This document shows, one piece after another, positions 1-51,689 of a stretch of 51,689 bases of DNA (positions within the stretch are counted from its first letter, which is position 1; the number at the start of each line of letters is the position of its first letter). The stretch comes from Verrucomicrobiota bacterium. Lineage in GTDB: Bacteria > Verrucomicrobiota > Verrucomicrobiia > Limisphaerales > JACDHS01. The stretch is taken from contig JACDHS010000016.1 of assembly GCA_013820875.1 (NCBI GenBank), forward strand, positions 1-51,689. The letters are read 5' to 3'. The translations under genes were made by a program, and so were the position numbers. The notes beneath the pieces are model-generated. The model did not search any database. It was not told the DNA's origin and saw only the letters and a program-made list of their open reading frames with translations.

Positions 1-100
1 TTTTTCGATAGTGTAGTTTTTTGACCACCTTCGATTCGCGGTTCAACTGCCGTTTTTAGGATAAACCGATAAAACGTCGAGGGGAGCGCGATTTGAACCG

Positions 101-146
101 CAAAAAATCTCCCGACTCCAAGCGAATTCCGCTCAGAATCGGGAGA
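101..146 (-). terminator. Intrinsic terminator after the YceI-family gene
   Basis: On the minus strand an 8-bp stem TCTCCCGA/TCGGGAGA (plus positions 108-115 and 139-146) encloses a smaller AGCG/CGCT stem and is followed directly by a T6 run (102-107 on plus read as A). It lies 40 nt after the stop codon of the YceI-family gene and plausibly ends the transcript that carries it. Nothing else is seen in bases 1-186. Confidence 0.8.
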
Positions 147-186
147 AATAGTGGAAGGTAAACCAAACTTCCGCGAGGAACAACAC

Positions 187-804
187 TCAGGATTTCGGCG
201 CTGCGCCTGCGATGCTCAAGGTGAGATCAATTTCTTCCGCAACCTTGTCCTGCGGCGCAGAAGGATTGATGTCGAAATCGGCGCGGTTGATGAGAAAATT
301 CGCACGCACGACGAGCAAGTCACCCTGCATCTGTCCGTTGCTGCGAGCGCCCAGCTTGTCTTTTAAATAAGTAAACTTCACCGGGACAGTCATCTCTTTC
401 GTGATGTCTTTCAGCTTGAAGCTGCCGACCACATCCGCAGTCGTGACATCGCCGCTGGTTTTAACATTCTTCAACTCCTTCGTTTCGAAGGTGATTTCAG
501 AATATTTCGCGACATCCATCCATTTGTCGCCATGCATGTGTTCTTTCATCACCGGATTCGGAACATGAAGACTGGATGTGGTGATGATGATTTTACCTTT
601 TGTTGCAGCAGGATTCGCCGAGTCAAAGCTAACGGTGCCGCTGATACCATTTGCACTGCCGTTAATGGCTTCGAGCGGGGCGTCGAGTTTGAAGACGGCA
701 TTGTTAACCCCTTTGGCATCTTTGAAGTCGAACGTTTGCGGCGCAGCAATCGCTGCACAGCCCAGGGACGCGAACACAACTAACGAACACAGTTTATTTC
801 TCAT
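187..804 (-). CDS. YceI-family periplasmic protein
   Basis: A 205-aa protein beginning MRNKLCSLVVFASLG, a signal peptide with a likely cleavage after AIA near residue 20. The mature part has the YceI lipocalin-like pattern: an N-terminal FDFKDAKG strand, a segment HGDKWMDVAKYSEITFET near the middle, and the late segments GDLLVVRANFLINRADFDI. YceI proteins are periplasmic beta-barrels that bind long amphiphilic lipids such as polyisoprenoids; the ligand here cannot be told. I chose the ATG at 804 because a signal peptide starts there; a longer reading to 843 adds residues with no recognisable function. It starts 4 nt after the stop of the small membrane-protein gene upstream, so the two are probably co-transcribed. 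Confidence 0.88.
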   Translation of the reverse strand: MRNKLCSLVVFASLGCAAIAAPQTFDFKDAKGVNNAVFKLDAPLEAINGSANGISGTVSFDSANPAATKGKIIITTSSLHVPNPVMKEHMHGDKWMDVAKYSEITFETKELKNVKTSGDVTTADVVGSFKLKDITKEMTVPVKFTYLKDKLGARSNGQMQGDLLVVRANFLINRADFDINPSAPQDKVAEEIDLTLSIAGAAPKS

Positions 805-808
805 AGTT

Positions 809-1060
809 TTACTTTTGTTTGTTTCGAACGAAGAAGGAAACACCCGCCAGGATTCCCGCTCCCAGCAATGCGCTTCCCAAAAAATCTACTCCCGGCAAAA
901 AGGCTTTTTCGTAGTCGATACCCTCGATTTCGGTGATCTCATCCAATGTCCTGACTTCCCTGCTGGTTTTGGTCCAACCACGATTGGCTCCCGTTCCAAT
1001 CCAAAGCACAACGGCAGCAATCCCGATAAACAGCGCCAAACCCTGCAAAACACGTTTCAT
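809..1060 (-). CDS. Small membrane protein with two TM helices, function unknown
   Basis: An 83-aa protein with a hydrophobic helix at about residues 5-22 and a second at about 59-76, separated by a roughly 35-residue polar loop containing NRGWTKTSREV and an acidic stretch. I do not recognise a named family. The ATG at 1060 was preferred over an upstream start at 1111 because the first helix follows it immediately and the upstream extension would cover a hairpin. It ends 4 nt before the YceI-family start, so it is likely a partner or membrane anchor for that gene's function (inference). Confidence 0.72.
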   Translation of the reverse strand: MKRVLQGLALFIGIAAVVLWIGTGANRGWTKTSREVRTLDEITEIEGIDYEKAFLPGVDFLGSALLGAGILAGVSFFVRNKQK

Positions 1061-1087
1061 CTTTTGTCGGTGTGTGTTTGAGAAGAA

Positions 1088-1108
1088 CTGCCGGCGAGAC
1101 GCCGGCAG
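1088..1108 (-). terminator. Hairpin, weak terminator after sigma factor
   Basis: A perfect 9-bp stem CTGCCGGCG/CGCCGGCAG with a 3-nt loop lies between the sigma-factor stop (1139) and the next start (1060). On the minus strand it is followed by TTCTTCT, a poor U-tract. It could be a partial terminator or a processing site separating the sigma gene from the two downstream genes. Confidence 0.5.
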
Positions 1109-1138
1109 CATGTGGAAAAACCCTGTTTCCCGATTCTT

Positions 1139-2143
1139 TTACTCCGCGATCGTGACGGTTTCGAGTTTCTCGATTTTCCGGCGCAGTTTCGCGAGTGCCA
1201 ATTCCTGTATCTGGCGAATACGTTCGCGGGTCACACCGAATTTCTCACCGATGACTTCGAGTGTTTCCTCGTCATTGCCATCAAGCCCAAAACGTTGACG
1301 CAGAATTTCCTGCTCGCGGGCATCCAGGGTCGGCAGTAAATCGTGGATCAACTGGGAATTCGTTTTGCCCTCGAGTTCCTCGTACGGCGTGTCGGCGTTT
1401 TCATCCGCCACGATCTCAGAAACCGAGTTCGAGTTATCATCGCCGATCGGCGCGTCGAGAGAAGCTGGCTGAATCGAGGCTTTGCGATACTGCCCGATCC
1501 GCTTGGCTGGAATACCGGTCTCTTCACTCAACTCTTCATCGGAAGGCGGACGACCAAATTCATCATGCAACTTCGCTTCCGCACGGCGCATCTGCAGGAG
1601 TTTATCTCCCACATGCACTGGCAGACGAATGGTTTTCGACTGGTCAGAAAGCGCGCGCCGAATGGATTGCTTGATCCACCAGGAAGCATAGGTGGAGAGT
1701 TTAGCCCCTTTCGTAGGGTCAAAACGTTCCACGGCTTTCATCAGGCCGATGTTCCCTTCATTGATCAGATCGAGCAGCGGCAACCCATAGTTTTCATACT
1801 CACGAGCGATCTTCACCACCAGGCGAAGGTTCGCCTTGATCATGTGCTCGCGAGCGTCGGCGTCACCTTTCTTGATCCGCTTGGCCAACGCGATTTCTTC
1901 CTTGGGCGTCAGCAACTGAGTGGTGCCGACCTCGCGGAGGTAAAGTGTGAAAGGGTCCGTATTACGCTCTGTCGCAATGATTGGCTCAATGCGAGGAGTA
2001 ACTGGAACAACGATCGGTTTCGAAGGCTTTTCCATTCTGGCAATACGCACCGGTTTACCGACCTGCTTTTTCGGTTTCAAATCAGAGCGGCGCAATACCG
2101 GCGCCTTCTTTTTACCGAACTTGATATTTACATTTGCTTTCAT
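1139..2143 (-). CDS. RNA polymerase sigma-70 family factor (RpoD/RpoS class)
   Basis: A 334-aa sigma factor with a basic N-terminal tail and no region 1.1. Region 1.2 is seen at DPFTLYLREVG (about residue 64), region 2 with ANLRLVVKIAREYENYG, LINEGNIGLMKAVERFDP and STYASWWIKQSIRRAL (about 100-165), region 3 (about 166-245), and region 4 with RQRFGL...TLEVIGEKFGVTRERIRQI (about 275-315). All promoter-contacting segments look intact, so it should be active; length and missing region 1.1 resemble group 2 factors or the short primary factors of some phyla. The start at 2143 has a perfect AAAGGAGGT 3 nt upstream. Its ATG overlaps the stop of the RND pump gene (ATGA), implying translational coupling to an efflux pump, which is unusual. 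Confidence 0.95.
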   Translation of the reverse strand: MKANVNIKFGKKKAPVLRRSDLKPKKQVGKPVRIARMEKPSKPIVVPVTPRIEPIIATERNTDPFTLYLREVGTTQLLTPKEEIALAKRIKKGDADAREHMIKANLRLVVKIAREYENYGLPLLDLINEGNIGLMKAVERFDPTKGAKLSTYASWWIKQSIRRALSDQSKTIRLPVHVGDKLLQMRRAEAKLHDEFGRPPSDEELSEETGIPAKRIGQYRKASIQPASLDAPIGDDNSNSVSEIVADENADTPYEELEGKTNSQLIHDLLPTLDAREQEILRQRFGLDGNDEETLEVIGEKFGVTRERIRQIQELALAKLRRKIEKLETVTIAE

Positions 2144-5100
2144 TCTACCTCCTTTAATTTGACACCGTTCGCGCCAAATTGTTGCGAATTTTGTTGGTTT
2201 ATTTGCTGACTCAAAAGTTTCTGTTCCGTCCACCCGCCACCCAGCGCACGGATGAGCTGAACGGCTGCAACCGCCTGTTGACCAGCGAGTTGCGCCTGAC
2301 CCCGCTGGGCATTTAACGCCCCCCGGTTGGCGTCCACCACTTCGAGAAAACTGACGAAGCCAGCCTTATAACGATCAGTTGCGAGCGAAAACGCCTTTTT
2401 CGAAGCTGCCACCGCACGTTCCTGGGCTGCTGCCTGCTGCGCGAGAAAGTGAATTCCCGCCAGGCTGTTCTCCACATCACCGAACGCCACAAGGATGCGT
2501 TGGCGATAATTAGCAACCGTTTCCTCGTAAGCAGCGCGAGAACGATTCAAGGCGGCCTGATTTCTTCCACCGGCGAAGATCGGCAACGAGACACTCGGGC
2601 CGATAGACCAGATGTGGCTGTCCCAGTCGAACAACGAACTTAACTCACCACTCATGAACCCACCACTGCCGGTTAAACGCAAAACCGGGAAAAATGCGGC
2701 CTTCGCAACCCCGATCTGGGCATTGGCCGCAGCGAGTTGACGCTCCGCCTCCGCAACATCCGGTCGGCGCTCCAACAAGTCAGCCGGTAACCCGGCTGGA
2801 ATTGCAAGGGCGCGAACGTTCCACACGTTTTCATTTTTTGCCAATCGAAAATTCGATGGATTTTCACCAGCCAAAATGGCAATGGCATTTTCCAGTGCCG
2901 CGCGGCGCCGGTTCACTGCCGCAAGCTCCGCTTCGCTCGCCGCCAACTCGGTGTCGGCCCGCGCAATTTCGAGCTCATTGCCAATACCCCCTTCAAACCG
3001 ACTGCGCACAAGCCGCACCAACTCCTTGCGCAGATCCAAGCTGTCCGCAAGCGTTACGATCTCGGCGTCCAGTGAACGCAATGCAAAATAATTTTGCGCG
3101 AGATCGGCCTGCAATGTGAGCAGCACATTTTGCAATGAAGCTTCGGAAGCCTGCGCATTCGCCCGGGCGCTCTCGAAGCCGCGACGGACGCGCCCCCACA
3201 AGTCAACTTCATAACTCAGATCCAACGGCGCGCGAAACGTGTTCGCCGTGATGTCGCCAAAGCTCGGTTCCTGGTTGGGTGAAAAACGCTCACGCCTCCA
3301 GCTAGGATTGGAATCCAAGGTCGGCAACAAATCCGCGCGGGTGACCCGCGCCGTCGCCCGGGCCTGGTCAACGCGAGCCACAGCCGCTCGCAACTCTTGA
3401 TTGGCACTGGTGGCCCGTTGTTGTAATTCGTTCAACTGCGCATCGTCAAAAATCTCCCACCAGGCGCCCTTCGGCAGATGATCGAGCGGCGTGGCTTCTT
3501 TCCACTGGCCGAGATCGTTGGTGCTGACGTTTTTGTATGCAGCAGGGGCGATTGTCTCCGGACGCTTGTAATCCGGCCCAACTTTGCAACCCGTCAACAC
3601 GACACCAGCGAGAGCCAGCAATGAAACGGTTCCGACAGCAACAACCTTGTTCGTTGTAACCGGCTTCTTTTGCCAGCCGATCTTCATCAGAACGACATAG
3701 AACACCGGGGTGAGAAACAACCCAACCAACGTCACGCCGATCATTCCGGAGAACACCGCAATTCCCATTGCCTGACGCATCTCGGCGCCTGCTCCGCGGG
3801 AGATAACCAGCGGAAATACCCCGGCGATAAAGGCAATGGATGTCATTAAGATTGGACGCAACCGGAGGCGGCAGGCTTCAACCGCAGCATCATAGGGCGA
3901 CAATCCTTCCTCCTCCTGTTTGTGCTTGGCAAATTCGACAATCAAAATCGCGTTCTTGCAGGCCAATCCCACCAGCACGATCAAGCCGATCTGCGTGAAG
4001 ATATTGTTGTCCTGACCCGAAAAATAAACGCCCGCGATGGCAAACAACAAACAAAGTGGCACGACTAAAATAATTGTCAGCGGCAAACGCAAACTTTCGT
4101 ATTGCGCCGCAAGCACAAGGAACACGAGCAGGATGCAAAGCGGATAGATGTAAACCGCACTGTTGCCCGCGAGGATTCGTTGATAGGTCAGATCAGTCCA
4201 TTCGAACGCCATTCCTTTCGGCAGATTTTTGCTCACCATAGTAGCAACGGCGTCTTCTGCTTCGCCGGAACTAAATCCAGGCGCAGGACCGCCGTTGATT
4301 TCTGCAGCGGGATACCCGTTGTAACGCACCACCCGATCCGGTCCGTGCGATTCCGTGACTTTCACCAGCGAACCGAGCGGAACCATTTGTCCGTTCAGGT
4401 TGCGCGTTTTTAGACGCGTCACATCTTCCGCGCGATCACGGAAACGAGCGTCGGCTTGTGCGATCACCTGGTAAGTCCGGCCAAACAGGTTGAAATCGTT
4501 CACGTAAAGAGAACCAAGATAAATCTGCATCGTTTCAAACAAATTCTGCAGCGGCACACCTTGCGCTTTCGCCTTCACACGATCGATTTCTGCATCGAGT
4601 TGCGGGACGTTGACAGTAAACGTTGAAAACAATCCAGCCAACCCCGGCGTTTGATTCCCCTGATTGACCAATGCCTGAGTGTTCTGGAAAAGAGCGTCGT
4701 AGCCGAGACCGGCACGGTCTTCGACATACATTTTAAATCCGGAGATCGCGCTCATGCCGTTCACGGGCGGCGGCGTCACGGCGAGGACAAACGCTTCCTG
4801 AATTCCTGCGAACTGCTGATTCAATGCCCCTGCAATAGCTGCACCAGTCAGCTCCGGTGTTTTGCGTTTATTGAAATCATCCAGCCCAAAGAAAACAATG
4901 CCGGCATTCGGCGCGACGCTGAATCCGCTGATGCTCAATCCCGGAAAGGCAATTGCATCTTTCACACCCGGCGTTTTCAAGCCGATGTCCGACATCCTGC
5001 GAATCACCTCTTCCGTGCGATCCAATGACGAAGCGTCTGGCAACTGCGTGAAAGCGACCAAGTATTGCTTATCCTGATCCGGTACGAAGCCGGTGGGAAC

Positions 5101-6801
5101 CTTCAGGAAACTCCAACCGGTCAGGCACAGCAATCCCACATAGAGGACGATAGCAATCGCGCTCTTGCGCACGACACTGCCGACACCAGCCGCATACTTG
5201 TTTCCAGACCAGGTGAACAAACGATTGAACGGACGGAAAAACCATCCCAAAGAGCGGTCCATTCCGCGTGAGAGAAAATCTTTCTTCTCATTGTGCCCCT
5301 TCAGCAACAACGCACAAAGCGCCGGAGACAAGGTCAAGGAGTTGAAAGCCGAGATAACAGTCGAAATCGCAATCGTGATCGCGAACTGTTTGTAAAACTG
5401 TCCGGTCAACCCGCTGATGAACGCTGTCGGAATAAAGACCGCGCACAACACCAGCGCAATCGCGATGATCGGCCCCGTCACCTCATTCATCGCTTTCCGG
5501 GTCGCTTCAAATGGCGTCAACCCAAGACTGATATTTCGTTCCACGTTTTCGACGACGACAATTGCGTCATCCACCACGATACCGATGGCCAGCACCAACC
5601 CGAACAAGGTCAGCGCATTGATGCTGAACCCAAGCGCCAGCATCACAGCAAAAGTGCCGACCAGCGAAACCGGCACTGCGGCCAGCGGAATGATCGAAGC
5701 GCGCCATGTCTGCAAAAACACGATCACAACAATCACCACCAGGAACACCGCTTCAAACAGTGTGTTACGCACTGCTTTGATTGAGTCGCGCACGAAAACC
5801 GTCGGGTCATAGACAACGGAGTAATCCAAGCCTTCAGGAAAATCCTTCTTCAAATCGTCCATCGTGCTGCGGACATCTTCGGAGAGCTGAATGGCGTTTG
5901 CGCCCGGCGCCTGAAAAATGGGAATGGCCACCGCTGCTTTGTTATTCAGCAGCGACCGCAACGAATATCCGGAAGCACCGAGCTCAATTCGCGCCACATC
6001 CTTGAGCAGCGTTTTTTCTCCGTTCGGACCGGACTTTACGATGATCCCGGAAAACTCTTCCTCCGTGAGCAAACGGCCTTTGGCGTTGATTTGGAGTTCC
6101 AGATTCACACCGGAACCGCTGACCGGTGGCTGCCCCACTGCACCAGCGGCGATCTGAACGTTCTGTTCCCGGATCGCATTAACAATGTCGCTGGCCCCGA
6201 GGCCGCGCGCTGCTGCCTTGTCCGGATCGAGCCAAATGCGCATGGCATAATCACCTGAACCGAACACTTCTACAGACCCCGCACCCGGCACACGCGCCAA
6301 AACATCGCGCACCTGAAGCGTGGCGTAATTGCGCAGGTAAACTTCGTCATAGCGATCATTCGGGGAGAGCAAATGCACAACCATCGTCAGATCGGGCGAT
6401 TGCTTCACCGTGGTCACACCAAAGCGACGCACTTCCTCTGGCAGTTTCGGCAACGCCTGCGAAACACGGTTCTGCACCAGCACCTGTGCTTTATCAACGT
6501 CGGTTCCAAGCTTGAACGTGACCGTCAGCATCATCACGCCATCGCTCGTTGACTGGGAAAGCATGTAAAGCGAGTTTTCGACACCGTTGACCGCCTGCTC
6601 AAGCGGAGCGGCGACTGTTTCAGCAATCGTTTTCGGATTCGCCCCGGGATACATCGCGCGCACTACGATCGTCGGCGGGACAACTTCCGGATACTCACTG
6701 ATCGGCAGACGCCACATCGCGATCAATCCAAGCAGGAAAATGATCGCGGAAAGCACTCCCGCGAAGATCGGTCGGCTGATGAAAAAATGTGAAAATCTCA
6801 T
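2140..6801 (-). CDS. RND (HAE1-type) efflux pump fused to a NodT/OprM-type outer-membrane channel
   Basis: A 1553-aa in-frame fusion. Residues 1 to about 1045 are a complete AcrB/MexB-type proton-driven multidrug pump: N-terminal FFISRPIFAGVLSAIIFLLG, periplasmic porter loops, and TM4 with GIVVDDAIVVVENVER carrying the paired Asp of the proton relay. Residues about 1050-1072 are a basic patch (WQKKP), a hydrophobic helix and a lipobox LTGC with Cys1072. Residues 1072-1553 have the size and pattern of an OprM/NodT channel lipoprotein (CKVGPDYKRP start, ERRPDVAEAERQL, SLPIFAGGR). AcrB ends in the cytoplasm, so the extra helix could act as an internal signal sequence that signal peptidase II may cut, releasing a lipidated channel; alternatively it stays as a thirteenth membrane helix. 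It follows the membrane-fusion gene by 18 nt. Confidence 0.95.
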   Translation of the reverse strand: MRFSHFFISRPIFAGVLSAIIFLLGLIAMWRLPISEYPEVVPPTIVVRAMYPGANPKTIAETVAAPLEQAVNGVENSLYMLSQSTSDGVMMLTVTFKLGTDVDKAQVLVQNRVSQALPKLPEEVRRFGVTTVKQSPDLTMVVHLLSPNDRYDEVYLRNYATLQVRDVLARVPGAGSVEVFGSGDYAMRIWLDPDKAAARGLGASDIVNAIREQNVQIAAGAVGQPPVSGSGVNLELQINAKGRLLTEEEFSGIIVKSGPNGEKTLLKDVARIELGASGYSLRSLLNNKAAVAIPIFQAPGANAIQLSEDVRSTMDDLKKDFPEGLDYSVVYDPTVFVRDSIKAVRNTLFEAVFLVVIVVIVFLQTWRASIIPLAAVPVSLVGTFAVMLALGFSINALTLFGLVLAIGIVVDDAIVVVENVERNISLGLTPFEATRKAMNEVTGPIIAIALVLCAVFIPTAFISGLTGQFYKQFAITIAISTVISAFNSLTLSPALCALLLKGHNEKKDFLSRGMDRSLGWFFRPFNRLFTWSGNKYAAGVGSVVRKSAIAIVLYVGLLCLTGWSFLKVPTGFVPDQDKQYLVAFTQLPDASSLDRTEEVIRRMSDIGLKTPGVKDAIAFPGLSISGFSVAPNAGIVFFGLDDFNKRKTPELTGAAIAGALNQQFAGIQEAFVLAVTPPPVNGMSAISGFKMYVEDRAGLGYDALFQNTQALVNQGNQTPGLAGLFSTFTVNVPQLDAEIDRVKAKAQGVPLQNLFETMQIYLGSLYVNDFNLFGRTYQVIAQADARFRDRAEDVTRLKTRNLNGQMVPLGSLVKVTESHGPDRVVRYNGYPAAEINGGPAPGFSSGEAEDAVATMVSKNLPKGMAFEWTDLTYQRILAGNSAVYIYPLCILLVFLVLAAQYESLRLPLTIILVVPLCLLFAIAGVYFSGQDNNIFTQIGLIVLVGLACKNAILIVEFAKHKQEEEGLSPYDAAVEACRLRLRPILMTSIAFIAGVFPLVISRGAGAEMRQAMGIAVFSGMIGVTLVGLFLTPVFYVVLMKIGWQKKPVTTNKVVAVGTVSLLALAGVVLTGCKVGPDYKRPETIAPAAYKNVSTNDLGQWKEATPLDHLPKGAWWEIFDDAQLNELQQRATSANQELRAAVARVDQARATARVTRADLLPTLDSNPSWRRERFSPNQEPSFGDITANTFRAPLDLSYEVDLWGRVRRGFESARANAQASEASLQNVLLTLQADLAQNYFALRSLDAEIVTLADSLDLRKELVRLVRSRFEGGIGNELEIARADTELAASEAELAAVNRRRAALENAIAILAGENPSNFRLAKNENVWNVRALAIPAGLPADLLERRPDVAEAERQLAAANAQIGVAKAAFFPVLRLTGSGGFMSGELSSLFDWDSHIWSIGPSVSLPIFAGGRNQAALNRSRAAYEETVANYRQRILVAFGDVENSLAGIHFLAQQAAAQERAVAASKKAFSLATDRYKAGFVSFLEVVDANRGALNAQRGQAQLAGQQAVAAVQLIRALGGGWTEQKLLSQQINQQNSQQFGANGVKLKEVE
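2147..2155 (-). promoter_or_regulatory. Strong Shine-Dalgarno of the sigma-factor gene
   Basis: AAAGGAGGT on the minus strand, embedded in the last codons of the pump-channel gene and 3 nt before the ATG at 2143. It decides the start among several possible ones. Most other genes in the window have much weaker sites, so translation of this sigma factor appears to be set high. Confidence 0.85.
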
Positions 6802-6819
6802 AACTTGCCCTTACCCGCC

Positions 6820-7998
6820 TTATTTCTTCGCAGTTTGACTGTCGGTTTTCGGGGCTTCGGCAGTCGCCTCCTGCGGAACAATCGGCATTCCCGGGCGCAC
6901 GCGTTGCTGGACGATGTTGGCAACGATCTGATCGTCTGCCTCGAGGCCGCTACGAATGACGCGTTTACCATCGATCGTCGGGCCGAGTTTCACGGCGCGA
7001 TACTCCACGGTATTCGTCGGCGTCAGTGCCAAAACAAACTTCTGCACTTGATCGGTCCCGATGGAGCGTTCGTCCACTAAGAGGGCGGTGTATTTCGCGC
7101 TGCCCGGAATCCGAATGCGGGCAAACAAGCCGGGGACAATTTCGCCGTTCGGATTCGGAAACACCGCGCGTAAAAGGATGCTGCCCGTATTTGCGTCGAG
7201 CCGGTTGTCGAACGATTCCACGTAGCCGTGGTTGGTGAATGTATCTGCGTCAGCCAACTGCAGTTCCACAGGAATCTCCCCTTTGCCGTTGCTGGCAATC
7301 TGATTCGCGCGGTTCAATGTATTGAACTTCAACAGGAAATTTTCATCCACGTCCGCATAGACATAGATCGGATCCACAGAAACGATCGTGGTCAGCACGG
7401 CCGCTGCCGCCGGGATGCCACTCACGTAATTTCCTTCTGTGATCAATGCCCGGCTAACTCGACCCGTAATCGGCGCACGCACCTGGGTGTATTCCAAATC
7501 AAGTTTGGCTGTATCACGCGCCGCTTCCGCTGCGAGCAAACTAGCTTTAGCTTCCTGGAAACGCGACTCACGCTGCTCCGCTTCTTCAGTCGAGATAGCT
7601 CGATTTGTTAAAAGTTGCTCCGTGCGTTTCGCTTCGCGTTCAGCACTGGTCACACGGACTTCGGCCTGAATGTATTCCGCTTCGCGACGATTGAACTCCG
7701 CCTGGTGCCAGCGCGGATCAATCACAAACAGAACATCTCCTTTTTTCACCAACTGGCCGGACTGAAACTTAACCTCCTGCACATGACCCGAGACGCGCGG
7801 ACGCAGGTCCACTCTTTCGACAGCCTCCGTGCGACCGGTGAATTCGTTCCACTCGATGATTTCCTGCCGTTCGACTGGTGCGATCGTCACAACCGGGGGC
7901 GGGGGAGCTTGTTGCTCTGTTGCTTCTTTTCGGCAACCAATCAATGCAGTTGCAGCCAAAGCCATGCTGAAAAATATAGAAATTCGTTTCATACCCAT
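6820..7998 (-). CDS. RND efflux periplasmic adaptor (membrane-fusion lipoprotein, AcrA/MexA type)
   Basis: 392 aa with a lipoprotein signal: KRISIFFSMALAATALIGC, Cys22 if the first ATG is used. Then come the hallmarks of HlyD/AcrA adaptors: VRPRVSGHV-type lipoyl half (VDLRPRVSGHVQEVKFQSGQ), a long coiled-coil hairpin rich in Glu/Arg/Ala (about 90-150), the second lipoyl half (YTQVRAPITGRVSRALI), beta-barrel and membrane-proximal domains. It links the inner-membrane pump with the outer-membrane channel, which here are one polypeptide. Its ATG at 7998 overlaps the last base of the stop of the upstream ORF (TAATG); an in-frame ATG at 7992 is an equal alternative. Confidence 0.95.
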   Translation of the reverse strand: MGMKRISIFFSMALAATALIGCRKEATEQQAPPPPVVTIAPVERQEIIEWNEFTGRTEAVERVDLRPRVSGHVQEVKFQSGQLVKKGDVLFVIDPRWHQAEFNRREAEYIQAEVRVTSAEREAKRTEQLLTNRAISTEEAEQRESRFQEAKASLLAAEAARDTAKLDLEYTQVRAPITGRVSRALITEGNYVSGIPAAAAVLTTIVSVDPIYVYADVDENFLLKFNTLNRANQIASNGKGEIPVELQLADADTFTNHGYVESFDNRLDANTGSILLRAVFPNPNGEIVPGLFARIRIPGSAKYTALLVDERSIGTDQVQKFVLALTPTNTVEYRAVKLGPTIDGKRVIRSGLEADDQIVANIVQQRVRPGMPIVPQEATAEAPKTDSQTAKK

Positions 7999-8309
7999 TA
8001 AGCGGCAAAGCTAAGTTCGGATGTGCTCGCCTTGACCGCGCGTTGGCGCTCAGCCCAGACAAGAGCGTTGGTTACCTTTTCTTCTGCCAAAATCGGGAAG
8101 AACAGGTGCGGAAACGTGGTATCCCAGGCGACCGATTCCGCTTCGTGCAAACTAAGGTCAAGCAGGTGCAAATCTGCAAACTGCCCCAGGTATTGCTGCC
8201 GCAACCCACGTTTCATCTCCAGCACCGCTTTGGATGCAGCCGGGCATCGTTCCCCCTTGTCCGCATCCCCTTTTGTTTTAACCTTATGTTCCAGGACCAG
8301 CTTTCTCAT
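7998..8309 (-). CDS. Unknown 103-aa protein, first gene of the efflux operon
   Basis: Begins MRKLVLEHKVKTKGDADKG and is preceded by AAAGGA at a suitable distance. It appears soluble: a basic N-terminus, then a mixed helical segment (LRQQYLGQFADLHLLDLSL), WDTTFPHLFFPILAEEKV and a C-terminal AERQRAVKAS tail. No signal peptide or membrane helix and no family I recognise. Reality is supported by its good ribosome site, its TAATG overlap with the adaptor gene, and its position 18 nt downstream of a TetR-type operator identical in spacing to the one before tetR. It may be an accessory or regulatory protein of the pump operon; function is open. Confidence 0.65.
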   Translation of the reverse strand: MRKLVLEHKVKTKGDADKGERCPAASKAVLEMKRGLRQQYLGQFADLHLLDLSLHEAESVAWDTTFPHLFFPILAEEKVTNALVWAERQRAVKASTSELSFAA

Positions 8310-8326
8310 ACTTTTTCCTTTAAGTA

Positions 8327-8344
8327 GTTGACCGTTTAGTAAAC
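8327..8344. promoter_or_regulatory. Putative TetR operator B, before the efflux operon
   Basis: GTTGACCGTTTAGTAAAC, with outer arms GTTnAC/GTnAAC forming an inverted repeat. On the minus strand it matches operator A (8989-9006 plus strand) as GTTTACTAnnnnGTCAAC. It ends 18 nt from the ORF103 start codon, exactly the spacing of operator A to tetR, so it probably binds the adjacent TetR-family protein. Confidence 0.7.
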
Positions 8345-8362
8345 TGCTTGCTCAAAAAAAAA

Positions 8363-8971
8363 TTAAACTTCTTTACGATTGTTCGCTCCCAGCATGGACA
8401 GCACCCCGTCCGGCATCTCCCTCAGCACTTCGGCATCGTTCAAAATGCGCGCCTGGGTGAGAAGCCCTTCCGAATAGGCAAACAGCATTCGGGCCTTGGC
8501 CCCGGCATCAGGGGCATCAATCAACCCTGCCGCGTGAGCATCGCGAATCGCAGTTTCGATATAGCAGTGATAATGACCCAGAACTTCCTTGATCTTGTTG
8601 TGCAATTTTTCATCCTGATTGCAAACCTCTGCGCCTAAAGAAAATAAAGGACAGCCCAGCACACAACCGCATTCCTTCTTCATCTCCAACTGCTTTTTGT
8701 AACCCATCTCACAAAAATTACGGATTCGCTCCAGCGGAGGGACGGTGGGCGAAAAGACTGTATCCAACTCCGCCTTGCGACATTGCCAATTAACATCCAG
8801 GGCAGCGATCGCCAGATCTGACTTGGATTCGAAGAAATAGTAAAAGCTCCCCTTCTTCACCCCCGCCTTTTCACAGATATGATCAATCGTCGTGCTGCCA
8901 AAAGAGCCCTGCCAGATTAACTCCAGCACAGCCTGCAACAACCGCTCTTTGGCATCACTCGTTCGTCCCAT
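8363..8971 (-). CDS. TetR/AcrR-family transcriptional repressor
   Basis: 202 aa. The N-terminal TetR helix-turn-helix is clear: RLLQAVLELIWQGSF, TTIDHICEKAGVKKGSFYYFFESKSDL (about residues 10-55). The ligand domain contains a cysteine-rich patch (ECGCVLGCPL near 100-108), matching the GC-x-x-G motif of YxaF/LmrA-type regulators; whether the cysteines sense anything is unknown. It is encoded directly upstream of the efflux operon on the same strand, and matching 18-bp palindromes lie before its own start and before the next gene. The likely role is repression of the pump and of itself, relieved by a pump substrate. Confidence 0.93.
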   Translation of the reverse strand: MGRTSDAKERLLQAVLELIWQGSFGSTTIDHICEKAGVKKGSFYYFFESKSDLAIAALDVNWQCRKAELDTVFSPTVPPLERIRNFCEMGYKKQLEMKKECGCVLGCPLFSLGAEVCNQDEKLHNKIKEVLGHYHCYIETAIRDAHAAGLIDAPDAGAKARMLFAYSEGLLTQARILNDAEVLREMPDGVLSMLGANNRKEV

Positions 8972-8988
8972 GTGTGAATCTTACGTTT

Positions 8989-9006
8989 GTTTACTATATA
9001 GTCAAC
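8989..9006. promoter_or_regulatory. Putative TetR operator A, before tetR
   Basis: GTTTACTATATAGTCAAC is an 18-bp palindrome with a single mismatched pair and a perfect ACTATATAGT core. It lies 18 nt upstream of the tetR ATG and overlaps a TTGACT element that, with TAAGAT 16 nt on, would make a sigma-70-like promoter on the minus strand. Binding here would block tetR transcription. Confidence 0.72.
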
Positions 9007-9262
9007 TATAGTGTGAAAGAAAACTGATCTTACCGCGTCTATGGGAGTTTTTAACACTTGAAATGCCCGACGGATCATCCAAGAGAGAGGGATGACGTAA
9101 ATTAAATTAGCAGGTGGGCAAGCAAAGCGTCGCACCGCGCCAGTGGAACCTCCATGTTCTGGTTTTCCAACTCCGCCCAACGTTTTTGCTCTCTTGTCCC
9201 GTGTTTTATAGACGGATTGGTCCCGCCTTGCCGCAATCAACCTTTTTTTCGTCTCCCAAAAT

Positions 9263-9437
9263 TACTTTTTCCCGGGCAAATGTTTCGTCGGAGCAAAATA
9301 AATTACCTTTTCCCGAAAAAAGGTTCCTTCCGGGCGCGGGAATTTACTTTTTCCCGGGCAAAAGTCTTTTTTGAGCGTCCAAAAATACTTTTTCCCGGGA
9401 AAAACTTCCGTCGGAGCGAAAAAAAATGCTTTTTCCC
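9263..9437. repeat. 41-bp tandem array (four full units plus a partial)
   Basis: Units begin TACTTTTTCCC or near variants at 9263, 9304, 9345, 9386 and 9427, an exact 41-bp spacing. Each has a TTTTTCCCGGG core that is a near or full palindrome (TTTTTCCCGGGAAAAA in the fourth unit), followed by a GTCGGAGC-like and an A-rich segment. The half-unit before 9263 resembles the second half of a unit. The array fills much of the 548-nt gap between uvrC and tetR; the rest of that gap (9007-9240 and 9445-9519) shows no gene. Confidence 0.9.
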
Positions 9438-9519
9438 GGCATCGCGTGGTTCTAAAACAACAGTTTGGCAGGGATTTACGATTGAGGCGGGGGTTGCAGA
9501 GTAAGAGGAGAGGGCGAGA

Positions 9520-11205
9520 TCAAGACGGGAGCGTCTCTTTGGGAATTTCGGAGACTTCCGAGACAGAACGCGCCACCAGGAATGTTTTCAACTCCGCCGC
9601 CGCTTTGCCGCCAAACCCGGAGACTTCAGCAATCTGTTCCACCGAAGCCAGGCGCAACCGCTGCACGGAACCGAACTTTTTCAGTAACGCTGCTTTGCGG
9701 TTCTCACCAATGCCGGGGAACTCGTCCAGGATGCTTTCGGAGATTTTCTTCAATCGCAGCTTGGCATTGTAGGTATTAGCGAAGCGATGCGATTCGTCGC
9801 GCACTCGTTGCAACAGTTTCAAGGCGCCGATGTCATGGCTCAATCGGAGCGGCTCGGCCTCGCCCGGCCGATGGATCTCCTCATATTCCTTTGCCAATCC
9901 GATGATCGGAATGTGCGATAAACCGAGCTTGGCTAACTCCTCGCAGGCCGCGCTGAGTTGCCCTTTGCCGCCATCAATTAGAATGAGATCGGGATACCCG
10001 CCCGATTCAGCTTTCGGAACCCAGGGAGCATTCATTTCATCACTCGGCGGGAGTTCCTCGGCTGAAGGGATTTCCTCCACAACTTTCTCCCCCCCCTCTG
10101 GCGGGAGCACCGATGGTGACGTTTCACTCACGTCAGGCACTCCAACTTTAAACTTCGAACCTTGAACCTTGAACTCACTCTTCAGCCTGGAGTAACGGCG
10201 ACGGACTGTTTCGGCCATGCAGGCGAAGTCGTCCTGGCCGGTGACTGTTTTCATTTTAAAACGCCGATAGTTGGAACGATCGGGGCGTCCGCGCCAAAAA
10301 CTCACCATGGAAGCGACCATGAACGTGCCGCTGATATTGGAGATGTCGAAGCCTTCGATCCGTTCCGGCACTTTCGCCAGGTTCAAAACGCGCGCCAACT
10401 CTCGCATGTCCGATTCCGGATTGATCGAGACCGGCAACTTGTAAGGAATGCGCTCGAACTTCTCCGTCTTCTGCGTCGTGCGACGCAGATCGGTCAGGGC
10501 GTCGCGGAGTTCTGCTGCTTTCTCGAAATTCAAAGCGGCCGCCGCCTTTCTCATTTCGTCTTCCATCTGCTTTTCGAATTCGCCGGTCTGGCCTTCGAGA
10601 AATTCACAAGCGGCCATCACCTGTTCGAGATATTGCGCGCGGGTAACGTTTCCGATGCAGGGAGCGGTGCAGTATTTCAGATTCCCGTAGAGACAATGTT
10701 TGTAATCCACCTGCGTCGGGGTGAGCGGACGGCATCCGCGCAGGTTGAACTTGCGCCGCACCATCGTCATGGCATTGCGAAGCGAACCGGAATTGGCGAA
10801 CGGCCCGAAGTAACGAGCGCCGTCGTCGGTCTTGAGACGGGTCAGCGTAAAGCGCGGAATGGGATCGTTCAGGTTTACCTTGAGGAGTAGAAAGCGTTTG
10901 TCATCGCGGAAGCTAACGTTGTAACGCGGCTGAAATTCTTTGATCAGCTTCCCTTCGAGCAGAAGCGATTCCGGCTCGCTCTTCACCACATGCACGTCGA
11001 GATCGTGAATGGCATCCACGAGCGCGCGAAATTTGAGGTCCCATCCCTGGCGGCGTGATGGATGGAAGTATTGATTCACCCGTTTCTTCAGGTCGCGCGC
11101 TTTTCCAACGTATATGACCGTGCCGAACCGGTCTTTCATCAGGTAGATGCCCGGTTTGTGCGGTAATTCGGAAAGTTTGCGACGAACCTGCTCCGTCAAT
11201 GGCAT
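9520..11205 (-). CDS. uvrC: UvrC, excinuclease ABC subunit C
   Basis: 561 aa. Together with UvrAB it makes the two incisions around bulky DNA lesions. The N-terminal GIY-YIG nuclease is intact (PHKPGIYLMKD, VIYVGKA, LKKRVNQYF). Then a Cys cluster (CLYGNLKYCTAPCIG), the UVR motif (LNFEKAAELRDALTDL), the RNase H-like C-terminal nuclease (EGFDISNISGTFMVASMV, DLILIDGGKGQL, HRFANTYN) and a terminal helix-hairpin-helix pair. Between RRRYSRL and DLILIDGG sits an extra segment of about 59 residues (about 343-401) that begins with a TTGAACC heptamer repeat and continues as Pro/Glu/Ser-rich sequence. The ATG at 11205 is preferred; a TTG at 11223 would add six residues. No good ribosome site is seen. 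Confidence 0.97.
   Translation of the reverse strand: MPLTEQVRRKLSELPHKPGIYLMKDRFGTVIYVGKARDLKKRVNQYFHPSRRQGWDLKFRALVDAIHDLDVHVVKSEPESLLLEGKLIKEFQPRYNVSFRDDKRFLLLKVNLNDPIPRFTLTRLKTDDGARYFGPFANSGSLRNAMTMVRRKFNLRGCRPLTPTQVDYKHCLYGNLKYCTAPCIGNVTRAQYLEQVMAACEFLEGQTGEFEKQMEDEMRKAAAALNFEKAAELRDALTDLRRTTQKTEKFERIPYKLPVSINPESDMRELARVLNLAKVPERIEGFDISNISGTFMVASMVSFWRGRPDRSNYRRFKMKTVTGQDDFACMAETVRRRYSRLKSEFKVQGSKFKVGVPDVSETSPSVLPPEGGEKVVEEIPSAEELPPSDEMNAPWVPKAESGGYPDLILIDGGKGQLSAACEELAKLGLSHIPIIGLAKEYEEIHRPGEAEPLRLSHDIGALKLLQRVRDESHRFANTYNAKLRLKKISESILDEFPGIGENRKAALLKKFGSVQRLRLASVEQIAEVSGFGGKAAAELKTFLVARSVSEVSEIPKETLPS
10143..10176. repeat. Heptamer microsatellite inside uvrC
   Basis: Degenerate tandem copies of a CTTGAAC/GTTCAAG heptamer, encoding EFKVQGSKFKV in UvrC. 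It marks the start of an insertion absent from ordinary UvrC proteins and is likely an expansion or the scar of an inserted intergenic repeat. Confidence 0.75.
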
Positions 11206-11396
11206 GAATTTAACTTCGCGCAAACCGAGTCCGGCGCAAAGGGGAATAAATAAATTGGTTCGTATCCATCCCTATCCCATTTTCAGCAATTTTCAGACAG
11301 GCTCTTACCTGCTGTATCGCGACTGGACGTTCGATCTGCCGAAAGCGTTCGGCGTTTCAAAACGTTCAGCGGGTTGAAAATCCGCGACACAGCAGG

Positions 11397-11426
11397 TTGA
11401 AAATGGTTGAAAACCTGCGGTACAAT
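11397..11426 (+). promoter_or_regulatory. Candidate promoter of the phosphoesterase gene
   Basis: TTGAAA (11397-11402), an 18-nt spacer and TACAAT (11421-11426), 42 nt before the ATG. A GCAGGTT/AACCTGC inverted repeat (11392-11398, 11412-11418) overlaps it and could be an operator. The rest of the 11206-11468 gap has no gene. Confidence 0.45.
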
Positions 11427-11468
11427 TCTTGCGCGTGGATTGATCTCAATGAATCTTGGTAGCTCGCA

Positions 11469-12713
11469 ATGGACCGACGACGCTTTCTCAAAACTTCCGG
11501 CATCAGTCTCATGGCTACTAAACTCGCAAGCGACGCGGTCGCTGCCACTGAAGAACCGAAACGCAAGGCGGTGTCCGACGCATTCCGCCTGTTGTCCGCC
11601 CCGGTGTTGTTGAATGTTGCGCCGGATCGGGTGAGCGTTTTGATTGCGGTCAGCGCTCATGCAACTGGCTGGGTGGAATTTGGTGAAACGGAAGCGCTCG
11701 GCAAACGTAGCGATGGCGAAGTCGGCGGCATGCGCCCATTGCACAATCGTATTCTGCGTTTTGACATCACGGGACTGAAACCTGGAAAGGGATATTTTTA
11801 TAGGATCCGCGTTTGCCCTGTGATTTTCAGTAATGCGTATCGCATTTCGCGTGGCACACCGGTTGCCTCGGAACTATTTTCATTCCGCACGCTTAATCCC
11901 TCGGCTGCCACCGCAAGTTTCACCTGCTGGAATGATACACATGAAAATAGGCCGACTCTCTCTGCGCTGACCGATCTGCTCCAGCGGAACCCGACTGATT
12001 TCCTCGTCTGGAACGGTGACATCACCAACGACATTCATCGTGAAGAACAATTGGTCGGGCAATTCATTGATCCCGCCGGAAAACCTTTCGCCGCATCCAC
12101 TCCGCTTTTTCTCGGTCGCGGCAATCACGATGTGCGTGGGCGGGATGCGCGTCACCTCGCTGAAATGATGACGGGTCCAGACGGGCGTTATTACTACGCT
12201 TTCCGGCAAGGACCACTTGCGTGCCTTGTCATGGATACCGGCGAGGATAAGCCGGATGAACTTCCCGTTTATGCTGGGCTGAACAATTATGCCGCGTATC
12301 GCACGGAACAGGCGCGTTGGCTGGCTGACGTCATCAAGCAACCGTGGTTCCGGAAGGCAGCGTTCCGGGTGGCATTCCTTCACATTCCACTCTTATGGGA
12401 GGCGGAGCTTCCGGCGAATTGGGCGACCGTCTGGGGAGCGGGAATCAAAGGTTGGATTTGCGAAGATGGCCATCAAAAATGGCACGACCTCCTTTGCAAA
12501 GGAAATGTGGATGCAGTCATCTCAGGTCACACTCATCGCCATGCGTGGTTTGCGCCGCGTCGAGGGCGTCCGTATGCACAGTTGATCGGCGGTGGACCTG
12601 CGGCTGATAATGCGATTGCAATCACCGGCCACGCCACTTCAAAACAATTGCAAATCGATCTCCAGAACCTTGAGGGGAAAGTTGTCGAGTCGCACTTGTT
12701 TCGGCGGAAGTGA
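11469..12713 (+). CDS. Exported metallophosphoesterase with N-terminal Fn3-like domain
   Basis: 414 aa. The start MDRRRFLKTSG is a twin-arginine-type export signal. Residues about 45-140 form a beta domain like the one preceding the catalytic part of purple acid phosphatases (ITGLKPGKGYFYRIRV). The calcineurin-like catalytic motifs follow in order: D156-x-H158, GD184, GN219-H220-D221, a histidine in VAFLHIP (about 306), and GH354-T-H356. These would bind a two-metal centre, so the enzyme should be active in the periplasm on phosphate mono- or diesters; the substrate cannot be told. It is the only plus-strand gene and ends 7 nt from the stop of convergent hemL. Confidence 0.93.
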   Translation: MDRRRFLKTSGISLMATKLASDAVAATEEPKRKAVSDAFRLLSAPVLLNVAPDRVSVLIAVSAHATGWVEFGETEALGKRSDGEVGGMRPLHNRILRFDITGLKPGKGYFYRIRVCPVIFSNAYRISRGTPVASELFSFRTLNPSAATASFTCWNDTHENRPTLSALTDLLQRNPTDFLVWNGDITNDIHREEQLVGQFIDPAGKPFAASTPLFLGRGNHDVRGRDARHLAEMMTGPDGRYYYAFRQGPLACLVMDTGEDKPDELPVYAGLNNYAAYRTEQARWLADVIKQPWFRKAAFRVAFLHIPLLWEAELPANWATVWGAGIKGWICEDGHQKWHDLLCKGNVDAVISGHTHRHAWFAPRRGRPYAQLIGGGPAADNAIAITGHATSKQLQIDLQNLEGKVVESHLFRRK

Positions 12714-12720
12714 CTTTTGC

Positions 12721-14004
12721 CTAGAGCTGCTTCATCACCTTGTGCGCCGCTCGCACGGTTCGTTCGATCACTTCGGGATAGTGAGCAACGGAAATGAAAC
12801 CGGCTTCAAACTGGGACGGAGCAAAGTAAACGCCTTCGTTTAGCATTCCATGGAAATACTTTTTGAAACGTTCACGGTCGCTGCTCATAGCATCGGCCAG
12901 GTTATGAACCGGGGTAGATGTGAAGTAAGCACAGAACATGGAACCAATGGAATTGAACCACACTGGGATGTTCGCGGCTCTCGCAGCTTCTTTCATCCCG
13001 GCTTTAAGCTGCTCGGCAATTTCTTCCAACTTGCAGTAAGCGCCGCTCGTTTGCAGTTCTTCCAAAATGGTAATCCCGGCTGCCATCGCCAACGGATTTC
13101 CGCTCAATGTTCCAGCTTGATAAACCGGCCCAAGCGGGGCGAGGTAATCCATGATTTCCGAGCGTCCACCAAATGCGCCAACCGGCAAACCGCCGCCAAT
13201 GATTTTTCCAAAGCAGGAAAGATCGGGGGTGATGCCAAATAGTTTTTGCGCACCACCAAGGGATAGACGAAAACCAGTCATGACTTCGTCGAAGATCAGC
13301 AGGGCGCCATGCTCCTGGGTGATCGTGCGGAGAAATTCGAGGTAACCGGGTTTCGGCAGATATAAACCAGCATTGCCAGGAACCGGTTCAATGATGATAC
13401 CAGCGATTTCGTTTTTGTTGGCAGCAAACGCGGCTTTGACGGCGTCCTCATCATTGTAAGCAAGAACAATGGTGTGCTGTGTAAAAGCGGCAGGCACACC
13501 AGCGCTGTCAGGATGCCCAAAGGTCAGTGCACCGGAACCAGCTTTGACCAGGAGGGAATCGGCATGGCCATGATAGCATCCGTCGAACTTGATGATTTTG
13601 TCGCGCTTGGTGAATCCACGCGCGAGGCGGATCGCTGACATGCAGGCTTCTGTGCCGGAGTTGCACATACGGACTTTTTGCACGCTTGGAACGGCTTCGC
13701 AAACGAGCTTCGCCATCTTTACTTCGAGCGGATTTGGAATCCCGAAGCTGGTCCCCTGCTCTGCCGTTTCCTGGATGGCTTTTACGATCTTCGGATTAGC
13801 ATGACCGAGGATGGCAGGGCCCCAGGTGCCGACGTAATCAATGTATTCATTACCATCCACATCCCAGACGGAAGCGCCTTTAGCTTTATTGACGAAGAAG
13901 GGTTGTCCACCGACAGCGCGAAAGGCGCGGACAGGTGAGTTCACACCGCCGGGAATGTAGTTGAGAGCTTCGGCAAAGAGTTGCTCTGATTTTGCTCGGT
14001 TCAT
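12721..14004 (-). CDS. hemL: Glutamate-1-semialdehyde 2,1-aminomutase
   Basis: 427 aa, the full family length. This PLP enzyme converts glutamate-1-semialdehyde to 5-aminolevulinate in the C5 pathway of heme synthesis. Conserved features: [14 protein letters not shown] at the N-terminus, [40 protein letters not shown], and the PLP-binding Lys267 in [17 protein letters not shown]. No other heme genes are adjacent and no clear ribosome site precedes the ATG. It converges with the phosphoesterase gene, leaving only 7 nt, and no terminator is visible between them. Confidence 0.98.
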
Positions 14005-14077
14005 TTAGTTGTGAGAATGACGTTACGTTTAATCGGGATTTTTTGCACAGCAATGAGATTACTTCATCAGCTCGTAC

Positions 14078-16900
14078 TCAATCATCACAATGACGAACTT
14101 CGCCTTCGTGGAGATGCTCCAAAGCTTTGTGGAAGAATTTTTCTTTTCCGGCGGGATCAGGTTTTGCGCCCGAAGCAGTGACGACTTTCAAGACCTTCTT
14201 CGCTTTCTCAATGAGTGCATTGCGCTCCATTTCCAGAGCATCAGCACGTGTCGGTGAAACGGTGTGATCGAAATATTTTTTACCATCGATCCATGTTTCC
14301 AGGCAGACCGAAGCGGTGTCCAATGGATTGCCCGACCAGATTGCAAAATCTGCATCTTTTCCCGGCTCAAGCGATCCAACCTGGCGATCGATGCGCAATT
14401 GTTTGGCAGGGTTGATGGTTACGAACTTGAGCGCTTCTTCTTCACTGACGCCGCCGAACTTCACGGCTTTGGCAGCCTCGGTGTTCAATCTCCGCGCCAG
14501 GTCAGAGGAATCGGAATTAAATGAAACCAATACACCGCGCTCATGCATGATCGCGCCATTGTGCGGGATACCATCGATCACTTCAAATTTGTAGGCCCAC
14601 CAGTCTGCGAAGGCTGAAGCACCGACGCCGCCTTGTGCGAGTTCATCAGCCACTTTGTAGCCTTCGGAGATATGTTGGAAGGTTCCGATGGTGACGCCAA
14701 AATCCTGCATCAAACGAAGCATCATGAGGATTTCGTCCTGGCGATACGAGTGACAATGAATCCAGCGTTTGCCCTGGATGATCTCGGCAATCGTTTCGAG
14801 TTCCAGGTCAACCCGAGGCTGAAGACCGCCGTTGCTGCGGAACGTTTCCCAGTCTCGGACGTATTGTTGCGCGGCAACGAAGCGGTTGTTGAGGAAAGTT
14901 TTTACCCCCATGCGTGTCTGCGGAAAACGGGTCGTGTGTTTCTCACCCCAATTGGCCTGTTTCACATTTTCGCCCAGGGCAAATTTGATTCCGAGCGGTG
15001 CGCCGACAAACTTCAGTTCTTCGGGAGATGCTCCATCGCGCAGTTTGATCACCTGGTTTTGTCCACCAATTGGATTGGCGGAGCCATGGAGTAGATTGGC
15101 TGTGGTGAGCCCACCGGCCAGTTGCTCGCGAATGTTTGAGGTTTCAGAATTCACCACATCGCCAATTCCCACCATCGCCGTGGAAGGAAGGGTCGATTCG
15201 TTGACGCCGCCGAGGATCATGCCGTGGCTGTGGCAATCAATCAGCCCGGGAGTGATGTGAAGTCCACCACCATCGATCTGTAACGCAGCTTGGTTGGACG
15301 GCTCGATCCTTAAGCCTTTTCCGAGGCTATTTATCTTCCCGTTTTCCACCAGCAGAGTGGCATTGGTCAGAATGCCAGCACTCGAACTGGTCCAGATGGT
15401 CGCGTTCCGGATGATAACGACAGGCGGATTCGTAATCGCTCCCCTGCCATCCAACGGCGATTTCGCAACGCGTTTTTGCAACTCTTTGCTCTCTGATTCT
15501 TTTTTGTCGTCCGTCTTTTCTTCGTCTTTTTTAGCGTCTTTTGCCGGAGGTATTTCCATTCGATAAATCCGTCCATCCACCCACACCTCACGCACTTTAC
15601 CGTCATTGAAGTAATTGCCATCGACAACAGTCAGACTCGCCAGCTTACCTTTTTCAATTGTGCCTAATCGATTTTCCACGCCACACAATTTCGCAGGCAC
15701 CGTTGTTAGTGCTGCAAGGGCATCGTCTTCAATCAACCCGCGCTCAATTGCACCTTTGAGGTTTCTGCGGAAATTCTTTTTGTCTCCCAGCCCGAAGGTG
15801 GTGAGCGCGACTTCCAGTCCTTGCTGCCGCAACAAAGCCGGATTCTCGGGAGCCCAATCCCAGGCGCGCAGTTGATCCAAACTCAGTTGATTCCAATCAT
15901 CCTCTTCGGGCATTTTGGAAATTTCTGGAAACGCGAGCGGCACAATGAACGGGGCACCAGTCGCCTGCGCGAGGTCAGGCCGACGCCACTCTTCACCACT
16001 GGCTACAATGGCGAGATCCAGTTTGAACTCCTTGGCCATCAGCGCAGCGCGATCTGTCATCAATGCACTGCTTGATTCGAAAATGACTTTTGTTTTGCCT
16101 GCTTTAGCTGAAACCAAGGCTTCCAGTGATGGATTGAACAAAGCAGGTGTACGCGATGGATTCGCCTCGGCATCTGCGATATCCAACTGATAGTGTTCGA
16201 CGTCCAACCAGGTTTGCCGCACCGCCGAAATAACCCCCATCAATGACGAAGGATAGCCATTTTCACGGCTGCCCTCTGAATCGAACGAAAGATGCTGAAA
16301 CACTTCAGGACGAAGAATGGTGCGGTTCGGATTGTCATCAGCAAGAGAAACAAAAGCACTTTTCCCGCGGAAAACTCCTTTTTCCGGAATCACGTTGCCG
16401 GCGACAAAGCCCAACTCGCGCAGTTTTTCCAGCAACTTGGGATCTGGCGCATAGCTGTCTGCAACGCGGCGCTCCGGGGTGATCAGATTGCTCGCGGATC
16501 CAGGACCAGGATTTCCTGGGTCAAGTTCACTTCCAGGCACGCCGAAAAATCTGCCGGAAGTCAGCTCCAATTCCTTTTTGACGGGTGAAGCTGCCGAACT
16601 GGCGGAACGAAATGTCAGGTAGGAATCAATGAATCCAGGATAAACGGTCATCCCTTTCAAATCCCAGATGCGAGCATCGGCTGGAGCTTCAATATCTTTT
16701 CCAACCGCCTGAATCAACCCGTCGCGAATCAACACTGTGCCTTCATCCAGCACTTCACCTGGCTTGATGATAATTCTTGCGCCAGTCAGCGCATGCACAC
16801 CGAGGGGCAAAGGACGGAACCCAGGCGAGAGTAGTTCCGATGCGTGGCCGCTCAAAGCCGCACCAGCCATCAGAAGAGCGCAAAAAAACTTTTTAAGCAT
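14078..16900 (-). CDS. Secreted tandem amidohydrolase with a degenerate N-terminal domain
   Basis: 940 aa with a Sec signal peptide (MLKKFFCALLMAGAALSGHAS). Two amidohydrolase (imidazolonepropionase-like) modules are joined by a charged Lys/Glu-rich linker at about residues 450-480. In the N-terminal module the first metal motif reads GFID92-S-Y, so the HxH pair is lost and this half is probably inactive. The C-terminal module keeps GLIDC-H557-S-H559, IHCHS, QHISEGY and a late FNSDSSD, consistent with a working metal hydrolase, perhaps acting on peptides or cyclic amides in the periplasm. Two-module proteins of this type occur in several phyla; the substrate is unknown. It ends 73 nt before hemL begins, so the two may be co-transcribed. 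Confidence 0.88.
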   Translation of the reverse strand: MLKKFFCALLMAGAALSGHASELLSPGFRPLPLGVHALTGARIIIKPGEVLDEGTVLIRDGLIQAVGKDIEAPADARIWDLKGMTVYPGFIDSYLTFRSASSAASPVKKELELTSGRFFGVPGSELDPGNPGPGSASNLITPERRVADSYAPDPKLLEKLRELGFVAGNVIPEKGVFRGKSAFVSLADDNPNRTILRPEVFQHLSFDSEGSRENGYPSSLMGVISAVRQTWLDVEHYQLDIADAEANPSRTPALFNPSLEALVSAKAGKTKVIFESSSALMTDRAALMAKEFKLDLAIVASGEEWRRPDLAQATGAPFIVPLAFPEISKMPEEDDWNQLSLDQLRAWDWAPENPALLRQQGLEVALTTFGLGDKKNFRRNLKGAIERGLIEDDALAALTTVPAKLCGVENRLGTIEKGKLASLTVVDGNYFNDGKVREVWVDGRIYRMEIPPAKDAKKDEEKTDDKKESESKELQKRVAKSPLDGRGAITNPPVVIIRNATIWTSSSAGILTNATLLVENGKINSLGKGLRIEPSNQAALQIDGGGLHITPGLIDCHSHGMILGGVNESTLPSTAMVGIGDVVNSETSNIREQLAGGLTTANLLHGSANPIGGQNQVIKLRDGASPEELKFVGAPLGIKFALGENVKQANWGEKHTTRFPQTRMGVKTFLNNRFVAAQQYVRDWETFRSNGGLQPRVDLELETIAEIIQGKRWIHCHSYRQDEILMMLRLMQDFGVTIGTFQHISEGYKVADELAQGGVGASAFADWWAYKFEVIDGIPHNGAIMHERGVLVSFNSDSSDLARRLNTEAAKAVKFGGVSEEEALKFVTINPAKQLRIDRQVGSLEPGKDADFAIWSGNPLDTASVCLETWIDGKKYFDHTVSPTRADALEMERNALIEKAKKVLKVVTASGAKPDPAGKEKFFHKALEHLHEGEVRHCDD

Positions 16901-17001
16901 AAGAGACCAGAAGATGAATGGTCATTTTGATGAAATGTTCAAGGATATGTCTGACTTGATGTTTAGCACCCGGATTCAACCTCGGGCGAATACATCATAT
17001 C

Positions 17002-18393
17002 TCAGTGCGCAAAGCCACGATCTTCTTCCGGCAATGGCTTACCTTTTGTTTCTGGTGCAAACGGAAGAACAAGCAAACCTACAATGAAGATCGCGCACAT
17101 GCTTAGCCCAGCGTAGCGTAGAGGCTCTTCGGCGTCTTGGAACACCCGACTGCTTAGAAGACCAATTGTCCATGGACCGGAGGCAGCAATAAATCGACCA
17201 ACATTATAGCAGAATGAAGTGCCAGTGCTGCGAAGGGACGTTGGGAAAAGCTCAGGAAAGTAAATGGCGTAACCCCCAAAAATTCCGAGCATAAAGAAGC
17301 CCATGATAGGAACCAGAACGTAAACATGCCACGGTTCGCGCAATATCCAGAAGACCATCGCTGTCGAAATCATTGCACCAATAAAGCCGACCGCAAAAGC
17401 GAGCCTTCGACTCGTTCGTTGCGTGAATTTGGTAAAAGCGAGCATGCCGGCAAAAGCGCCCACGTTCAGCATCAATGATGCCTTTCCTTTCCAGTGTCCC
17501 ACTGCCCCATTTAATTCGGCACCGGACAAACCTTCTGCCACCAATTTTTTCTCCATTACCGATGCAACAAGATCAAAGCTGAAAAAAACAATTCCCCAGA
17601 GGGCTATCACCCCCGCACAAGCCAAACACATTCCCACAATCGCATTACGCCGCCATTCGGGGTTACTAAAAAGTGCTCGGTACGAACCCACTTGCTTTTT
17701 GGCTACACCGGAAGCTTTCACCTGTTTCCATTTTTCGGGTTCCTTTAATCGTAGTCGAATAATTAGAGCGAGAACCGCCGGGAACGCTCCAATAACAAAC
17801 ATTACCCGCCACTTGGCCCAATTTTCCGGCATCGCACCACTGCTTTCCCAAGAACTCAGGCCCATTTCTATGAAAGCGGCGCTAACGTTGCCGACTGCAG
17901 AAAGAGCCTGGAGCAGACCTAGCGCATGAGGACGCGCGCGATCCGGCATCACCTCAGCTACCAATGCCACTCCAACTGCAAACTCCCCTCCTACTCCCAA
18001 CCCGGTGATAAACCGATAAAATGCAAAATCCCAAAATCCTGTCGAAAGAGCACTCAATCCAGTGCACAGGGAATACACCAGAATCGTAATCATCATCGTC
18101 TTAGCCCGTCCGATGCGATCTCCCAACACCCCAAACACCAATCCACCCGTTGCCCACCCCAAAACAAATATCGCGGTTGCCAGCCCTACATATTCGTTCA
18201 CATCCTTGTCCGGTGGCAGCAAATCGCGCATTGCAGGGACACGAGCCAGCAAAAACAACTGCTGATCCAAACAATCAAAGAGCCACCCCAATGCCGCCAC
18301 TGCCAAGACGAACCAGTGATATTTTGTCAGCAGCTTCCACCAGGCTGGCTGTTCCTGCATATTCGATGTTGATGACGCAACTTTAGATTCCAT
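17002..18393 (-). CDS. MFS transporter (sugar/aromatic-acid porter type)
   Basis: 463 aa with about 12 membrane helices. It shows the MFS signature after TM2 (GDRIGRAKTM), RFITGLGVGGEF in TM4-5, RLKEPEKW in the central loop and PETKGKPLPEE at the C-terminus, a pattern shared by sugar porters and aromatic acid/proton symporters. An insertion of about 35 polar residues between TM7 and TM8 (VMEKKLVAEGLSGAELNG) is notable. The substrate cannot be inferred, and neighbours do not help. The start is the ATG at 18393, just downstream of the ribosomal terminator, so it must have its own promoter in the 18394-18470 stretch. A 101-nt gap with nothing recognisable separates it from the amidohydrolase. 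Confidence 0.92.
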   Translation of the reverse strand: MESKVASSTSNMQEQPAWWKLLTKYHWFVLAVAALGWLFDCLDQQLFLLARVPAMRDLLPPDKDVNEYVGLATAIFVLGWATGGLVFGVLGDRIGRAKTMMITILVYSLCTGLSALSTGFWDFAFYRFITGLGVGGEFAVGVALVAEVMPDRARPHALGLLQALSAVGNVSAAFIEMGLSSWESSGAMPENWAKWRVMFVIGAFPAVLALIIRLRLKEPEKWKQVKASGVAKKQVGSYRALFSNPEWRRNAIVGMCLACAGVIALWGIVFFSFDLVASVMEKKLVAEGLSGAELNGAVGHWKGKASLMLNVGAFAGMLAFTKFTQRTSRRLAFAVGFIGAMISTAMVFWILREPWHVYVLVPIMGFFMLGIFGGYAIYFPELFPTSLRSTGTSFCYNVGRFIAASGPWTIGLLSSRVFQDAEEPLRYAGLSMCAIFIVGLLVLPFAPETKGKPLPEEDRGFAH

Positions 18394-18470
18394 GCGAGAG
18401 CAGTTTGACTACACATTCTCCGCACGAGAGCCAAGAATTATCGCAAATTTTAACGTGTCTAACCTAAATG

Positions 18471-18497
18471 AAAAAAGCCCGTTCTTGCGAACGGGCT
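18471..18497 (-). terminator. Terminator of the ribosomal/rpoA operon
   Basis: A 9-bp stem AGCCCGTTC/GAACGGGCT with a 4-nt loop (18476-18497), followed on the minus strand by a T6 run (18470s). It lies 29 nt after the rplQ stop and is the strongest intrinsic terminator in the window. Confidence 0.92.
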
Positions 18498-18525
18498 GTG
18501 AAAATAAGGGCAACTTGAACTTACG

Positions 18526-19068
18526 TTATGCTTTGGCTTCTTCAGTTTCTGACGCAGCTTTTTTCTTCCGAGCACGTTTGGGCTTGGCTTCAGTTACTTT
18601 AGCTTCTTTCGTCTCAGTAGCAGGCGCTTCAGTTGTGGCTGAAGTGGCCTCAGCGACAGGAAGTTCAACCCATTCCAATATGGCCAAATTTGCGGCATCA
18701 CCCTGGCGTTGACCTAACTTAAGAATGCGCGTGTAACCGCCACGACGATCTTTGAAGACCGGAGCGATCTCATCAAAGAGAATTCGCACTACATCTTCAT
18801 TCGCGCGCCACTTTTCACGTGCTTCTTTGGTTTCGTGCTGACTGCGGGTTTGCTGGTGCAAACGCGCAGCAGCCAAACGGCGATCGTGCAAAGTTCCACT
18901 CTTACCGAGTGTAACCATTTTTTCCGCCACGGGGCGAGCGGCTTTGGCTTTGGCAAGCGTGGTGGTCACCCGCTTGTGTTTAATCAAGCTGCAGACCAGG
19001 TTTGCAAGCATCATATTGCGATGCTCACTGGTGCGGCCTAACTTGGCTGTTCTTTTAAGATGTCTCAT
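18526..19068 (-). CDS. rplQ: 50S ribosomal protein bL17 with C-terminal extension
   Basis: 180 aa. The conserved part (MRHLKRTAKLGRTSEHRNMMLANL to AILEWVEL, about 136 residues) is a standard bL17 near the exit tunnel. The remaining 44 residues are a low-complexity Ala/Glu/Thr/Lys tail with a basic KPKRARKKK cluster, not present in the E. coli protein. It starts 14 nt after the rpoA stop, the usual order. Confidence 0.98.
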   Translation of the reverse strand: MRHLKRTAKLGRTSEHRNMMLANLVCSLIKHKRVTTTLAKAKAARPVAEKMVTLGKSGTLHDRRLAAARLHQQTRSQHETKEAREKWRANEDVVRILFDEIAPVFKDRRGGYTRILKLGQRQGDAANLAILEWVELPVAEATSATTEAPATETKEAKVTEAKPKRARKKKAASETEEAKA

Positions 19069-19082
19069 ACAACTGTCTGTCC

Positions 19083-20093
19083 TTAAACTGCTTTGGCTTC
19101 TTCTTTTCCTTCGAGCAATGCCGGATCGATATTCATGCCGAGGCCCAAGCCGAGCGCAGTAAGCTTTTCTTTGATTTCGTTGAGCGATTTTTTGCCGAAG
19201 TTACGATATTTAAGCATCTCCTGCTCGGTCTTCATCGCAAGCTGGCCAACGGTCGTAATGTTAGCATTGTTCAAGCAATTCGCCGCACGAACACTTAATT
19301 CAATTTCGTTCACGCTCATGTTGAGCAATTTACGAAGCTTTGATTTCTCATCGTCCTGCTTGGTTTCAGCTTCTTCAAATTCAACCGCGTTCTTGTCGTA
19401 TCCAACAAAAACGTCCAAATGATGTTGAAGAATTGCAGAAGACTGCGTCAGCGCATCGTCCGGAGACAACCGACCATCCGTCCAAATTTCCAAAATCAAA
19501 CGATCATAGTCAGTACGCTGGCCAACGCGTGCATTTTCAACCGCATACTTCACGCGGGTAACGGGAGAAAACAAAGAATCAATAGCAATCACTCCGATCG
19601 CTTGATCTGGCTTTTTGTTCTCATCGCCAGGACAAAAGCCACGACCGATCTTCACTTCCAACTCCATTTCGAATTTCTTCTTCTTATCGAGAATGCAAAT
19701 GTGTTGTTTCGGATTCACCAACTCAACGTTTTGATTCAGTTCTATATCAGAAGCCGTAACTGCGCCTTCTTTGTTGGCCGAAAGCAAAAGAGTTTGAGTT
19801 TCGCGAGTGTGCATTCTGAATAGAACCTTCTTCAGATTAAGCACAATGTCGGTTACGTCTTCCACCACTCCATCAACCGTTGCGAATTCGTGCATTGCGC
19901 CGTCGATTTTGATGGAAGCAATGGCCGCGCCTTCCAACGAAGAAAGCAGAACACGACGAAGTGAGTTGCCAATTGTATGGCCGTAACCCGTTTCAAATGG
20001 TTCAGCAATAAACTTGGCGTAAGTATCGGTTGCGCTCGACTCATCTTTGGTCAAGCGCTTGGGCATTTCGAAACGTCCTAAACGTACTGGCAT
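19083..20093 (-). CDS. rpoA: RNA polymerase alpha subunit
   Basis: 336 aa. The N-terminal dimerisation/assembly domain (FETGYGHTIGNSLRRVLLSSLEGAA) and the C-terminal DNA-binding domain (ELSVRAANCLNNANITTVGQL, FGKKSLNEIKEKL) are both complete. It seeds assembly of RNA polymerase and contacts UP elements and activators. The ATG at 20093 is used; a second ATG nine residues in is possible. A 103-nt gap from rpsD contains a hairpin that may regulate it. Confidence 0.98.
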   Translation of the reverse strand: MPVRLGRFEMPKRLTKDESSATDTYAKFIAEPFETGYGHTIGNSLRRVLLSSLEGAAIASIKIDGAMHEFATVDGVVEDVTDIVLNLKKVLFRMHTRETQTLLLSANKEGAVTASDIELNQNVELVNPKQHICILDKKKKFEMELEVKIGRGFCPGDENKKPDQAIGVIAIDSLFSPVTRVKYAVENARVGQRTDYDRLILEIWTDGRLSPDDALTQSSAILQHHLDVFVGYDKNAVEFEEAETKQDDEKSKLRKLLNMSVNEIELSVRAANCLNNANITTVGQLAMKTEQEMLKYRNFGKKSLNEIKEKLTALGLGLGMNIDPALLEGKEEAKAV

Positions 20094-20120
20094 ATTTTTT
20101 CTTTCAACAATTTTAAACTG

Positions 20121-20153
20121 GCATTTCGACAGTTATTCCCGCAGTCAAAATGC
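20121..20153 (-). promoter_or_regulatory. Hairpin in the rpoA leader
   Basis: GCATTTCGAC/GTCAAAATGC form a 10-bp stem with one mismatch and a 13-nt loop, in the 103-nt gap between rpsD and rpoA, one of the largest gaps inside the cluster. It could be an S4-type or processing control element; there is no U-tract, so termination is unlikely. Confidence 0.4.
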
Positions 20154-20196
20154 CCATATAATTGTTTTCGCTCTGGTGTGAGAGCAGGTTTGGTTA

Positions 20197-20805
20197 CTAA
20201 CGGGAATAAAATTCTACAACAGCTTGTTCATTACCGATTGGCTGGATCTCCTCCCGAGTAGGAAGACGCATAACAGTGCCTTTAAGCGCATTCTTATCCA
20301 CGGAAAGCCAATCTGGAACATTTCGGCTGGTAGCCGATTCCAAGTTTTTGGCAGCCAATTGTCGAGACGCATTTGTCTCTTTCAACTCGATGATATCATT
20401 CACCTTCAATGCGTATGACGGAATCGTGACTTTCTTGCCGTTCACCTTAACATGACCGTGGGCGACCATTTGCCGCGCTGATGAGCGCGACGCGCCAAAA
20501 CCAAGATGAAAAACCACGTTGTCCAACCGTGTCTCCAGGATTTGGAGCATGTGTTGGCCAGTGACACCGCGACGACGCAGCGCGCGTTGATAAACGCCGC
20601 GAAACTGTTTTTCCATTAACCCATAATAGTAACGGAATTTCTGCTTCTCGATAAGACCGAGAGCGTACTCTGTATTTTTCCGCCGGGATTTCGGGCCGTG
20701 AACACCAGGTGGATAATTGCGGCGTTCAAGATATTTCGACGGACCGAAAATAGGAATGCCGAATCTGCGGCTTATGCGTGTTCTTGGACCTGTATAGCGA
20801 GCCAT
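20197..20805 (-). CDS. rpsD: 30S ribosomal protein uS4
   Basis: 202 aa. It starts MARYTGPRTRISRRFG, lacks the N-terminal zinc cysteines of the C+ form, and has the S4 RNA-binding domain (ETRLDNVVFHLGFGASRSSARQMVAHGHVKVNG). It initiates 16S assembly and in many bacteria represses its own operon. It precedes rpoA as in other genomes. Confidence 0.98.
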   Translation of the reverse strand: MARYTGPRTRISRRFGIPIFGPSKYLERRNYPPGVHGPKSRRKNTEYALGLIEKQKFRYYYGLMEKQFRGVYQRALRRRGVTGQHMLQILETRLDNVVFHLGFGASRSSARQMVAHGHVKVNGKKVTIPSYALKVNDIIELKETNASRQLAAKNLESATSRNVPDWLSVDKNALKGTVMRLPTREEIQPIGNEQAVVEFYSR

Positions 20806-20829
20806 ATATCAAATGTGAAATTTCAATGT

Positions 20830-21411
20830 TTAAACGCGGCGTTTCTTACGAGGGCGACAACCATTATGCGGGATTGGTGTACAATCTTTAATTGCTGTAA
20901 TTTCCAAGCCAATTGCCTGCAAAGCGCGAATCGCGGATTCCCGACCGGAACCCGGCCCTTTGACCCGAACTTCCACTTCACGCATACCATGAGCCATAGC
21001 CTGACGAGCCGCATCATTGGCAACCTGCTGAGCAGCAAACGCGGTGCTTTTGCGGGAACCTTTAAATCCGACCCTGCCAGCGCTTGACCAACCAAGGATA
21101 TTCCCTTGCATATCCGTAATAGACACGAGCGTGTTGTTAAAAGTAGCCAGAATATTTGCAACTCCAACGGTAATATTCTTGGCACCTTTTGCACGAATAA
21201 TCTTCTTGGCGCCAGAATCATCTGCAAGGAGCTCTGCCGCAGTGGGAGCGCTACCTGCCACAGGCCCAACGGCCTCCGCTGGTTTTGAATCAGGAGATTG
21301 GGCAGTAGCAGCCACTGCTTTCTTCGCTGCCTTTGTCGGTTTTTCTGCAGCCGCAGCTTCTGGTTTTGACTCCTTTTTCGGAGCCGCTTTTTTCTTTGTC
21401 TCTTCAGCCAT
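20830..21411 (-). CDS. rpsK: 30S ribosomal protein uS11 with long N-terminal extension
   Basis: 193 aa against about 129 normally. The first roughly 65 residues are an Ala/Lys/Glu/Pro-rich low-complexity segment ([19 protein letters not shown]...); the conserved domain starts near [17 protein letters not shown] and runs to CRPRKKRRV. The ATG at 21411 lies 8 nt after the rpsM stop; no better internal start is visible at the domain boundary, so the extension is likely translated. Confidence 0.96.
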
Positions 21412-21419
21412 AACAAATA

Positions 21420-21815
21420 TTAGTGAATACCAGCTTTTGCGTTCGGATTGCGTTGAACACCAACCGTTTTGCGTGGCCCCTTACGCGTTCGGGCGTTTGT
21501 GGATGTACGCTGACCACGCACTGGCAATCCACGCATGTGGCGAATGCCACGATAGCATTTGATCCCCTGCAGACGCTTAAGATTCATCCCAAGTTCGCGG
21601 CGCAAATCACCTTCGATCACATACTTACCTTCCTGAATCGCATGGACGATCTGAGACAACTGCTGCTCTGTCAGATCCTTTGCACGAATGCTGGGATCGA
21701 TCTTAGCATTCGTCAGGATCTCATTCGCGTTAACCGGGCCAATGCCGTAAATGTAGCGAAGCGAAATATCGATTCGCTTTTCGCCAGGTATTTCTACACC
21801 AATAATGCGTGCCAT
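21420..21815 (-). CDS. rpsM: 30S ribosomal protein uS13
   Basis: 131 aa starting [21 protein letters not shown] and ending in the basic tail [14 protein letters not shown] longer in-frame reading back to 21905 exists but would run through rpmJ, so the ATG at 21815, 5 nt after the rpmJ stop, is chosen. uS13 contacts the P-site tRNA and the large subunit. Confidence 0.98.
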
Positions 21816-21820
21816 AAAAT

Positions 21821-21934
21821 TTAGCCTTGTCGTTGTTTGTGCCGCGCATTCGTGCAAATAACACGAATTACGCCTTTGCGTCGAATCACTTTGCAGTTTT
21901 CGCAAAGCTTCTTAACTGATGCTCGAACTTTCAT
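21821..21934 (-). CDS. rpmJ: 50S ribosomal protein bL36 (zinc form)
   Basis: A 37-aa gene. It begins [20 protein letters not shown] and ends [10 protein letters not shown]. Cys11, Cys14, Cys27 and His32 form the CCCH zinc ribbon of the C+ type. Its ATG overlaps the infA stop as ATGA, and it ends 5 nt before rpsM, the standard infA-rpmJ-rpsM order. Confidence 0.97.
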
Positions 21935-22155
21935 ATTATTTCTCTTCGATCAATAATGCAGCCCTTTGATAAATCATAAGGCGACATTTCTAAAGTCACT
22001 TTGTCTCCTGCTGCTATCCGAACAAAATGCAATCGCATTTTTCCAGAAACATGTGCCAGCACTCGATGTCCATTTGGCAGTGCCACCCTAAACATCGTAT
22101 GAGGCAGCACATCCACTACAGTGCCTTCGATTTCAATTGCGTCTTCTCGCGGCAC
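21931..22155 (-). CDS. infA: Translation initiation factor IF-1
   Basis: 74 aa with a GTG start. The OB-fold signature is complete: [54 protein letters not shown]. The GTG is accepted because the family-conserved start falls exactly there. The first 40 nt overlap the 3' end of map in another frame, and the last codon overlaps the rpmJ start. Confidence 0.97.
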
Positions 22156-22892
22156 GTCAAAATTTCCGGTTCCGAATCGGTTATCAACACTGTATGCTCG
22201 AAATGGGCGGACAATGAACCATCTCTTGTCACCACTGTCCAGCCGTCATTTCGGACAGTTACTTCCGCCCGTCCGGCATTTATCATCGGCTCGATTGCCA
22301 GAGTCATTCCCGGCCTCAGCTTTGGTGATGATTTGCCATCCACGAAATTCGGAACTTGAGGTTCCTCGTGAACTTTCCGACCTACACCATGTCCTACAAA
22401 TTCACGAACAACGCTGTAGCCATTGCTCTCAACATAAACCTGAATCGCCCGCGATATATCCAGAATTCGATTTCCGGCAACTGCCTGCGCAATTCCATCA
22501 TAGAGACCCCGCTCCGCCACATCCATCAATTGCTGAGCCGCAACATTGCACCCGCCTACCGCGATCGTCCTGGCATTGTCGCCAACGAATCCATTGTAGT
22601 AAACACCAACGTCCAAACTAATGATGTCACCAAAATCTACCCGCCGATCATTCGCCAATCCATGCACAACCTCTTCGTTGACCGAAATACAGATGTGGCA
22701 GGGATATTTGCGATATCCTAAAAACGCACTTTTTGCGCCATACCCTTTTATTCGTTCCGCGGCAAACTGATCGATTTCCCGTGTCGAAATTCCCGGTTTT
22801 ACAAAAGCTGCGACTTCCTCGAGCACAGTTGCAGCTACCATACAAGCAGGCCGCATCGCCTTTAAATCACGTTCAGTCTTGAGAATGATCAT
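22116..22892 (-). CDS. map: Methionine aminopeptidase type I
   Basis: 258 aa. It removes the initiator methionine from new proteins. The metal ligands sit in the expected blocks: [18 protein letters not shown] (two Asp), [19 protein letters not shown] (His), [10 protein letters not shown] (Glu), and FEHTVLIT (Glu). It follows secY with 39 nt between and overlaps infA by 40 nt. The adenylate kinase gene often found between secY and map is absent. Confidence 0.97.
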
Positions 22893-22931
22893 TTTTTCGC
22901 TATTGGCGAAACAATAGTCCGAACGAACAGA

Positions 22932-24305
22932 CTAAAACCGGCCGCGCAACTTACCTTTTGTCAAAAAGCCATCATAACGTCGCATCAACAGATGCGATTC
23001 CATCTGGCGCATGGTATCAAGCATGACACCCACCATGATCAGCATACTAGTTCCACCAAAAAACTGAGAAACATAGGGATTAATTTTGAAAGCATTTCCG
23101 AGAATAATCGGAATGATAGCAATGATCGTCAGAAAAATCGCACCTGCCAAAGTAATCCGACTCATCACTCGATGCAAAAAGTCGCTTGTAGCCTGCCCAG
23201 GCCGGATACCTGGAATATAGCCACCAGAACGTTTCATATCATCGGCAATCTGAATCTCATTGAACTGAGTCGCAACCCAGAAATAAGAGAAAAACAAGAT
23301 CATCAGACCGTATAAAAGCAGGTATAGAATAGATCCCTCCTGCAACAGCAGAGCCATATTGATTAGGAATGGAGTATCCGTATTCCGCCCCAAAAATCCC
23401 AAAATCTGCGCAGGAAACATTAGGATTGCTTGCGCAAAAATCACCGGCATTACACCTGCATAATTAACACGCAACGGCATAAAAGAACTACCTCCTGAGT
23501 AAACCTTCCGCCCTACAGCACGTTGCGCATACTGAACTGGAATCTTCCTTTGCGCCTGTGTTACGGCGATTACACCAGCAATTACACCACCGAGGAGCAG
23601 AATCAAACCGATGGCATGGAAGAGATGAAACTGCGTTTCGCCAGCGGGAGGAAAAAACATTTCATACGCGCCCTGTGCTGCCTGAGGCAAGCGGGCAAGA
23701 ATTCCAATTGTAATAACCAAGGAGATACCATTGCCGATACCACGTTCGGTAATTTGTTCACCCAACCACATCAACAACATAGTCCCAGTGGTCAAAACGA
23801 GCATCGTCTGAATTCGGTACCACCAAACATTATCGTATAACACTAAACGACCAATGCCTTCGCCGAAAATTCTATCTGGATATTCCCAACCAACTGCCAT
23901 AACCATCCCTTGGCCCAAACACAACACCAAGGTCAGATAGCGACCGTACTGAATTATTTTGGTTCGGCCCCCTTCTTCACGCGCCAACTTGCTCAATCTC
24001 GGGACCACCGCAGTGAGCAATTGAATGATAATCGTGGCGCTGATGTAAGGCATAATGCCCAGCGCTCCAACCGCACAATTTTCGAATCCACCTCCAGTGA
24101 ACAAGCTGTACATACCGAGCAGGCTGTCCATTCCACCTCCGCTTTTATCGAAAAAAGCCTTCAGCCTGGAAGCGTCCAAGCCAGGTGCAGGAATCAATGC
24201 AGCCAAACGGCAAATGGCCAGCAGCATCAGCGTAAACAAAATCCGCGATTTGAGCTCGGGGATTTTGAAGCAGTTCGAGAGGGTATTGGCGATTTTGCCC
24301 AGCAT
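22932..24305 (-). CDS. secY: Protein translocase subunit SecY
   Basis: 457 aa with ten predicted membrane helices, the pore of the Sec translocon. Recognisable blocks are LNSCFKIPELKSRILFT-like N-terminus, the plug region after helix 1 with GGGMDSLLGMYSLFTGGG, GERGIGNGISLVI-like segment (TERGIGNGISLVITIG), and the C-terminal RPGQATSDFLHRVMSRITLAGA. The ATG at 24305 is preferred over a TTG three codons earlier. It lies 9 nt after the rplO stop. Confidence 0.97.
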   Translation of the reverse strand: MLGKIANTLSNCFKIPELKSRILFTLMLLAICRLAALIPAPGLDASRLKAFFDKSGGGMDSLLGMYSLFTGGGFENCAVGALGIMPYISATIIIQLLTAVVPRLSKLAREEGGRTKIIQYGRYLTLVLCLGQGMVMAVGWEYPDRIFGEGIGRLVLYDNVWWYRIQTMLVLTTGTMLLMWLGEQITERGIGNGISLVITIGILARLPQAAQGAYEMFFPPAGETQFHLFHAIGLILLLGGVIAGVIAVTQAQRKIPVQYAQRAVGRKVYSGGSSFMPLRVNYAGVMPVIFAQAILMFPAQILGFLGRNTDTPFLINMALLLQEGSILYLLLYGLMILFFSYFWVATQFNEIQIADDMKRSGGYIPGIRPGQATSDFLHRVMSRITLAGAIFLTIIAIIPIILGNAFKINPYVSQFFGGTSMLIMVGVMLDTMRQMESHLLMRRYDGFLTKGKLRGRF

Positions 24306-24314
24306 GATCAGCAA

Positions 24315-24788
24315 TTATTTAACTTGTGCTTCAGTCTTCGTGCGAGTCGAAACTTCACACGCACCGCCAGCACTTTCGATCTTTTGCCTGGCAGCAGCAC
24401 TGAATGCATGAGCGCTCACAGTCAATTTTTTCTTAAGTTCGCCAGTTCCGAGAATTTTGATGCCATCGTACTGACCGTTCGCCAACCCTGCGGCTTGAAT
24501 GGTTACGACGTCAACCCGGGCACCATCATCGAACTGGTTCAAATCGGCGACATTGACGCCAAGATAAACCGTCTTGAAACGAGCATTGTTAAAGCCGCGC
24601 TTAGGCATACGGCGAATCAATGGCATCTGACCACCTTCAAAGCCGATGCGGATAGAACTACCAGATCGCGCAGTTTGGCCCTTGCCACCGCGACCAGAAG
24701 TTTTACCAAGACCACTCGATTCACCCTGACCCAATCGCTTGCGGCGATGTTTCGCGCCAGGGCGAGGTTTTAAATCATGTAAACGCAT
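24315..24788 (-). CDS. rplO: 50S ribosomal protein uL15
   Basis: 157 aa. The glycine-rich basic N-terminus (MRLHDLKPRPGAKHRRKRLGQGESSGLGKTSGRGGKG type) and GGQMPLIRRMPKRGF are typical. It follows rpsE after only 10 nt, so there is no room for rpmD (uL30), which usually lies between them. Confidence 0.97.
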   Translation of the reverse strand: MRLHDLKPRPGAKHRRKRLGQGESSGLGKTSGRGGKGQTARSGSSIRIGFEGGQMPLIRRMPKRGFNNARFKTVYLGVNVADLNQFDDGARVDVVTIQAAGLANGQYDGIKILGTGELKKKLTVSAHAFSAAARQKIESAGGACEVSTRTKTEAQVK

Positions 24789-24798
24789 AACAAAAAAA

Positions 24799-25419
24799 TT
24801 AAACTGTTGCAGGTTGAACCACCGTCGCAGAAGCCTCCGGCGTTACTGCCTTTTTCTTCACTTCCAATCCGCGACTACGATAAATCTCTTCTCGCAGACG
24901 CAATTGAAGAAGTCCTTTCAACGTGGCCTTCACGACGTTCGCGGCATTCTTGGAACCGAGCGACTTGGTCAAAATATCTTTGACACCCGCTGATTCAATT
25001 ACTGCACGGACCGTTTTGCCTGCGATAATTCCTGTTCCAGGAGAAGCTGGGCGAAGAAGAATTTTGGCTCCGCAATAAGTTGAGTACACCTCGTGAGGTA
25101 TGGTGGCGTCTTTCAGGGCTATGTTCACCATTGTGTTCTTGGCGATTTCACTGCCCTTACGAATGGCATCAGACACTTCGCCACCCTTGCCGAGACCGAC
25201 ACCAACGCGTCCCCGTTTATCTCCAGCCACTATTAATGCGCTGAAGCTGAATCGACGACCGCCTTTGACGACTTTGGATGAGCGATTGATGAAAACCACT
25301 TTTTCGCTTAGCTCGTTAAGCTTTCCGTCGCCTTGGGTATCAGATTGAGGACGACCACGGCGGGAGCCTCGCGCTCCACGATGACCACGGTCACTAAAAG
25401 ATTGTTTTGGATCTGCCAC
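24799..25419 (-). CDS. rpsE: 30S ribosomal protein uS5
   Basis: 206 aa with a GTG start preceded by CAGGAGA. After a Gly/Arg-rich tail (about 40 residues) comes the dsRNA-binding domain (LSEKVVFINRSSKVVKGGRRFSF) and the conserved SAGVKDILTKSLGSKNAANVVKATLKGL. It acts in decoding fidelity and mRNA unwinding. It follows rplR by 17 nt. Confidence 0.97.
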   Translation of the reverse strand: MADPKQSFSDRGHRGARGSRRGRPQSDTQGDGKLNELSEKVVFINRSSKVVKGGRRFSFSALIVAGDKRGRVGVGLGKGGEVSDAIRKGSEIAKNTMVNIALKDATIPHEVYSTYCGAKILLRPASPGTGIIAGKTVRAVIESAGVKDILTKSLGSKNAANVVKATLKGLLQLRLREEIYRSRGLEVKKKAVTPEASATVVQPATV

Positions 25420-25436
25420 AGTAGATATTCTCCTGT

Positions 25437-25817
25437 TTAAAATTTCAAGCCAGCATCACGGGCCGCGTCTGCCAGTGCTTTCACTTTTCCGTGATAGCGA
25501 GAGCCACCACGATCAAAGACGACCGAACTGATGCCAATAGTTTTAGCGGCTTCCGCTGCCACACTGCCAATGCGCTTTGCCGTAACAACATTTGCGCCAA
25601 CTTTTCCGTCAGCCTTTATCGCTTTGCTCATCGTAGATGTCGAACTCAGTGTCTTACCTGCGGTATCATCAATGAATTGCACATAAATGTGCTCATTTGT
25701 GAAAGTGACACTCATTCGCGGGCGCTGTGCGGTGCCGGTGATTTTCTTGCGAATGCGCCAGTGGCGCAGTTGCTTGAGACGTAGTTTATCTTGAGTTCTC
25801 ATCTTTAGTTTAGCCAC
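25437..25817 (-). CDS. rplR: 50S ribosomal protein uL18
   Basis: 126 aa, binds 5S rRNA. It contains RIRKKITGTAQRPRMSVTFTNEHIYVQFIDD, GVRIGS-like KRIGSVAAEAAKTIGI, and FDRGGSRYHGKVKALADAARDAGLKF. A GTG at 25817 is used; an ATG five codons later is also possible. Confidence 0.96.
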   Translation of the reverse strand: MAKLKMRTQDKLRLKQLRHWRIRKKITGTAQRPRMSVTFTNEHIYVQFIDDTAGKTLSSTSTMSKAIKADGKVGANVVTAKRIGSVAAEAAKTIGISSVVFDRGGSRYHGKVKALADAARDAGLKF

Positions 25818-25847
25818 GGGTTTTGCCGTGACAAAATTATTTCAACC

Positions 25848-26384
25848 TTATTGGACAGTTTTACCTTCCTTACGAATAATCTTCTCATCCGAGTATTTAA
25901 CACCTTTACCTTTATAGGGCTCAGGCGGGTAATAAGCACGAATCTCTGAAGCAACCAACCCGACCACCTGTTTATCAGGGCCTTCGATAGTGACCTTTGT
26001 GTTTTCGTCCACAGTCACTTTGATTTGATCGGGAATCGGATAATTCACCGGATGCGAATAGCCCAGGCTCAAATTCACGACCTTGCCTTGAACAGAAGCT
26101 TTGAAACCGACACCGTTGATTTCCAGCTTCTTTACATAGCCATCCGAAACACCTATGACCATGTTATTGATCAATGACCGGCTCAAGCCGTGCATTGCTC
26201 TCGCTTCGGCATCTTCTCCATCACGACTTACAACAATCGTGTTGCCGTCCACTTTCAATGTGGTCCGACGAGGCACGTCCAAGCTCAACTTGCCTTTGGG
26301 GCCTTCTACAAAAATCTTCGAACCTTTAACGTCCACCTTGACCTTGGGTGGAATCGTAACCGGCATTTTACCAATACGTGACAT
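25848..26384 (-). CDS. rplF: 50S ribosomal protein uL6
   Basis: 178 aa, starting MSRIGKMPVTIPPKV and ending PEPYKGKGVKYSDEKIIRKEGKTVQ, the family hallmarks. It binds near the sarcin-ricin loop. Nineteen nt follow the rpsH stop. Confidence 0.98.
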   Translation of the reverse strand: MSRIGKMPVTIPPKVKVDVKGSKIFVEGPKGKLSLDVPRRTTLKVDGNTIVVSRDGEDAEARAMHGLSRSLINNMVIGVSDGYVKKLEINGVGFKASVQGKVVNLSLGYSHPVNYPIPDQIKVTVDENTKVTIEGPDKQVVGLVASEIRAYYPPEPYKGKGVKYSDEKIIRKEGKTVQ

Positions 26385-26402
26385 AAATGAAAAAACGTTA
26401 AA

Positions 26403-26789
26403 TTACCAAATGTAACAGAGCAATTCTCCGCCAACATTCTTTTTGCGGGCTTCGTTACCACTCATCACACCTTGCGAGGTTGAAACGATGGCCACACCCA
26501 AACCACCACGAACCCGAGGAATCTCTGTCGCGCCGGTATAACGGCGAATACCTGGGGTGCTTACGCGCTTCAAACCTTCGATGACTCCGCGGCGCCCGTC
26601 ATACTTCAACTTCAACGTGAGCGTTTTGATTACTTCACCTTCGACAGAAATATCACTAATATACCCTTCCTTCTTCAGGATGTGGGCAATGCTCTCCTTC
26701 ATCTTGGAATGAGGGATTTTAGTCGTCGGCAGCAACGCTCTGCTAGCGTTGCGAATGCGCGTCAACATGTCAGAAATCGGATCGTTCAT
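26403..26789 (-). CDS. rpsH: 30S ribosomal protein uS8
   Basis: 128 aa, beginning [15 protein letters not shown] and ending with the conserved [19 protein letters not shown] and GGELLCYIW. uS8 organises the central 16S domain and represses the spc operon in some bacteria. Confidence 0.98.
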
Positions 26790-26845
26790 ATATTTTCTTA
26801 TCCTCGCCGTCTCGCTTTACAAGCGACTGCACGAGAATCTTAGTT

Positions 26846-27115
26846 TTACCAACTTGCTTTTGTTACTCCTGGAATCAAGCCGTTCAGCGCCATTTCGCGG
26901 AAGGTCAAACGCGACACACCGAACTTGCGAAGATACGCGTGACGACGACCGGACATTTTGCAACGGTTCACAACGCGAACGGGACTTGCATTGCGCGGCA
27001 ACTTAGCCAATCCGGCGTAATCGCCTTTGGCTTTCAATTCTGCCCGTTTGGCCGCAAATTTCTTTACGGTTTCGGTCTTCTTTTTGTTACGTTCCAACCA
27101 AGCTGTCTTTGCCAT
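26846..27115 (-). CDS. rpsN: 30S ribosomal protein uS14, long zinc-independent form
   Basis: 89 aa, starting [13 protein letters not shown] and ending [18 protein letters not shown], with [18 protein letters not shown]-like core (only one Cys), so it is the C- type without a zinc ribbon. It lies 5 nt after the rplE stop. Confidence 0.97.
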
Positions 27116-27120
27116 AAAAA

Positions 27121-27663
27121 TTATCTTTCAGCGAATGGCATCCCCATCATCTTCAACAAATCAAATGCTTCTTCATCCGATGGAGCACTGGTTACGATGG
27201 TGATGTCCATTCCTTGGGTACGTTTAATTTTATCCAGTTCAATTTCTGGAAAGATCGTTTGATCCGCCACACCGAGCGAGTAATTGCCACGACCGTCAAA
27301 CGAGCGCGGCGAAATACCACGAAAATCACGAATACGCGGCAAGGCTGTGGCAACCAACCGGTCGAAAAATTCATACATGACTTCGCGACGCAGCGTCACA
27401 CGGCAACCAATCGGCTGATTTTCGCGGAGTTTAAAATTAGCGATGGCTTTCTTGGACATATTGATAACCGGCTTGCGGCCAGTAATCATCGTCAAATCTT
27501 TGGCGGCATCATCCACAGCACTTTTCTCCAACTGAGCGCTTACACCCATGTTGATGACAATCTTCTCAATGCATGGCACCTGATGCACATTGGTGTACTT
27601 CCGCTTTTCTTTCAAAGCGGGCACTACTTCCTTCGCGTATTTTTCGTAGAGTCTAGTTTTCAT
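27121..27663 (-). CDS. rplE: 50S ribosomal protein uL5
   Basis: 180 aa with [40 protein letters not shown], and [20 protein letters not shown]. It joins 5S rRNA to the large subunit. A short CTTCGG/CCGAAG hairpin lies in the 37-nt gap before its start and could affect its ribosome site. Confidence 0.98.
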
Positions 27664-27700
27664 TTTTCTTGCCTTCGGATTTTGCCGAAGAACCTAAATT

Positions 27701-27979
27701 TTATGCATTGGCCGGTTGAGCCTGACCGCGTTTGGCTGCTGCGGCATCATATTTCTCAGCCAGGGCGACATTCGAAATGTGAATGGCGCCTTCACGCTCA
27801 ACGATTGCACCTTGCGGATTTTGCTGATTGCGGCGGGTATGACGTTTAATCATTTTAATCCCTTCCACAATGATTCGCTGATCTTTGGGGCGCACTTCGA
27901 TGATTTTGCCGCGTTTTCCTTTTTCGGATCCGGCAATCACCACCACTTCATCACCCTTTTTAACATGGAATTTTGACAT
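27701..27979 (-). CDS. rplX: 50S ribosomal protein uL24
   Basis: 92 aa with the KOW motif at the N-terminus (FHVKKGDEVVVIAGSEKGKRGKI) followed by KMIKRHTRRNQQNPQGAIVEREG. An assembly initiator of the large subunit. It starts 2 nt after the rplN stop. Confidence 0.97.
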   Translation of the reverse strand: MSKFHVKKGDEVVVIAGSEKGKRGKIIEVRPKDQRIIVEGIKMIKRHTRRNQQNPQGAIVEREGAIHISNVALAEKYDAAAAKRGQAQPANA

Positions 27980-27981
27980 AC

Positions 27982-28347
27982 TTAAATCACCTCTGGCGCG
28001 AGCGAAATAATCTTCATGAACTTCTTTTCGCGCAATTCACGAGCTACAGGACCGAAAATACGTGTTCCGCGCGGATTGTTGTCCTTATCAATGATGACAA
28101 TCGCGTTACTATCGAAACGGAGATACGACCCATCATTCCGGCGGATGGCCTGGCGAGTGCGAACCACAACGGCATTCACAACTTCACCTTTTTTCACGGT
28201 CCCATCGGGCGCGGCTTCCTTGATGTGAACTTTAATCACATCACCAATTCCGGCGTACATCTGATTGCGACCAAGAACACCAATCGTAGCGGCGCGTTTT
28301 GCGCCGGTATTATCAGCCACATCTAAAATCGAACGAATCTGTAACAT
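27982..28347 (-). CDS. rplN: 50S ribosomal protein uL14
   Basis: 121 aa beginning [17 protein letters not shown] and ending [12 protein letters not shown], the normal length. A start 12 codons further upstream would overlap rpsQ and is rejected. It helps bridge the subunits. Confidence 0.98.
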
Positions 28348-28357
28348 AAAAAACCTA

Positions 28358-28660
28358 TCAAACAGTAACTTCAGCGCGCTCAAGAACCTGAGTCAAACGC
28401 CAGCGTTTCATCCGCGAAAGCGGCCGTGTTTCTTCAATCAGAACGACATCGCCAATTTTGGCTTCATTCTTCTCATCATGGGCGTAGAACTTGTGAAAGC
28501 TCTTTACAACTTTCCGGTAACGCGGATGAGGAAAGCGACGCTCAACCTTAACGACGATCGTTTTGTCCATTTTGCTCGAAACAACGCGCCCGAGACGTTC
28601 TTTGCGATTACCACGGACGTTTGCTTCTGGGACGACCGCTTCTGTCTGAATGTCTGCCAT
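28358..28660 (-). CDS. rpsQ: 30S ribosomal protein uS17
   Basis: 100 aa. After about 15 variable residues come [40 protein letters not shown] and [18 protein letters not shown], the OB-fold signature. It starts 5 nt after the rpmC stop. Confidence 0.98.
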
Positions 28661-28665
28661 AAAAC

Positions 28666-28875
28666 TTATTTAGCTGCTTTTGCTGACTTGTTGCGCAGAG
28701 CCGAAATTTGAGTCTCAATCCGAGCAATGTCTTTGCGAATAGTGCGAAGACGAGCCGGTTTCTCCAATTGCGCACTGGCCTGCTGCAGGCGCAAATTGAA
28801 CATTTCCTGGCGCAGATCGCGACCTGCAGCCTGCAACTCCGTAAAGGATTTATCTCTGATTTCGGACATCTTCAT
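28666..28875 (-). CDS. rpmC: 50S ribosomal protein uL29
   Basis: 69 aa, beginning [15 protein letters not shown], two long helices with [31 protein letters not shown]. The ATG at 28875 follows the rplP stop by 4 nt; a longer frame would overlap rplP. It lies at the tunnel exit and docks trigger factor and SRP. Confidence 0.96.
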
Positions 28876-28879
28876 ATTC

Positions 28880-29296
28880 TTAGGAAATTTTGTGACGGCC
28901 AATGAAACGTGTGCGAATTGGCAACTTAGTCGCCGCCAGGCGCATGCATTCACGAGCAATCGCTTCGGTAACACCGTCCACTTCAAAGAGAACGTTAGCC
29001 GGACGGATCACAGCCACCCAGGATTCCAACGGACCCTTGCCCTTACCCATTCGGGTTTCAAGTGGCTTCTTGGTAAATGATTTATGCGGAAACACCCGGA
29101 TCCAAACTTTACCACGGCGTTTCATGTAACGGTTAATGGCAACACGAGCAGCTTCAATCTGCTTGGTATCCATCCAGCAACGTTCCATCGCTTGCAAACC
29201 GTATTCGCCGAATGCCACGGTGTTTCCTCGCGTGGCAAGGCCTGCTCGGCTGCCACGGTGCATTTTGCGATATTTTACTTTTGCGGGCTGTAACAT
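28880..29296 (-). CDS. rplP: 50S ribosomal protein uL16
   Basis: 138 aa, starting [19 protein letters not shown], with [38 protein letters not shown] and [11 protein letters not shown]. It sits near the A-site and peptidyl-transferase centre. Confidence 0.98.
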
Positions 29297-29305
29297 AGAA
29301 ATTCT

Positions 29306-29980
29306 TTATTGAGCAACCGGTGCAGATTCCTGCCGGGCTTCTGGTTTCTTCTCAACTTTGACGTCGCCTTTGCAGACCCAGCATTTAATGCCGAGCTTAC
29401 CATACATGGTATTCGCTTCCGCGAATCCATAATCGATGTTGGCGCGCAGTGTGTGCAGCGGAACACGACCTTCCAGGTATTGTTCAGTGCGAGATAATTC
29501 CGCGCCACCAAGACGACCACTGCAACGGATACGAATACCTTCCGCACCGAAATCCATGGCAATCTGAACGGCTTTCTTCATGGCGCGACGGAATGAAACA
29601 CGTCGTTCCAATTGGAGCGCAACATTCTCGGCAACAAGTTGTGCGTCCGTTTCAGGTTGTTTCACTTCCTGAATGTCAACGTACACTTCCTTGCCGGTCA
29701 TCTTGCTCAATTCTTCCTTGAGCTTATCGATTTCGGCGCCCTTGCGCCCAATCACCACGCCTGGACGGGCAGTAAAAATCGTGATGCGGCAACGGGCGGC
29801 AGCGCGTTCAATTTGGATCTTCGGAACAGACGCCCCTTCGAGCCTCCGTTTCAACAGCTCACGGATCATTCGATCTTCATTGAGCAGTTTTCCAAAGTCT
29901 TTTTTGTCGGAATACCAACGAGAACGCCAATCTTTGTTAACGGCGACGCGCAGGCCAATAGGATTTGTTTTCTGACCCAT
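29306..29980 (-). CDS. rpsC: 30S ribosomal protein uS3
   Basis: 224 aa with [12 protein letters not shown], the KH domain ([21 protein letters not shown]) and the C-terminal [20 protein letters not shown] block. It lines the mRNA entry channel. It begins 2 nt after the rplV stop. Confidence 0.98.
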
Positions 29981-29982
29981 AC

Positions 29983-30315
29983 TTATTCGTCACTTACAAT
30001 AATTTTAACGTGGCAGCTACGTTTGATAATCGGACCGGCCGACCCACGAGCTTTTGGAATAAAACGTTTGATAGAAGTCGCCTGACCAGCGACTGCTTCT
30101 TTCACACGCAGCGTTTCCGCCTTGGCGCCGTTGTTGTTTTCAGCGTTTGCAATTGCCGATTTCAACGTCTTGGCCACGACGCGCGCTGATTTGCGCGGAA
30201 CGACTGCAAGGACAGCCTGCGCTTCCAATGCCGGCAAACCTTGAATCTGACGGACGACCTCGCGCATTTTCTGCGCTGACATCCGCACATTTTTTGTAAT
30301 GGCTTGAACTTCCAT
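29983..30315 (-). CDS. rplV: 50S ribosomal protein uL22
   Basis: 110 aa, starting with [27 protein letters not shown] and ending with [22 protein letters not shown]. Its loop reaches the exit tunnel near the macrolide pocket. Confidence 0.98.
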
Positions 30316-30321
30316 ATAGAA

Positions 30322-30603
30322 CTATTTCGCTTCTGCTTTCGCAGTGTGTGTACCGTGCTTCTTGAACGTGCGGGTGAGCGAAAACTCACCAAGGCGATGG
30401 CCCACCATGTTTTCGGTAACAAAAACAGGATTGAACACTTTGCCGTTATGCACACTGAAAGTGAGACCGACCATATCGGGCGTAATCATCGAACGACGCG
30501 ACCAGGTCTTGATCGGGCTCTTTGACTTCGTAGCCTTCGCCTTGTCAATTCGTTTCAACAGATGCAGGTCAACGAAAGGACCTTTTTTAATCGAACGTCC
30601 CAT
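30322..30603 (-). CDS. rpsS: 30S ribosomal protein uS19
   Basis: 93 aa: [62 protein letters not shown]. Forms the head of the small subunit with uS13. It starts 4 nt after the rplB stop. Confidence 0.98.
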
Positions 30604-30607
30604 AAAA

Positions 30608-31462
30608 TTATTTCTGTTTCATTGGGCGACCATCACGGCGCACCAGGATAAAGCGGTTACTATTCTTGGTCCTTATACGGGTCTTGTAACCCTTGGCCAA
30701 TAAGCCCCATGGCGATTTCAACTGGAGATGACCACCACCACCCTTGGATTTGCCCTGACCACCACCATTCGGATGATCAACAGGATTGCGGGCCACACCG
30801 CGGGTAATCGGGCGAATGCCACGATGACGACTACGACCGGCCTTGCCGAGAACTTCGTTTTCGTGCTCAATGTTACCCACCTGACCGATTGTGGCGTAGC
30901 ACTCTTCCTTCACTCGGCGAATTTCACCAGAAGGCAAACGAATCTGAGCATACCCGGCGTCACGTGACATCAATGTCGCCGCAGCACCAGCGCTGCGAAC
31001 CATCTGTCCACCACGTCCGGGAGTCAATTCAATGTTATGAATATGAATGCCCACCGGAATTGCGCTCAGCGGCAAACAATTCCCCAACTCCGCAGCCGCA
31101 CTCGGGCCGCTCATCAGTTTAACACCCACTTGAAGGCCGTTCGGCGCTACGATATAAGCCTTGCCCCCGTCCGTATATTGGAGGAGAGCCAAACGAGCCG
31201 TGCGAGTCGGATCATATTCGATCGCAGCTACAGTTGCTTCGACACCGTGCTTCTTACGTTTGAAATCTACGTTACGGATCTTTTGTTTGTGTCCGCCACC
31301 AATGCCGCGAGCTGTCACCCGGCCATAGGTATTGCGACCACCGGTTTTTTTCCGGGTCCGAACCAGGCTCTTCTCCGGCTTGGTCTTCGTAATTTCGTCA
31401 TAAGACGCTACTGTGATGTAGCGCAACGACGGCGTTAACGGTCTAAACGTTTTAACTGGCAT
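30608..31462 (-). CDS. rplB: 50S ribosomal protein uL2, first gene of the cluster
   Basis: 284 aa, starting [24 protein letters not shown] and containing [24 protein letters not shown]-like [20 protein letters not shown], and the PTC-proximal [22 protein letters not shown]. Essential for subunit joining and peptidyl transfer. A TTG three codons upstream is not used. In most bacteria rplC-rplD-rplW precede it; here it is first and has its own promoter candidate. Confidence 0.98.
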
Positions 31463-31594
31463 AAAAATCAATAAATCCGATTTCAGCTTGAAGTGCGCTG
31501 ACCATCACTCCTGCTCCGATGATCGGAGTTCAGTTATCGGTCAACAGCTATAAAAGCCGCCGCGTATCACCACTGCTGGTTCAACGGAGCGCGG
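31463..31594 (-). promoter_or_regulatory. rplB leader with a stem-loop
   Basis: About 125 nt of untranslated leader between the candidate promoter and rplB. It contains a CTCCG/CGGAG hairpin (31514-31528) flanked by complementary TGACC/GGTCA segments (31499 and about 31550). This could be a site for autogenous control by a ribosomal protein of the cluster; no match to a known leader family can be made by eye. Confidence 0.35.
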
Positions 31595-31622
31595 AATATA
31601 ACAAGGAAAACTTCCCCTGCAA
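31595..31622 (-). promoter_or_regulatory. Candidate sigma-70 promoter of the ribosomal cluster
   Basis: On the minus strand TTGCAG, 16-nt spacer, TATATT, about 130 nt upstream of rplB. An A/T-rich stretch with AAACTTTTAAAGTTTT lies just upstream (31630-31650) and could serve as an UP element for the alpha subunit. Confidence 0.6.
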
Positions 31623-31649
31623 GTGGTTTCTAGAAAAAACTTTAAAAGT

Positions 31650-32420
31650 TTCTAAATCCCGGACGAATTCAAAATTCGTTACGCCATTCCCGCGAAAAGC
31701 GTTCTGTAAGTTGCCGATGTTTCTTTAGGTGTCAACTTTTTCCAAAAGAATTGCGGTGTGCGAATTGGACACAAATTTTCAATAGGTCATTGGGAAGAGC
31801 CCGAAAATCTGATTCCGACGAAACAACCGCCCCAGTTCCATGCGCCTGTTATCGGGTGCTTCATGCCAGGCACAGCGAGATTTTACTCTCCTTGAAACGT
31901 GGCAGGTATTTCGAATGTCATGGAAAGAGGTGAGCCGTAAATTGTTCGGCCGACGGTAACGCCGAGAACAAACAGACGAGCCATGGCGGAAAGACTCATC
32001 GACGGTGGACGGCTTTGGGGCATCCATTTTCTTCATGGCATCGAGCGCCATGGCCATCCAGAGCGCCTTTTCATTGAGCTTCCCCGACTTGTTCTGCTTC
32101 CGGGATCTCGTGACTGGAACGGTGAATTGGATTTGCCTCAGGACTGAAAGTCCGTCATGTGACAGCCTGGGTTGCAGCGAGTCCGACGAGCAAGGCCCAG
32201 GTAAAGATCACCGGACACCCAAAGCTCTGTAAGAGCGACATAAATCTGACGAGGGATTCCAAACGGCAAGTGATTGGCCGTTTGGCTTACTGTATTTTGT
32301 GGTGTTCTGGATTAACCAGAGGGCGATGGCAAGCCGATCAGGTTCCGGGCGCAATAGCTGAACAAATCGCGAAACGGCCAGGGACTGCTGAGTGCAACGA
32401 TTCAACCATTCAACTCCCCA
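31650..32420. other. Gene-poor stretch between rplB and the Fn3-type gene
   Basis: Roughly 770 nt with no convincing gene. Open frames on both strands are short and overlap each other. A 33-codon minus-strand frame at 31883-31984 and a GGACT/AGTCC mini-hairpin at 32141-32153 were noted, but neither has supporting evidence. It may contain decayed coding sequence at the edge of the accessory region. Confidence 0.5.
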
Positions 32421-33329
32421 TCACTTCAGCACCACAATCTCACTCATCCGCCCCTCCCCGCGCCGATTCAATGCCGTCATTCCAATCTCCACCTCCGCAT
32501 TCCGCGTGATGCCGTTCAAAACAAACGAAGGATCTGATCCACTCGCAACCGGCCGCATCTCTGCATCCACGCCGACGACTCGCACCCATACCCGGTAACG
32601 CTCCGCCAGCGGCACAGGCGCACACTCCACGATCATTACACCCGGCTCAACCACCGTAGCTTCCACCTTCTCCGGCGCCGCAGGAGTCGCCTTCAATCCC
32701 GGCTGATTAAAACCAAACTCCACCCAGCGCCCATCCAGCGGATCCAGCGCATACGCCACATCATTGAACGCCTTGCGCACCAACCGACGCGCCTTGCCGA
32801 GCAGGACAGCCCGCGCCTGCAACGCCCGTTGCACATCCGCTTTCGCGAGGTTCACCGCCGCCACCCGATCCATCAACGCCTTCTTCAACACCCCGGCCTG
32901 CGCGGAAGTGATGTCGATCCCCGAATAATCCAACTCCGGACGGCTCTGCAGATACCCTTCCATCGTCCCGAGCATCACGTAAACCTTATCCACCGTCAGC
33001 GGCACCTGGCGCGATCCCCTGAAACCGAGCGCCTCCCATTCCCGCGAACCTTTCGGCCCCAACGCATCCTTGCGCAATACGCGCAACACCGTGGCAAACG
33101 TGCGTCCCACCTTTAGCGCCAGCTCCAATTCCTCCCCTTTCTTGCGCAGCATCACCCTCGCTTCCAGAAATTGGCTGTGCGAAAGGTCCAAAGCCTCTTT
33201 CTCAACGGTGAGCAACCCCGCCAGGTTGGGCGCCAGCCCCAGTTGACTCCCCAGGTTGAGGATCCCGGGAATAACGTTTTCCATCTGAACCACCATTTTC
33301 GCCGCTGAATTGGCTAATCTATTTTCCAT
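32421..33329 (-). CDS. Unknown protein with C-terminal fibronectin type III-like domain
   Basis: 302 aa. No signal peptide or membrane helix. The first 200 residues are mostly helical (a Leu-rich start, then LSHSQFLEARVMLRKKGEELELALKV and a long stretch ending QARAVLLGKARRLVRKAFNDVAY). The last 90 residues look like an Fn3 fold: APEKVEATVVEPGVMIVECAPVPLAERYRVWVRVVG ... ITRNAEVEIGMTALNRRGEGRMSEIVVLK. Proteins combining such a helical region with an Fn3 end occur in Verrucomicrobiota and Bacteroidota and are usually annotated only by the Fn3 domain; no function is assigned. Confidence 0.8.
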   Translation of the reverse strand: MENRLANSAAKMVVQMENVIPGILNLGSQLGLAPNLAGLLTVEKEALDLSHSQFLEARVMLRKKGEELELALKVGRTFATVLRVLRKDALGPKGSREWEALGFRGSRQVPLTVDKVYVMLGTMEGYLQSRPELDYSGIDITSAQAGVLKKALMDRVAAVNLAKADVQRALQARAVLLGKARRLVRKAFNDVAYALDPLDGRWVEFGFNQPGLKATPAAPEKVEATVVEPGVMIVECAPVPLAERYRVWVRVVGVDAEMRPVASGSDPSFVLNGITRNAEVEIGMTALNRRGEGRMSEIVVLK

Positions 33330-33642
33330 ATTTTTGTTTTTGTTTGATGTTTAAAAATTAACAACCCTCTTTATCTCACAAAAGGACCCCGTTATGTAAG
33401 GCGAGTAAACTGCAGCAATTACTTGCCGCCCTGTTAACCCACTGATGCAGAGGGCTTTCTGCACACAAAAAAATTTCAAAATAATTACAAACAAACGCAA
33501 ACCCGCATGAATAAAGGCCGAAACGTGGGTCACCGCGATAATAACCAGCAATAGATAGGGCGGCGCACAAGCCACGCTGAGCATTCCAAGCCATAAAAGC
33601 CCGCAAAACGCGCAAAAACCGACTTTGCAAAAACAACCGCCC

Positions 33643-33929
33643 CCGTTTCCGATCGGAAGCTCTGCCCAATGAAAGAATGAACCGCCCAACCGGTCGGAAA
33701 CGAGCCGTTTAAACTCAAAAAAAAGCATTTCCGACCGGTCAGGCAGTCAAAGGAAACGATCCCCCGGAGTTCCGCCCGGAAACGCCCTTGAAAAATCCAA
33801 AAAAATGCATTTCCGGACGGAAACTGGCTCAAGTGAGCGAGAAAAATGGATTTCCAACCGGAAGCAGGCCAAGTGAAAACCAATAAATGGATCACCGAAC
33901 GGATAAGCTGCCCGCAGAGCGGCAATTGA
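33643..33929. repeat. 41-bp tandem array, seven diverged units
   Basis: Units start at 33643, 33684, 33725, 33766, 33807, 33848 and 33889, always 41 nt apart. The best-kept part is GnATTTCCGnnCGGAA, a palindromic core (TTTCCGGACGGAAA in the fifth unit), followed by a more variable segment ending in an A-rich run. It lies in the non-coding gap 33330-34440. Open frames crossing it on the minus strand are repeat artefacts because 41 is not a multiple of 3. Confidence 0.85.
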
Positions 33930-34312
33930 AGGTGGCCGAGGGTTTCAACCGGTTTCAACCCACGGATCAGGAAGCAGTTGCCGATCCCAGTCGCGGAGTG
34001 ACGCCCCGCATTGTAGCCGTGCGCGGAACGCTGGATTTATCCAGGATTTATCCGGCAGCAATCTCCCAAACCTAACGCTGACTCCAGAACCACCTGGCGC
34101 ATTCGGGACAGATTCACGTTCCTGCCGGATGAATCCGGCGTTCCGTTTGCAATTTCAACTGAATCGTTCCGGCTATAGCGTTTACCAAAAGTCTTTCCGG
34201 ATAGGCACTTCAAGTTTCATCGGAAACGTCTGTCTTCCCGACGCCTTTCCGTTCGACCTACGCTGTCGGGGTAATCAACGCGGGCTGATCACAAACGCTT
34301 TTCTCGCAGAAA

Positions 34313-34431
34313 GGAAATGAGTCTCCTGACGTCGTCTGCTACCAGATTTTGATCCGTCGCCGACTGCGGCGCACGCTCGTGCGCGAGCATCTCTCTCTCG
34401 TAGCAGACGACGTGAGGAGGCTCTGATTATT
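34313..34431. mobile_element. Large imperfect inverted repeat, MITE- or REP-like
   Basis: Two 24-nt arms (34319-34342 and 34400-34423) are complementary at 22 of 24 positions, with GGAAAT/ATTTCC extending the pairing beyond a small bulge. The 57-nt loop contains a second GCGCACG/CGTGCGC hairpin. The element lies just after the stop of the second ankyrin gene and before the array region. No transposase is near. It could be a dispersed palindromic element and may also stop transcription of the toxin operon. Confidence 0.6.
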
Positions 34432-34440
34432 TCCGCGAGA

Positions 34441-35109
34441 TTACTCGCAAAACGTTAAAGCAATTCCGGATGCTGATTCAATACAACCATCGGCTTTGTC
34501 CAACTTCTCCACATGACCTTTCACAACGCCAATGCGCGAAATCACCACTTCGTAACCAATGGAACCGAAATCACCCCCTGGCCCCGATCCGATCATGGCT
34601 GGCGTCGCATCCGTGCGACGCCAGTTCGGCCGCAGACCATAGCCAAAATCAAAAACACCTCCTGTACGACTGCAATGCGGCAAAAACTGCGATCCCAATT
34701 GGGTTCGCGCAATCCCGTCGTACGAGTACAACCCAAGCCGGTTAACTACCTTTGGATTAGCATTCACTTTACTACCCGCCTCAAGGAGCAATCTAGCAAC
34801 TTCCACATGCTGAAATGCCACTGCATGGTGTAGGGCCGTCCATCCGCCTTCTTCACCCGGTGGAGACTCATCCTTTAAGCTGACTTTCGCTCCTGCTGTT
34901 AGTAGCGCCCGAACGACCTCAACGTGCCCGTTTCGTGCGGCATGCATTAGTGGAGTGACGTTCCACGGTAGATCACGATGGTCCAAAGCATTGATATTTG
35001 TTCCAATCGCAATAGCCGAAGCTACCGCATTTAATTTGCCACTTGCTGCTGCGTCGAGTAACGCGAGTTCAACGAGAGATGCCTGAGTATCTGGGCCGTA
35101 TTTAGCCAT
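34441..35109 (-). CDS. Ankyrin-repeat protein 2, putative immunity protein
   Basis: 222 aa without signal peptide. About three ankyrin repeats lie at residues 15-120: SLVELALLDAAASGKLNAV, WNVTPLMHAARNGHVEVVRALLTAGAKV, GGWTALHHAVAFQHVEVARLLLEAGSKV. The last 100 residues do not continue the repeat and show no known domain. Its start overlaps the stop of the previous ankyrin gene by 8 nt, so it is translationally coupled to it. Being third in a Rhs-toxin operon, it is probably a second immunity protein or a partner of the first (inference). Confidence 0.85.
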   Translation of the reverse strand: MAKYGPDTQASLVELALLDAAASGKLNAVASAIAIGTNINALDHRDLPWNVTPLMHAARNGHVEVVRALLTAGAKVSLKDESPPGEEGGWTALHHAVAFQHVEVARLLLEAGSKVNANPKVVNRLGLYSYDGIARTQLGSQFLPHCSRTGGVFDFGYGLRPNWRRTDATPAMIGSGPGGDFGSIGYEVVISRIGVVKGHVEKLDKADGCIESASGIALTFCE

Positions 35110-36259
35110 ACATCTGGTCGAACAATGCGATCAGTTCAGGGTTATTAGACTTTTGAACCCATTCCAGCGCAGAAACGCCCGAGTGATCTACATCCGATGG
35201 ATTTGCTCCAGCTTCAAGGAGCGCTCGAACGATCTGCTTGTATCCTCCCTTTAATGCTGTGTGAAGAGCAGTTTCATAGAAAGCTGACCTTGTCCCTTTT
35301 TGACGAACTCCGTCCACAAATGACGAAAATGATTTCCCTGTAGGATCCGCCCCAAAATCCAGCAATAGGTGAGACACTTCAACAAGACCAGCGCAGGCAG
35401 CAATTGAAAGGGGCGTTCGATTCCCCACCTGCTTATTGGGATCAGCTCCCGCCTGCAATAGCATTTGGATCATTTTAGTGAAATCGACTTGGGGAAAGAC
35501 CCGACCCTCAGCTTCCATTGCGGTTCGAAGAGATGTCATGGTATTCCAAGTCATATACCGTGTCATCGCCAGAGAAAGGGGAGTGTCCCCCTTCTCACAC
35601 AAAGCAAGCTCTGATGCCCCAGCAACATAATTCGGATCGCAGCCTGCCGCTAAAAGGAATCCTAGAATTTCCTCGTTCTCTTTATCTATTGCACAAAGCA
35701 AGGCGCTACCGACCGGTGAAGCACCTATTGCAGAAAATTTCTTAACAAGTTCGACATCCTGGTTGTGCGCCGCACATGTAAGAACGCTTGCACTCCGTCT
35801 GCTGACGGTTCGTGGATCTGCTCCTTTTTGTAGCAGTAATTCAACCAGCGGTCTATTCCTCCGGAATGTCGCTCTCAGAAGGGGTGTCCATTTTGCGTCC
35901 CCATCTACTTCGGAGGGTCCGATCGCATTTGGGTTTGCCCCGAGTTTCAACAGCAACTCGGCCGCCGAAAACTGATCAAAAGCTACCGCGCAATTTAAAG
36001 GGGTCCCATAATGCTTGCTGCATTCAAGTTCTGCACCATCGCTGATCAATCCCTCAATGACATCTAAAGATCCGAGTTGACTGGCCGCCTGAAGTAACGA
36101 GTGTGGATAATTATCAGGGTTTGAAGAAATCAAGCAGTTCACGGAGAAACCGCGTCGAAGCAAAAGTGCTCGCAGTCCCTGCCATTCGTCCCCTTTGATA
36201 TATTCGTAGACCTCACCGGAATCCGCTGCAGAAATTTCATATTTGCCACTCATACTCAT
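35102..36259 (-). CDS. Ankyrin-repeat protein 1, putative immunity protein
   Basis: 385 aa, cytoplasmic by its lack of a signal peptide. About nine ankyrin repeats, for example SLLQAASQLGSLDVIEGLISDGAEL, TPLNCAVAFDQFSAAELLLKLGANPN, TPLLRATFRRNRPLVELLLQKGADP, TPLSIAACAGLVEVSHLLLDFGADP, TALHTALKGGYKQIVRALLEAGANP. Ankyrin proteins are a recognised class of immunity proteins beside polymorphic toxins. The start ATG at 36259 overlaps the stop of the giant Rhs gene as ATGA, with no ribosome site of its own, so its synthesis depends on translation of the toxin gene. The expected job is to bind and block the C-terminal nuclease. Confidence 0.9.
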   Translation of the reverse strand: MSMSGKYEISAADSGEVYEYIKGDEWQGLRALLLRRGFSVNCLISSNPDNYPHSLLQAASQLGSLDVIEGLISDGAELECSKHYGTPLNCAVAFDQFSAAELLLKLGANPNAIGPSEVDGDAKWTPLLRATFRRNRPLVELLLQKGADPRTVSRRSASVLTCAAHNQDVELVKKFSAIGASPVGSALLCAIDKENEEILGFLLAAGCDPNYVAGASELALCEKGDTPLSLAMTRYMTWNTMTSLRTAMEAEGRVFPQVDFTKMIQMLLQAGADPNKQVGNRTPLSIAACAGLVEVSHLLLDFGADPTGKSFSSFVDGVRQKGTRSAFYETALHTALKGGYKQIVRALLEAGANPSDVDHSGVSALEWVQKSNNPELIALFDQMYG

Positions 36260-39200
36260 TTTCGAAAATAAACGATTACCGGAAAAACACCTTTCCTGAT
36301 CGCCTTGAACCCTAAATAGCGTTTCAATACATAATGCTGAGGTGCTCGAAGCCCTTTCAGGTTGTGCTTGCCCACTATAAACGCAGCAATATGAAGGTCT
36401 GTATGTCTCGTAGCATAATTGAGAATTGCATCAAGTTGCTTTCCTTGATGTCCTTTTACGTAGGCATTATAGAGAGTTTGCGTTGACGCCTTCACCTCAC
36501 CTACTATATGGGTCCGATGATGTGTGCCATTAGGACCCACTAGCCCATCTCCGATAATAAAATCTGGAGACAAATAGCCACGCCGTGGTCCTCTTGCATT
36601 GAGTCTCGGGTTTCTTCCCGTGCAATTACGACCAGCTCCAACAATGTCGCCCTTCTCGCTCATTCTCATTCTATAATGAAATTTATCGCCTACTCCTTGT
36701 GAATTAAATACGGCGCAAGCAGCCATATTGAAAGGTTTGTCGATAGTATTTCCAGTTTTCAATGAATCTTTTGCAAGATGATCCGTGATTTTGTCTATAT
36801 CGAACCCAGGAAACAGGATGTGCATTTGCTTAAATGCTGCCTCAGCGAACGTGTTGATTGCTCGTGACTTCACTTCAGCTGTTCCCACTACCCGAAGAAT
36901 CTGTAGTGTATACTGAATGGCCTGAGCTATATTCATCTCAATCACAGTAAACTCGCCAGTAGGGTCTCCGTATGTATACGGATTATTATTAGCAAAATGG
37001 TAGCTGTTAAACGCTTCTACATTTTCACTACCCGGCTCGTCTGGATCCCTGGTCAGAAACTTACCAGTTACCGAATCATATTCACGTGCCCTCACGTGGT
37101 ATAGACCACTTCCAGCTTCCAGCCATTGGCCATGAAAACGGAAATCACCGTCCACTCCGGAAGCAACTTGCGCATCGTGACCAGTCGTTCCCCGCTGGTT
37201 TCCGAAGCCATCGTATTGGAAAGCTGCCAAACTTGTGCCGCTTTGATTTGCCAAGTTTATTACTGAACCCATGGCATCTTCGAGATAAAACACCGGTTCA
37301 TCCATGTTTCCGGAACCATCCACCTCAAAACGCACCAAAGGGCGATGTCCCACGTGCACATAGCCAGCCAGCACATTACCAGAACCATCACTCACCAGGT
37401 GCGGTGAATCCAAGCCAGCGTCTAAGGTCGGACCTGTCACGAAGCGCCGTTCGGTTGTGCCTTGCACCGCTTTTACGCGTCTTCCTTCCGCGTCGTATTC
37501 GTACGTGGTGGTTTGGCTGTTCTTCGTGACAAACATCACCCTGTCGCTTGTGTCGTAACTCAATGTGAGGTCGTCCAAACCACGCTCGATGCCGATCATG
37601 CGTCCAAAGTCATCGAACTCGTAATCTTCATTTTGAGGGCCAGTGACTGCATCCAACTGGTATCCCGGTGCGTAGGATGAGACGAATTCCTGTGGGCTGC
37701 CTATCCCAACCGTGCGCGTGAGCACCCGGCGATTGCCCGCTTCATCGTAAACGTAGGTAATCTTCTCCTGGAGAGCATCAGAGGAATCAAAATAGCGCTC
37801 CTCTTCTAAGCGGTGGGATTCATCGTAGTCGAGTTCGACATAAGAATTGTCCTCCCGGGTAATCTTCGTTGGTTCACCCAAGCCGGAACGGACATAATGG
37901 AACGCCGAAATGACGGTTTCCGTTGTTCCATCCACTTTCTTATGCACGATGTGCCGCACGAAATTATCCGGATCGTTGCCGGGATCGTTCCCGGTCGCGT
38001 TCGGATCAATTCTGTAGTCGTAGGTCGTCACAACTCCATTCGGCAGGGTCCGTTTTTTCACGCGACCAAGCTTGTCATGTTCATACACGATTTCAGTCTG
38101 ATCAGGCAATTTCACCTTCCAGAGATTCCCGGCAAGATCATAAACATATTCGGTGGTGTATACCGCACCCGTCGCTGAGGCCTTGGATTTGATCTTATGG
38201 ATGCGTTCCAAACGGTCGAATTCATAAATCAAGGCTGAACCGGTCGAATGCGTGATCGTTTTCACCCGACGCGAGTTGACGTAATCACTATCATAAGTGG
38301 TCGTTCGGGTTTGGCCGTTCTGCGTCAGTTGCGTTGATACCAATTGGCCGTCCGGCGAGTAAGCAGTGGCAACTTCCTTCTCCGGAGTCCACGAACCGGA
38401 AACGGTGGGTGATGTATAGTGCTTGCGCTCCCGCTCGCGTCCGGCCGCGTCGTATCTGAAAGTGACTTTGTGCCGTTTCCCATTCGCCTCATGAAGTTGC
38501 GCGACAGGCAGGTGTTTCGCGCCATTTGGAATCAACCAACCTGTTTCTTCAGGGTGCGTTTCCGCGTTCACGCTGTCTTCTGATTCGAAGTAAACCTGTG
38601 TGACCGTTCCTGCCCCAGCATAGCTGGTGGCATTCTGGCGATCCTGATCGTCATATCCATAGGAGACCAGGATTTCAGGGGCGAGTGGGGTTGTTGCGCC
38701 AGGGATGGTGAGCGCCGGCCCTTCCACGGCAAGAAGATAACCATTATCTTCTGCTGTCTCGCCTGGATCTGTGTCGTATTTGAAGGTATAAGTGTTTCCG
38801 CCAAGATCGGTAGCAGTCTTAATCTGCCCCGATTCAGTATAGGTAAAAGTGCGAACGCGGCCTGATTGGTCTGTGATCGTTGCAGGATATTCCTCTGCTT
38901 CCTGTTCGGGACTGACGAGGCCTGCAAGGTAGGTTGTCTTCACGCTTCCTGCACAGCATGTGGTCGTCTCAATTGGCAAACCGAATGGTGAGAAGATTGT
39001 CGTGGAGGTGCGATCAAGAGGATCCACCGCCGAAGCTGAATTCGCCGTGTAGGTGTAAGTCCACGTTGCCGCTTCCTCATTCGGAAGAGTTTTTGTCACC
39101 GTCTCGATCTGGCCATCGGGATAGTAAGTGTACTCGGTGATTTCGCCCTCAGCATTGGTATGCTTCTTCAAACGTCCAACCGCGTCGTTCTCGCGAATGT

Positions 39201-42200
39201 CTTCACCGCCAGTCCGGATGTTTTTGACTGTCGTTTTCCGATTCTGATCATCGTAGATGTATTCCGTTTCTTCGCCTTGGGCATTGATCTCGCGCTTAAG
39301 TCGGCCCACTTCGTCGTAACGAAACTCCGGATTGCTGCCATCGGCAGTTTCCCAACCGGCTAATCGACCATTGTCATCGAAGTCACGTTTCAAACTGCCA
39401 ACGGTCGGACTGCTGACAGTGTTCCAATCGAGTTGCGACTCATGGCCGTAGCTGATGCTGACGCCATTGCCGTAATCTGCACCGGTTTCACGACCTTGAG
39501 GGTCATAATCGATTGTGGATGTAGCACCGTCCTGCACGAAGGTGGTCAAATTGCCATTATCGTCGTAACCACTCGTGATCGTCTTGCCCAACGAATCCGT
39601 CAGGCTTGTGGCGTCACCTTTTGCATCCAAAGTGACTGCCATGCTGCCAAACGCATCCGTCTCGACTGTGGTCTGCGTCCCGTTCGCGCCGCTCTGGTAT
39701 TCCCATGAACTGATGGTCACGGTGTCAGAGGCAGTGAACTTGATCAAAGATCCCGATTGCGCCGCCGCTGCATTCAGCACTTCAACCAGTTTGGCAATCG
39801 TTGTGTAGCCGTCGTTTATTTTGACGGTGATTGTCTTGGTAGCCGAATCGTAAGAGACGGAAGCTACGTTGTCCTCAGTTGTGATTGCAGGATCATCTTC
39901 GATTTCAATCGTAACGCCGTTGAAATCTGTTCCCGTCTCACTTGTCCCGAAAACCAGATTGTACTCTGGCATTTTGACGCCAGACGTCTCTGTCGTAGTC
40001 CCACCAGAGGTCGTTGCGCTGGTAATCGGGCGGATCAAACTGACAGTGTCACGAACCTTCACCGCCGTTGGTTTCAAGGAAAACGACCTATCCCCGGTCT
40101 CGACGAGCGGATGATACGTATTGATCTCGACTGCTCCCGAAGGAGAAATCGTTTCGGTCGGATTGCCGTATTGGTCAAAACGACTGGTCGTTGTACGCCC
40201 GGTTGGACTCGTAACTTGCACCGAACTCAATTGACTGAAATTATTGTCAAAATAAGTGAACACCGTGGTTGTTGTCAGTCCCTCCACGGTATCGACTCCT
40301 TCTTCGAGCATGGTAGTCACTGTCTCGATCCGCTGTTTTTGTTCGGAGAGTGTTGTATAACTGCGACGCGTCTCGTTGAGCCAGTGCAGCGTTTCACTTT
40401 CACCATCTACTTCGACTTTGTAACCGGTTGTCTTAGTTATTCTGCCCTCATTATCGTAAGAATGAACAATTCTACGCATCAGCGGGTCGGTGATAATCTC
40501 CTGGTTATTCGCAATATCATGCACATAAGTGGTCGTGTTGCCGGAAGCATCGGTAACCGAACTCAATCGGCCATCCTGATACGTATTCCGAGTCACAAAT
40601 TTACCGCGTGGGTCTTTGATACCGGTGATGAAGTTTGGATAGGCGGTGTTTGTGTAGAAATACTGGTTAGTCAGGTAATTTTCCGAAACGCGATTTACTA
40701 ACTTGTGAACATGCGTCAGTCTGCCGCTGAAATCATAATCGTATTTAATCAGCGCCGGACCATTTATATCCCCGTCGCCATCAAGGGAAGCCGGGTCAAA
40801 AACCGACTTGATTCGCCCGTAGTTATCTCGATCAAAAACAATCGTGCGAGTTGGATTTCCACTGCTATCTGCCTCCCAGATTTTGTCTGGAGCAATATGC
40901 GTAACATTTCCATCCGGATGCTCGATTCGGGTGAGCTTCGGTGGTCCCCAAGTTCGGACGGGAAACGTCGGAAACTGACTATAATTTTCTTCTGATCCCT
41001 GCACCACGGTATGCAGGCCTTGATCATCGCGAGTCAGGTAATACCCGATACCATCCTCGGTTGTGAGTTTGAAACCAGGGAAATCGAAACTTTCCACGGG
41101 CAAGCGAGGGTCACCTTCCTGCCAATACGGCGGATAGATGCCTCCGAGAATAACGTTCAATGTTGGAAGCACCACCGCCTCAGCAGAATTCAGCACTTCT
41201 AATGTGGCGTTGACGCCCGGCGGAGAAATGTATCTCGGGACATACCCGAATCCAAATTCGTCTCCCGGAGCTCTTACAAGGGTGAAAAGGAACGTGGAAC
41301 GCCTGCCATCTGGAAGCGTCAAGGTGACATTCCTGCCTCCGCCAACACGCATATTAAAGTATTTCTCTGCTGGATCGTCTTCCGTGATATCCAGGACCGT
41401 TTCCCGGAATTCATCCAGTTCCACGTCCATGCTATTGATTGCAAAACTCCATGAATAGCCGAAGTCGCCTTTGTTGGGGTTGAGCGAATCGTAGGTGCGT
41501 ATGACCGTCAGCGGCATGCCACGAGCGGGAATCACGGCGTCCTGTTCACTGAACGTGAACTGCCCAACCTTCAGGTCGCTTTCCAGGATGAATCGCACGG
41601 AATCTTCGGCATATTCATTTTCCCCTTCTACAAACAGCCAGAGATCGTAAACGCCATTGCGGAGTCGGCTCAAATCAAACGTGCCGAGAGTATCATTTGT
41701 AACACCTGCTCCGCCAGAATACCAGAGCACTTCCTCTCCCTGGATCGTAGAAATCACGAGGTCGTATGTGACAGACTCACCAGCAACTGAACTGTGTGCA
41801 TTGCCCGTAACAATCAAAACTCCTTCGCTAATGCGGGGATAATTGGCAGCGATGCCACCCGCCGAGTAATTGGCCTGTGGCGGGTTAATGATTTTAGCAA
41901 TTGGAACTACTCCACTGCCAGAGGCGACAACGATATTGTTTGTCGCTTCAGTGAGACCGCCTTTATGCACCACTTGACCGTTTGCGTTGTTCGTGTAATC
42001 AGCCACCCAGCACGTGAATAAGTCTGGTCCGGTATAGCCGCTGTCCGGGGAGTAAAGCAATTTACCATTCTTCTCTACAACCTGGCCATGGAGAGGCTGG
42101 GTAAAAGAAAAGATCTCCAGCAGGTCACCTGGATCATCGCTGGCGTTTAACAGCAGATCGAACATCTCATTGGTTCGGGAATTCCGCTTCACCTCAATTG

Positions 42201-45200
42201 AATCCGGCAAGCTGATGATCGGAGCGTTGTTGTCTGAAGGAACGACAAATACAGTCACCTTGCCGCTGGCTGTATTACCCTGGTTGTCCACAATCGAATA
42301 GGTGAATTCATCAATTCCTGTAAAACCTGATGCGGGTGATGTGTACTTGACATGGTGACTATAGGAATGATCAACCTCGCCTCCATGCAATGCCGGGGTA
42401 ACGTTTGTTACGGTAGTGCCTCGGCAGTCATCACTCGGGACCACTTGTATCCAGATCGTGTTCGTAATCACAATCGGCCCCAGGGTGCTGGCAGGAACAC
42501 TCACAACCTTGTCTTGCGCGACCAACGGCCCATCGAAGCAGGGGTTGTAAAGATTAAGTGTGACATGAGCGGAACTGTTGCTGCCATATTCATCAACCAT
42601 TTTATATTCAAATTCGTCCTGCCCCACAGCACTGGCATCGGTCATATATTCCAATCGGAGCGGAGGACAGAATTGGTTTGTGAAATCCACCCCCCAGCTA
42701 ACATATCCCAGGCTTGCGGCCACCGACCCTCCCGGTGTTTCTTCCAGGGACACCCAGTCTCCAGCGGTGCGAACATGGGTCACTCGTAATGGTTTGAGGC
42801 CCGCGTTCATATCGTTGGCAAGCACGTCCAAAATGACTCTCTGAATACCGCTTGCTGTCATTATTACTGGAACCGCATTAGTATCGTTGACGGCTAACGT
42901 CACTCCCCCTGTTCTCGAAACCTCCACTTTCACCCGAGCCCGGGCAATGCCGCCAGCGGAGTTAGCCGCCATATAGGTAAAGCTATCTGTGCCAAGAAAG
43001 AACGGGCGAGGAGAATATTGGAGGTTTGTACGACTCTCACTGATCACCACCCATCCGTTCTGCGGTTGCGATACGTTTCTAATTGTGAGACTTGGATCAT
43101 TTTCATCATTTTTCAATACATCCAGAACTACTCCCGTACTGTTTCGTTGTATTGACGCCTGTCCCGCTTCTGGAAAACTGTCGTCCACCAGTGCAGGCGG
43201 TTTCGCTTCGGCCAAGGCACCCGGAAAGGTGCCTGCTGCATACGTGTTGTTTGCCTCGACCGTAATATCTGTAAGGATTGGGTATATAACCGAGCCACTT
43301 CGACGCAATGTAACCTGGAGCTCGATATAGCGACCAGAGAGTGGTTCGCCTGTGAAATGATCAAGAGGCTGTTGCCCGTTGCTGACGAGATTGAAAAGAT
43401 TGGTGGAAAGGCCGGTGATTGTTTCTGCAGTTCTAGCTTTAACAACGATTCCCTCATCCACCGCCCCTGATTCGTTATTCCATCTCACTTTACTCCACTC
43501 AGTTCCATGTACACCATCGTCATGAACAACACTCCAAACACCCATCCCGGGAGAACTCTCCAAAGCGACAGTTCCAGTCATGTTAAAGTTGCCCAAATAA
43601 TAAGCCGCATGTTGTCCTCCATAAAGAATTACACTCATATCAACTTCACCAACGTGAGATGCATTTGTATAAAGTGAGTGTGTCGGCTCGAGCACAAGCT
43701 CGTTAATCATTCTTGGTCCTTTTGTGGGATCAATCCGTAGCAAATCACCATACCCATAACCGGAACTCGCCTGAGTCATCAGCCAGACCTTGCCATTTGA
43801 ATCTATAGAAAGCTCCACTGGCCAAAAGTCACAGGGCAATGGCACACGCCCGACGTACGACGTATTAGAATCATTGTTTTCGATAACGAAACGGAACAAT
43901 TTACGAGCATCCGAATTCGTGTCCCATGCTATCAGCCAAACGTTGCCCTCAGCATCAATTCTCATCCTTGACGAATAGAAAGTAATGGGTACGGACATCC
44001 CTTGAGTCTCGGCTATCACGCCAGTTTCGCTGATTTTGCTGAGGTAAACCAAACCGTCACGGTCGTACATGGACCAAACATTCCCAGTCCTGGGATCCAT
44101 AGCAGCAGTTCCCTGTTCGAACTCCAACTTCTCTATACAATTCGCTAAAAGAGTATCACCATCAAAACCGGATATCATGAGTGCTGATGCTGGTGCCTCT
44201 GTCAAAGTCCAAAACGAACGGTTCCGGTTCAAGAAATTCAAACCCGCCTCCTGCCTAATCCGCTCGCAGGGCGTAACATTGGTCACCTGAATTCCTGTGT
44301 TTCCATTTATCACCCTCAATTCATTAGTGAGGCCGGAAATTCCCAACCAAAGGTTATCGCCTGGATCAACCGTCACACTGAATCCTGCCCACGCGCCCGA
44401 GTATGGGAGGACAGGAAACCAGTCGAGAATAGCTTCGTCCTCCGCTTCAGTAACGTCGATTGGCCCATCCGCTGTTTTTCTCTTCCAAGGCAACAGATGC
44501 CCGGATCCGCGCGAGGTTTTGATATAGCCATCACGATCTCGATCAATGCATGTGTTGTACAGGAACGGTGGCTTAAGGTAGTCACCATTCAAGTCAGCGG
44601 TAAAGCTGCCGTCGGGATTTTTATGTCCGCGCGTGCCTCCGATGACGACGCCAATCTTGCAGATCCCGGAAGCACGTAACTGAAACCCGCTTATGCCAAC
44701 AAAAGAATTTCCATATTTGTCTACAGTCATTCCTAATTCTACATAATCGTGAGCCATGCCTTCCCATCTTAAATCCGGGTGCCCAGGAGCAACGCTATAC
44801 TCGCCAACGCACTCGCCCGTATTCACATCAATTCTAGCCAAGACACTCTCACCAATGTGACCGTTCGATCGCCATAGTCTTGTATTCACAAACGGAAACG
44901 GCGTCGCCAGATAATTTATTTGAAGCTGGTTGGTGGTAACCTCATAATTTAGGTTCATGAGTGTTCCCTGATCGAAATCTATATTGGTGGTGTAAGTTCG
45001 AGCTTTCGTAACTGTGATGGTAACTTCTCCGAACTTACTCTGACCGAGATCGTCGGTTCCTGTTGCCCGGAACTTGTATTCGCCCGGTGCAGTCAAAATT
45101 GCCGAAACATTTGGGGATTCATCGGACGGAGAAAAAGAGACACTCACGTCGCCCGGACTTTTAGTCGTGCTCCATTTAAATTCAACCTCTCCGATCCCGT

Positions 45201-48200
45201 TCGAATGAGTCGCAAACAGGTTTACTGCCAATGGTAAAACTTCGACCGTCGGATTTAGAGACTGTCCTTCAGCGAGGGAGGCCTGGACCGAAAACTCATC
45301 CAAAGTCAAGATCTCAATTACAAACGTGCTGCTAGACTCATCGATACCGCCGTTGGCAGTTCCATCCTGGTCTCTGACGGTAACGGTGACGGTGACGTTT
45401 CTTTCTGTAGCGCCGGGCGTGAATGAGATGGATCCGGTTGTCGCAGACGGGCTGTAGATGATTTGAGGAGTGCCGCCGATAGCAAAGGCATCTTCATCTT
45501 CCGGGCTGATGCTGACTTGAACACTTAACGGCCATCCCGTTTCGTTCTCCGGTCCGCCGGTAATGCCAGAAAGAGAAACCACCTGGGATGGGCCACCGGC
45601 ATAGACAGTCGGGACATCACCGATGTACAGAGTGGGCGCGTCGTTGACAGGGACAACATGGACGGTGGTCGTCACACTGGTCGATCCACCGCTTCCGTCT
45701 GACAAACTGATTGCTACCGTCCGTGGGTTGGATGATGGATTCTCGGATAAATTGTGAAAACTGACACTGCGCAAGACAGCTTGTGCAGCGGCCAATGAGC
45801 ATTCGGAATCGAAGATGACCTGCAAAGAGTGATTTCCAACAGCGCTCAATGTCCCGACTGGCACCCCTTGATAATTTACAACATTACCTGCCATCGTTAT
45901 TTCGTTATTCGCAGACATTCCCAATCGATCCGCAGCCTGGCTGTTCTGGGTAATAGATGCAGTCAATGTCCCTCCCGCAAAATTGGGAGAATCGGCGTCT
46001 GTGAGGGTGGAAGCGGGGTCAAGAAACTTCGATGCTTGATTCTCGATATAGGTGCTCGTGGCAGCGAATTGCATTTCGGGCGCCACGCCGCCCCGGCACA
46101 GTTTATTAACAATCTTCTCAAAAACCAACCGCAACGAGTCGATTTTGGCACTTTGGGTGGAGCCAGAAGCAAAATAGGCGTCCAAAGGAGATGTGGCCGC
46201 CATACGAAGCAACTGCTCATTGTTGGTACCAAATCCAATGATGATGATTTTGATTCCCGTTTCCTTGGCTTGATTGATTATTTCCCTCGTGCTCGGGGTA
46301 GGCTTCCACGCCCCATCCGACATCAGCACGACCACACGCTGCCGATTGGTTACGGTAATTTCTGAATTCAATTCAAACTGCGCAATGGCGGCGCTCAATG
46401 CATTGTCCGCACAGGAATATCCTCCCTCAGTGAGACCTGCCACTCGCGTGTATTGATGAAGAAAAATATTTGTCTGTAGCAGCGCGTTACGAACTGCCTC
46501 AAGGTCACCCGTTAACTCTTTAGCAACAGCGGCCTGCCCCTCGAAAAAGATGGCAGAGAGGCGGTCCTGAGTCGCGAATTTTGCAGCAAAATCAGCCGAA
46601 CATTTTCTCGATGGAGCACCATAACCGCTAGCCGAGTTGGAGAAATCGATTGCCACTACCAGGTCAATCGCATCCGGACAGTTGGGGCTAAGAACCTGAA
46701 GTTCTTTCGAAAACAGAAGGTGGTTACTTGTGCCAGCAGTCCAACTGACATTGATCCTGCGCCCATTCTGGAGGAATTGTGGTGAAAGGTGATTGTAGGT
46801 AAGGCGTTCAACCACATCTTCAATACTGTTGCTGGTGATGTTGCTCAGGTTTGTGTCAAATGCAATCACCAGAGCGGTTCCCTGACCATCATAAGTTCCC
46901 TGCACCGAGCCAATGTGAATTGCGTTATTTCCGGTAAAGACCTTGTCGTCATTAAACACGGTGGTTTTCGTCGTATTTTCAATCGAAAGGCGATCTTCCG
47001 GATAATACAGAGGATCACCCATGGCATCGACAATTTCCACTTTGAGTGTTCCATCATTATAGTTGAAGGCGGTCAGTTCAACATCAGGCGCTACATAGAC
47101 TGACGGGTATGTTGAGACTCCCTCCAGCAGCGGAAAAATCACTTGTCCCCGCGTAAAGGCAAACGGTCTTGAATCGCCGACTGCTAATGCTCCGTCGAAA
47201 TAGGAAACGGAGTAGTTGGTCTTTTGATCTGCAGTAATAATTCGGTGAATTGGATCATTGAGACTAATTGTTGAGCCGCGTTCGATCAAATAGTACCCAG
47301 AACCGCCGGTTTCCGGCGCACTACTCACGTATATTGCAGGATTATTATCATTGATTCCTTCGATCCCAACCCCGAACTCGCCGCGATGCATGGCATTCTC
47401 TCTCGCAAAACCGTTGATGATTCCCGTAAAGGCAGGATTTGCAGCACCTGCCGCTCTGACTCGATTCTTCGCCTTTGCCGTCAGTGTCGCTTTGAGAATA
47501 GTTAGATTACCATTTGTAAAGTTTTCTTCCTGAAAACTGTATGTTTTGGATGTCAGCGCGCTGTCATCGGTCGGTTTCGTTACCCGGATCTCATAATTTC
47601 CAACGTCACTGCCGGTCGTGGCATCGGTGCTAAAGATGGGAGATCCGGAAATGGTGGCTGGTCCGTCTCCATTGACGAAGCCCTCATATCGCGCTGTAAA
47701 GATTGCGTTGGGAGTTCCATAGGCCCGGATAAAATCGTTACCTATGACCGTAAGAGGCTTTTTAGAGACATCGAAAGATTGCGACACCGGAGATGCAGAA
47801 AGATACAACGAGTTTCCGTTTTGCCGCGCTTCAACCGTGACAGTCCCCATTCCGGTAACAGTGATTTGATTTCCGGATACAGTAGCATTCTTCACAGTTG
47901 TGGCGCCGGGTTTGATTGAAGTCACAACGAATGTGACAGGCAACCCGGACGATGCCGTCGCAGAGACCTCAAACGTATCGCCGTAAACCTTGTCAGGTAT
48001 AGGGGTATCGAAAGCGATGGTTTGTGACGCCTTGCTAATGGTGTAGCTCTGATCTGTTGTTGCCGGATTATAAACTGCATCACCGGAATGAAATCCCCTG
48101 ACTTTTACGGTTCCAACGCCAGTAGAAGTAACCACATTATCTGCGACGACTCCCGGTCCGGAGATGACAAAGAAATTAACCGGTCCTTCAGTAGAAGTTG

Positions 48201-51200
48201 CCGATGCTATCGGAGTGAACGAAGCACCGTACGTGGAAGTGAATGGTTCAGTGAACGTTATTGCCTGAGTAAGTTTAGAACTCGATGTAACCTGAAAAAG
48301 ACGGTCCATGTCGGCGGCGGCGTTAAAGTTGTCATTTCCAGCTTGAGACGCGCGCACCCAAACGCTACCTGTATTGTTGATCACCGCATTTGTACCGACG
48401 ATTGTCGTTCCATCCGGAGCAAAAATTAACGCAAAGGTTATTGGCAATCCGGACGATGCAGATGACTTGAGAGGAACAATCAAATCGGAACTCCCCAGGA
48501 TTTGGTTGCTGACGGCAGTAAATGTTATCGACTGATTTGCTTTGGTGGCCTCAAACGTTTGGTCTTCTGCTTGAGCAGCATACACTACCGTCTCCGCTGT
48601 TGACGCGCGCACAGTGGTGAAACCTGCACCGGTAATTGTCAGCACATTGTTGGTGACTGTAGCAAGGCCCGAAACAATATCGAAAATGACTGGCAGCCCC
48701 GCCGAAGAAACGGCACTGAGGCCGAAGGCTGGATTTCCATAGACCTTACCGCTGATCGTGGCAAACGTTATGGTCGAATTTAATCTGGCAACCGCCAAAG
48801 TCGCAGACTCACTCGTCACTTCCCCCGAGGCATTGCTGATTGTCACAGTATAGCCCGCCTCATCGGTTACCGTCACTCCTGTTATGGTCAGAGTGGAGGT
48901 GCTTGAACCAGAAACACCGTTGTCATCCACCAGGTTCACACCATTCTTTTTCCAGGCGAATGAAAGAGGCAAACCTCCGTCTGCACCGACTGAAAATGTT
49001 ACAGTTACGCCTGCGTTTACCGATTGGCTAACGGGTTGCACCAGTATAGAAGGAGAATCGCCCACCCAAAGGTTCGCAGGATTACTCAGTTGCGAACCGC
49101 GTTCGTTCGTCACCAAAACTGTATAATCAGCCGCATCCGAAACCTGCACGTTATTCAAATCAAGAGATGACGCGATGGCACCATCGAGCGCAATGCCGTC
49201 CTTATACCATTGATATGACAATAGGTTGCCGGTCGCCACCACAACGAACGTGGCATTAGCGCCTGCGTTTTGCACCTGACTGACAGGATGTGTGATGATT
49301 GTCGGCCCATCCAAATACTCGATTTTGATATCATCGAACCATCCAACTTCGCTGTCGCCAACCCCGGCGCCATATGAGCCCATGGCGACGGTGTCCCAGG
49401 TGGCGTTGTTTACTCCGGTAATGGTGCGGCCGAGTTTGCCGTCCACGTAGAATTTCACGGTCGAGCCGTCGGTTGATTTCTCGAGGTGGAACTTGTGCCA
49501 ACCGATGCTGCGATAAGAGGCTCCGGCTGTATTCAAGTTGAACCAACCTGTGTTTTGTCCGGCAAAGACTCGACCTTGATAATAAGCAGTTTGGAGTTGT
49601 TCATTCTCTAGAGTTCCTGTGTTGGCATCAAATGGAGTAAGGTAGTTTCCGATCGCGAGAATCTGTTGAAGGCTTCCCTGGCCGAATCCGTTCCCGCTAA
49701 ACGCGCGAACTTCGCCGAAGGCTCGTTCCTGGTCGTTGGTGCCTGCATCATAAATCCAGAAGGTAGCCCGGGCGCTCCCCTGCACTTCGACTCCGAGGTC
49801 GTGATACATCTTATCGAGCGAGTTTGTTTGTTGTGCTGTTTTTGACCCGCTGACAGGGTTATTTTGGGTGCTGGAAATCGTCAACGCGGTTCCGCCTGAG
49901 ACCGTTGTCCAGTTGCTGAGATTTCCAGCTTCGAAATCTTCGAAGAAAATCAGGCCTGCGTTAATGGAGAGAATGGCTTTGGCAGATATTGAACCAGCGA
50001 GATTTGAAACGATCACCGTGTATTCTGCTGCATCATCTTCCGTGACATTGCTAAGAATGAGATGGTCCGAATCTGAACCAGCGATGTTACCGTCGTCCGT
50101 TAGAGTGACTCCATTCTTCTTCCACAGATAGGTGAATGGGGGCGTTCCACTGACTACTGCGTGGAATGTGACTTCGCTGCCCGGGTTCGCTACCTGGTTG
50201 GCTGGCGCTGTAACAAACACGGGCGGATCAATGACCGTCAAAATTGCGACCGTACTGATCACCGAACCAACGCCATTGGCAACCACCACAGTGTATTCTC
50301 CGGAATTCGAGCCGGTAACGTTTTGCGATACCAGTGAAGAACTTGTTGCCCCGGAAATATTGATCCCATCTTTTCGCCATTGGTAGCTCGTGACATTATT
50401 GATCGCCGTCACTGTAAAGTTGACGGTGGCTCCAGCATTGACGGTCTTGCTGACAGGCTGGGTGGTGATAACAGGCACACCGAAATATTCGGCGTTGATG
50501 TCGTCAAACCAGGCGTCGCCTGCTGTTGTCCCGGCGGCTGCGGAACCAATCGTAACGGCATCCCATTTGGCGGCGGTCGCACTTGTAATGCTGCGTCCAA
50601 GGATGCCGTCCACGTAGAAGTTAATGGTGGTCCCGTTCGCCATGCGTTCGATTTCGAACTTGTGCCAACCAGTGGAACGTGCCGGCACCCCTGAATTGTT
50701 CAAATTGAACCATCCCGCATTGCTCCCCGCGTAAACGCGTCCTTGATACTTGGTGGTATCAACCACTTCACTGGCCAGGTCGCCGGTTCCTGTTCCAAAA
50801 CCGACGCTGTAACGTCCGATGGCCAAAATCTGTTGAAGACTACCCTGCCCGTAGCCCGCTCCTGAATATGCCCGTACTTCACCAAAAGCCCTGGTTTGCG
50901 TGCTGTCATAGATCCAAAAGGTCACTTTTGAATAGCCATCCACCTCTGCGCCGAGATTTCGATACATCCGGTTGTTGCTGCTTCCCACCTTCGCAGCATT
51001 GGTTCCACTGGGGGTATGGTTTTGAGTGCTGGAATTGGTTAATGCACTGGAAATGGTAGTCCAATTGCCCAGGCCCGTTTCGAATGTCTCGATCCACGGA
51101 CTATGGGATTGCATCGAAAGGAGGGCATCCGAGCTGATGACCGCTCCGGCGGCATTGCTGACAATGACTGAATAAACTCCGACATCCAGCGATTGGATAT

Positions 51201-51689
51201 TGGTCCGCGTGTGGCTGCTCGTTGTCGCACCAGAGATGCTCAGTCCATTGCGCCTCCATTGGTAGCCCAGTATTCCGGAACCGATTGCCTCGACCGAAAA
51301 AGTCGCTGAATCACCGGCGTTTACCGTCTGACTTTCCGGCTGGGTCAAAATCAACGGTGCGCCGGTCGGATTACCAATGGATGAACCACTGATGCCGCTC
51401 CACATATTGGGCGTGTGCAAATCCGCCCGCCAGAAGCTCACTCCTTTATAGCCACCGATGGATGCTGAGTTCGAATTCGTCTTCAAACGGTTTACGAATT
51501 CTGCAATCTCCGCTCCCGTAAGGATGTTGGTGCTGCTTGGACTCCATCCCTGGGCAATTGGCGCAATCGGTTTGATAGCAGCGGTATTCGATCCTGTTAG
51601 TGAGTTCTGCCAATTACTCCATTGAGTATCCAATTGATGCACCATGTTCGAAGGGGAAATACCAAAGCTCTTCCAGTAGCACTGCGGCA
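36256..51689 (-). CDS. Giant Rhs/YD-repeat surface protein with C-terminal PD-(D/E)xK nuclease tip (5' end outside window)
   Basis: More than 5,140 codons; the frame stays open to the window edge, so the N-terminus is missing. Residue numbers count from an internal Met at 51645. Layout: end of a TIM-barrel/glycosidase-like domain (1-85); Ig-like (96-182); LamG-like (183-389); two Ig (390-563); LamG-like copy (564-776); two Ig (777-952); MBG-like repeats (953-1490); vWA with MIDAS D1667-F-S1669-N-S1671 (about 1655-1852); cadherin-like (to about 2215); seven-blade-type propeller (about 2215-2797); further cadherin/Big-like modules; Rhs/YD repeats (about 3356-4899) ending in the core motif NNNPYTYGDPTGEF. 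The last 230 residues (4900-5129) are a separate domain with D5028 in SPDFIIG, E5050-V-K5052 and Q5070, a restriction-endonuclease-type nuclease signature. Two overlapping ankyrin genes follow. Likely a contact-dependent polymorphic toxin. Confidence 0.9.
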   Translation of the reverse strand, partial: PQCYWKSFGISPSNMVHQLDTQWSNWQNSLTGSNTAAIKPIAPIAQGWSPSSTNILTGAEIAEFVNRLKTNSNSASIGGYKGVSFWRADLHTPNMWSGISGSSIGNPTGAPLILTQPESQTVNAGDSATFSVEAIGSGILGYQWRRNGLSISGATTSSHTRTNIQSLDVGVYSVIVSNAAGAVISSDALLSMQSHSPWIETFETGLGNWTTISSALTNSSTQNHTPSGTNAAKVGSSNNRMYRNLGAEVDGYSKVTFWIYDSTQTRAFGEVRAYSGAGYGQGSLQQILAIGRYSVGFGTGTGDLASEVVDTTKYQGRVYAGSNAGWFNLNNSGVPARSTGWHKFEIERMANGTTINFYVDGILGRSITSATAAKWDAVTIGSAAAGTTAGDAWFDDINAEYFGVPVITTQPVSKTVNAGATVNFTVTAINNVTSYQWRKDGINISGATSSSLVSQNVTGSNSGEYTVVVANGVGSVISTVAILTVIDPPVFVTAPANQVANPGSEVTFHAVVSGTPPFTYLWKKNGVTLTDDGNIAGSDSDHLILSNVTEDDAAEYTVIVSNLAGSISAKAILSINAGLIFFEDFEAGNLSNWTTVSGGTALTISSTQNNPVSGSKTAQQTNSLDKMYHDLGVEVQGSARATFWIYDAGTNDQERAFGEVRAFSGNGFGQGSLQQILAIGNYLTPFDANTGTLENEQLQTAYYQGRVFAGQNTGWFNLNTAGASYRSIGWHKFHLEKSTDGSTVKFYVDGKLGRTITGVNNATWDTVAMGSYGAGVGDSEVGWFDDIKIEYLDGPTIITHPVSQVQNAGANATFVVVATGNLLSYQWYKDGIALDGAIASSLDLNNVQVSDAADYTVLVTNERGSQLSNPANLWVGDSPSILVQPVSQSVNAGVTVTFSVGADGGLPLSFAWKKNGVNLVDDNGVSGSSTSTLTITGVTVTDEAGYTVTISNASGEVTSESATLAVARLNSTITFATISGKVYGNPAFGLSAVSSAGLPVIFDIVSGLATVTNNVLTITGAGFTTVRASTAETVVYAAQAEDQTFEATKANQSITFTAVSNQILGSSDLIVPLKSSASSGLPITFALIFAPDGTTIVGTNAVINNTGSVWVRASQAGNDNFNAAADMDRLFQVTSSSKLTQAITFTEPFTSTYGASFTPIASATSTEGPVNFFVISGPGVVADNVVTSTGVGTVKVRGFHSGDAVYNPATTDQSYTISKASQTIAFDTPIPDKVYGDTFEVSATASSGLPVTFVVTSIKPGATTVKNATVSGNQITVTGMGTVTVEARQNGNSLYLSASPVSQSFDVSKKPLTVIGNDFIRAYGTPNAIFTARYEGFVNGDGPATISGSPIFSTDATTGSDVGNYEIRVTKPTDDSALTSKTYSFQEENFTNGNLTILKATLTAKAKNRVRAAGAANPAFTGIINGFARENAMHRGEFGVGIEGINDNNPAIYVSSAPETGGSGYYLIERGSTISLNDPIHRIITADQKTNYSVSYFDGALAVGDSRPFAFTRGQVIFPLLEGVSTYPSVYVAPDVELTAFNYNDGTLKVEIVDAMGDPLYYPEDRLSIENTTKTTVFNDDKVFTGNNAIHIGSVQGTYDGQGTALVIAFDTNLSNITSNSIEDVVERLTYNHLSPQFLQNGRRINVSWTAGTSNHLLFSKELQVLSPNCPDAIDLVVAIDFSNSASGYGAPSRKCSADFAAKFATQDRLSAIFFEGQAAVAKELTGDLEAVRNALLQTNIFLHQYTRVAGLTEGGYSCADNALSAAIAQFELNSEITVTNRQRVVVLMSDGAWKPTPSTREIINQAKETGIKIIIIGFGTNNEQLLRMAATSPLDAYFASGSTQSAKIDSLRLVFEKIVNKLCRGGVAPEMQFAATSTYIENQASKFLDPASTLTDADSPNFAGGTLTASITQNSQAADRLGMSANNEITMAGNVVNYQGVPVGTLSAVGNHSLQVIFDSECSLAAAQAVLRSVSFHNLSENPSSNPRTVAISLSDGSGGSTSVTTTVHVVPVNDAPTLYIGDVPTVYAGGPSQVVSLSGITGGPENETGWPLSVQVSISPEDEDAFAIGGTPQIIYSPSATTGSISFTPGATERNVTVTVTVRDQDGTANGGIDESSSTFVIEILTLDEFSVQASLAEGQSLNPTVEVLPLAVNLFATHSNGIGEVEFKWSTTKSPGDVSVSFSPSDESPNVSAILTAPGEYKFRATGTDDLGQSKFGEVTITVTKARTYTTNIDFDQGTLMNLNYEVTTNQLQINYLATPFPFVNTRLWRSNGHIGESVLARIDVNTGECVGEYSVAPGHPDLRWEGMAHDYVELGMTVDKYGNSFVGISGFQLRASGICKIGVVIGGTRGHKNPDGSFTADLNGDYLKPPFLYNTCIDRDRDGYIKTSRGSGHLLPWKRKTADGPIDVTEAEDEAILDWFPVLPYSGAWAGFSVTVDPGDNLWLGISGLTNELRVINGNTGIQVTNVTPCERIRQEAGLNFLNRNRSFWTLTEAPASALMISGFDGDTLLANCIEKLEFEQGTAAMDPRTGNVWSMYDRDGLVYLSKISETGVIAETQGMSVPITFYSSRMRIDAEGNVWLIAWDTNSDARKLFRFVIENNDSNTSYVGRVPLPCDFWPVELSIDSNGKVWLMTQASSGYGYGDLLRIDPTKGPRMINELVLEPTHSLYTNASHVGEVDMSVILYGGQHAAYYLGNFNMTGTVALESSPGMGVWSVVHDDGVHGTEWSKVRWNNESGAVDEGIVVKARTAETITGLSTNLFNLVSNGQQPLDHFTGEPLSGRYIELQVTLRRSGSVIYPILTDITVEANNTYAAGTFPGALAEAKPPALVDDSFPEAGQASIQRNSTGVVLDVLKNDENDPSLTIRNVSQPQNGWVVISESRTNLQYSPRPFFLGTDSFTYMAANSAGGIARARVKVEVSRTGGVTLAVNDTNAVPVIMTASGIQRVILDVLANDMNAGLKPLRVTHVRTAGDWVSLEETPGGSVAASLGYVSWGVDFTNQFCPPLRLEYMTDASAVGQDEFEYKMVDEYGSNSSAHVTLNLYNPCFDGPLVAQDKVVSVPASTLGPIVITNTIWIQVVPSDDCRGTTVTNVTPALHGGEVDHSYSHHVKYTSPASGFTGIDEFTYSIVDNQGNTASGKVTVFVVPSDNNAPIISLPDSIEVKRNSRTNEMFDLLLNASDDPGDLLEIFSFTQPLHGQVVEKNGKLLYSPDSGYTGPDLFTCWVADYTNNANGQVVHKGGLTEATNNIVVASGSGVVPIAKIINPPQANYSAGGIAANYPRISEGVLIVTGNAHSSVAGESVTYDLVISTIQGEEVLWYSGGAGVTNDTLGTFDLSRLRNGVYDLWLFVEGENEYAEDSVRFILESDLKVGQFTFSEQDAVIPARGMPLTVIRTYDSLNPNKGDFGYSWSFAINSMDVELDEFRETVLDITEDDPAEKYFNMRVGGGRNVTLTLPDGRRSTFLFTLVRAPGDEFGFGYVPRYISPPGVNATLEVLNSAEAVVLPTLNVILGGIYPPYWQEGDPRLPVESFDFPGFKLTTEDGIGYYLTRDDQGLHTVVQGSEENYSQFPTFPVRTWGPPKLTRIEHPDGNVTHIAPDKIWEADSSGNPTRTIVFDRDNYGRIKSVFDPASLDGDGDINGPALIKYDYDFSGRLTHVHKLVNRVSENYLTNQYFYTNTAYPNFITGIKDPRGKFVTRNTYQDGRLSSVTDASGNTTTYVHDIANNQEIITDPLMRRIVHSYDNEGRITKTTGYKVEVDGESETLHWLNETRRSYTTLSEQKQRIETVTTMLEEGVDTVEGLTTTTVFTYFDNNFSQLSSVQVTSPTGRTTTSRFDQYGNPTETISPSGAVEINTYHPLVETGDRSFSLKPTAVKVRDTVSLIRPITSATTSGGTTTETSGVKMPEYNLVFGTSETGTDFNGVTIEIEDDPAITTEDNVASVSYDSATKTITVKINDGYTTIAKLVEVLNAAAAQSGSLIKFTASDTVTISSWEYQSGANGTQTTVETDAFGSMAVTLDAKGDATSLTDSLGKTITSGYDDNGNLTTFVQDGATSTIDYDPQGRETGADYGNGVSISYGHESQLDWNTVSSPTVGSLKRDFDDNGRLAGWETADGSNPEFRYDEVGRLKREINAQGEETEYIYDDQNRKTTVKNIRTGGEDIRENDAVGRLKKHTNAEGEITEYTYYPDGQIETVTKTLPNEEAATWTYTYTANSASAVDPLDRTSTTIFSPFGLPIETTTCCAGSVKTTYLAGLVSPEQEAEEYPATITDQSGRVRTFTYTESGQIKTATDLGGNTYTFKYDTDPGETAEDNGYLLAVEGPALTIPGATTPLAPEILVSYGYDDQDRQNATSYAGAGTVTQVYFESEDSVNAETHPEETGWLIPNGAKHLPVAQLHEANGKRHKVTFRYDAAGRERERKHYTSPTVSGSWTPEKEVATAYSPDGQLVSTQLTQNGQTRTTTYDSDYVNSRRVKTITHSTGSALIYEFDRLERIHKIKSKASATGAVYTTEYVYDLAGNLWKVKLPDQTEIVYEHDKLGRVKKRTLPNGVVTTYDYRIDPNATGNDPGNDPDNFVRHIVHKKVDGTTETVISAFHYVRSGLGEPTKITREDNSYVELDYDESHRLEEERYFDSSDALQEKITYVYDEAGNRRVLTRTVGIGSPQEFVSSYAPGYQLDAVTGPQNEDYEFDDFGRMIGIERGLDDLTLSYDTSDRVMFVTKNSQTTTYEYDAEGRRVKAVQGTTERRFVTGPTLDAGLDSPHLVSDGSGNVLAGYVHVGHRPLVRFEVDGSGNMDEPVFYLEDAMGSVINLANQSGTSLAAFQYDGFGNQRGTTGHDAQVASGVDGDFRFHGQWLEAGSGLYHVRAREYDSVTGKFLTRDPDEPGSENVEAFNSYHFANNNPYTYGDPTGEFTVIEMNIAQAIQYTLQILRVVGTAEVKSRAINTFAEAAFKQMHILFPGFDIDKITDHLAKDSLKTGNTIDKPFNMAACAVFNSQGVGDKFHYRMRMSEKGDIVGAGRNCTGRNPRLNARGPRRGYLSPDFIIGDGLVGPNGTHHRTHIVGEVKASTQTLYNAYVKGHQGKQLDAILNYATRHTDLHIAAFIVGKHNLKGLRAPQHYVLKRYLGFKAIRKGVFPVIVYFRK

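Follow-up and report, generated by a model that had tools for sequence, protein, structure and literature searches.

The array between uvrC and tetR

The window analysed here, a stretch of 51,689 nucleotides from contig JACDHS010000016.1 of a Verrucomicrobiota bacterium, carries a tandem array of 41-bp units between uvrC and the gene of a TetR-family regulator (Table 1). The initial annotation described five units at 9222-9445, exactly 41 nt apart, each with a palindromic core facing the same side of the helix, and took the constant phase of differing sequences as a hint of selection on spacing, for example for a DNA-bending or nucleoid protein. The spacing was confirmed: the five starts of the TTTTCCCG cores are separated by 41, 41, 41 and 41 bp, TRF calls one array of period 41 at 9258-9439 (4.4 copies, 68% match, 0% indel, score 147, against 48 for the second-ranked array of the window), and a lag-identity scan gave z = 10.5 at lag 41 and z = 8.2 at lag 82. 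The palindrome could be retained in part, since the exact TTTTTCCCGGG occurs in three of the five units (cores at 9264, 9346 and 9387) and the cores of the units at 9305 and 9428 are mismatched. The extent had to be revised as well, as the element that recurs in the genome reaches about 9227-9477. At a helical repeat of 10.5 bp per turn, 41 bp correspond to 3.9 turns, so that four steps drift by about 140 degrees; the cores therefore share a helix face only approximately, and exactly only at 10.25 bp per turn.

Table 1. Positions of the array, its parts and the neighbouring features in the window.
Feature	Position	Strand	Remarks
TetR-family regulator	8363..8971	-	array starts ~290 bp upstream of gene start
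Entire dispersed element	9227..9477 (approximate)	+	short head, array, tail GGCATCGC..
Tandem array	9258..9439	.	period 41 bp, ~4.4 copies, five cores; TRF, lag scan
Unit 1 core	9264..9276	+	ACTTTTTCCCGGG, exact
Unit 2 core	9305..9317	+	ACCTTTTCCCGAA, 3 mismatches
Unit 3 core	9346..9358	+	exact
Long inverted repeat within array	9348..9404	.	arms 27 nt, 89% complementary, 3 nt apart
Unit 4 core	9387..9399	+	exact
Unit 5 core	9428..9440	+	GCTTTTTCCCGGC, 2 mismatches
Tail common to three other copies	9441..9477	+	degenerate in window copy
uvrC	9520..11223	-	GIY-YIG, UVR motif, UvrC RNase H, HHH; element just past 3' end
Second, weaker array	33571..33924	.	lag 82 z 8.2, lag 41 z 5.9

An open reading frame of 116 aa that runs across the array (9154-9504) was rejected as a gene, because an array that is open in one frame remains open. 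Open reading frames of at least 100 aa overlie 30 of 60 arrays, which by a rough estimate is near chance.

The second array of the window belongs to the same period class and has a different sequence; by eye, its cores resemble TTTCCG NNN CGGAAA. Near it, at 34100-34175, lies a dispersed repeat (approximately CGGGACAGATTCACGTTCCTGCCGGATGAATCCGGCGTTCCG), which also flanks arrays of C9 and C20 (L106 2978-3162 and L108 18943-19209). Elsewhere in the window, a single open reading frame of 1553 aa (2140-6801, minus strand) apparently joins an RND-type inner-membrane efflux pump to an outer-membrane factor lipoprotein domain, a fusion read from the translation alone, and is adjoined by a HlyD-family gene.

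Copies of the element and the period of arrays across the genome

The genome to which the window belongs (G000; 5.70 Mb in 239 contigs) was searched as DNA for further copies of the element, and three were found, at C198:480-640, C159:503-642 and C12:39672-39822. All three have units of the window type and the tail (GGCATCGCCTGTTTGTAAACAGCAG...), of which the window copy has a degenerate form. They carry two, two and three cores, respectively, against five in the window, and the spacing within the family is 41 bp except in the C159 copy, where the loss of one A from an A-run leaves 40 bp. A DNA search for the window family in 58 genomes matched G000 only, with no match in the 57 others.

The check for a 41-bp periodicity across the genome, as proposed in the initial annotation, was made in 24% of it (z > 6, lags 12-130), which comprised 42 contigs or parts of contigs, 1,384,247 bases with the window included. 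Ninety periodic places passed the scan in these 1.384 Mb, and all 63 arrays with a fundamental period of 28-65 bp fell at 40-43 bp (41 bp in 30 arrays, 42 in 21, 43 in ten and 40 in two). The remaining 27 places were distributed among multiples of three (17, including two at lag 126 and one at 129, with no peak at 42 or 43), lag 14 (three), lag 16 (six, five of which are 8-mers called by TRF) and lag 119 (one). TRF at a score of at least 100, applied to the window and to the stretches from G000 and its family relative G001, returned as exceptions one repeat of 33 bp (1.9 copies) and one of 48 bp (2 x 24). The arrays of C124, C178, C78, C6 and C14 have a 41-bp period and units unlike those of the window. 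Related 8-mer arrays (GGTGGAGT / GATGGAGT and their complements) were also observed in G000, at L095 11360, L127 5939, L132 4474, and L141 15200 and 16043.

Part of the scanned contigs had been picked because of matches in them; 26 stretches picked by contig number or length contained 25 TRF arrays in 428 kb. By extrapolation, we estimate the total for G000 at about 260-330 arrays.

A motif search for a triple TTTCCCGG with unconstrained gaps of 20-50 bp (a spacing of 28-58) in 293 genomes of the order, G000 included, matched four genomes: G000, G001, G166 and, through a low-complexity repeat, G024. The reversed control pattern gave no match in these genomes. At the 13 places in G000 the steps are 41 bp, apart from a single 40-bp step, in C124, and a single step that by its length is 42 bp; in G001 the steps are 41-42 bp among the matches listed (13 of 17). 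The 13 places of G000, which belong to six arrays, are all on the forward strand and none on the reverse, the orientation of the contigs being arbitrary. A period shared by such unlike sequences suggests that spacing or DNA shape is kept and not sequence.

One period in unrelated sequences could also be produced by a ruler of replication or repair that makes duplications of about four turns de novo, independently of function. Other periods in the range of 28-65 bp are, however, nearly absent, and arrays were seen only in two genomes of one family, although the replication machinery is presumably general. We consider such an origin highly improbable.

Dispersed elements and their placing in the genome

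All-against-all comparison of 60 arrays with 500 bp of flanking sequence revealed that many arrays have conserved flanks. A leader of about 150 bp, with about 80% identity, is common to families with different units (L114/L119/L084 with L088/L107/L111/L127/L139), and since it is shared in this way, some of these families descend from one element. Part of this leader matches the head of the C78 array and, by eye, also those of C178 and C124. In the family with 43-bp units, one side carries a leader of about 100 bp and the opposite side ends sharply. Over all elements, the number of tandem units, each 41-43 bp long, ranges from about 2 to 11. For twelve of the 60 arrays, no relative was found at 60 bits in either unit or flank; the window array is counted among them because its three relatives were too weak for the TRF threshold.

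Beside several arrays stands a sequence of 17 bases, GAAAACAGCGAGGAACC, which occurs at 62 places of the genome with at most two mismatches, as compared with two for the reversed control; these places include C12:39643, C14:10749, C15:13774 and C126:51229 of G000. Within the scanned DNA, three of 18 places are no more than 300 bp away from an array, where 0.8 would be expected, and five of 18 no more than 340 bp; two more, in C12 and C159, adjoin copies of the window family that are below the scan threshold. In C12, two inverted copies of the sequence make up, by eye, a near-perfect hairpin beside the array.

The dispersed copies, the sharp end of the 43-bp family, the regular spacing of palindromic units and the association with GAAAACAGCGAGGAACC could all be explained by a non-autonomous mobile element of the REP/BIME or MITE type, in which the palindromic units would be sites of a transposase or recombinase whose geometry sets the period. 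G000 has seven matches to Y1 transposases (PF01797), but such transposases are present in 17 of 20 genomes, its own included, also where the samples had no arrays. Moreover, neither a terminal inverted repeat nor a target duplication came to light, and symmetry is lacking in about half of the unit consensuses. Of the REP tags, GTAG is depleted, being present in one of 32 units where 8.3 are expected, and CGTC shows a moderate enrichment (14 of 32 units, 7.8 expected, sd 2.4). An enzyme-set period of this kind is in our opinion rather improbable.

The arrays lie between genes: 47 of the 49 TRF arrays of G000 are outside predicted genes, in DNA that is about 78% coding according to a simple codon-score caller, and the remaining two extend over the 5' end of a long open reading frame, whose start is perhaps called too far upstream. 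A coding repeat was rejected on this ground and because 41 and 43 are not multiples of three. The arrays show no preference for gene orientation, as neighbouring genes are in the same, convergent and divergent orientation in 18, 7 and 7 cases (15 arrays being without a neighbour on one side), compared with 112, 41 and 52 in other intergenic gaps of 200-1500 bp. The spacing between arrays is more even than random (CV 0.53 against 0.83 +- 0.14, P = 0.004, for 26 intervals of a fragmented assembly, with arrays less than 700 bp from stretch ends dropped), and intervals shorter than 6 kb are rare (3 against 7.5 expected, P = 0.025). Of the 63 arrays, ten are found at most 700 bp from a stretch end, where 2.7 are expected, and near-identical arrays therefore probably break the assembly. 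Contigs C6, C7, C19, C31, C64, C83, C111 and C124 bear an array at their start.

Unit families and palindromes

The units of 60 TRF arrays (50 from G000 and 10 from G001) were compared, and their consensuses form 32 families by shared 9-mers or 21 by shared 7-mers, numbers that are rough because the consensuses of arrays mixing 41 and 42 bp are blurred. Among the 21 families, no 5-mer or 6-mer was commoner than the highest count reached in dinucleotide-shuffled sets; the strongest single candidate was CGGAA, with 8 against 3.7 expected when dinucleotides are kept. GGAA was considered as a common binding sequence, since it is found in 19 of 32 units against 8.9 in simple shuffles, and was rejected, as no 5-mer or 6-mer stood out once dinucleotides were kept.

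Two-fold symmetry over the whole unit was detected at p < 0.05 in 29 of 60 consensuses. Palindromic centres number three or more in 35 of 65 arrays, and many of these centres are spaced 41-43 or 20.5-21 bp apart. The units of the 43-bp family (C9, C126, C175, C15 and C31) are not symmetric. Palindromes are thus common and not the rule, and what is constant is the period.

Palindromic units might act through RNA, if the arrays were transcribed into tandem hairpins with a regulatory or sponge role. The RNA of the window array folds better than shuffled sequences on both strands (z -2.6 on the plus and -2.2 on the minus strand), and the array also folds better than shuffles as DNA (z -3.2). Several observations speak against a role in RNA: the arrays have no favoured orientation to genes, mismatches within the palindromes are G-T in 64 and A-C in 73 cases, with no G-T excess (strands not normalised), and the seven Rfam matches at the window locus (miRNA families and Dictyoglomi-1) are all far below the gathering scores. 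Together with the lack of symmetry in about half of the unit consensuses, these data make hairpin RNAs a very unlikely explanation.

Conservation of spacing and predicted curvature

Adjacent units differ by 2411 mismatches against 70 changes of lag, of which 66 are of one base and four of two bases (band 36-48). In 82 paralogous pairs with at least 120 aligned columns, in which the two arrays of L114 were not paired together, gaps per substitution amounted to 0.065 within arrays (141/2175) and 0.116 in flanks (182/1563). This depletion of indels is about twofold and modest, and the values are not independent because the pairs overlap. The absence of drift of the period across families is a stronger argument for selected spacing than the depletion of indels; common origin explains part of it, since some families share the leader.

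The main rival explanation is the passive inheritance of the period in an expanding repeat lineage. One ancestral repeat element would have spread and diversified as junk or selfish DNA outside genes, its units homogenised by slippage and unequal exchange and its spacing unselected. The leader common to families with different units is in its favour, the comparison of L123 with L127_16511 (300 columns, 42 substitutions and no gap) fits the copying of whole elements, and the places of arrays are unmatched in G001 where they were compared. On the other hand, the period would be expected to drift over 21-32 families, yet it did so in none of the 63 arrays beyond 40-43 bp, twelve of 60 arrays lack a relative at 60 bits (the window's relatives being sub-threshold), and indels per substitution are fewer than in the flanks. 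Inheritance without selection is quite possible, although we lean against it as the whole explanation.

Curvature was modelled with nearest-neighbour wedge parameters. For the 47 arrays of at least 170 bp, the predicted bend per 42 bp is 32.3 degrees, compared with 23.4 degrees in dinucleotide shuffles, with z > 2 in 25 arrays, z < -2 in two and z 1.9 in the window array. The predicted bend peaks at the native period and falls when the units are shortened or lengthened, being lowest at -5 bp. Since the rise of curvature at about 42 bp is in part what any repeat of an integer number of turns would give, native units were compared with dinucleotide-shuffled units tiled at the same period, and the predicted values were 32.5 and 25.9 degrees (Wilcoxon P = 0.0005 for 53 arrays and P = 0.023 for 29 families); individually, two of 53 arrays were more curved than their tiled shuffled units at p < 0.05.

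The phasing of AT and GC within units is highest at the quarter-period harmonic (mean z 1.89). With run lengths kept, the 10.5-bp phasing drops to a weak signal, with a mean z of 0.49 +- 0.15 over 60 arrays and, without reaching significance, 0.35 +- 0.21 over 32 families. In addition, 41 and 43 bp are not both exactly four turns, so that the rotational phase drifts over 7-10 units. These data are compatible with selection for additive curvature as modelled, without proving it. The proposal that spacing is conserved and not sequence is supported far beyond the uvrC locus, by the period, the families, the indels and the predicted curvature, and the inheritance of repeat lineages explains part of the pattern.

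Distribution among relatives

A scan of 75 uvrC loci of other genomes (1.19 Mb, about 16 kb per locus, threshold z > 6.5) found 41-bp arrays only in L221, which appears to be from the same genome as G001. A further 692 kb, sampled from ten genomes that each represent another family of the order (one contig of G166 being picked for its match), showed no array with a fundamental period of 41-43 bp, where about 31 arrays would be expected at the density of G000. Repeats of 21 bp, or two turns, with 42 as a multiple, were found at the uvrC loci L164 and L181 and, among the ten genomes, in L268, L278 and weakly in L242. These 21-bp arrays, which belong to other families of the order, are degenerate (L268 411-714, L278 1221-1644, L164 5531-5794 and L181 10881-11074), and the frames of some of them are open, so that some may be coding.

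The position of the arrays is not conserved in the places compared. No array lies beside uvrC in L164, L221 or G001, and at two matches between G000 and G001 near an array (L153-L127 and L146-L108) the array was absent from the matching place in both. The outcome named as refuting in the initial annotation, an absence of further copies together with variable spacing in relatives, did not arise: G000 has three more copies, and the arrays of G001, the one relative of the family available for comparison, keep a spacing of 41-42 bp with other sequences. Within the genome, the C159 copy departs from 41 bp by one base. In this sample, in which the array-bearing family is represented by the two genomes G000 and G001, the elements are lineage-specific, and they are mobile or short-lived at each site. 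That arrays are not position-matched in G001 at the places compared counts against a site-specific role.

Discussion

We tentatively favour, over any single alternative and with less than even confidence, a mobile, BIME-like element whose arrays would serve as phased bends or as a scaffold for an architectural protein. The window array belongs, as one copy, to a class of dispersed non-coding elements that extends over the genome, with conserved sequence on one or both flanks and tandem units in the centre. The units differ between families while the period stays at about four helical turns, and the arrays would act as phased modules of DNA shape. About half of the arrays also have palindromic units, the centres of which lie one period or half a period apart (20.5-21 bp, or two turns, in the latter case). 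A bent or bendable unit repeated at four turns would let the bends sum into a curved segment of about 80-470 bp, on which an architectural protein, be it HU, gyrase or another, may begin to bind cooperatively, or which may pin a bend of the nucleoid. The elements would spread whole and be tolerated only between genes.

As to the protein, the DNA-bending or nucleoid factor proposed at the outset is still a conjecture. Matches to HU number three in G000 and mostly two in other genomes and occur in 19 of 20 genomes, and a histone-fold protein was found in none of the 20. Because HU is general, the histone fold absent and Y1 transposases widespread, no protein is singled out.

The arrays may be compared with several known repeats. 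Work on REP and BIME elements reports that REPs are grouped by sequence and tagged by GTAG or CGTC, that the inter-REP part of BIME-1 interacts with IHF and BIME-2 binds gyrase strongly, and that a role in chromosome organisation has been suggested (PMC2817692, PMC3733652). The present arrays resemble BIME-2 and clustered REPs in being intergenic, dispersed in more than 100 copies and built of clustered palindromic units at regular spacing (PMC2817692, PMC3733652). Here, unlike in BIMEs and REPs, 21-32 unit families share a period without a motif and only 29 of 60 consensuses are symmetric. We do not class the arrays as BIMEs, because a shared unit sequence was not found and GTAG is depleted (CGTC being moderately enriched), and the two may still work alike.

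Among known systems, the Borg tandem repeats come closest to many different arrays within a single genome. Their units are reported to be virtually perfect, of varied length and virtually unique within a genome, and 43-65% of them are in open reading frames (PMC9879509). Both systems have many arrays of different units across one genome, those of the Borgs being nearly absent from the host genomes examined in that work (PMC9879509). The units described here, unlike those of Borgs, have diverged, lie between genes, fall in part into dispersed families and belong to a single length class.

The nearest concept is A-tract periodicity, which is reported as a genome-wide signal of 10-11 bp, linked through intrinsic curvature to nucleoid proteins, with helically phased bends proposed to help compact the nucleoid (PMC3940949). 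The likeness lies in the phased bends; the present arrays differ in being discrete and phased at four turns.

Regular tandem repeats between genes, with varied unit lengths, also occur as CRISPR arrays and VNTR/MIRU minisatellites. In contrast to CRISPR, where unique spacers separate near-identical repeats, the whole unit repeats here and there are no spacers, and in contrast to VNTR/MIRU minisatellites, one period extends over many families. In searches of open-licence PMC text, no description of arrays with a fixed period of 41-43 bp in Verrucomicrobia came up among the papers listed.

A broader proposal is that hundreds of four-turn arrays, one every 15-22 kb or so, would be selected for geometry and not for sequence, the sequence being free to change as long as the spacing is kept, as landmarks of nucleoid domains made of phased bends, the 21-bp arrays being an older form in the order; we regard this as speculative and, taken as a whole, doubtful.

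Tandem repeats within one genome normally differ in unit length, whereas here perhaps a few hundred arrays with dozens of unlike sequences have one length of about four turns. Whether DNA shape alone can be a selected signal of the bacterial chromosome is a long-standing question, and here it would be directly testable by altering the period by a few bases. The arrays would also provide a natural series of sequences of constant geometry for studies of DNA bending and of nucleoid proteins.

What the first reader, a model, noticed from the sequence alone, without database searches (positions are those of the whole stretch)
34441..51689. Giant Ig/vWA/Rhs toxin with PD-(D/E)xK nuclease tip and two coupled ankyrin immunity genes
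Seen: an Rhs core ending in DPTGEF, then a 230-aa unrelated tip with SPD5028-x21-E5050-V-K5052 and a downstream Gln, and two ankyrin genes overlapping by 4 nt and 8 nt. Known: polymorphic toxins place a variable toxin after the Rhs core, and their immunity gene follows directly; ankyrin proteins are a known immunity class. Inferred: this is an antibacterial nuclease with ankyrin immunity in an unusual, very large adhesin-like carrier that joins vWA, propeller and Ig/LamG modules to Rhs. No secretion genes are in the window.
Basis: partly seen in the sequence, partly recalled or inferred. Interest (0 to 1): 0.85.

Follow-up and report, generated by a model that had tools for sequence, protein, structure and literature searches.

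The report
Rhs nuclease toxin with ankyrin antidotes
This is a very large bacterial surface or secreted protein whose tail end looks like an undescribed DNA/RNA-cutting toxin, followed at once by two ankyrin genes that are probably its antidotes; the same toxin-antidote pairing recurs in distant cyanobacteria, so it is a new toxin family of a known kind.

Summary
The Rhs protein ends in a 230-aa tip with D5028-x21-E5050-x-K5052 and Q5070, followed by two ankyrin genes overlapping by 4 and 8 nt. One correction: the carrier is not a complete 5129-aa protein. It runs off the contig end and its N-terminus is missing.

The tip matches no Pfam, NCBIfam or PHROGs family. It has about 25 relatives, all found in Cyanobacteria at 17-34% identity, nearly all at the end of Rhs cores. 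Across 22 tips K is invariant, Q is invariant where covered, the first D is 21/22 and the [D/E] of [DE]xK is 21/22. A 4-sequence AlphaFold model (pLDDT 75) has REase-like strand/helix order; Foldseek hits are PD-(D/E)xK nucleases, but weak (E>=0.05).

Fifteen of 24 cyanobacterial tips have an ankyrin gene within 350 nt downstream, against 2 of about 44 other Rhs tips there (Fisher p about 3e-7). Non-ankyrin cases carry WD40, pentapeptide-repeat or unnamed genes in the same slot. Rhs carriers, REase tips and ankyrin immunity are each known, and a Tox-REase-7/ankyrin pair was already proposed. New: the tip family and its varied immunity slot.

The parts
36256..51689 (-). Giant Rhs carrier gene (at least 5143 aa), N-terminus missing because it runs off the contig end
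   Evidence: 5'-open ORF; domains by Pfam/NCBIfam; contig C209 is 51689 bases long
50002..50226 (-). Ig domain, best of five Ig stretches in the N-terminal third
   Evidence: Pfam Ig_3, E 6e-50 for the slice
46165..46428 (-). von Willebrand factor A-like domain (matched part)
   Evidence: Pfam VWA, E 2e-7
42925..43200 (-). Bacterial Ig / tandem-95 cadherin-like repeat (best of four)
   Evidence: Pfam Big_9, E 8e-35 for the slice
41446..41574 (-). DUF6531 (matched part), just before the Rhs repeats
   Evidence: Pfam E 6e-7
36955..37215 (-). Rhs repeat-associated core ending in DPTGEF
   Evidence: TIGR03696, E 8e-16
36805..36966 (-). Junction and helical pre-toxin linker at the start of the tip
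   Evidence: conserved across family alignment
36259..36804 (-). Putative PD-(D/E)xK nuclease toxin domain, residues 4948-5129
   Evidence: family conservation; AlphaFold model pLDDT 74.6, pTM 0.75
36562..36564 (-). D5028 of PDF motif
   Evidence: D in 21 of 22 family members, E in one
36490..36498 (-). E5050-V-K5052 ([DE]xK motif)
   Evidence: K in 22 of 22; D or E in 21 of 22
36436..36438 (-). Q5070 in the helix after the core strands
   Evidence: Q in 21 of 22, one truncated
35102..36259 (-). Ankyrin protein 1 (385 aa), probable immunity protein, overlaps the toxin gene by 4 nt
   Evidence: Pfam Ank_2 E 1e-35; neighbour conservation
34441..35109 (-). Ankyrin protein 2 (222 aa; last ~100 aa not ankyrin-like), probable second immunity protein, overlaps ankyrin 1 by 8 nt
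   Evidence: Pfam Ank_2 E 4e-18, residues 17-118 only

Best explanation
The region encodes one polymorphic toxin module. A giant secreted or surface protein (Ig, vWA and cadherin-like stalk plus an Rhs shell) presents a C-terminal nuclease domain of the PD-(D/E)xK superfamily. On contact with related cells the tip would be released and cut nucleic acid in the target, using D5028, E5050 and K5052 to hold the metal ion and Q5070 as a supporting residue. Ankyrin protein 1, and probably ankyrin protein 2, are likely made from the same transcript and bind the tip to protect the producer and its kin. Shown here: gene layout, family, conserved residues, statistical coupling of tip and ankyrin gene, REase-like model topology. 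Inferred: nuclease activity, target, delivery, and immunity by binding.
For: Tip relatives found by protein search in plasmids of Gloeothece and Oscillatoria (E 1e-12 and 4e-10), in Calothrix and Phormidium and in 16 of 391 genomes of a cyanobacterial order, nearly all on Rhs proteins. K invariant and D, [DE], Q nearly invariant over 22 tips. AlphaFold model with helix-strand order of the REase fold; top PDB neighbours Hef/XPF/Mus81 nucleases and a CdiA-CT/CdiI complex. Ankyrin gene within 350 nt downstream in 15 of 24 tips against 2 of about 44 other Rhs tips in the same 16 genomes, Fisher p 3e-7. Tandem modules of Rhs fragment-tip-ankyrin three times in a row in one genome (L054), the usual look of orphan toxin/immunity cassettes. 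Other Rhs tips in these genomes are known toxins (EndoU, NucA/NucB, RNase A, PT-HINT, Ntox34). In the window's own genome only three ORFs carry ankyrin repeats by Pfam Ank_2, and two of them are these.
Against: No sequence library names the tip and no Foldseek hit is significant (best E 0.05 in PDB, 0.02 in viral models; TM scores about 0.3-0.4). The model rests on four sequences. Nine of 24 relatives lack a close ankyrin gene, including Gloeothece with no same-strand neighbour within about 1.3 kb. The window's tip is only 17-34% identical to its relatives and no relative was found in its own phylum. No delivery system or N-terminus could be examined.
Confidence: 0.8

Rival explanations
1. The tip is a toxin with another enzymatic fold, and the D-[DE]xK-Q pattern is a coincidence of conserved residues. 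The ankyrin genes are still its immunity genes.
For: No significant fold match; CD38-like NAD-hydrolase structures also appear among the weak PDB hits.
Against: The catalytic positions are among the best conserved outside the junction and fall in the expected order on model strands and helix.
Confidence: 0.1
2. The ankyrin genes are not antidotes but partners of another kind (chaperone, surface or signalling proteins) that happen to travel with this Rhs tip.
For: Ankyrin proteins have many roles; the two window ankyrins differ in length and repeat number, and ankyrin 2 has a non-ankyrin tail.
Against: Coupling is to this tip and not to other Rhs tips in the same genomes; the gene sits in the immunity slot with 4-nt overlap; in relatives the slot is filled by quite different proteins (WD40, pentapeptide), which fits antidotes better than a chaperone.
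Confidence: 0.1
3. The module is a decayed or silent remnant: carrier broken at the contig end, second ankyrin gene eroded by repeats.
For: The 5' end is unseen; dispersed repeats begin at the very end of ankyrin 2 and fill the spacer.
Against: 5143 codons stay open without a stop, catalytic residues are intact, and both overlaps are preserved.
Confidence: 0.07

Closest known systems
Tox-REase-7 (PF15649) with ankyrin neighbours, Campylobacter jejuni T6SS region (PMC8285248)
   Same: Restriction-endonuclease-fold toxin next to an ankyrin gene proposed as immunity; Tox-REase-7 motif list GxxxE, IxD, ExK, Q (PMC3482391) resembles the tip's GxxxE, PDF, [DE]xK, Q
   Different: No member of the tip family matches PF15649 even at E 10; carrier is a giant Rhs protein, not a T6SS-linked effector; most members have DxK rather than ExK
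Rhs/YD polymorphic toxins with REase tips (Tox-REase-1 to -10, PMC3482391)
   Same: Rhs core, variable C-terminal nuclease tip, immunity gene directly downstream, orphan cassettes
   Different: The tip is in none of the clades modelled in Pfam/NCBIfam; in that paper the Imm-Ank row of the immunity table lists only Tox-AHH
Tle6 phospholipase with ankyrin immunity protein Tli (PMC11470151)
   Same: Ankyrin-repeat immunity protein bound directly to its toxin, shown by a solved structure
   Different: Toxin is a lipase delivered by T6SS, not a nuclease on an Rhs carrier
PoNe/PoNi DNase effector pair (PMC6688995)
   Same: PD-(D/E)xK polymorphic nuclease toxin with adjacent immunity gene
   Different: Immunity and tip are of other families; no Pfam match links them here

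Membership tests
Rhs polymorphic toxin system | RHS/YD repeats and Rhs-associated core directly before the tip | tested here: met
   PF05593 nine stretches, TIGR03696 E 8e-16
Rhs polymorphic toxin system | Variable tips on similar cores and orphan tip/immunity cassettes | tested here: met
   In Cyanobacteria: similar cores with EndoU, NucA, RNase A, HINT tips and tandem cassettes. In the window's own class only distantly related Rhs cores (26-37% identity), none with this tip
Rhs polymorphic toxin system | Immunity gene immediately downstream | tested here: met
   Position and conservation met; neutralising activity not testable here
Rhs polymorphic toxin system | Secretion or export signal | not testable with these tools
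   N-terminus beyond the contig end
PD-(D/E)xK nuclease superfamily | Conserved D, [DE]xK and supporting Q | tested here: met
   D 21/22; D or E 21/22 with K 22/22; Q 21/22 with one truncated
PD-(D/E)xK nuclease superfamily | REase core topology | tested here: inconclusive
   Secondary-structure order fits; Foldseek hits of the right kind but E >= 0.05 in PDB
PD-(D/E)xK nuclease superfamily | Catalytic residues cluster in space | not testable with these tools
   Model coordinates not available
Tox-REase-7 (PF15649) | Match to the family profile | tested here: not met
   No hit for any of 21 tips at E up to 10
Imm-Ank immunity proteins | Ankyrin repeats, gene adjacent to toxin tip | tested here: met
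Imm-Ank immunity proteins | Neutralises the cognate toxin | not testable with these tools
   Needs an experiment

The most novel reading that the evidence does not exclude
One undescribed nuclease-toxin family whose antidote slot is filled, in different genomes, by unrelated kinds of repeat proteins (ankyrin, sometimes in series of up to six genes; WD40 propeller; pentapeptide helix), so that immunity has been reinvented or swapped several times against the same toxin fold.
Probability: 0.4. Interest if true: 0.65.

Novelty: new member of a known kind. Interest (0 to 1): 0.52.

Why it matters
If true, it adds a family of nuclease toxins that none of the profile libraries searched here names, spread across Cyanobacteria and one distant lineage, with a clear and easily tested antidote pairing. 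The variety of repeat proteins in the antidote slot would make it a good case for asking how immunity to one toxin fold evolves and is exchanged.

Tried and rejected
Single-sequence AlphaFold of the tip was useless (pLDDT 34); a 4-sequence alignment of the core did better. Searches of phages, viral contigs and PDB sequences with the tip gave nothing real. Marginal hits to the tip in the window's phylum (E about 0.009 in G281, G210, G1324) were dropped as partial and low-scoring. The motif alone was rejected as evidence because a loose form occurs in 44% of shuffles. Two Rhs ends (G969:C3:67833, G880:C23:17100) were counted as family by the script; I moved both to the controls by judgement (the first plainly carries another tail behind a similar linker; the second did not appear in the E<=0.001 tip searches), giving 15/24 against 2/44; without that step it is 15/26 against 2/42, p 1.5e-6. 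WD40 and pentapeptide genes in the slot (2 and 1 cases) are too few for a statistical claim.

Full report
What is there. On the minus strand a giant open frame (36256-51689) ends in an Rhs-associated core, the junction DPTGEF, and a 230-aa tip; two ankyrin genes follow with 4- and 8-nt overlaps. Pfam and NCBIfam confirm Ig domains, MBG_2, VWA, Big_9/cadherin-like domains, DUF6531, RHS repeats and the Rhs core. The frame is open at the contig edge, the window is the whole contig, and the frame continues upstream of the apparent start as PQCYWKSFGISPSN (read by eye), so the start at 51645 is probably internal and the protein longer than stated. LamG and propeller were not detected.

Relatives of the tip. 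The tip matches no Pfam, NCBIfam or PHROGs family. tblastn against plasmids found two real relatives, in Gloeothece (E 1e-12) and Oscillatoria (E 4e-10), both on Rhs-related proteins. An alignment led to Calothrix and Phormidium, then to 3 of 386 genomes of that phylum and 16 of 391 genomes of that order. In the window's own phylum only the window itself is convincing: 388 genomes with the single tip or a 3-sequence profile, and 181 genomes of its order with the 21-sequence profile. Identity to the window tip is 17-34%. The distribution suggests old or indirect horizontal transfer, but with so few members outside Cyanobacteria the direction is not known.

Nuclease evidence. Over 22 aligned tips, K5052 is invariant, D5028 is D in 21 and E in one, position 5050 is D or E in 21 (D in most, E in the window), Q5070 is invariant where covered, and an upstream GxxxE motif is also largely kept (D in place of E in the window). 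This is the classical D-[DE]xK plus Q of the REase fold. The motif by itself would not have been evidence. AlphaFold with four aligned sequences gave pLDDT 74.6 and pTM 0.75 for residues 4948-5129, with elements helix, helix, strands, helix, helix, strand, helix, strand; D5028 sits just before a strand, E5050 and K5052 at the end of the next, Q5070 in a following helix. Foldseek's best PDB hits are Hef, Mus81 and XPF nucleases and a CdiA-CT/CdiI complex, but at E 0.05 or worse; in the viral library a restriction endonuclease and ERCC4 nucleases appear, also weak. I take the fold as likely, not proven.

Immunity evidence. In 16 cyanobacterial genomes I compared what follows each Rhs core that was fetched. 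An ankyrin gene lies within 350 nt downstream on the same strand for 15 of 24 tips of this family (12 within 100 nt) and for 2 of about 44 other tips (Fisher p 3e-7; 15/26 against 2/42, p 1.5e-6, without my reassignment of two doubtful cases). At least one pair of the 24 is a near-duplicate (L054 and L057; their ankyrin genes are 98% identical), so the effective number is a little smaller. One of the two exceptions among the controls is an EndoU tip, the other a PT-HINT tail. Ankyrin genes come in series at several places: two or three at L052, again with an 8-nt overlap, and six at L060. The window's two fit that pattern. In its own genome only three ORFs bear ankyrin repeats by Pfam Ank_2, and two are these. 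Most cyanobacterial ankyrin neighbours are related to each other, commonly at about 30-47% identity.

When ankyrin is absent. Directly downstream of the other tips stand a pentapeptide-repeat protein (25 nt), two WD40 proteins (59 and 85 nt), an unnamed 205-215-aa family (two tips plus a tip fragment) and a 134-aa orphan; Gloeothece has nothing on the same strand nearby. This suggests that the slot is an antidote slot whose occupant varies. The numbers are small and this is a lead, not a result.

Carrier. In one cyanobacterium the carrier is 6440 aa with Big_13, DUF4114, He_PIG, Big_9 and RHS repeats, so the giant Ig-plus-Rhs carrier is shared in type, though not in detail. Other Rhs tips in the same genomes include known toxin domains.

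Comparison with what is known. Rhs polymorphic toxins, ten REase toxin clades and ankyrin immunity (Imm-Ank, listed with Tox-AHH) are described in PMC3482391. A Tox-REase-7/ankyrin pair was proposed in Campylobacter (PMC8285248) and an ankyrin immunity protein bound to a lipase toxin has been solved (PMC11470151). The present case works like these. It is a member of the Rhs polymorphic toxin kind by every feature that could be tested; it is not a member of Tox-REase-7 by profile. The tip family itself appears undescribed in the libraries searched, and I found no paper on it in six full-text searches, which is not exhaustive.

Verdict. It is a new toxin family of a known kind with good comparative support; activity, delivery and immunity remain inferred.

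Noticed in passing
L055:3284-4084, L052:4156-5394, L056:1685-2611: Pentapeptide-repeat and WD40 proteins occupy the slot directly after this tip where ankyrin is missing.
   Followed up: partly
L051:10041-10658, L053:3504-4151, L053:2115-2738: An unnamed 205-215-aa protein family sits directly after some tips and may be another antidote family.
   Followed up: partly
L060:4112-9932: Six ankyrin genes in series behind one tip of this family.
   Followed up: no
window 33960-34482: The spacer behind ankyrin 2 is a mosaic of dispersed repeats: a ~128-bp element (about 34044-34174) in some two dozen copies in the genome, a ~60-bp element and a long hairpin (34302-34440).
   Followed up: partly
window 2140-6801: An RND (AcrB-type) pump fused in one frame to an outer-membrane efflux (OEP) domain, 1553 aa.
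   Followed up: no
window 19083-31471: The toxin module lies beside a stretch with RpoA, SecY and ribosomal protein L2 genes on the same strand, so it is probably chromosomal and not a stray contig.
   Followed up: no
window 34441-34750: The C-terminal ~100 aa of ankyrin protein 2 are not ankyrin-like; the gene end may have been replaced.
   Followed up: partly
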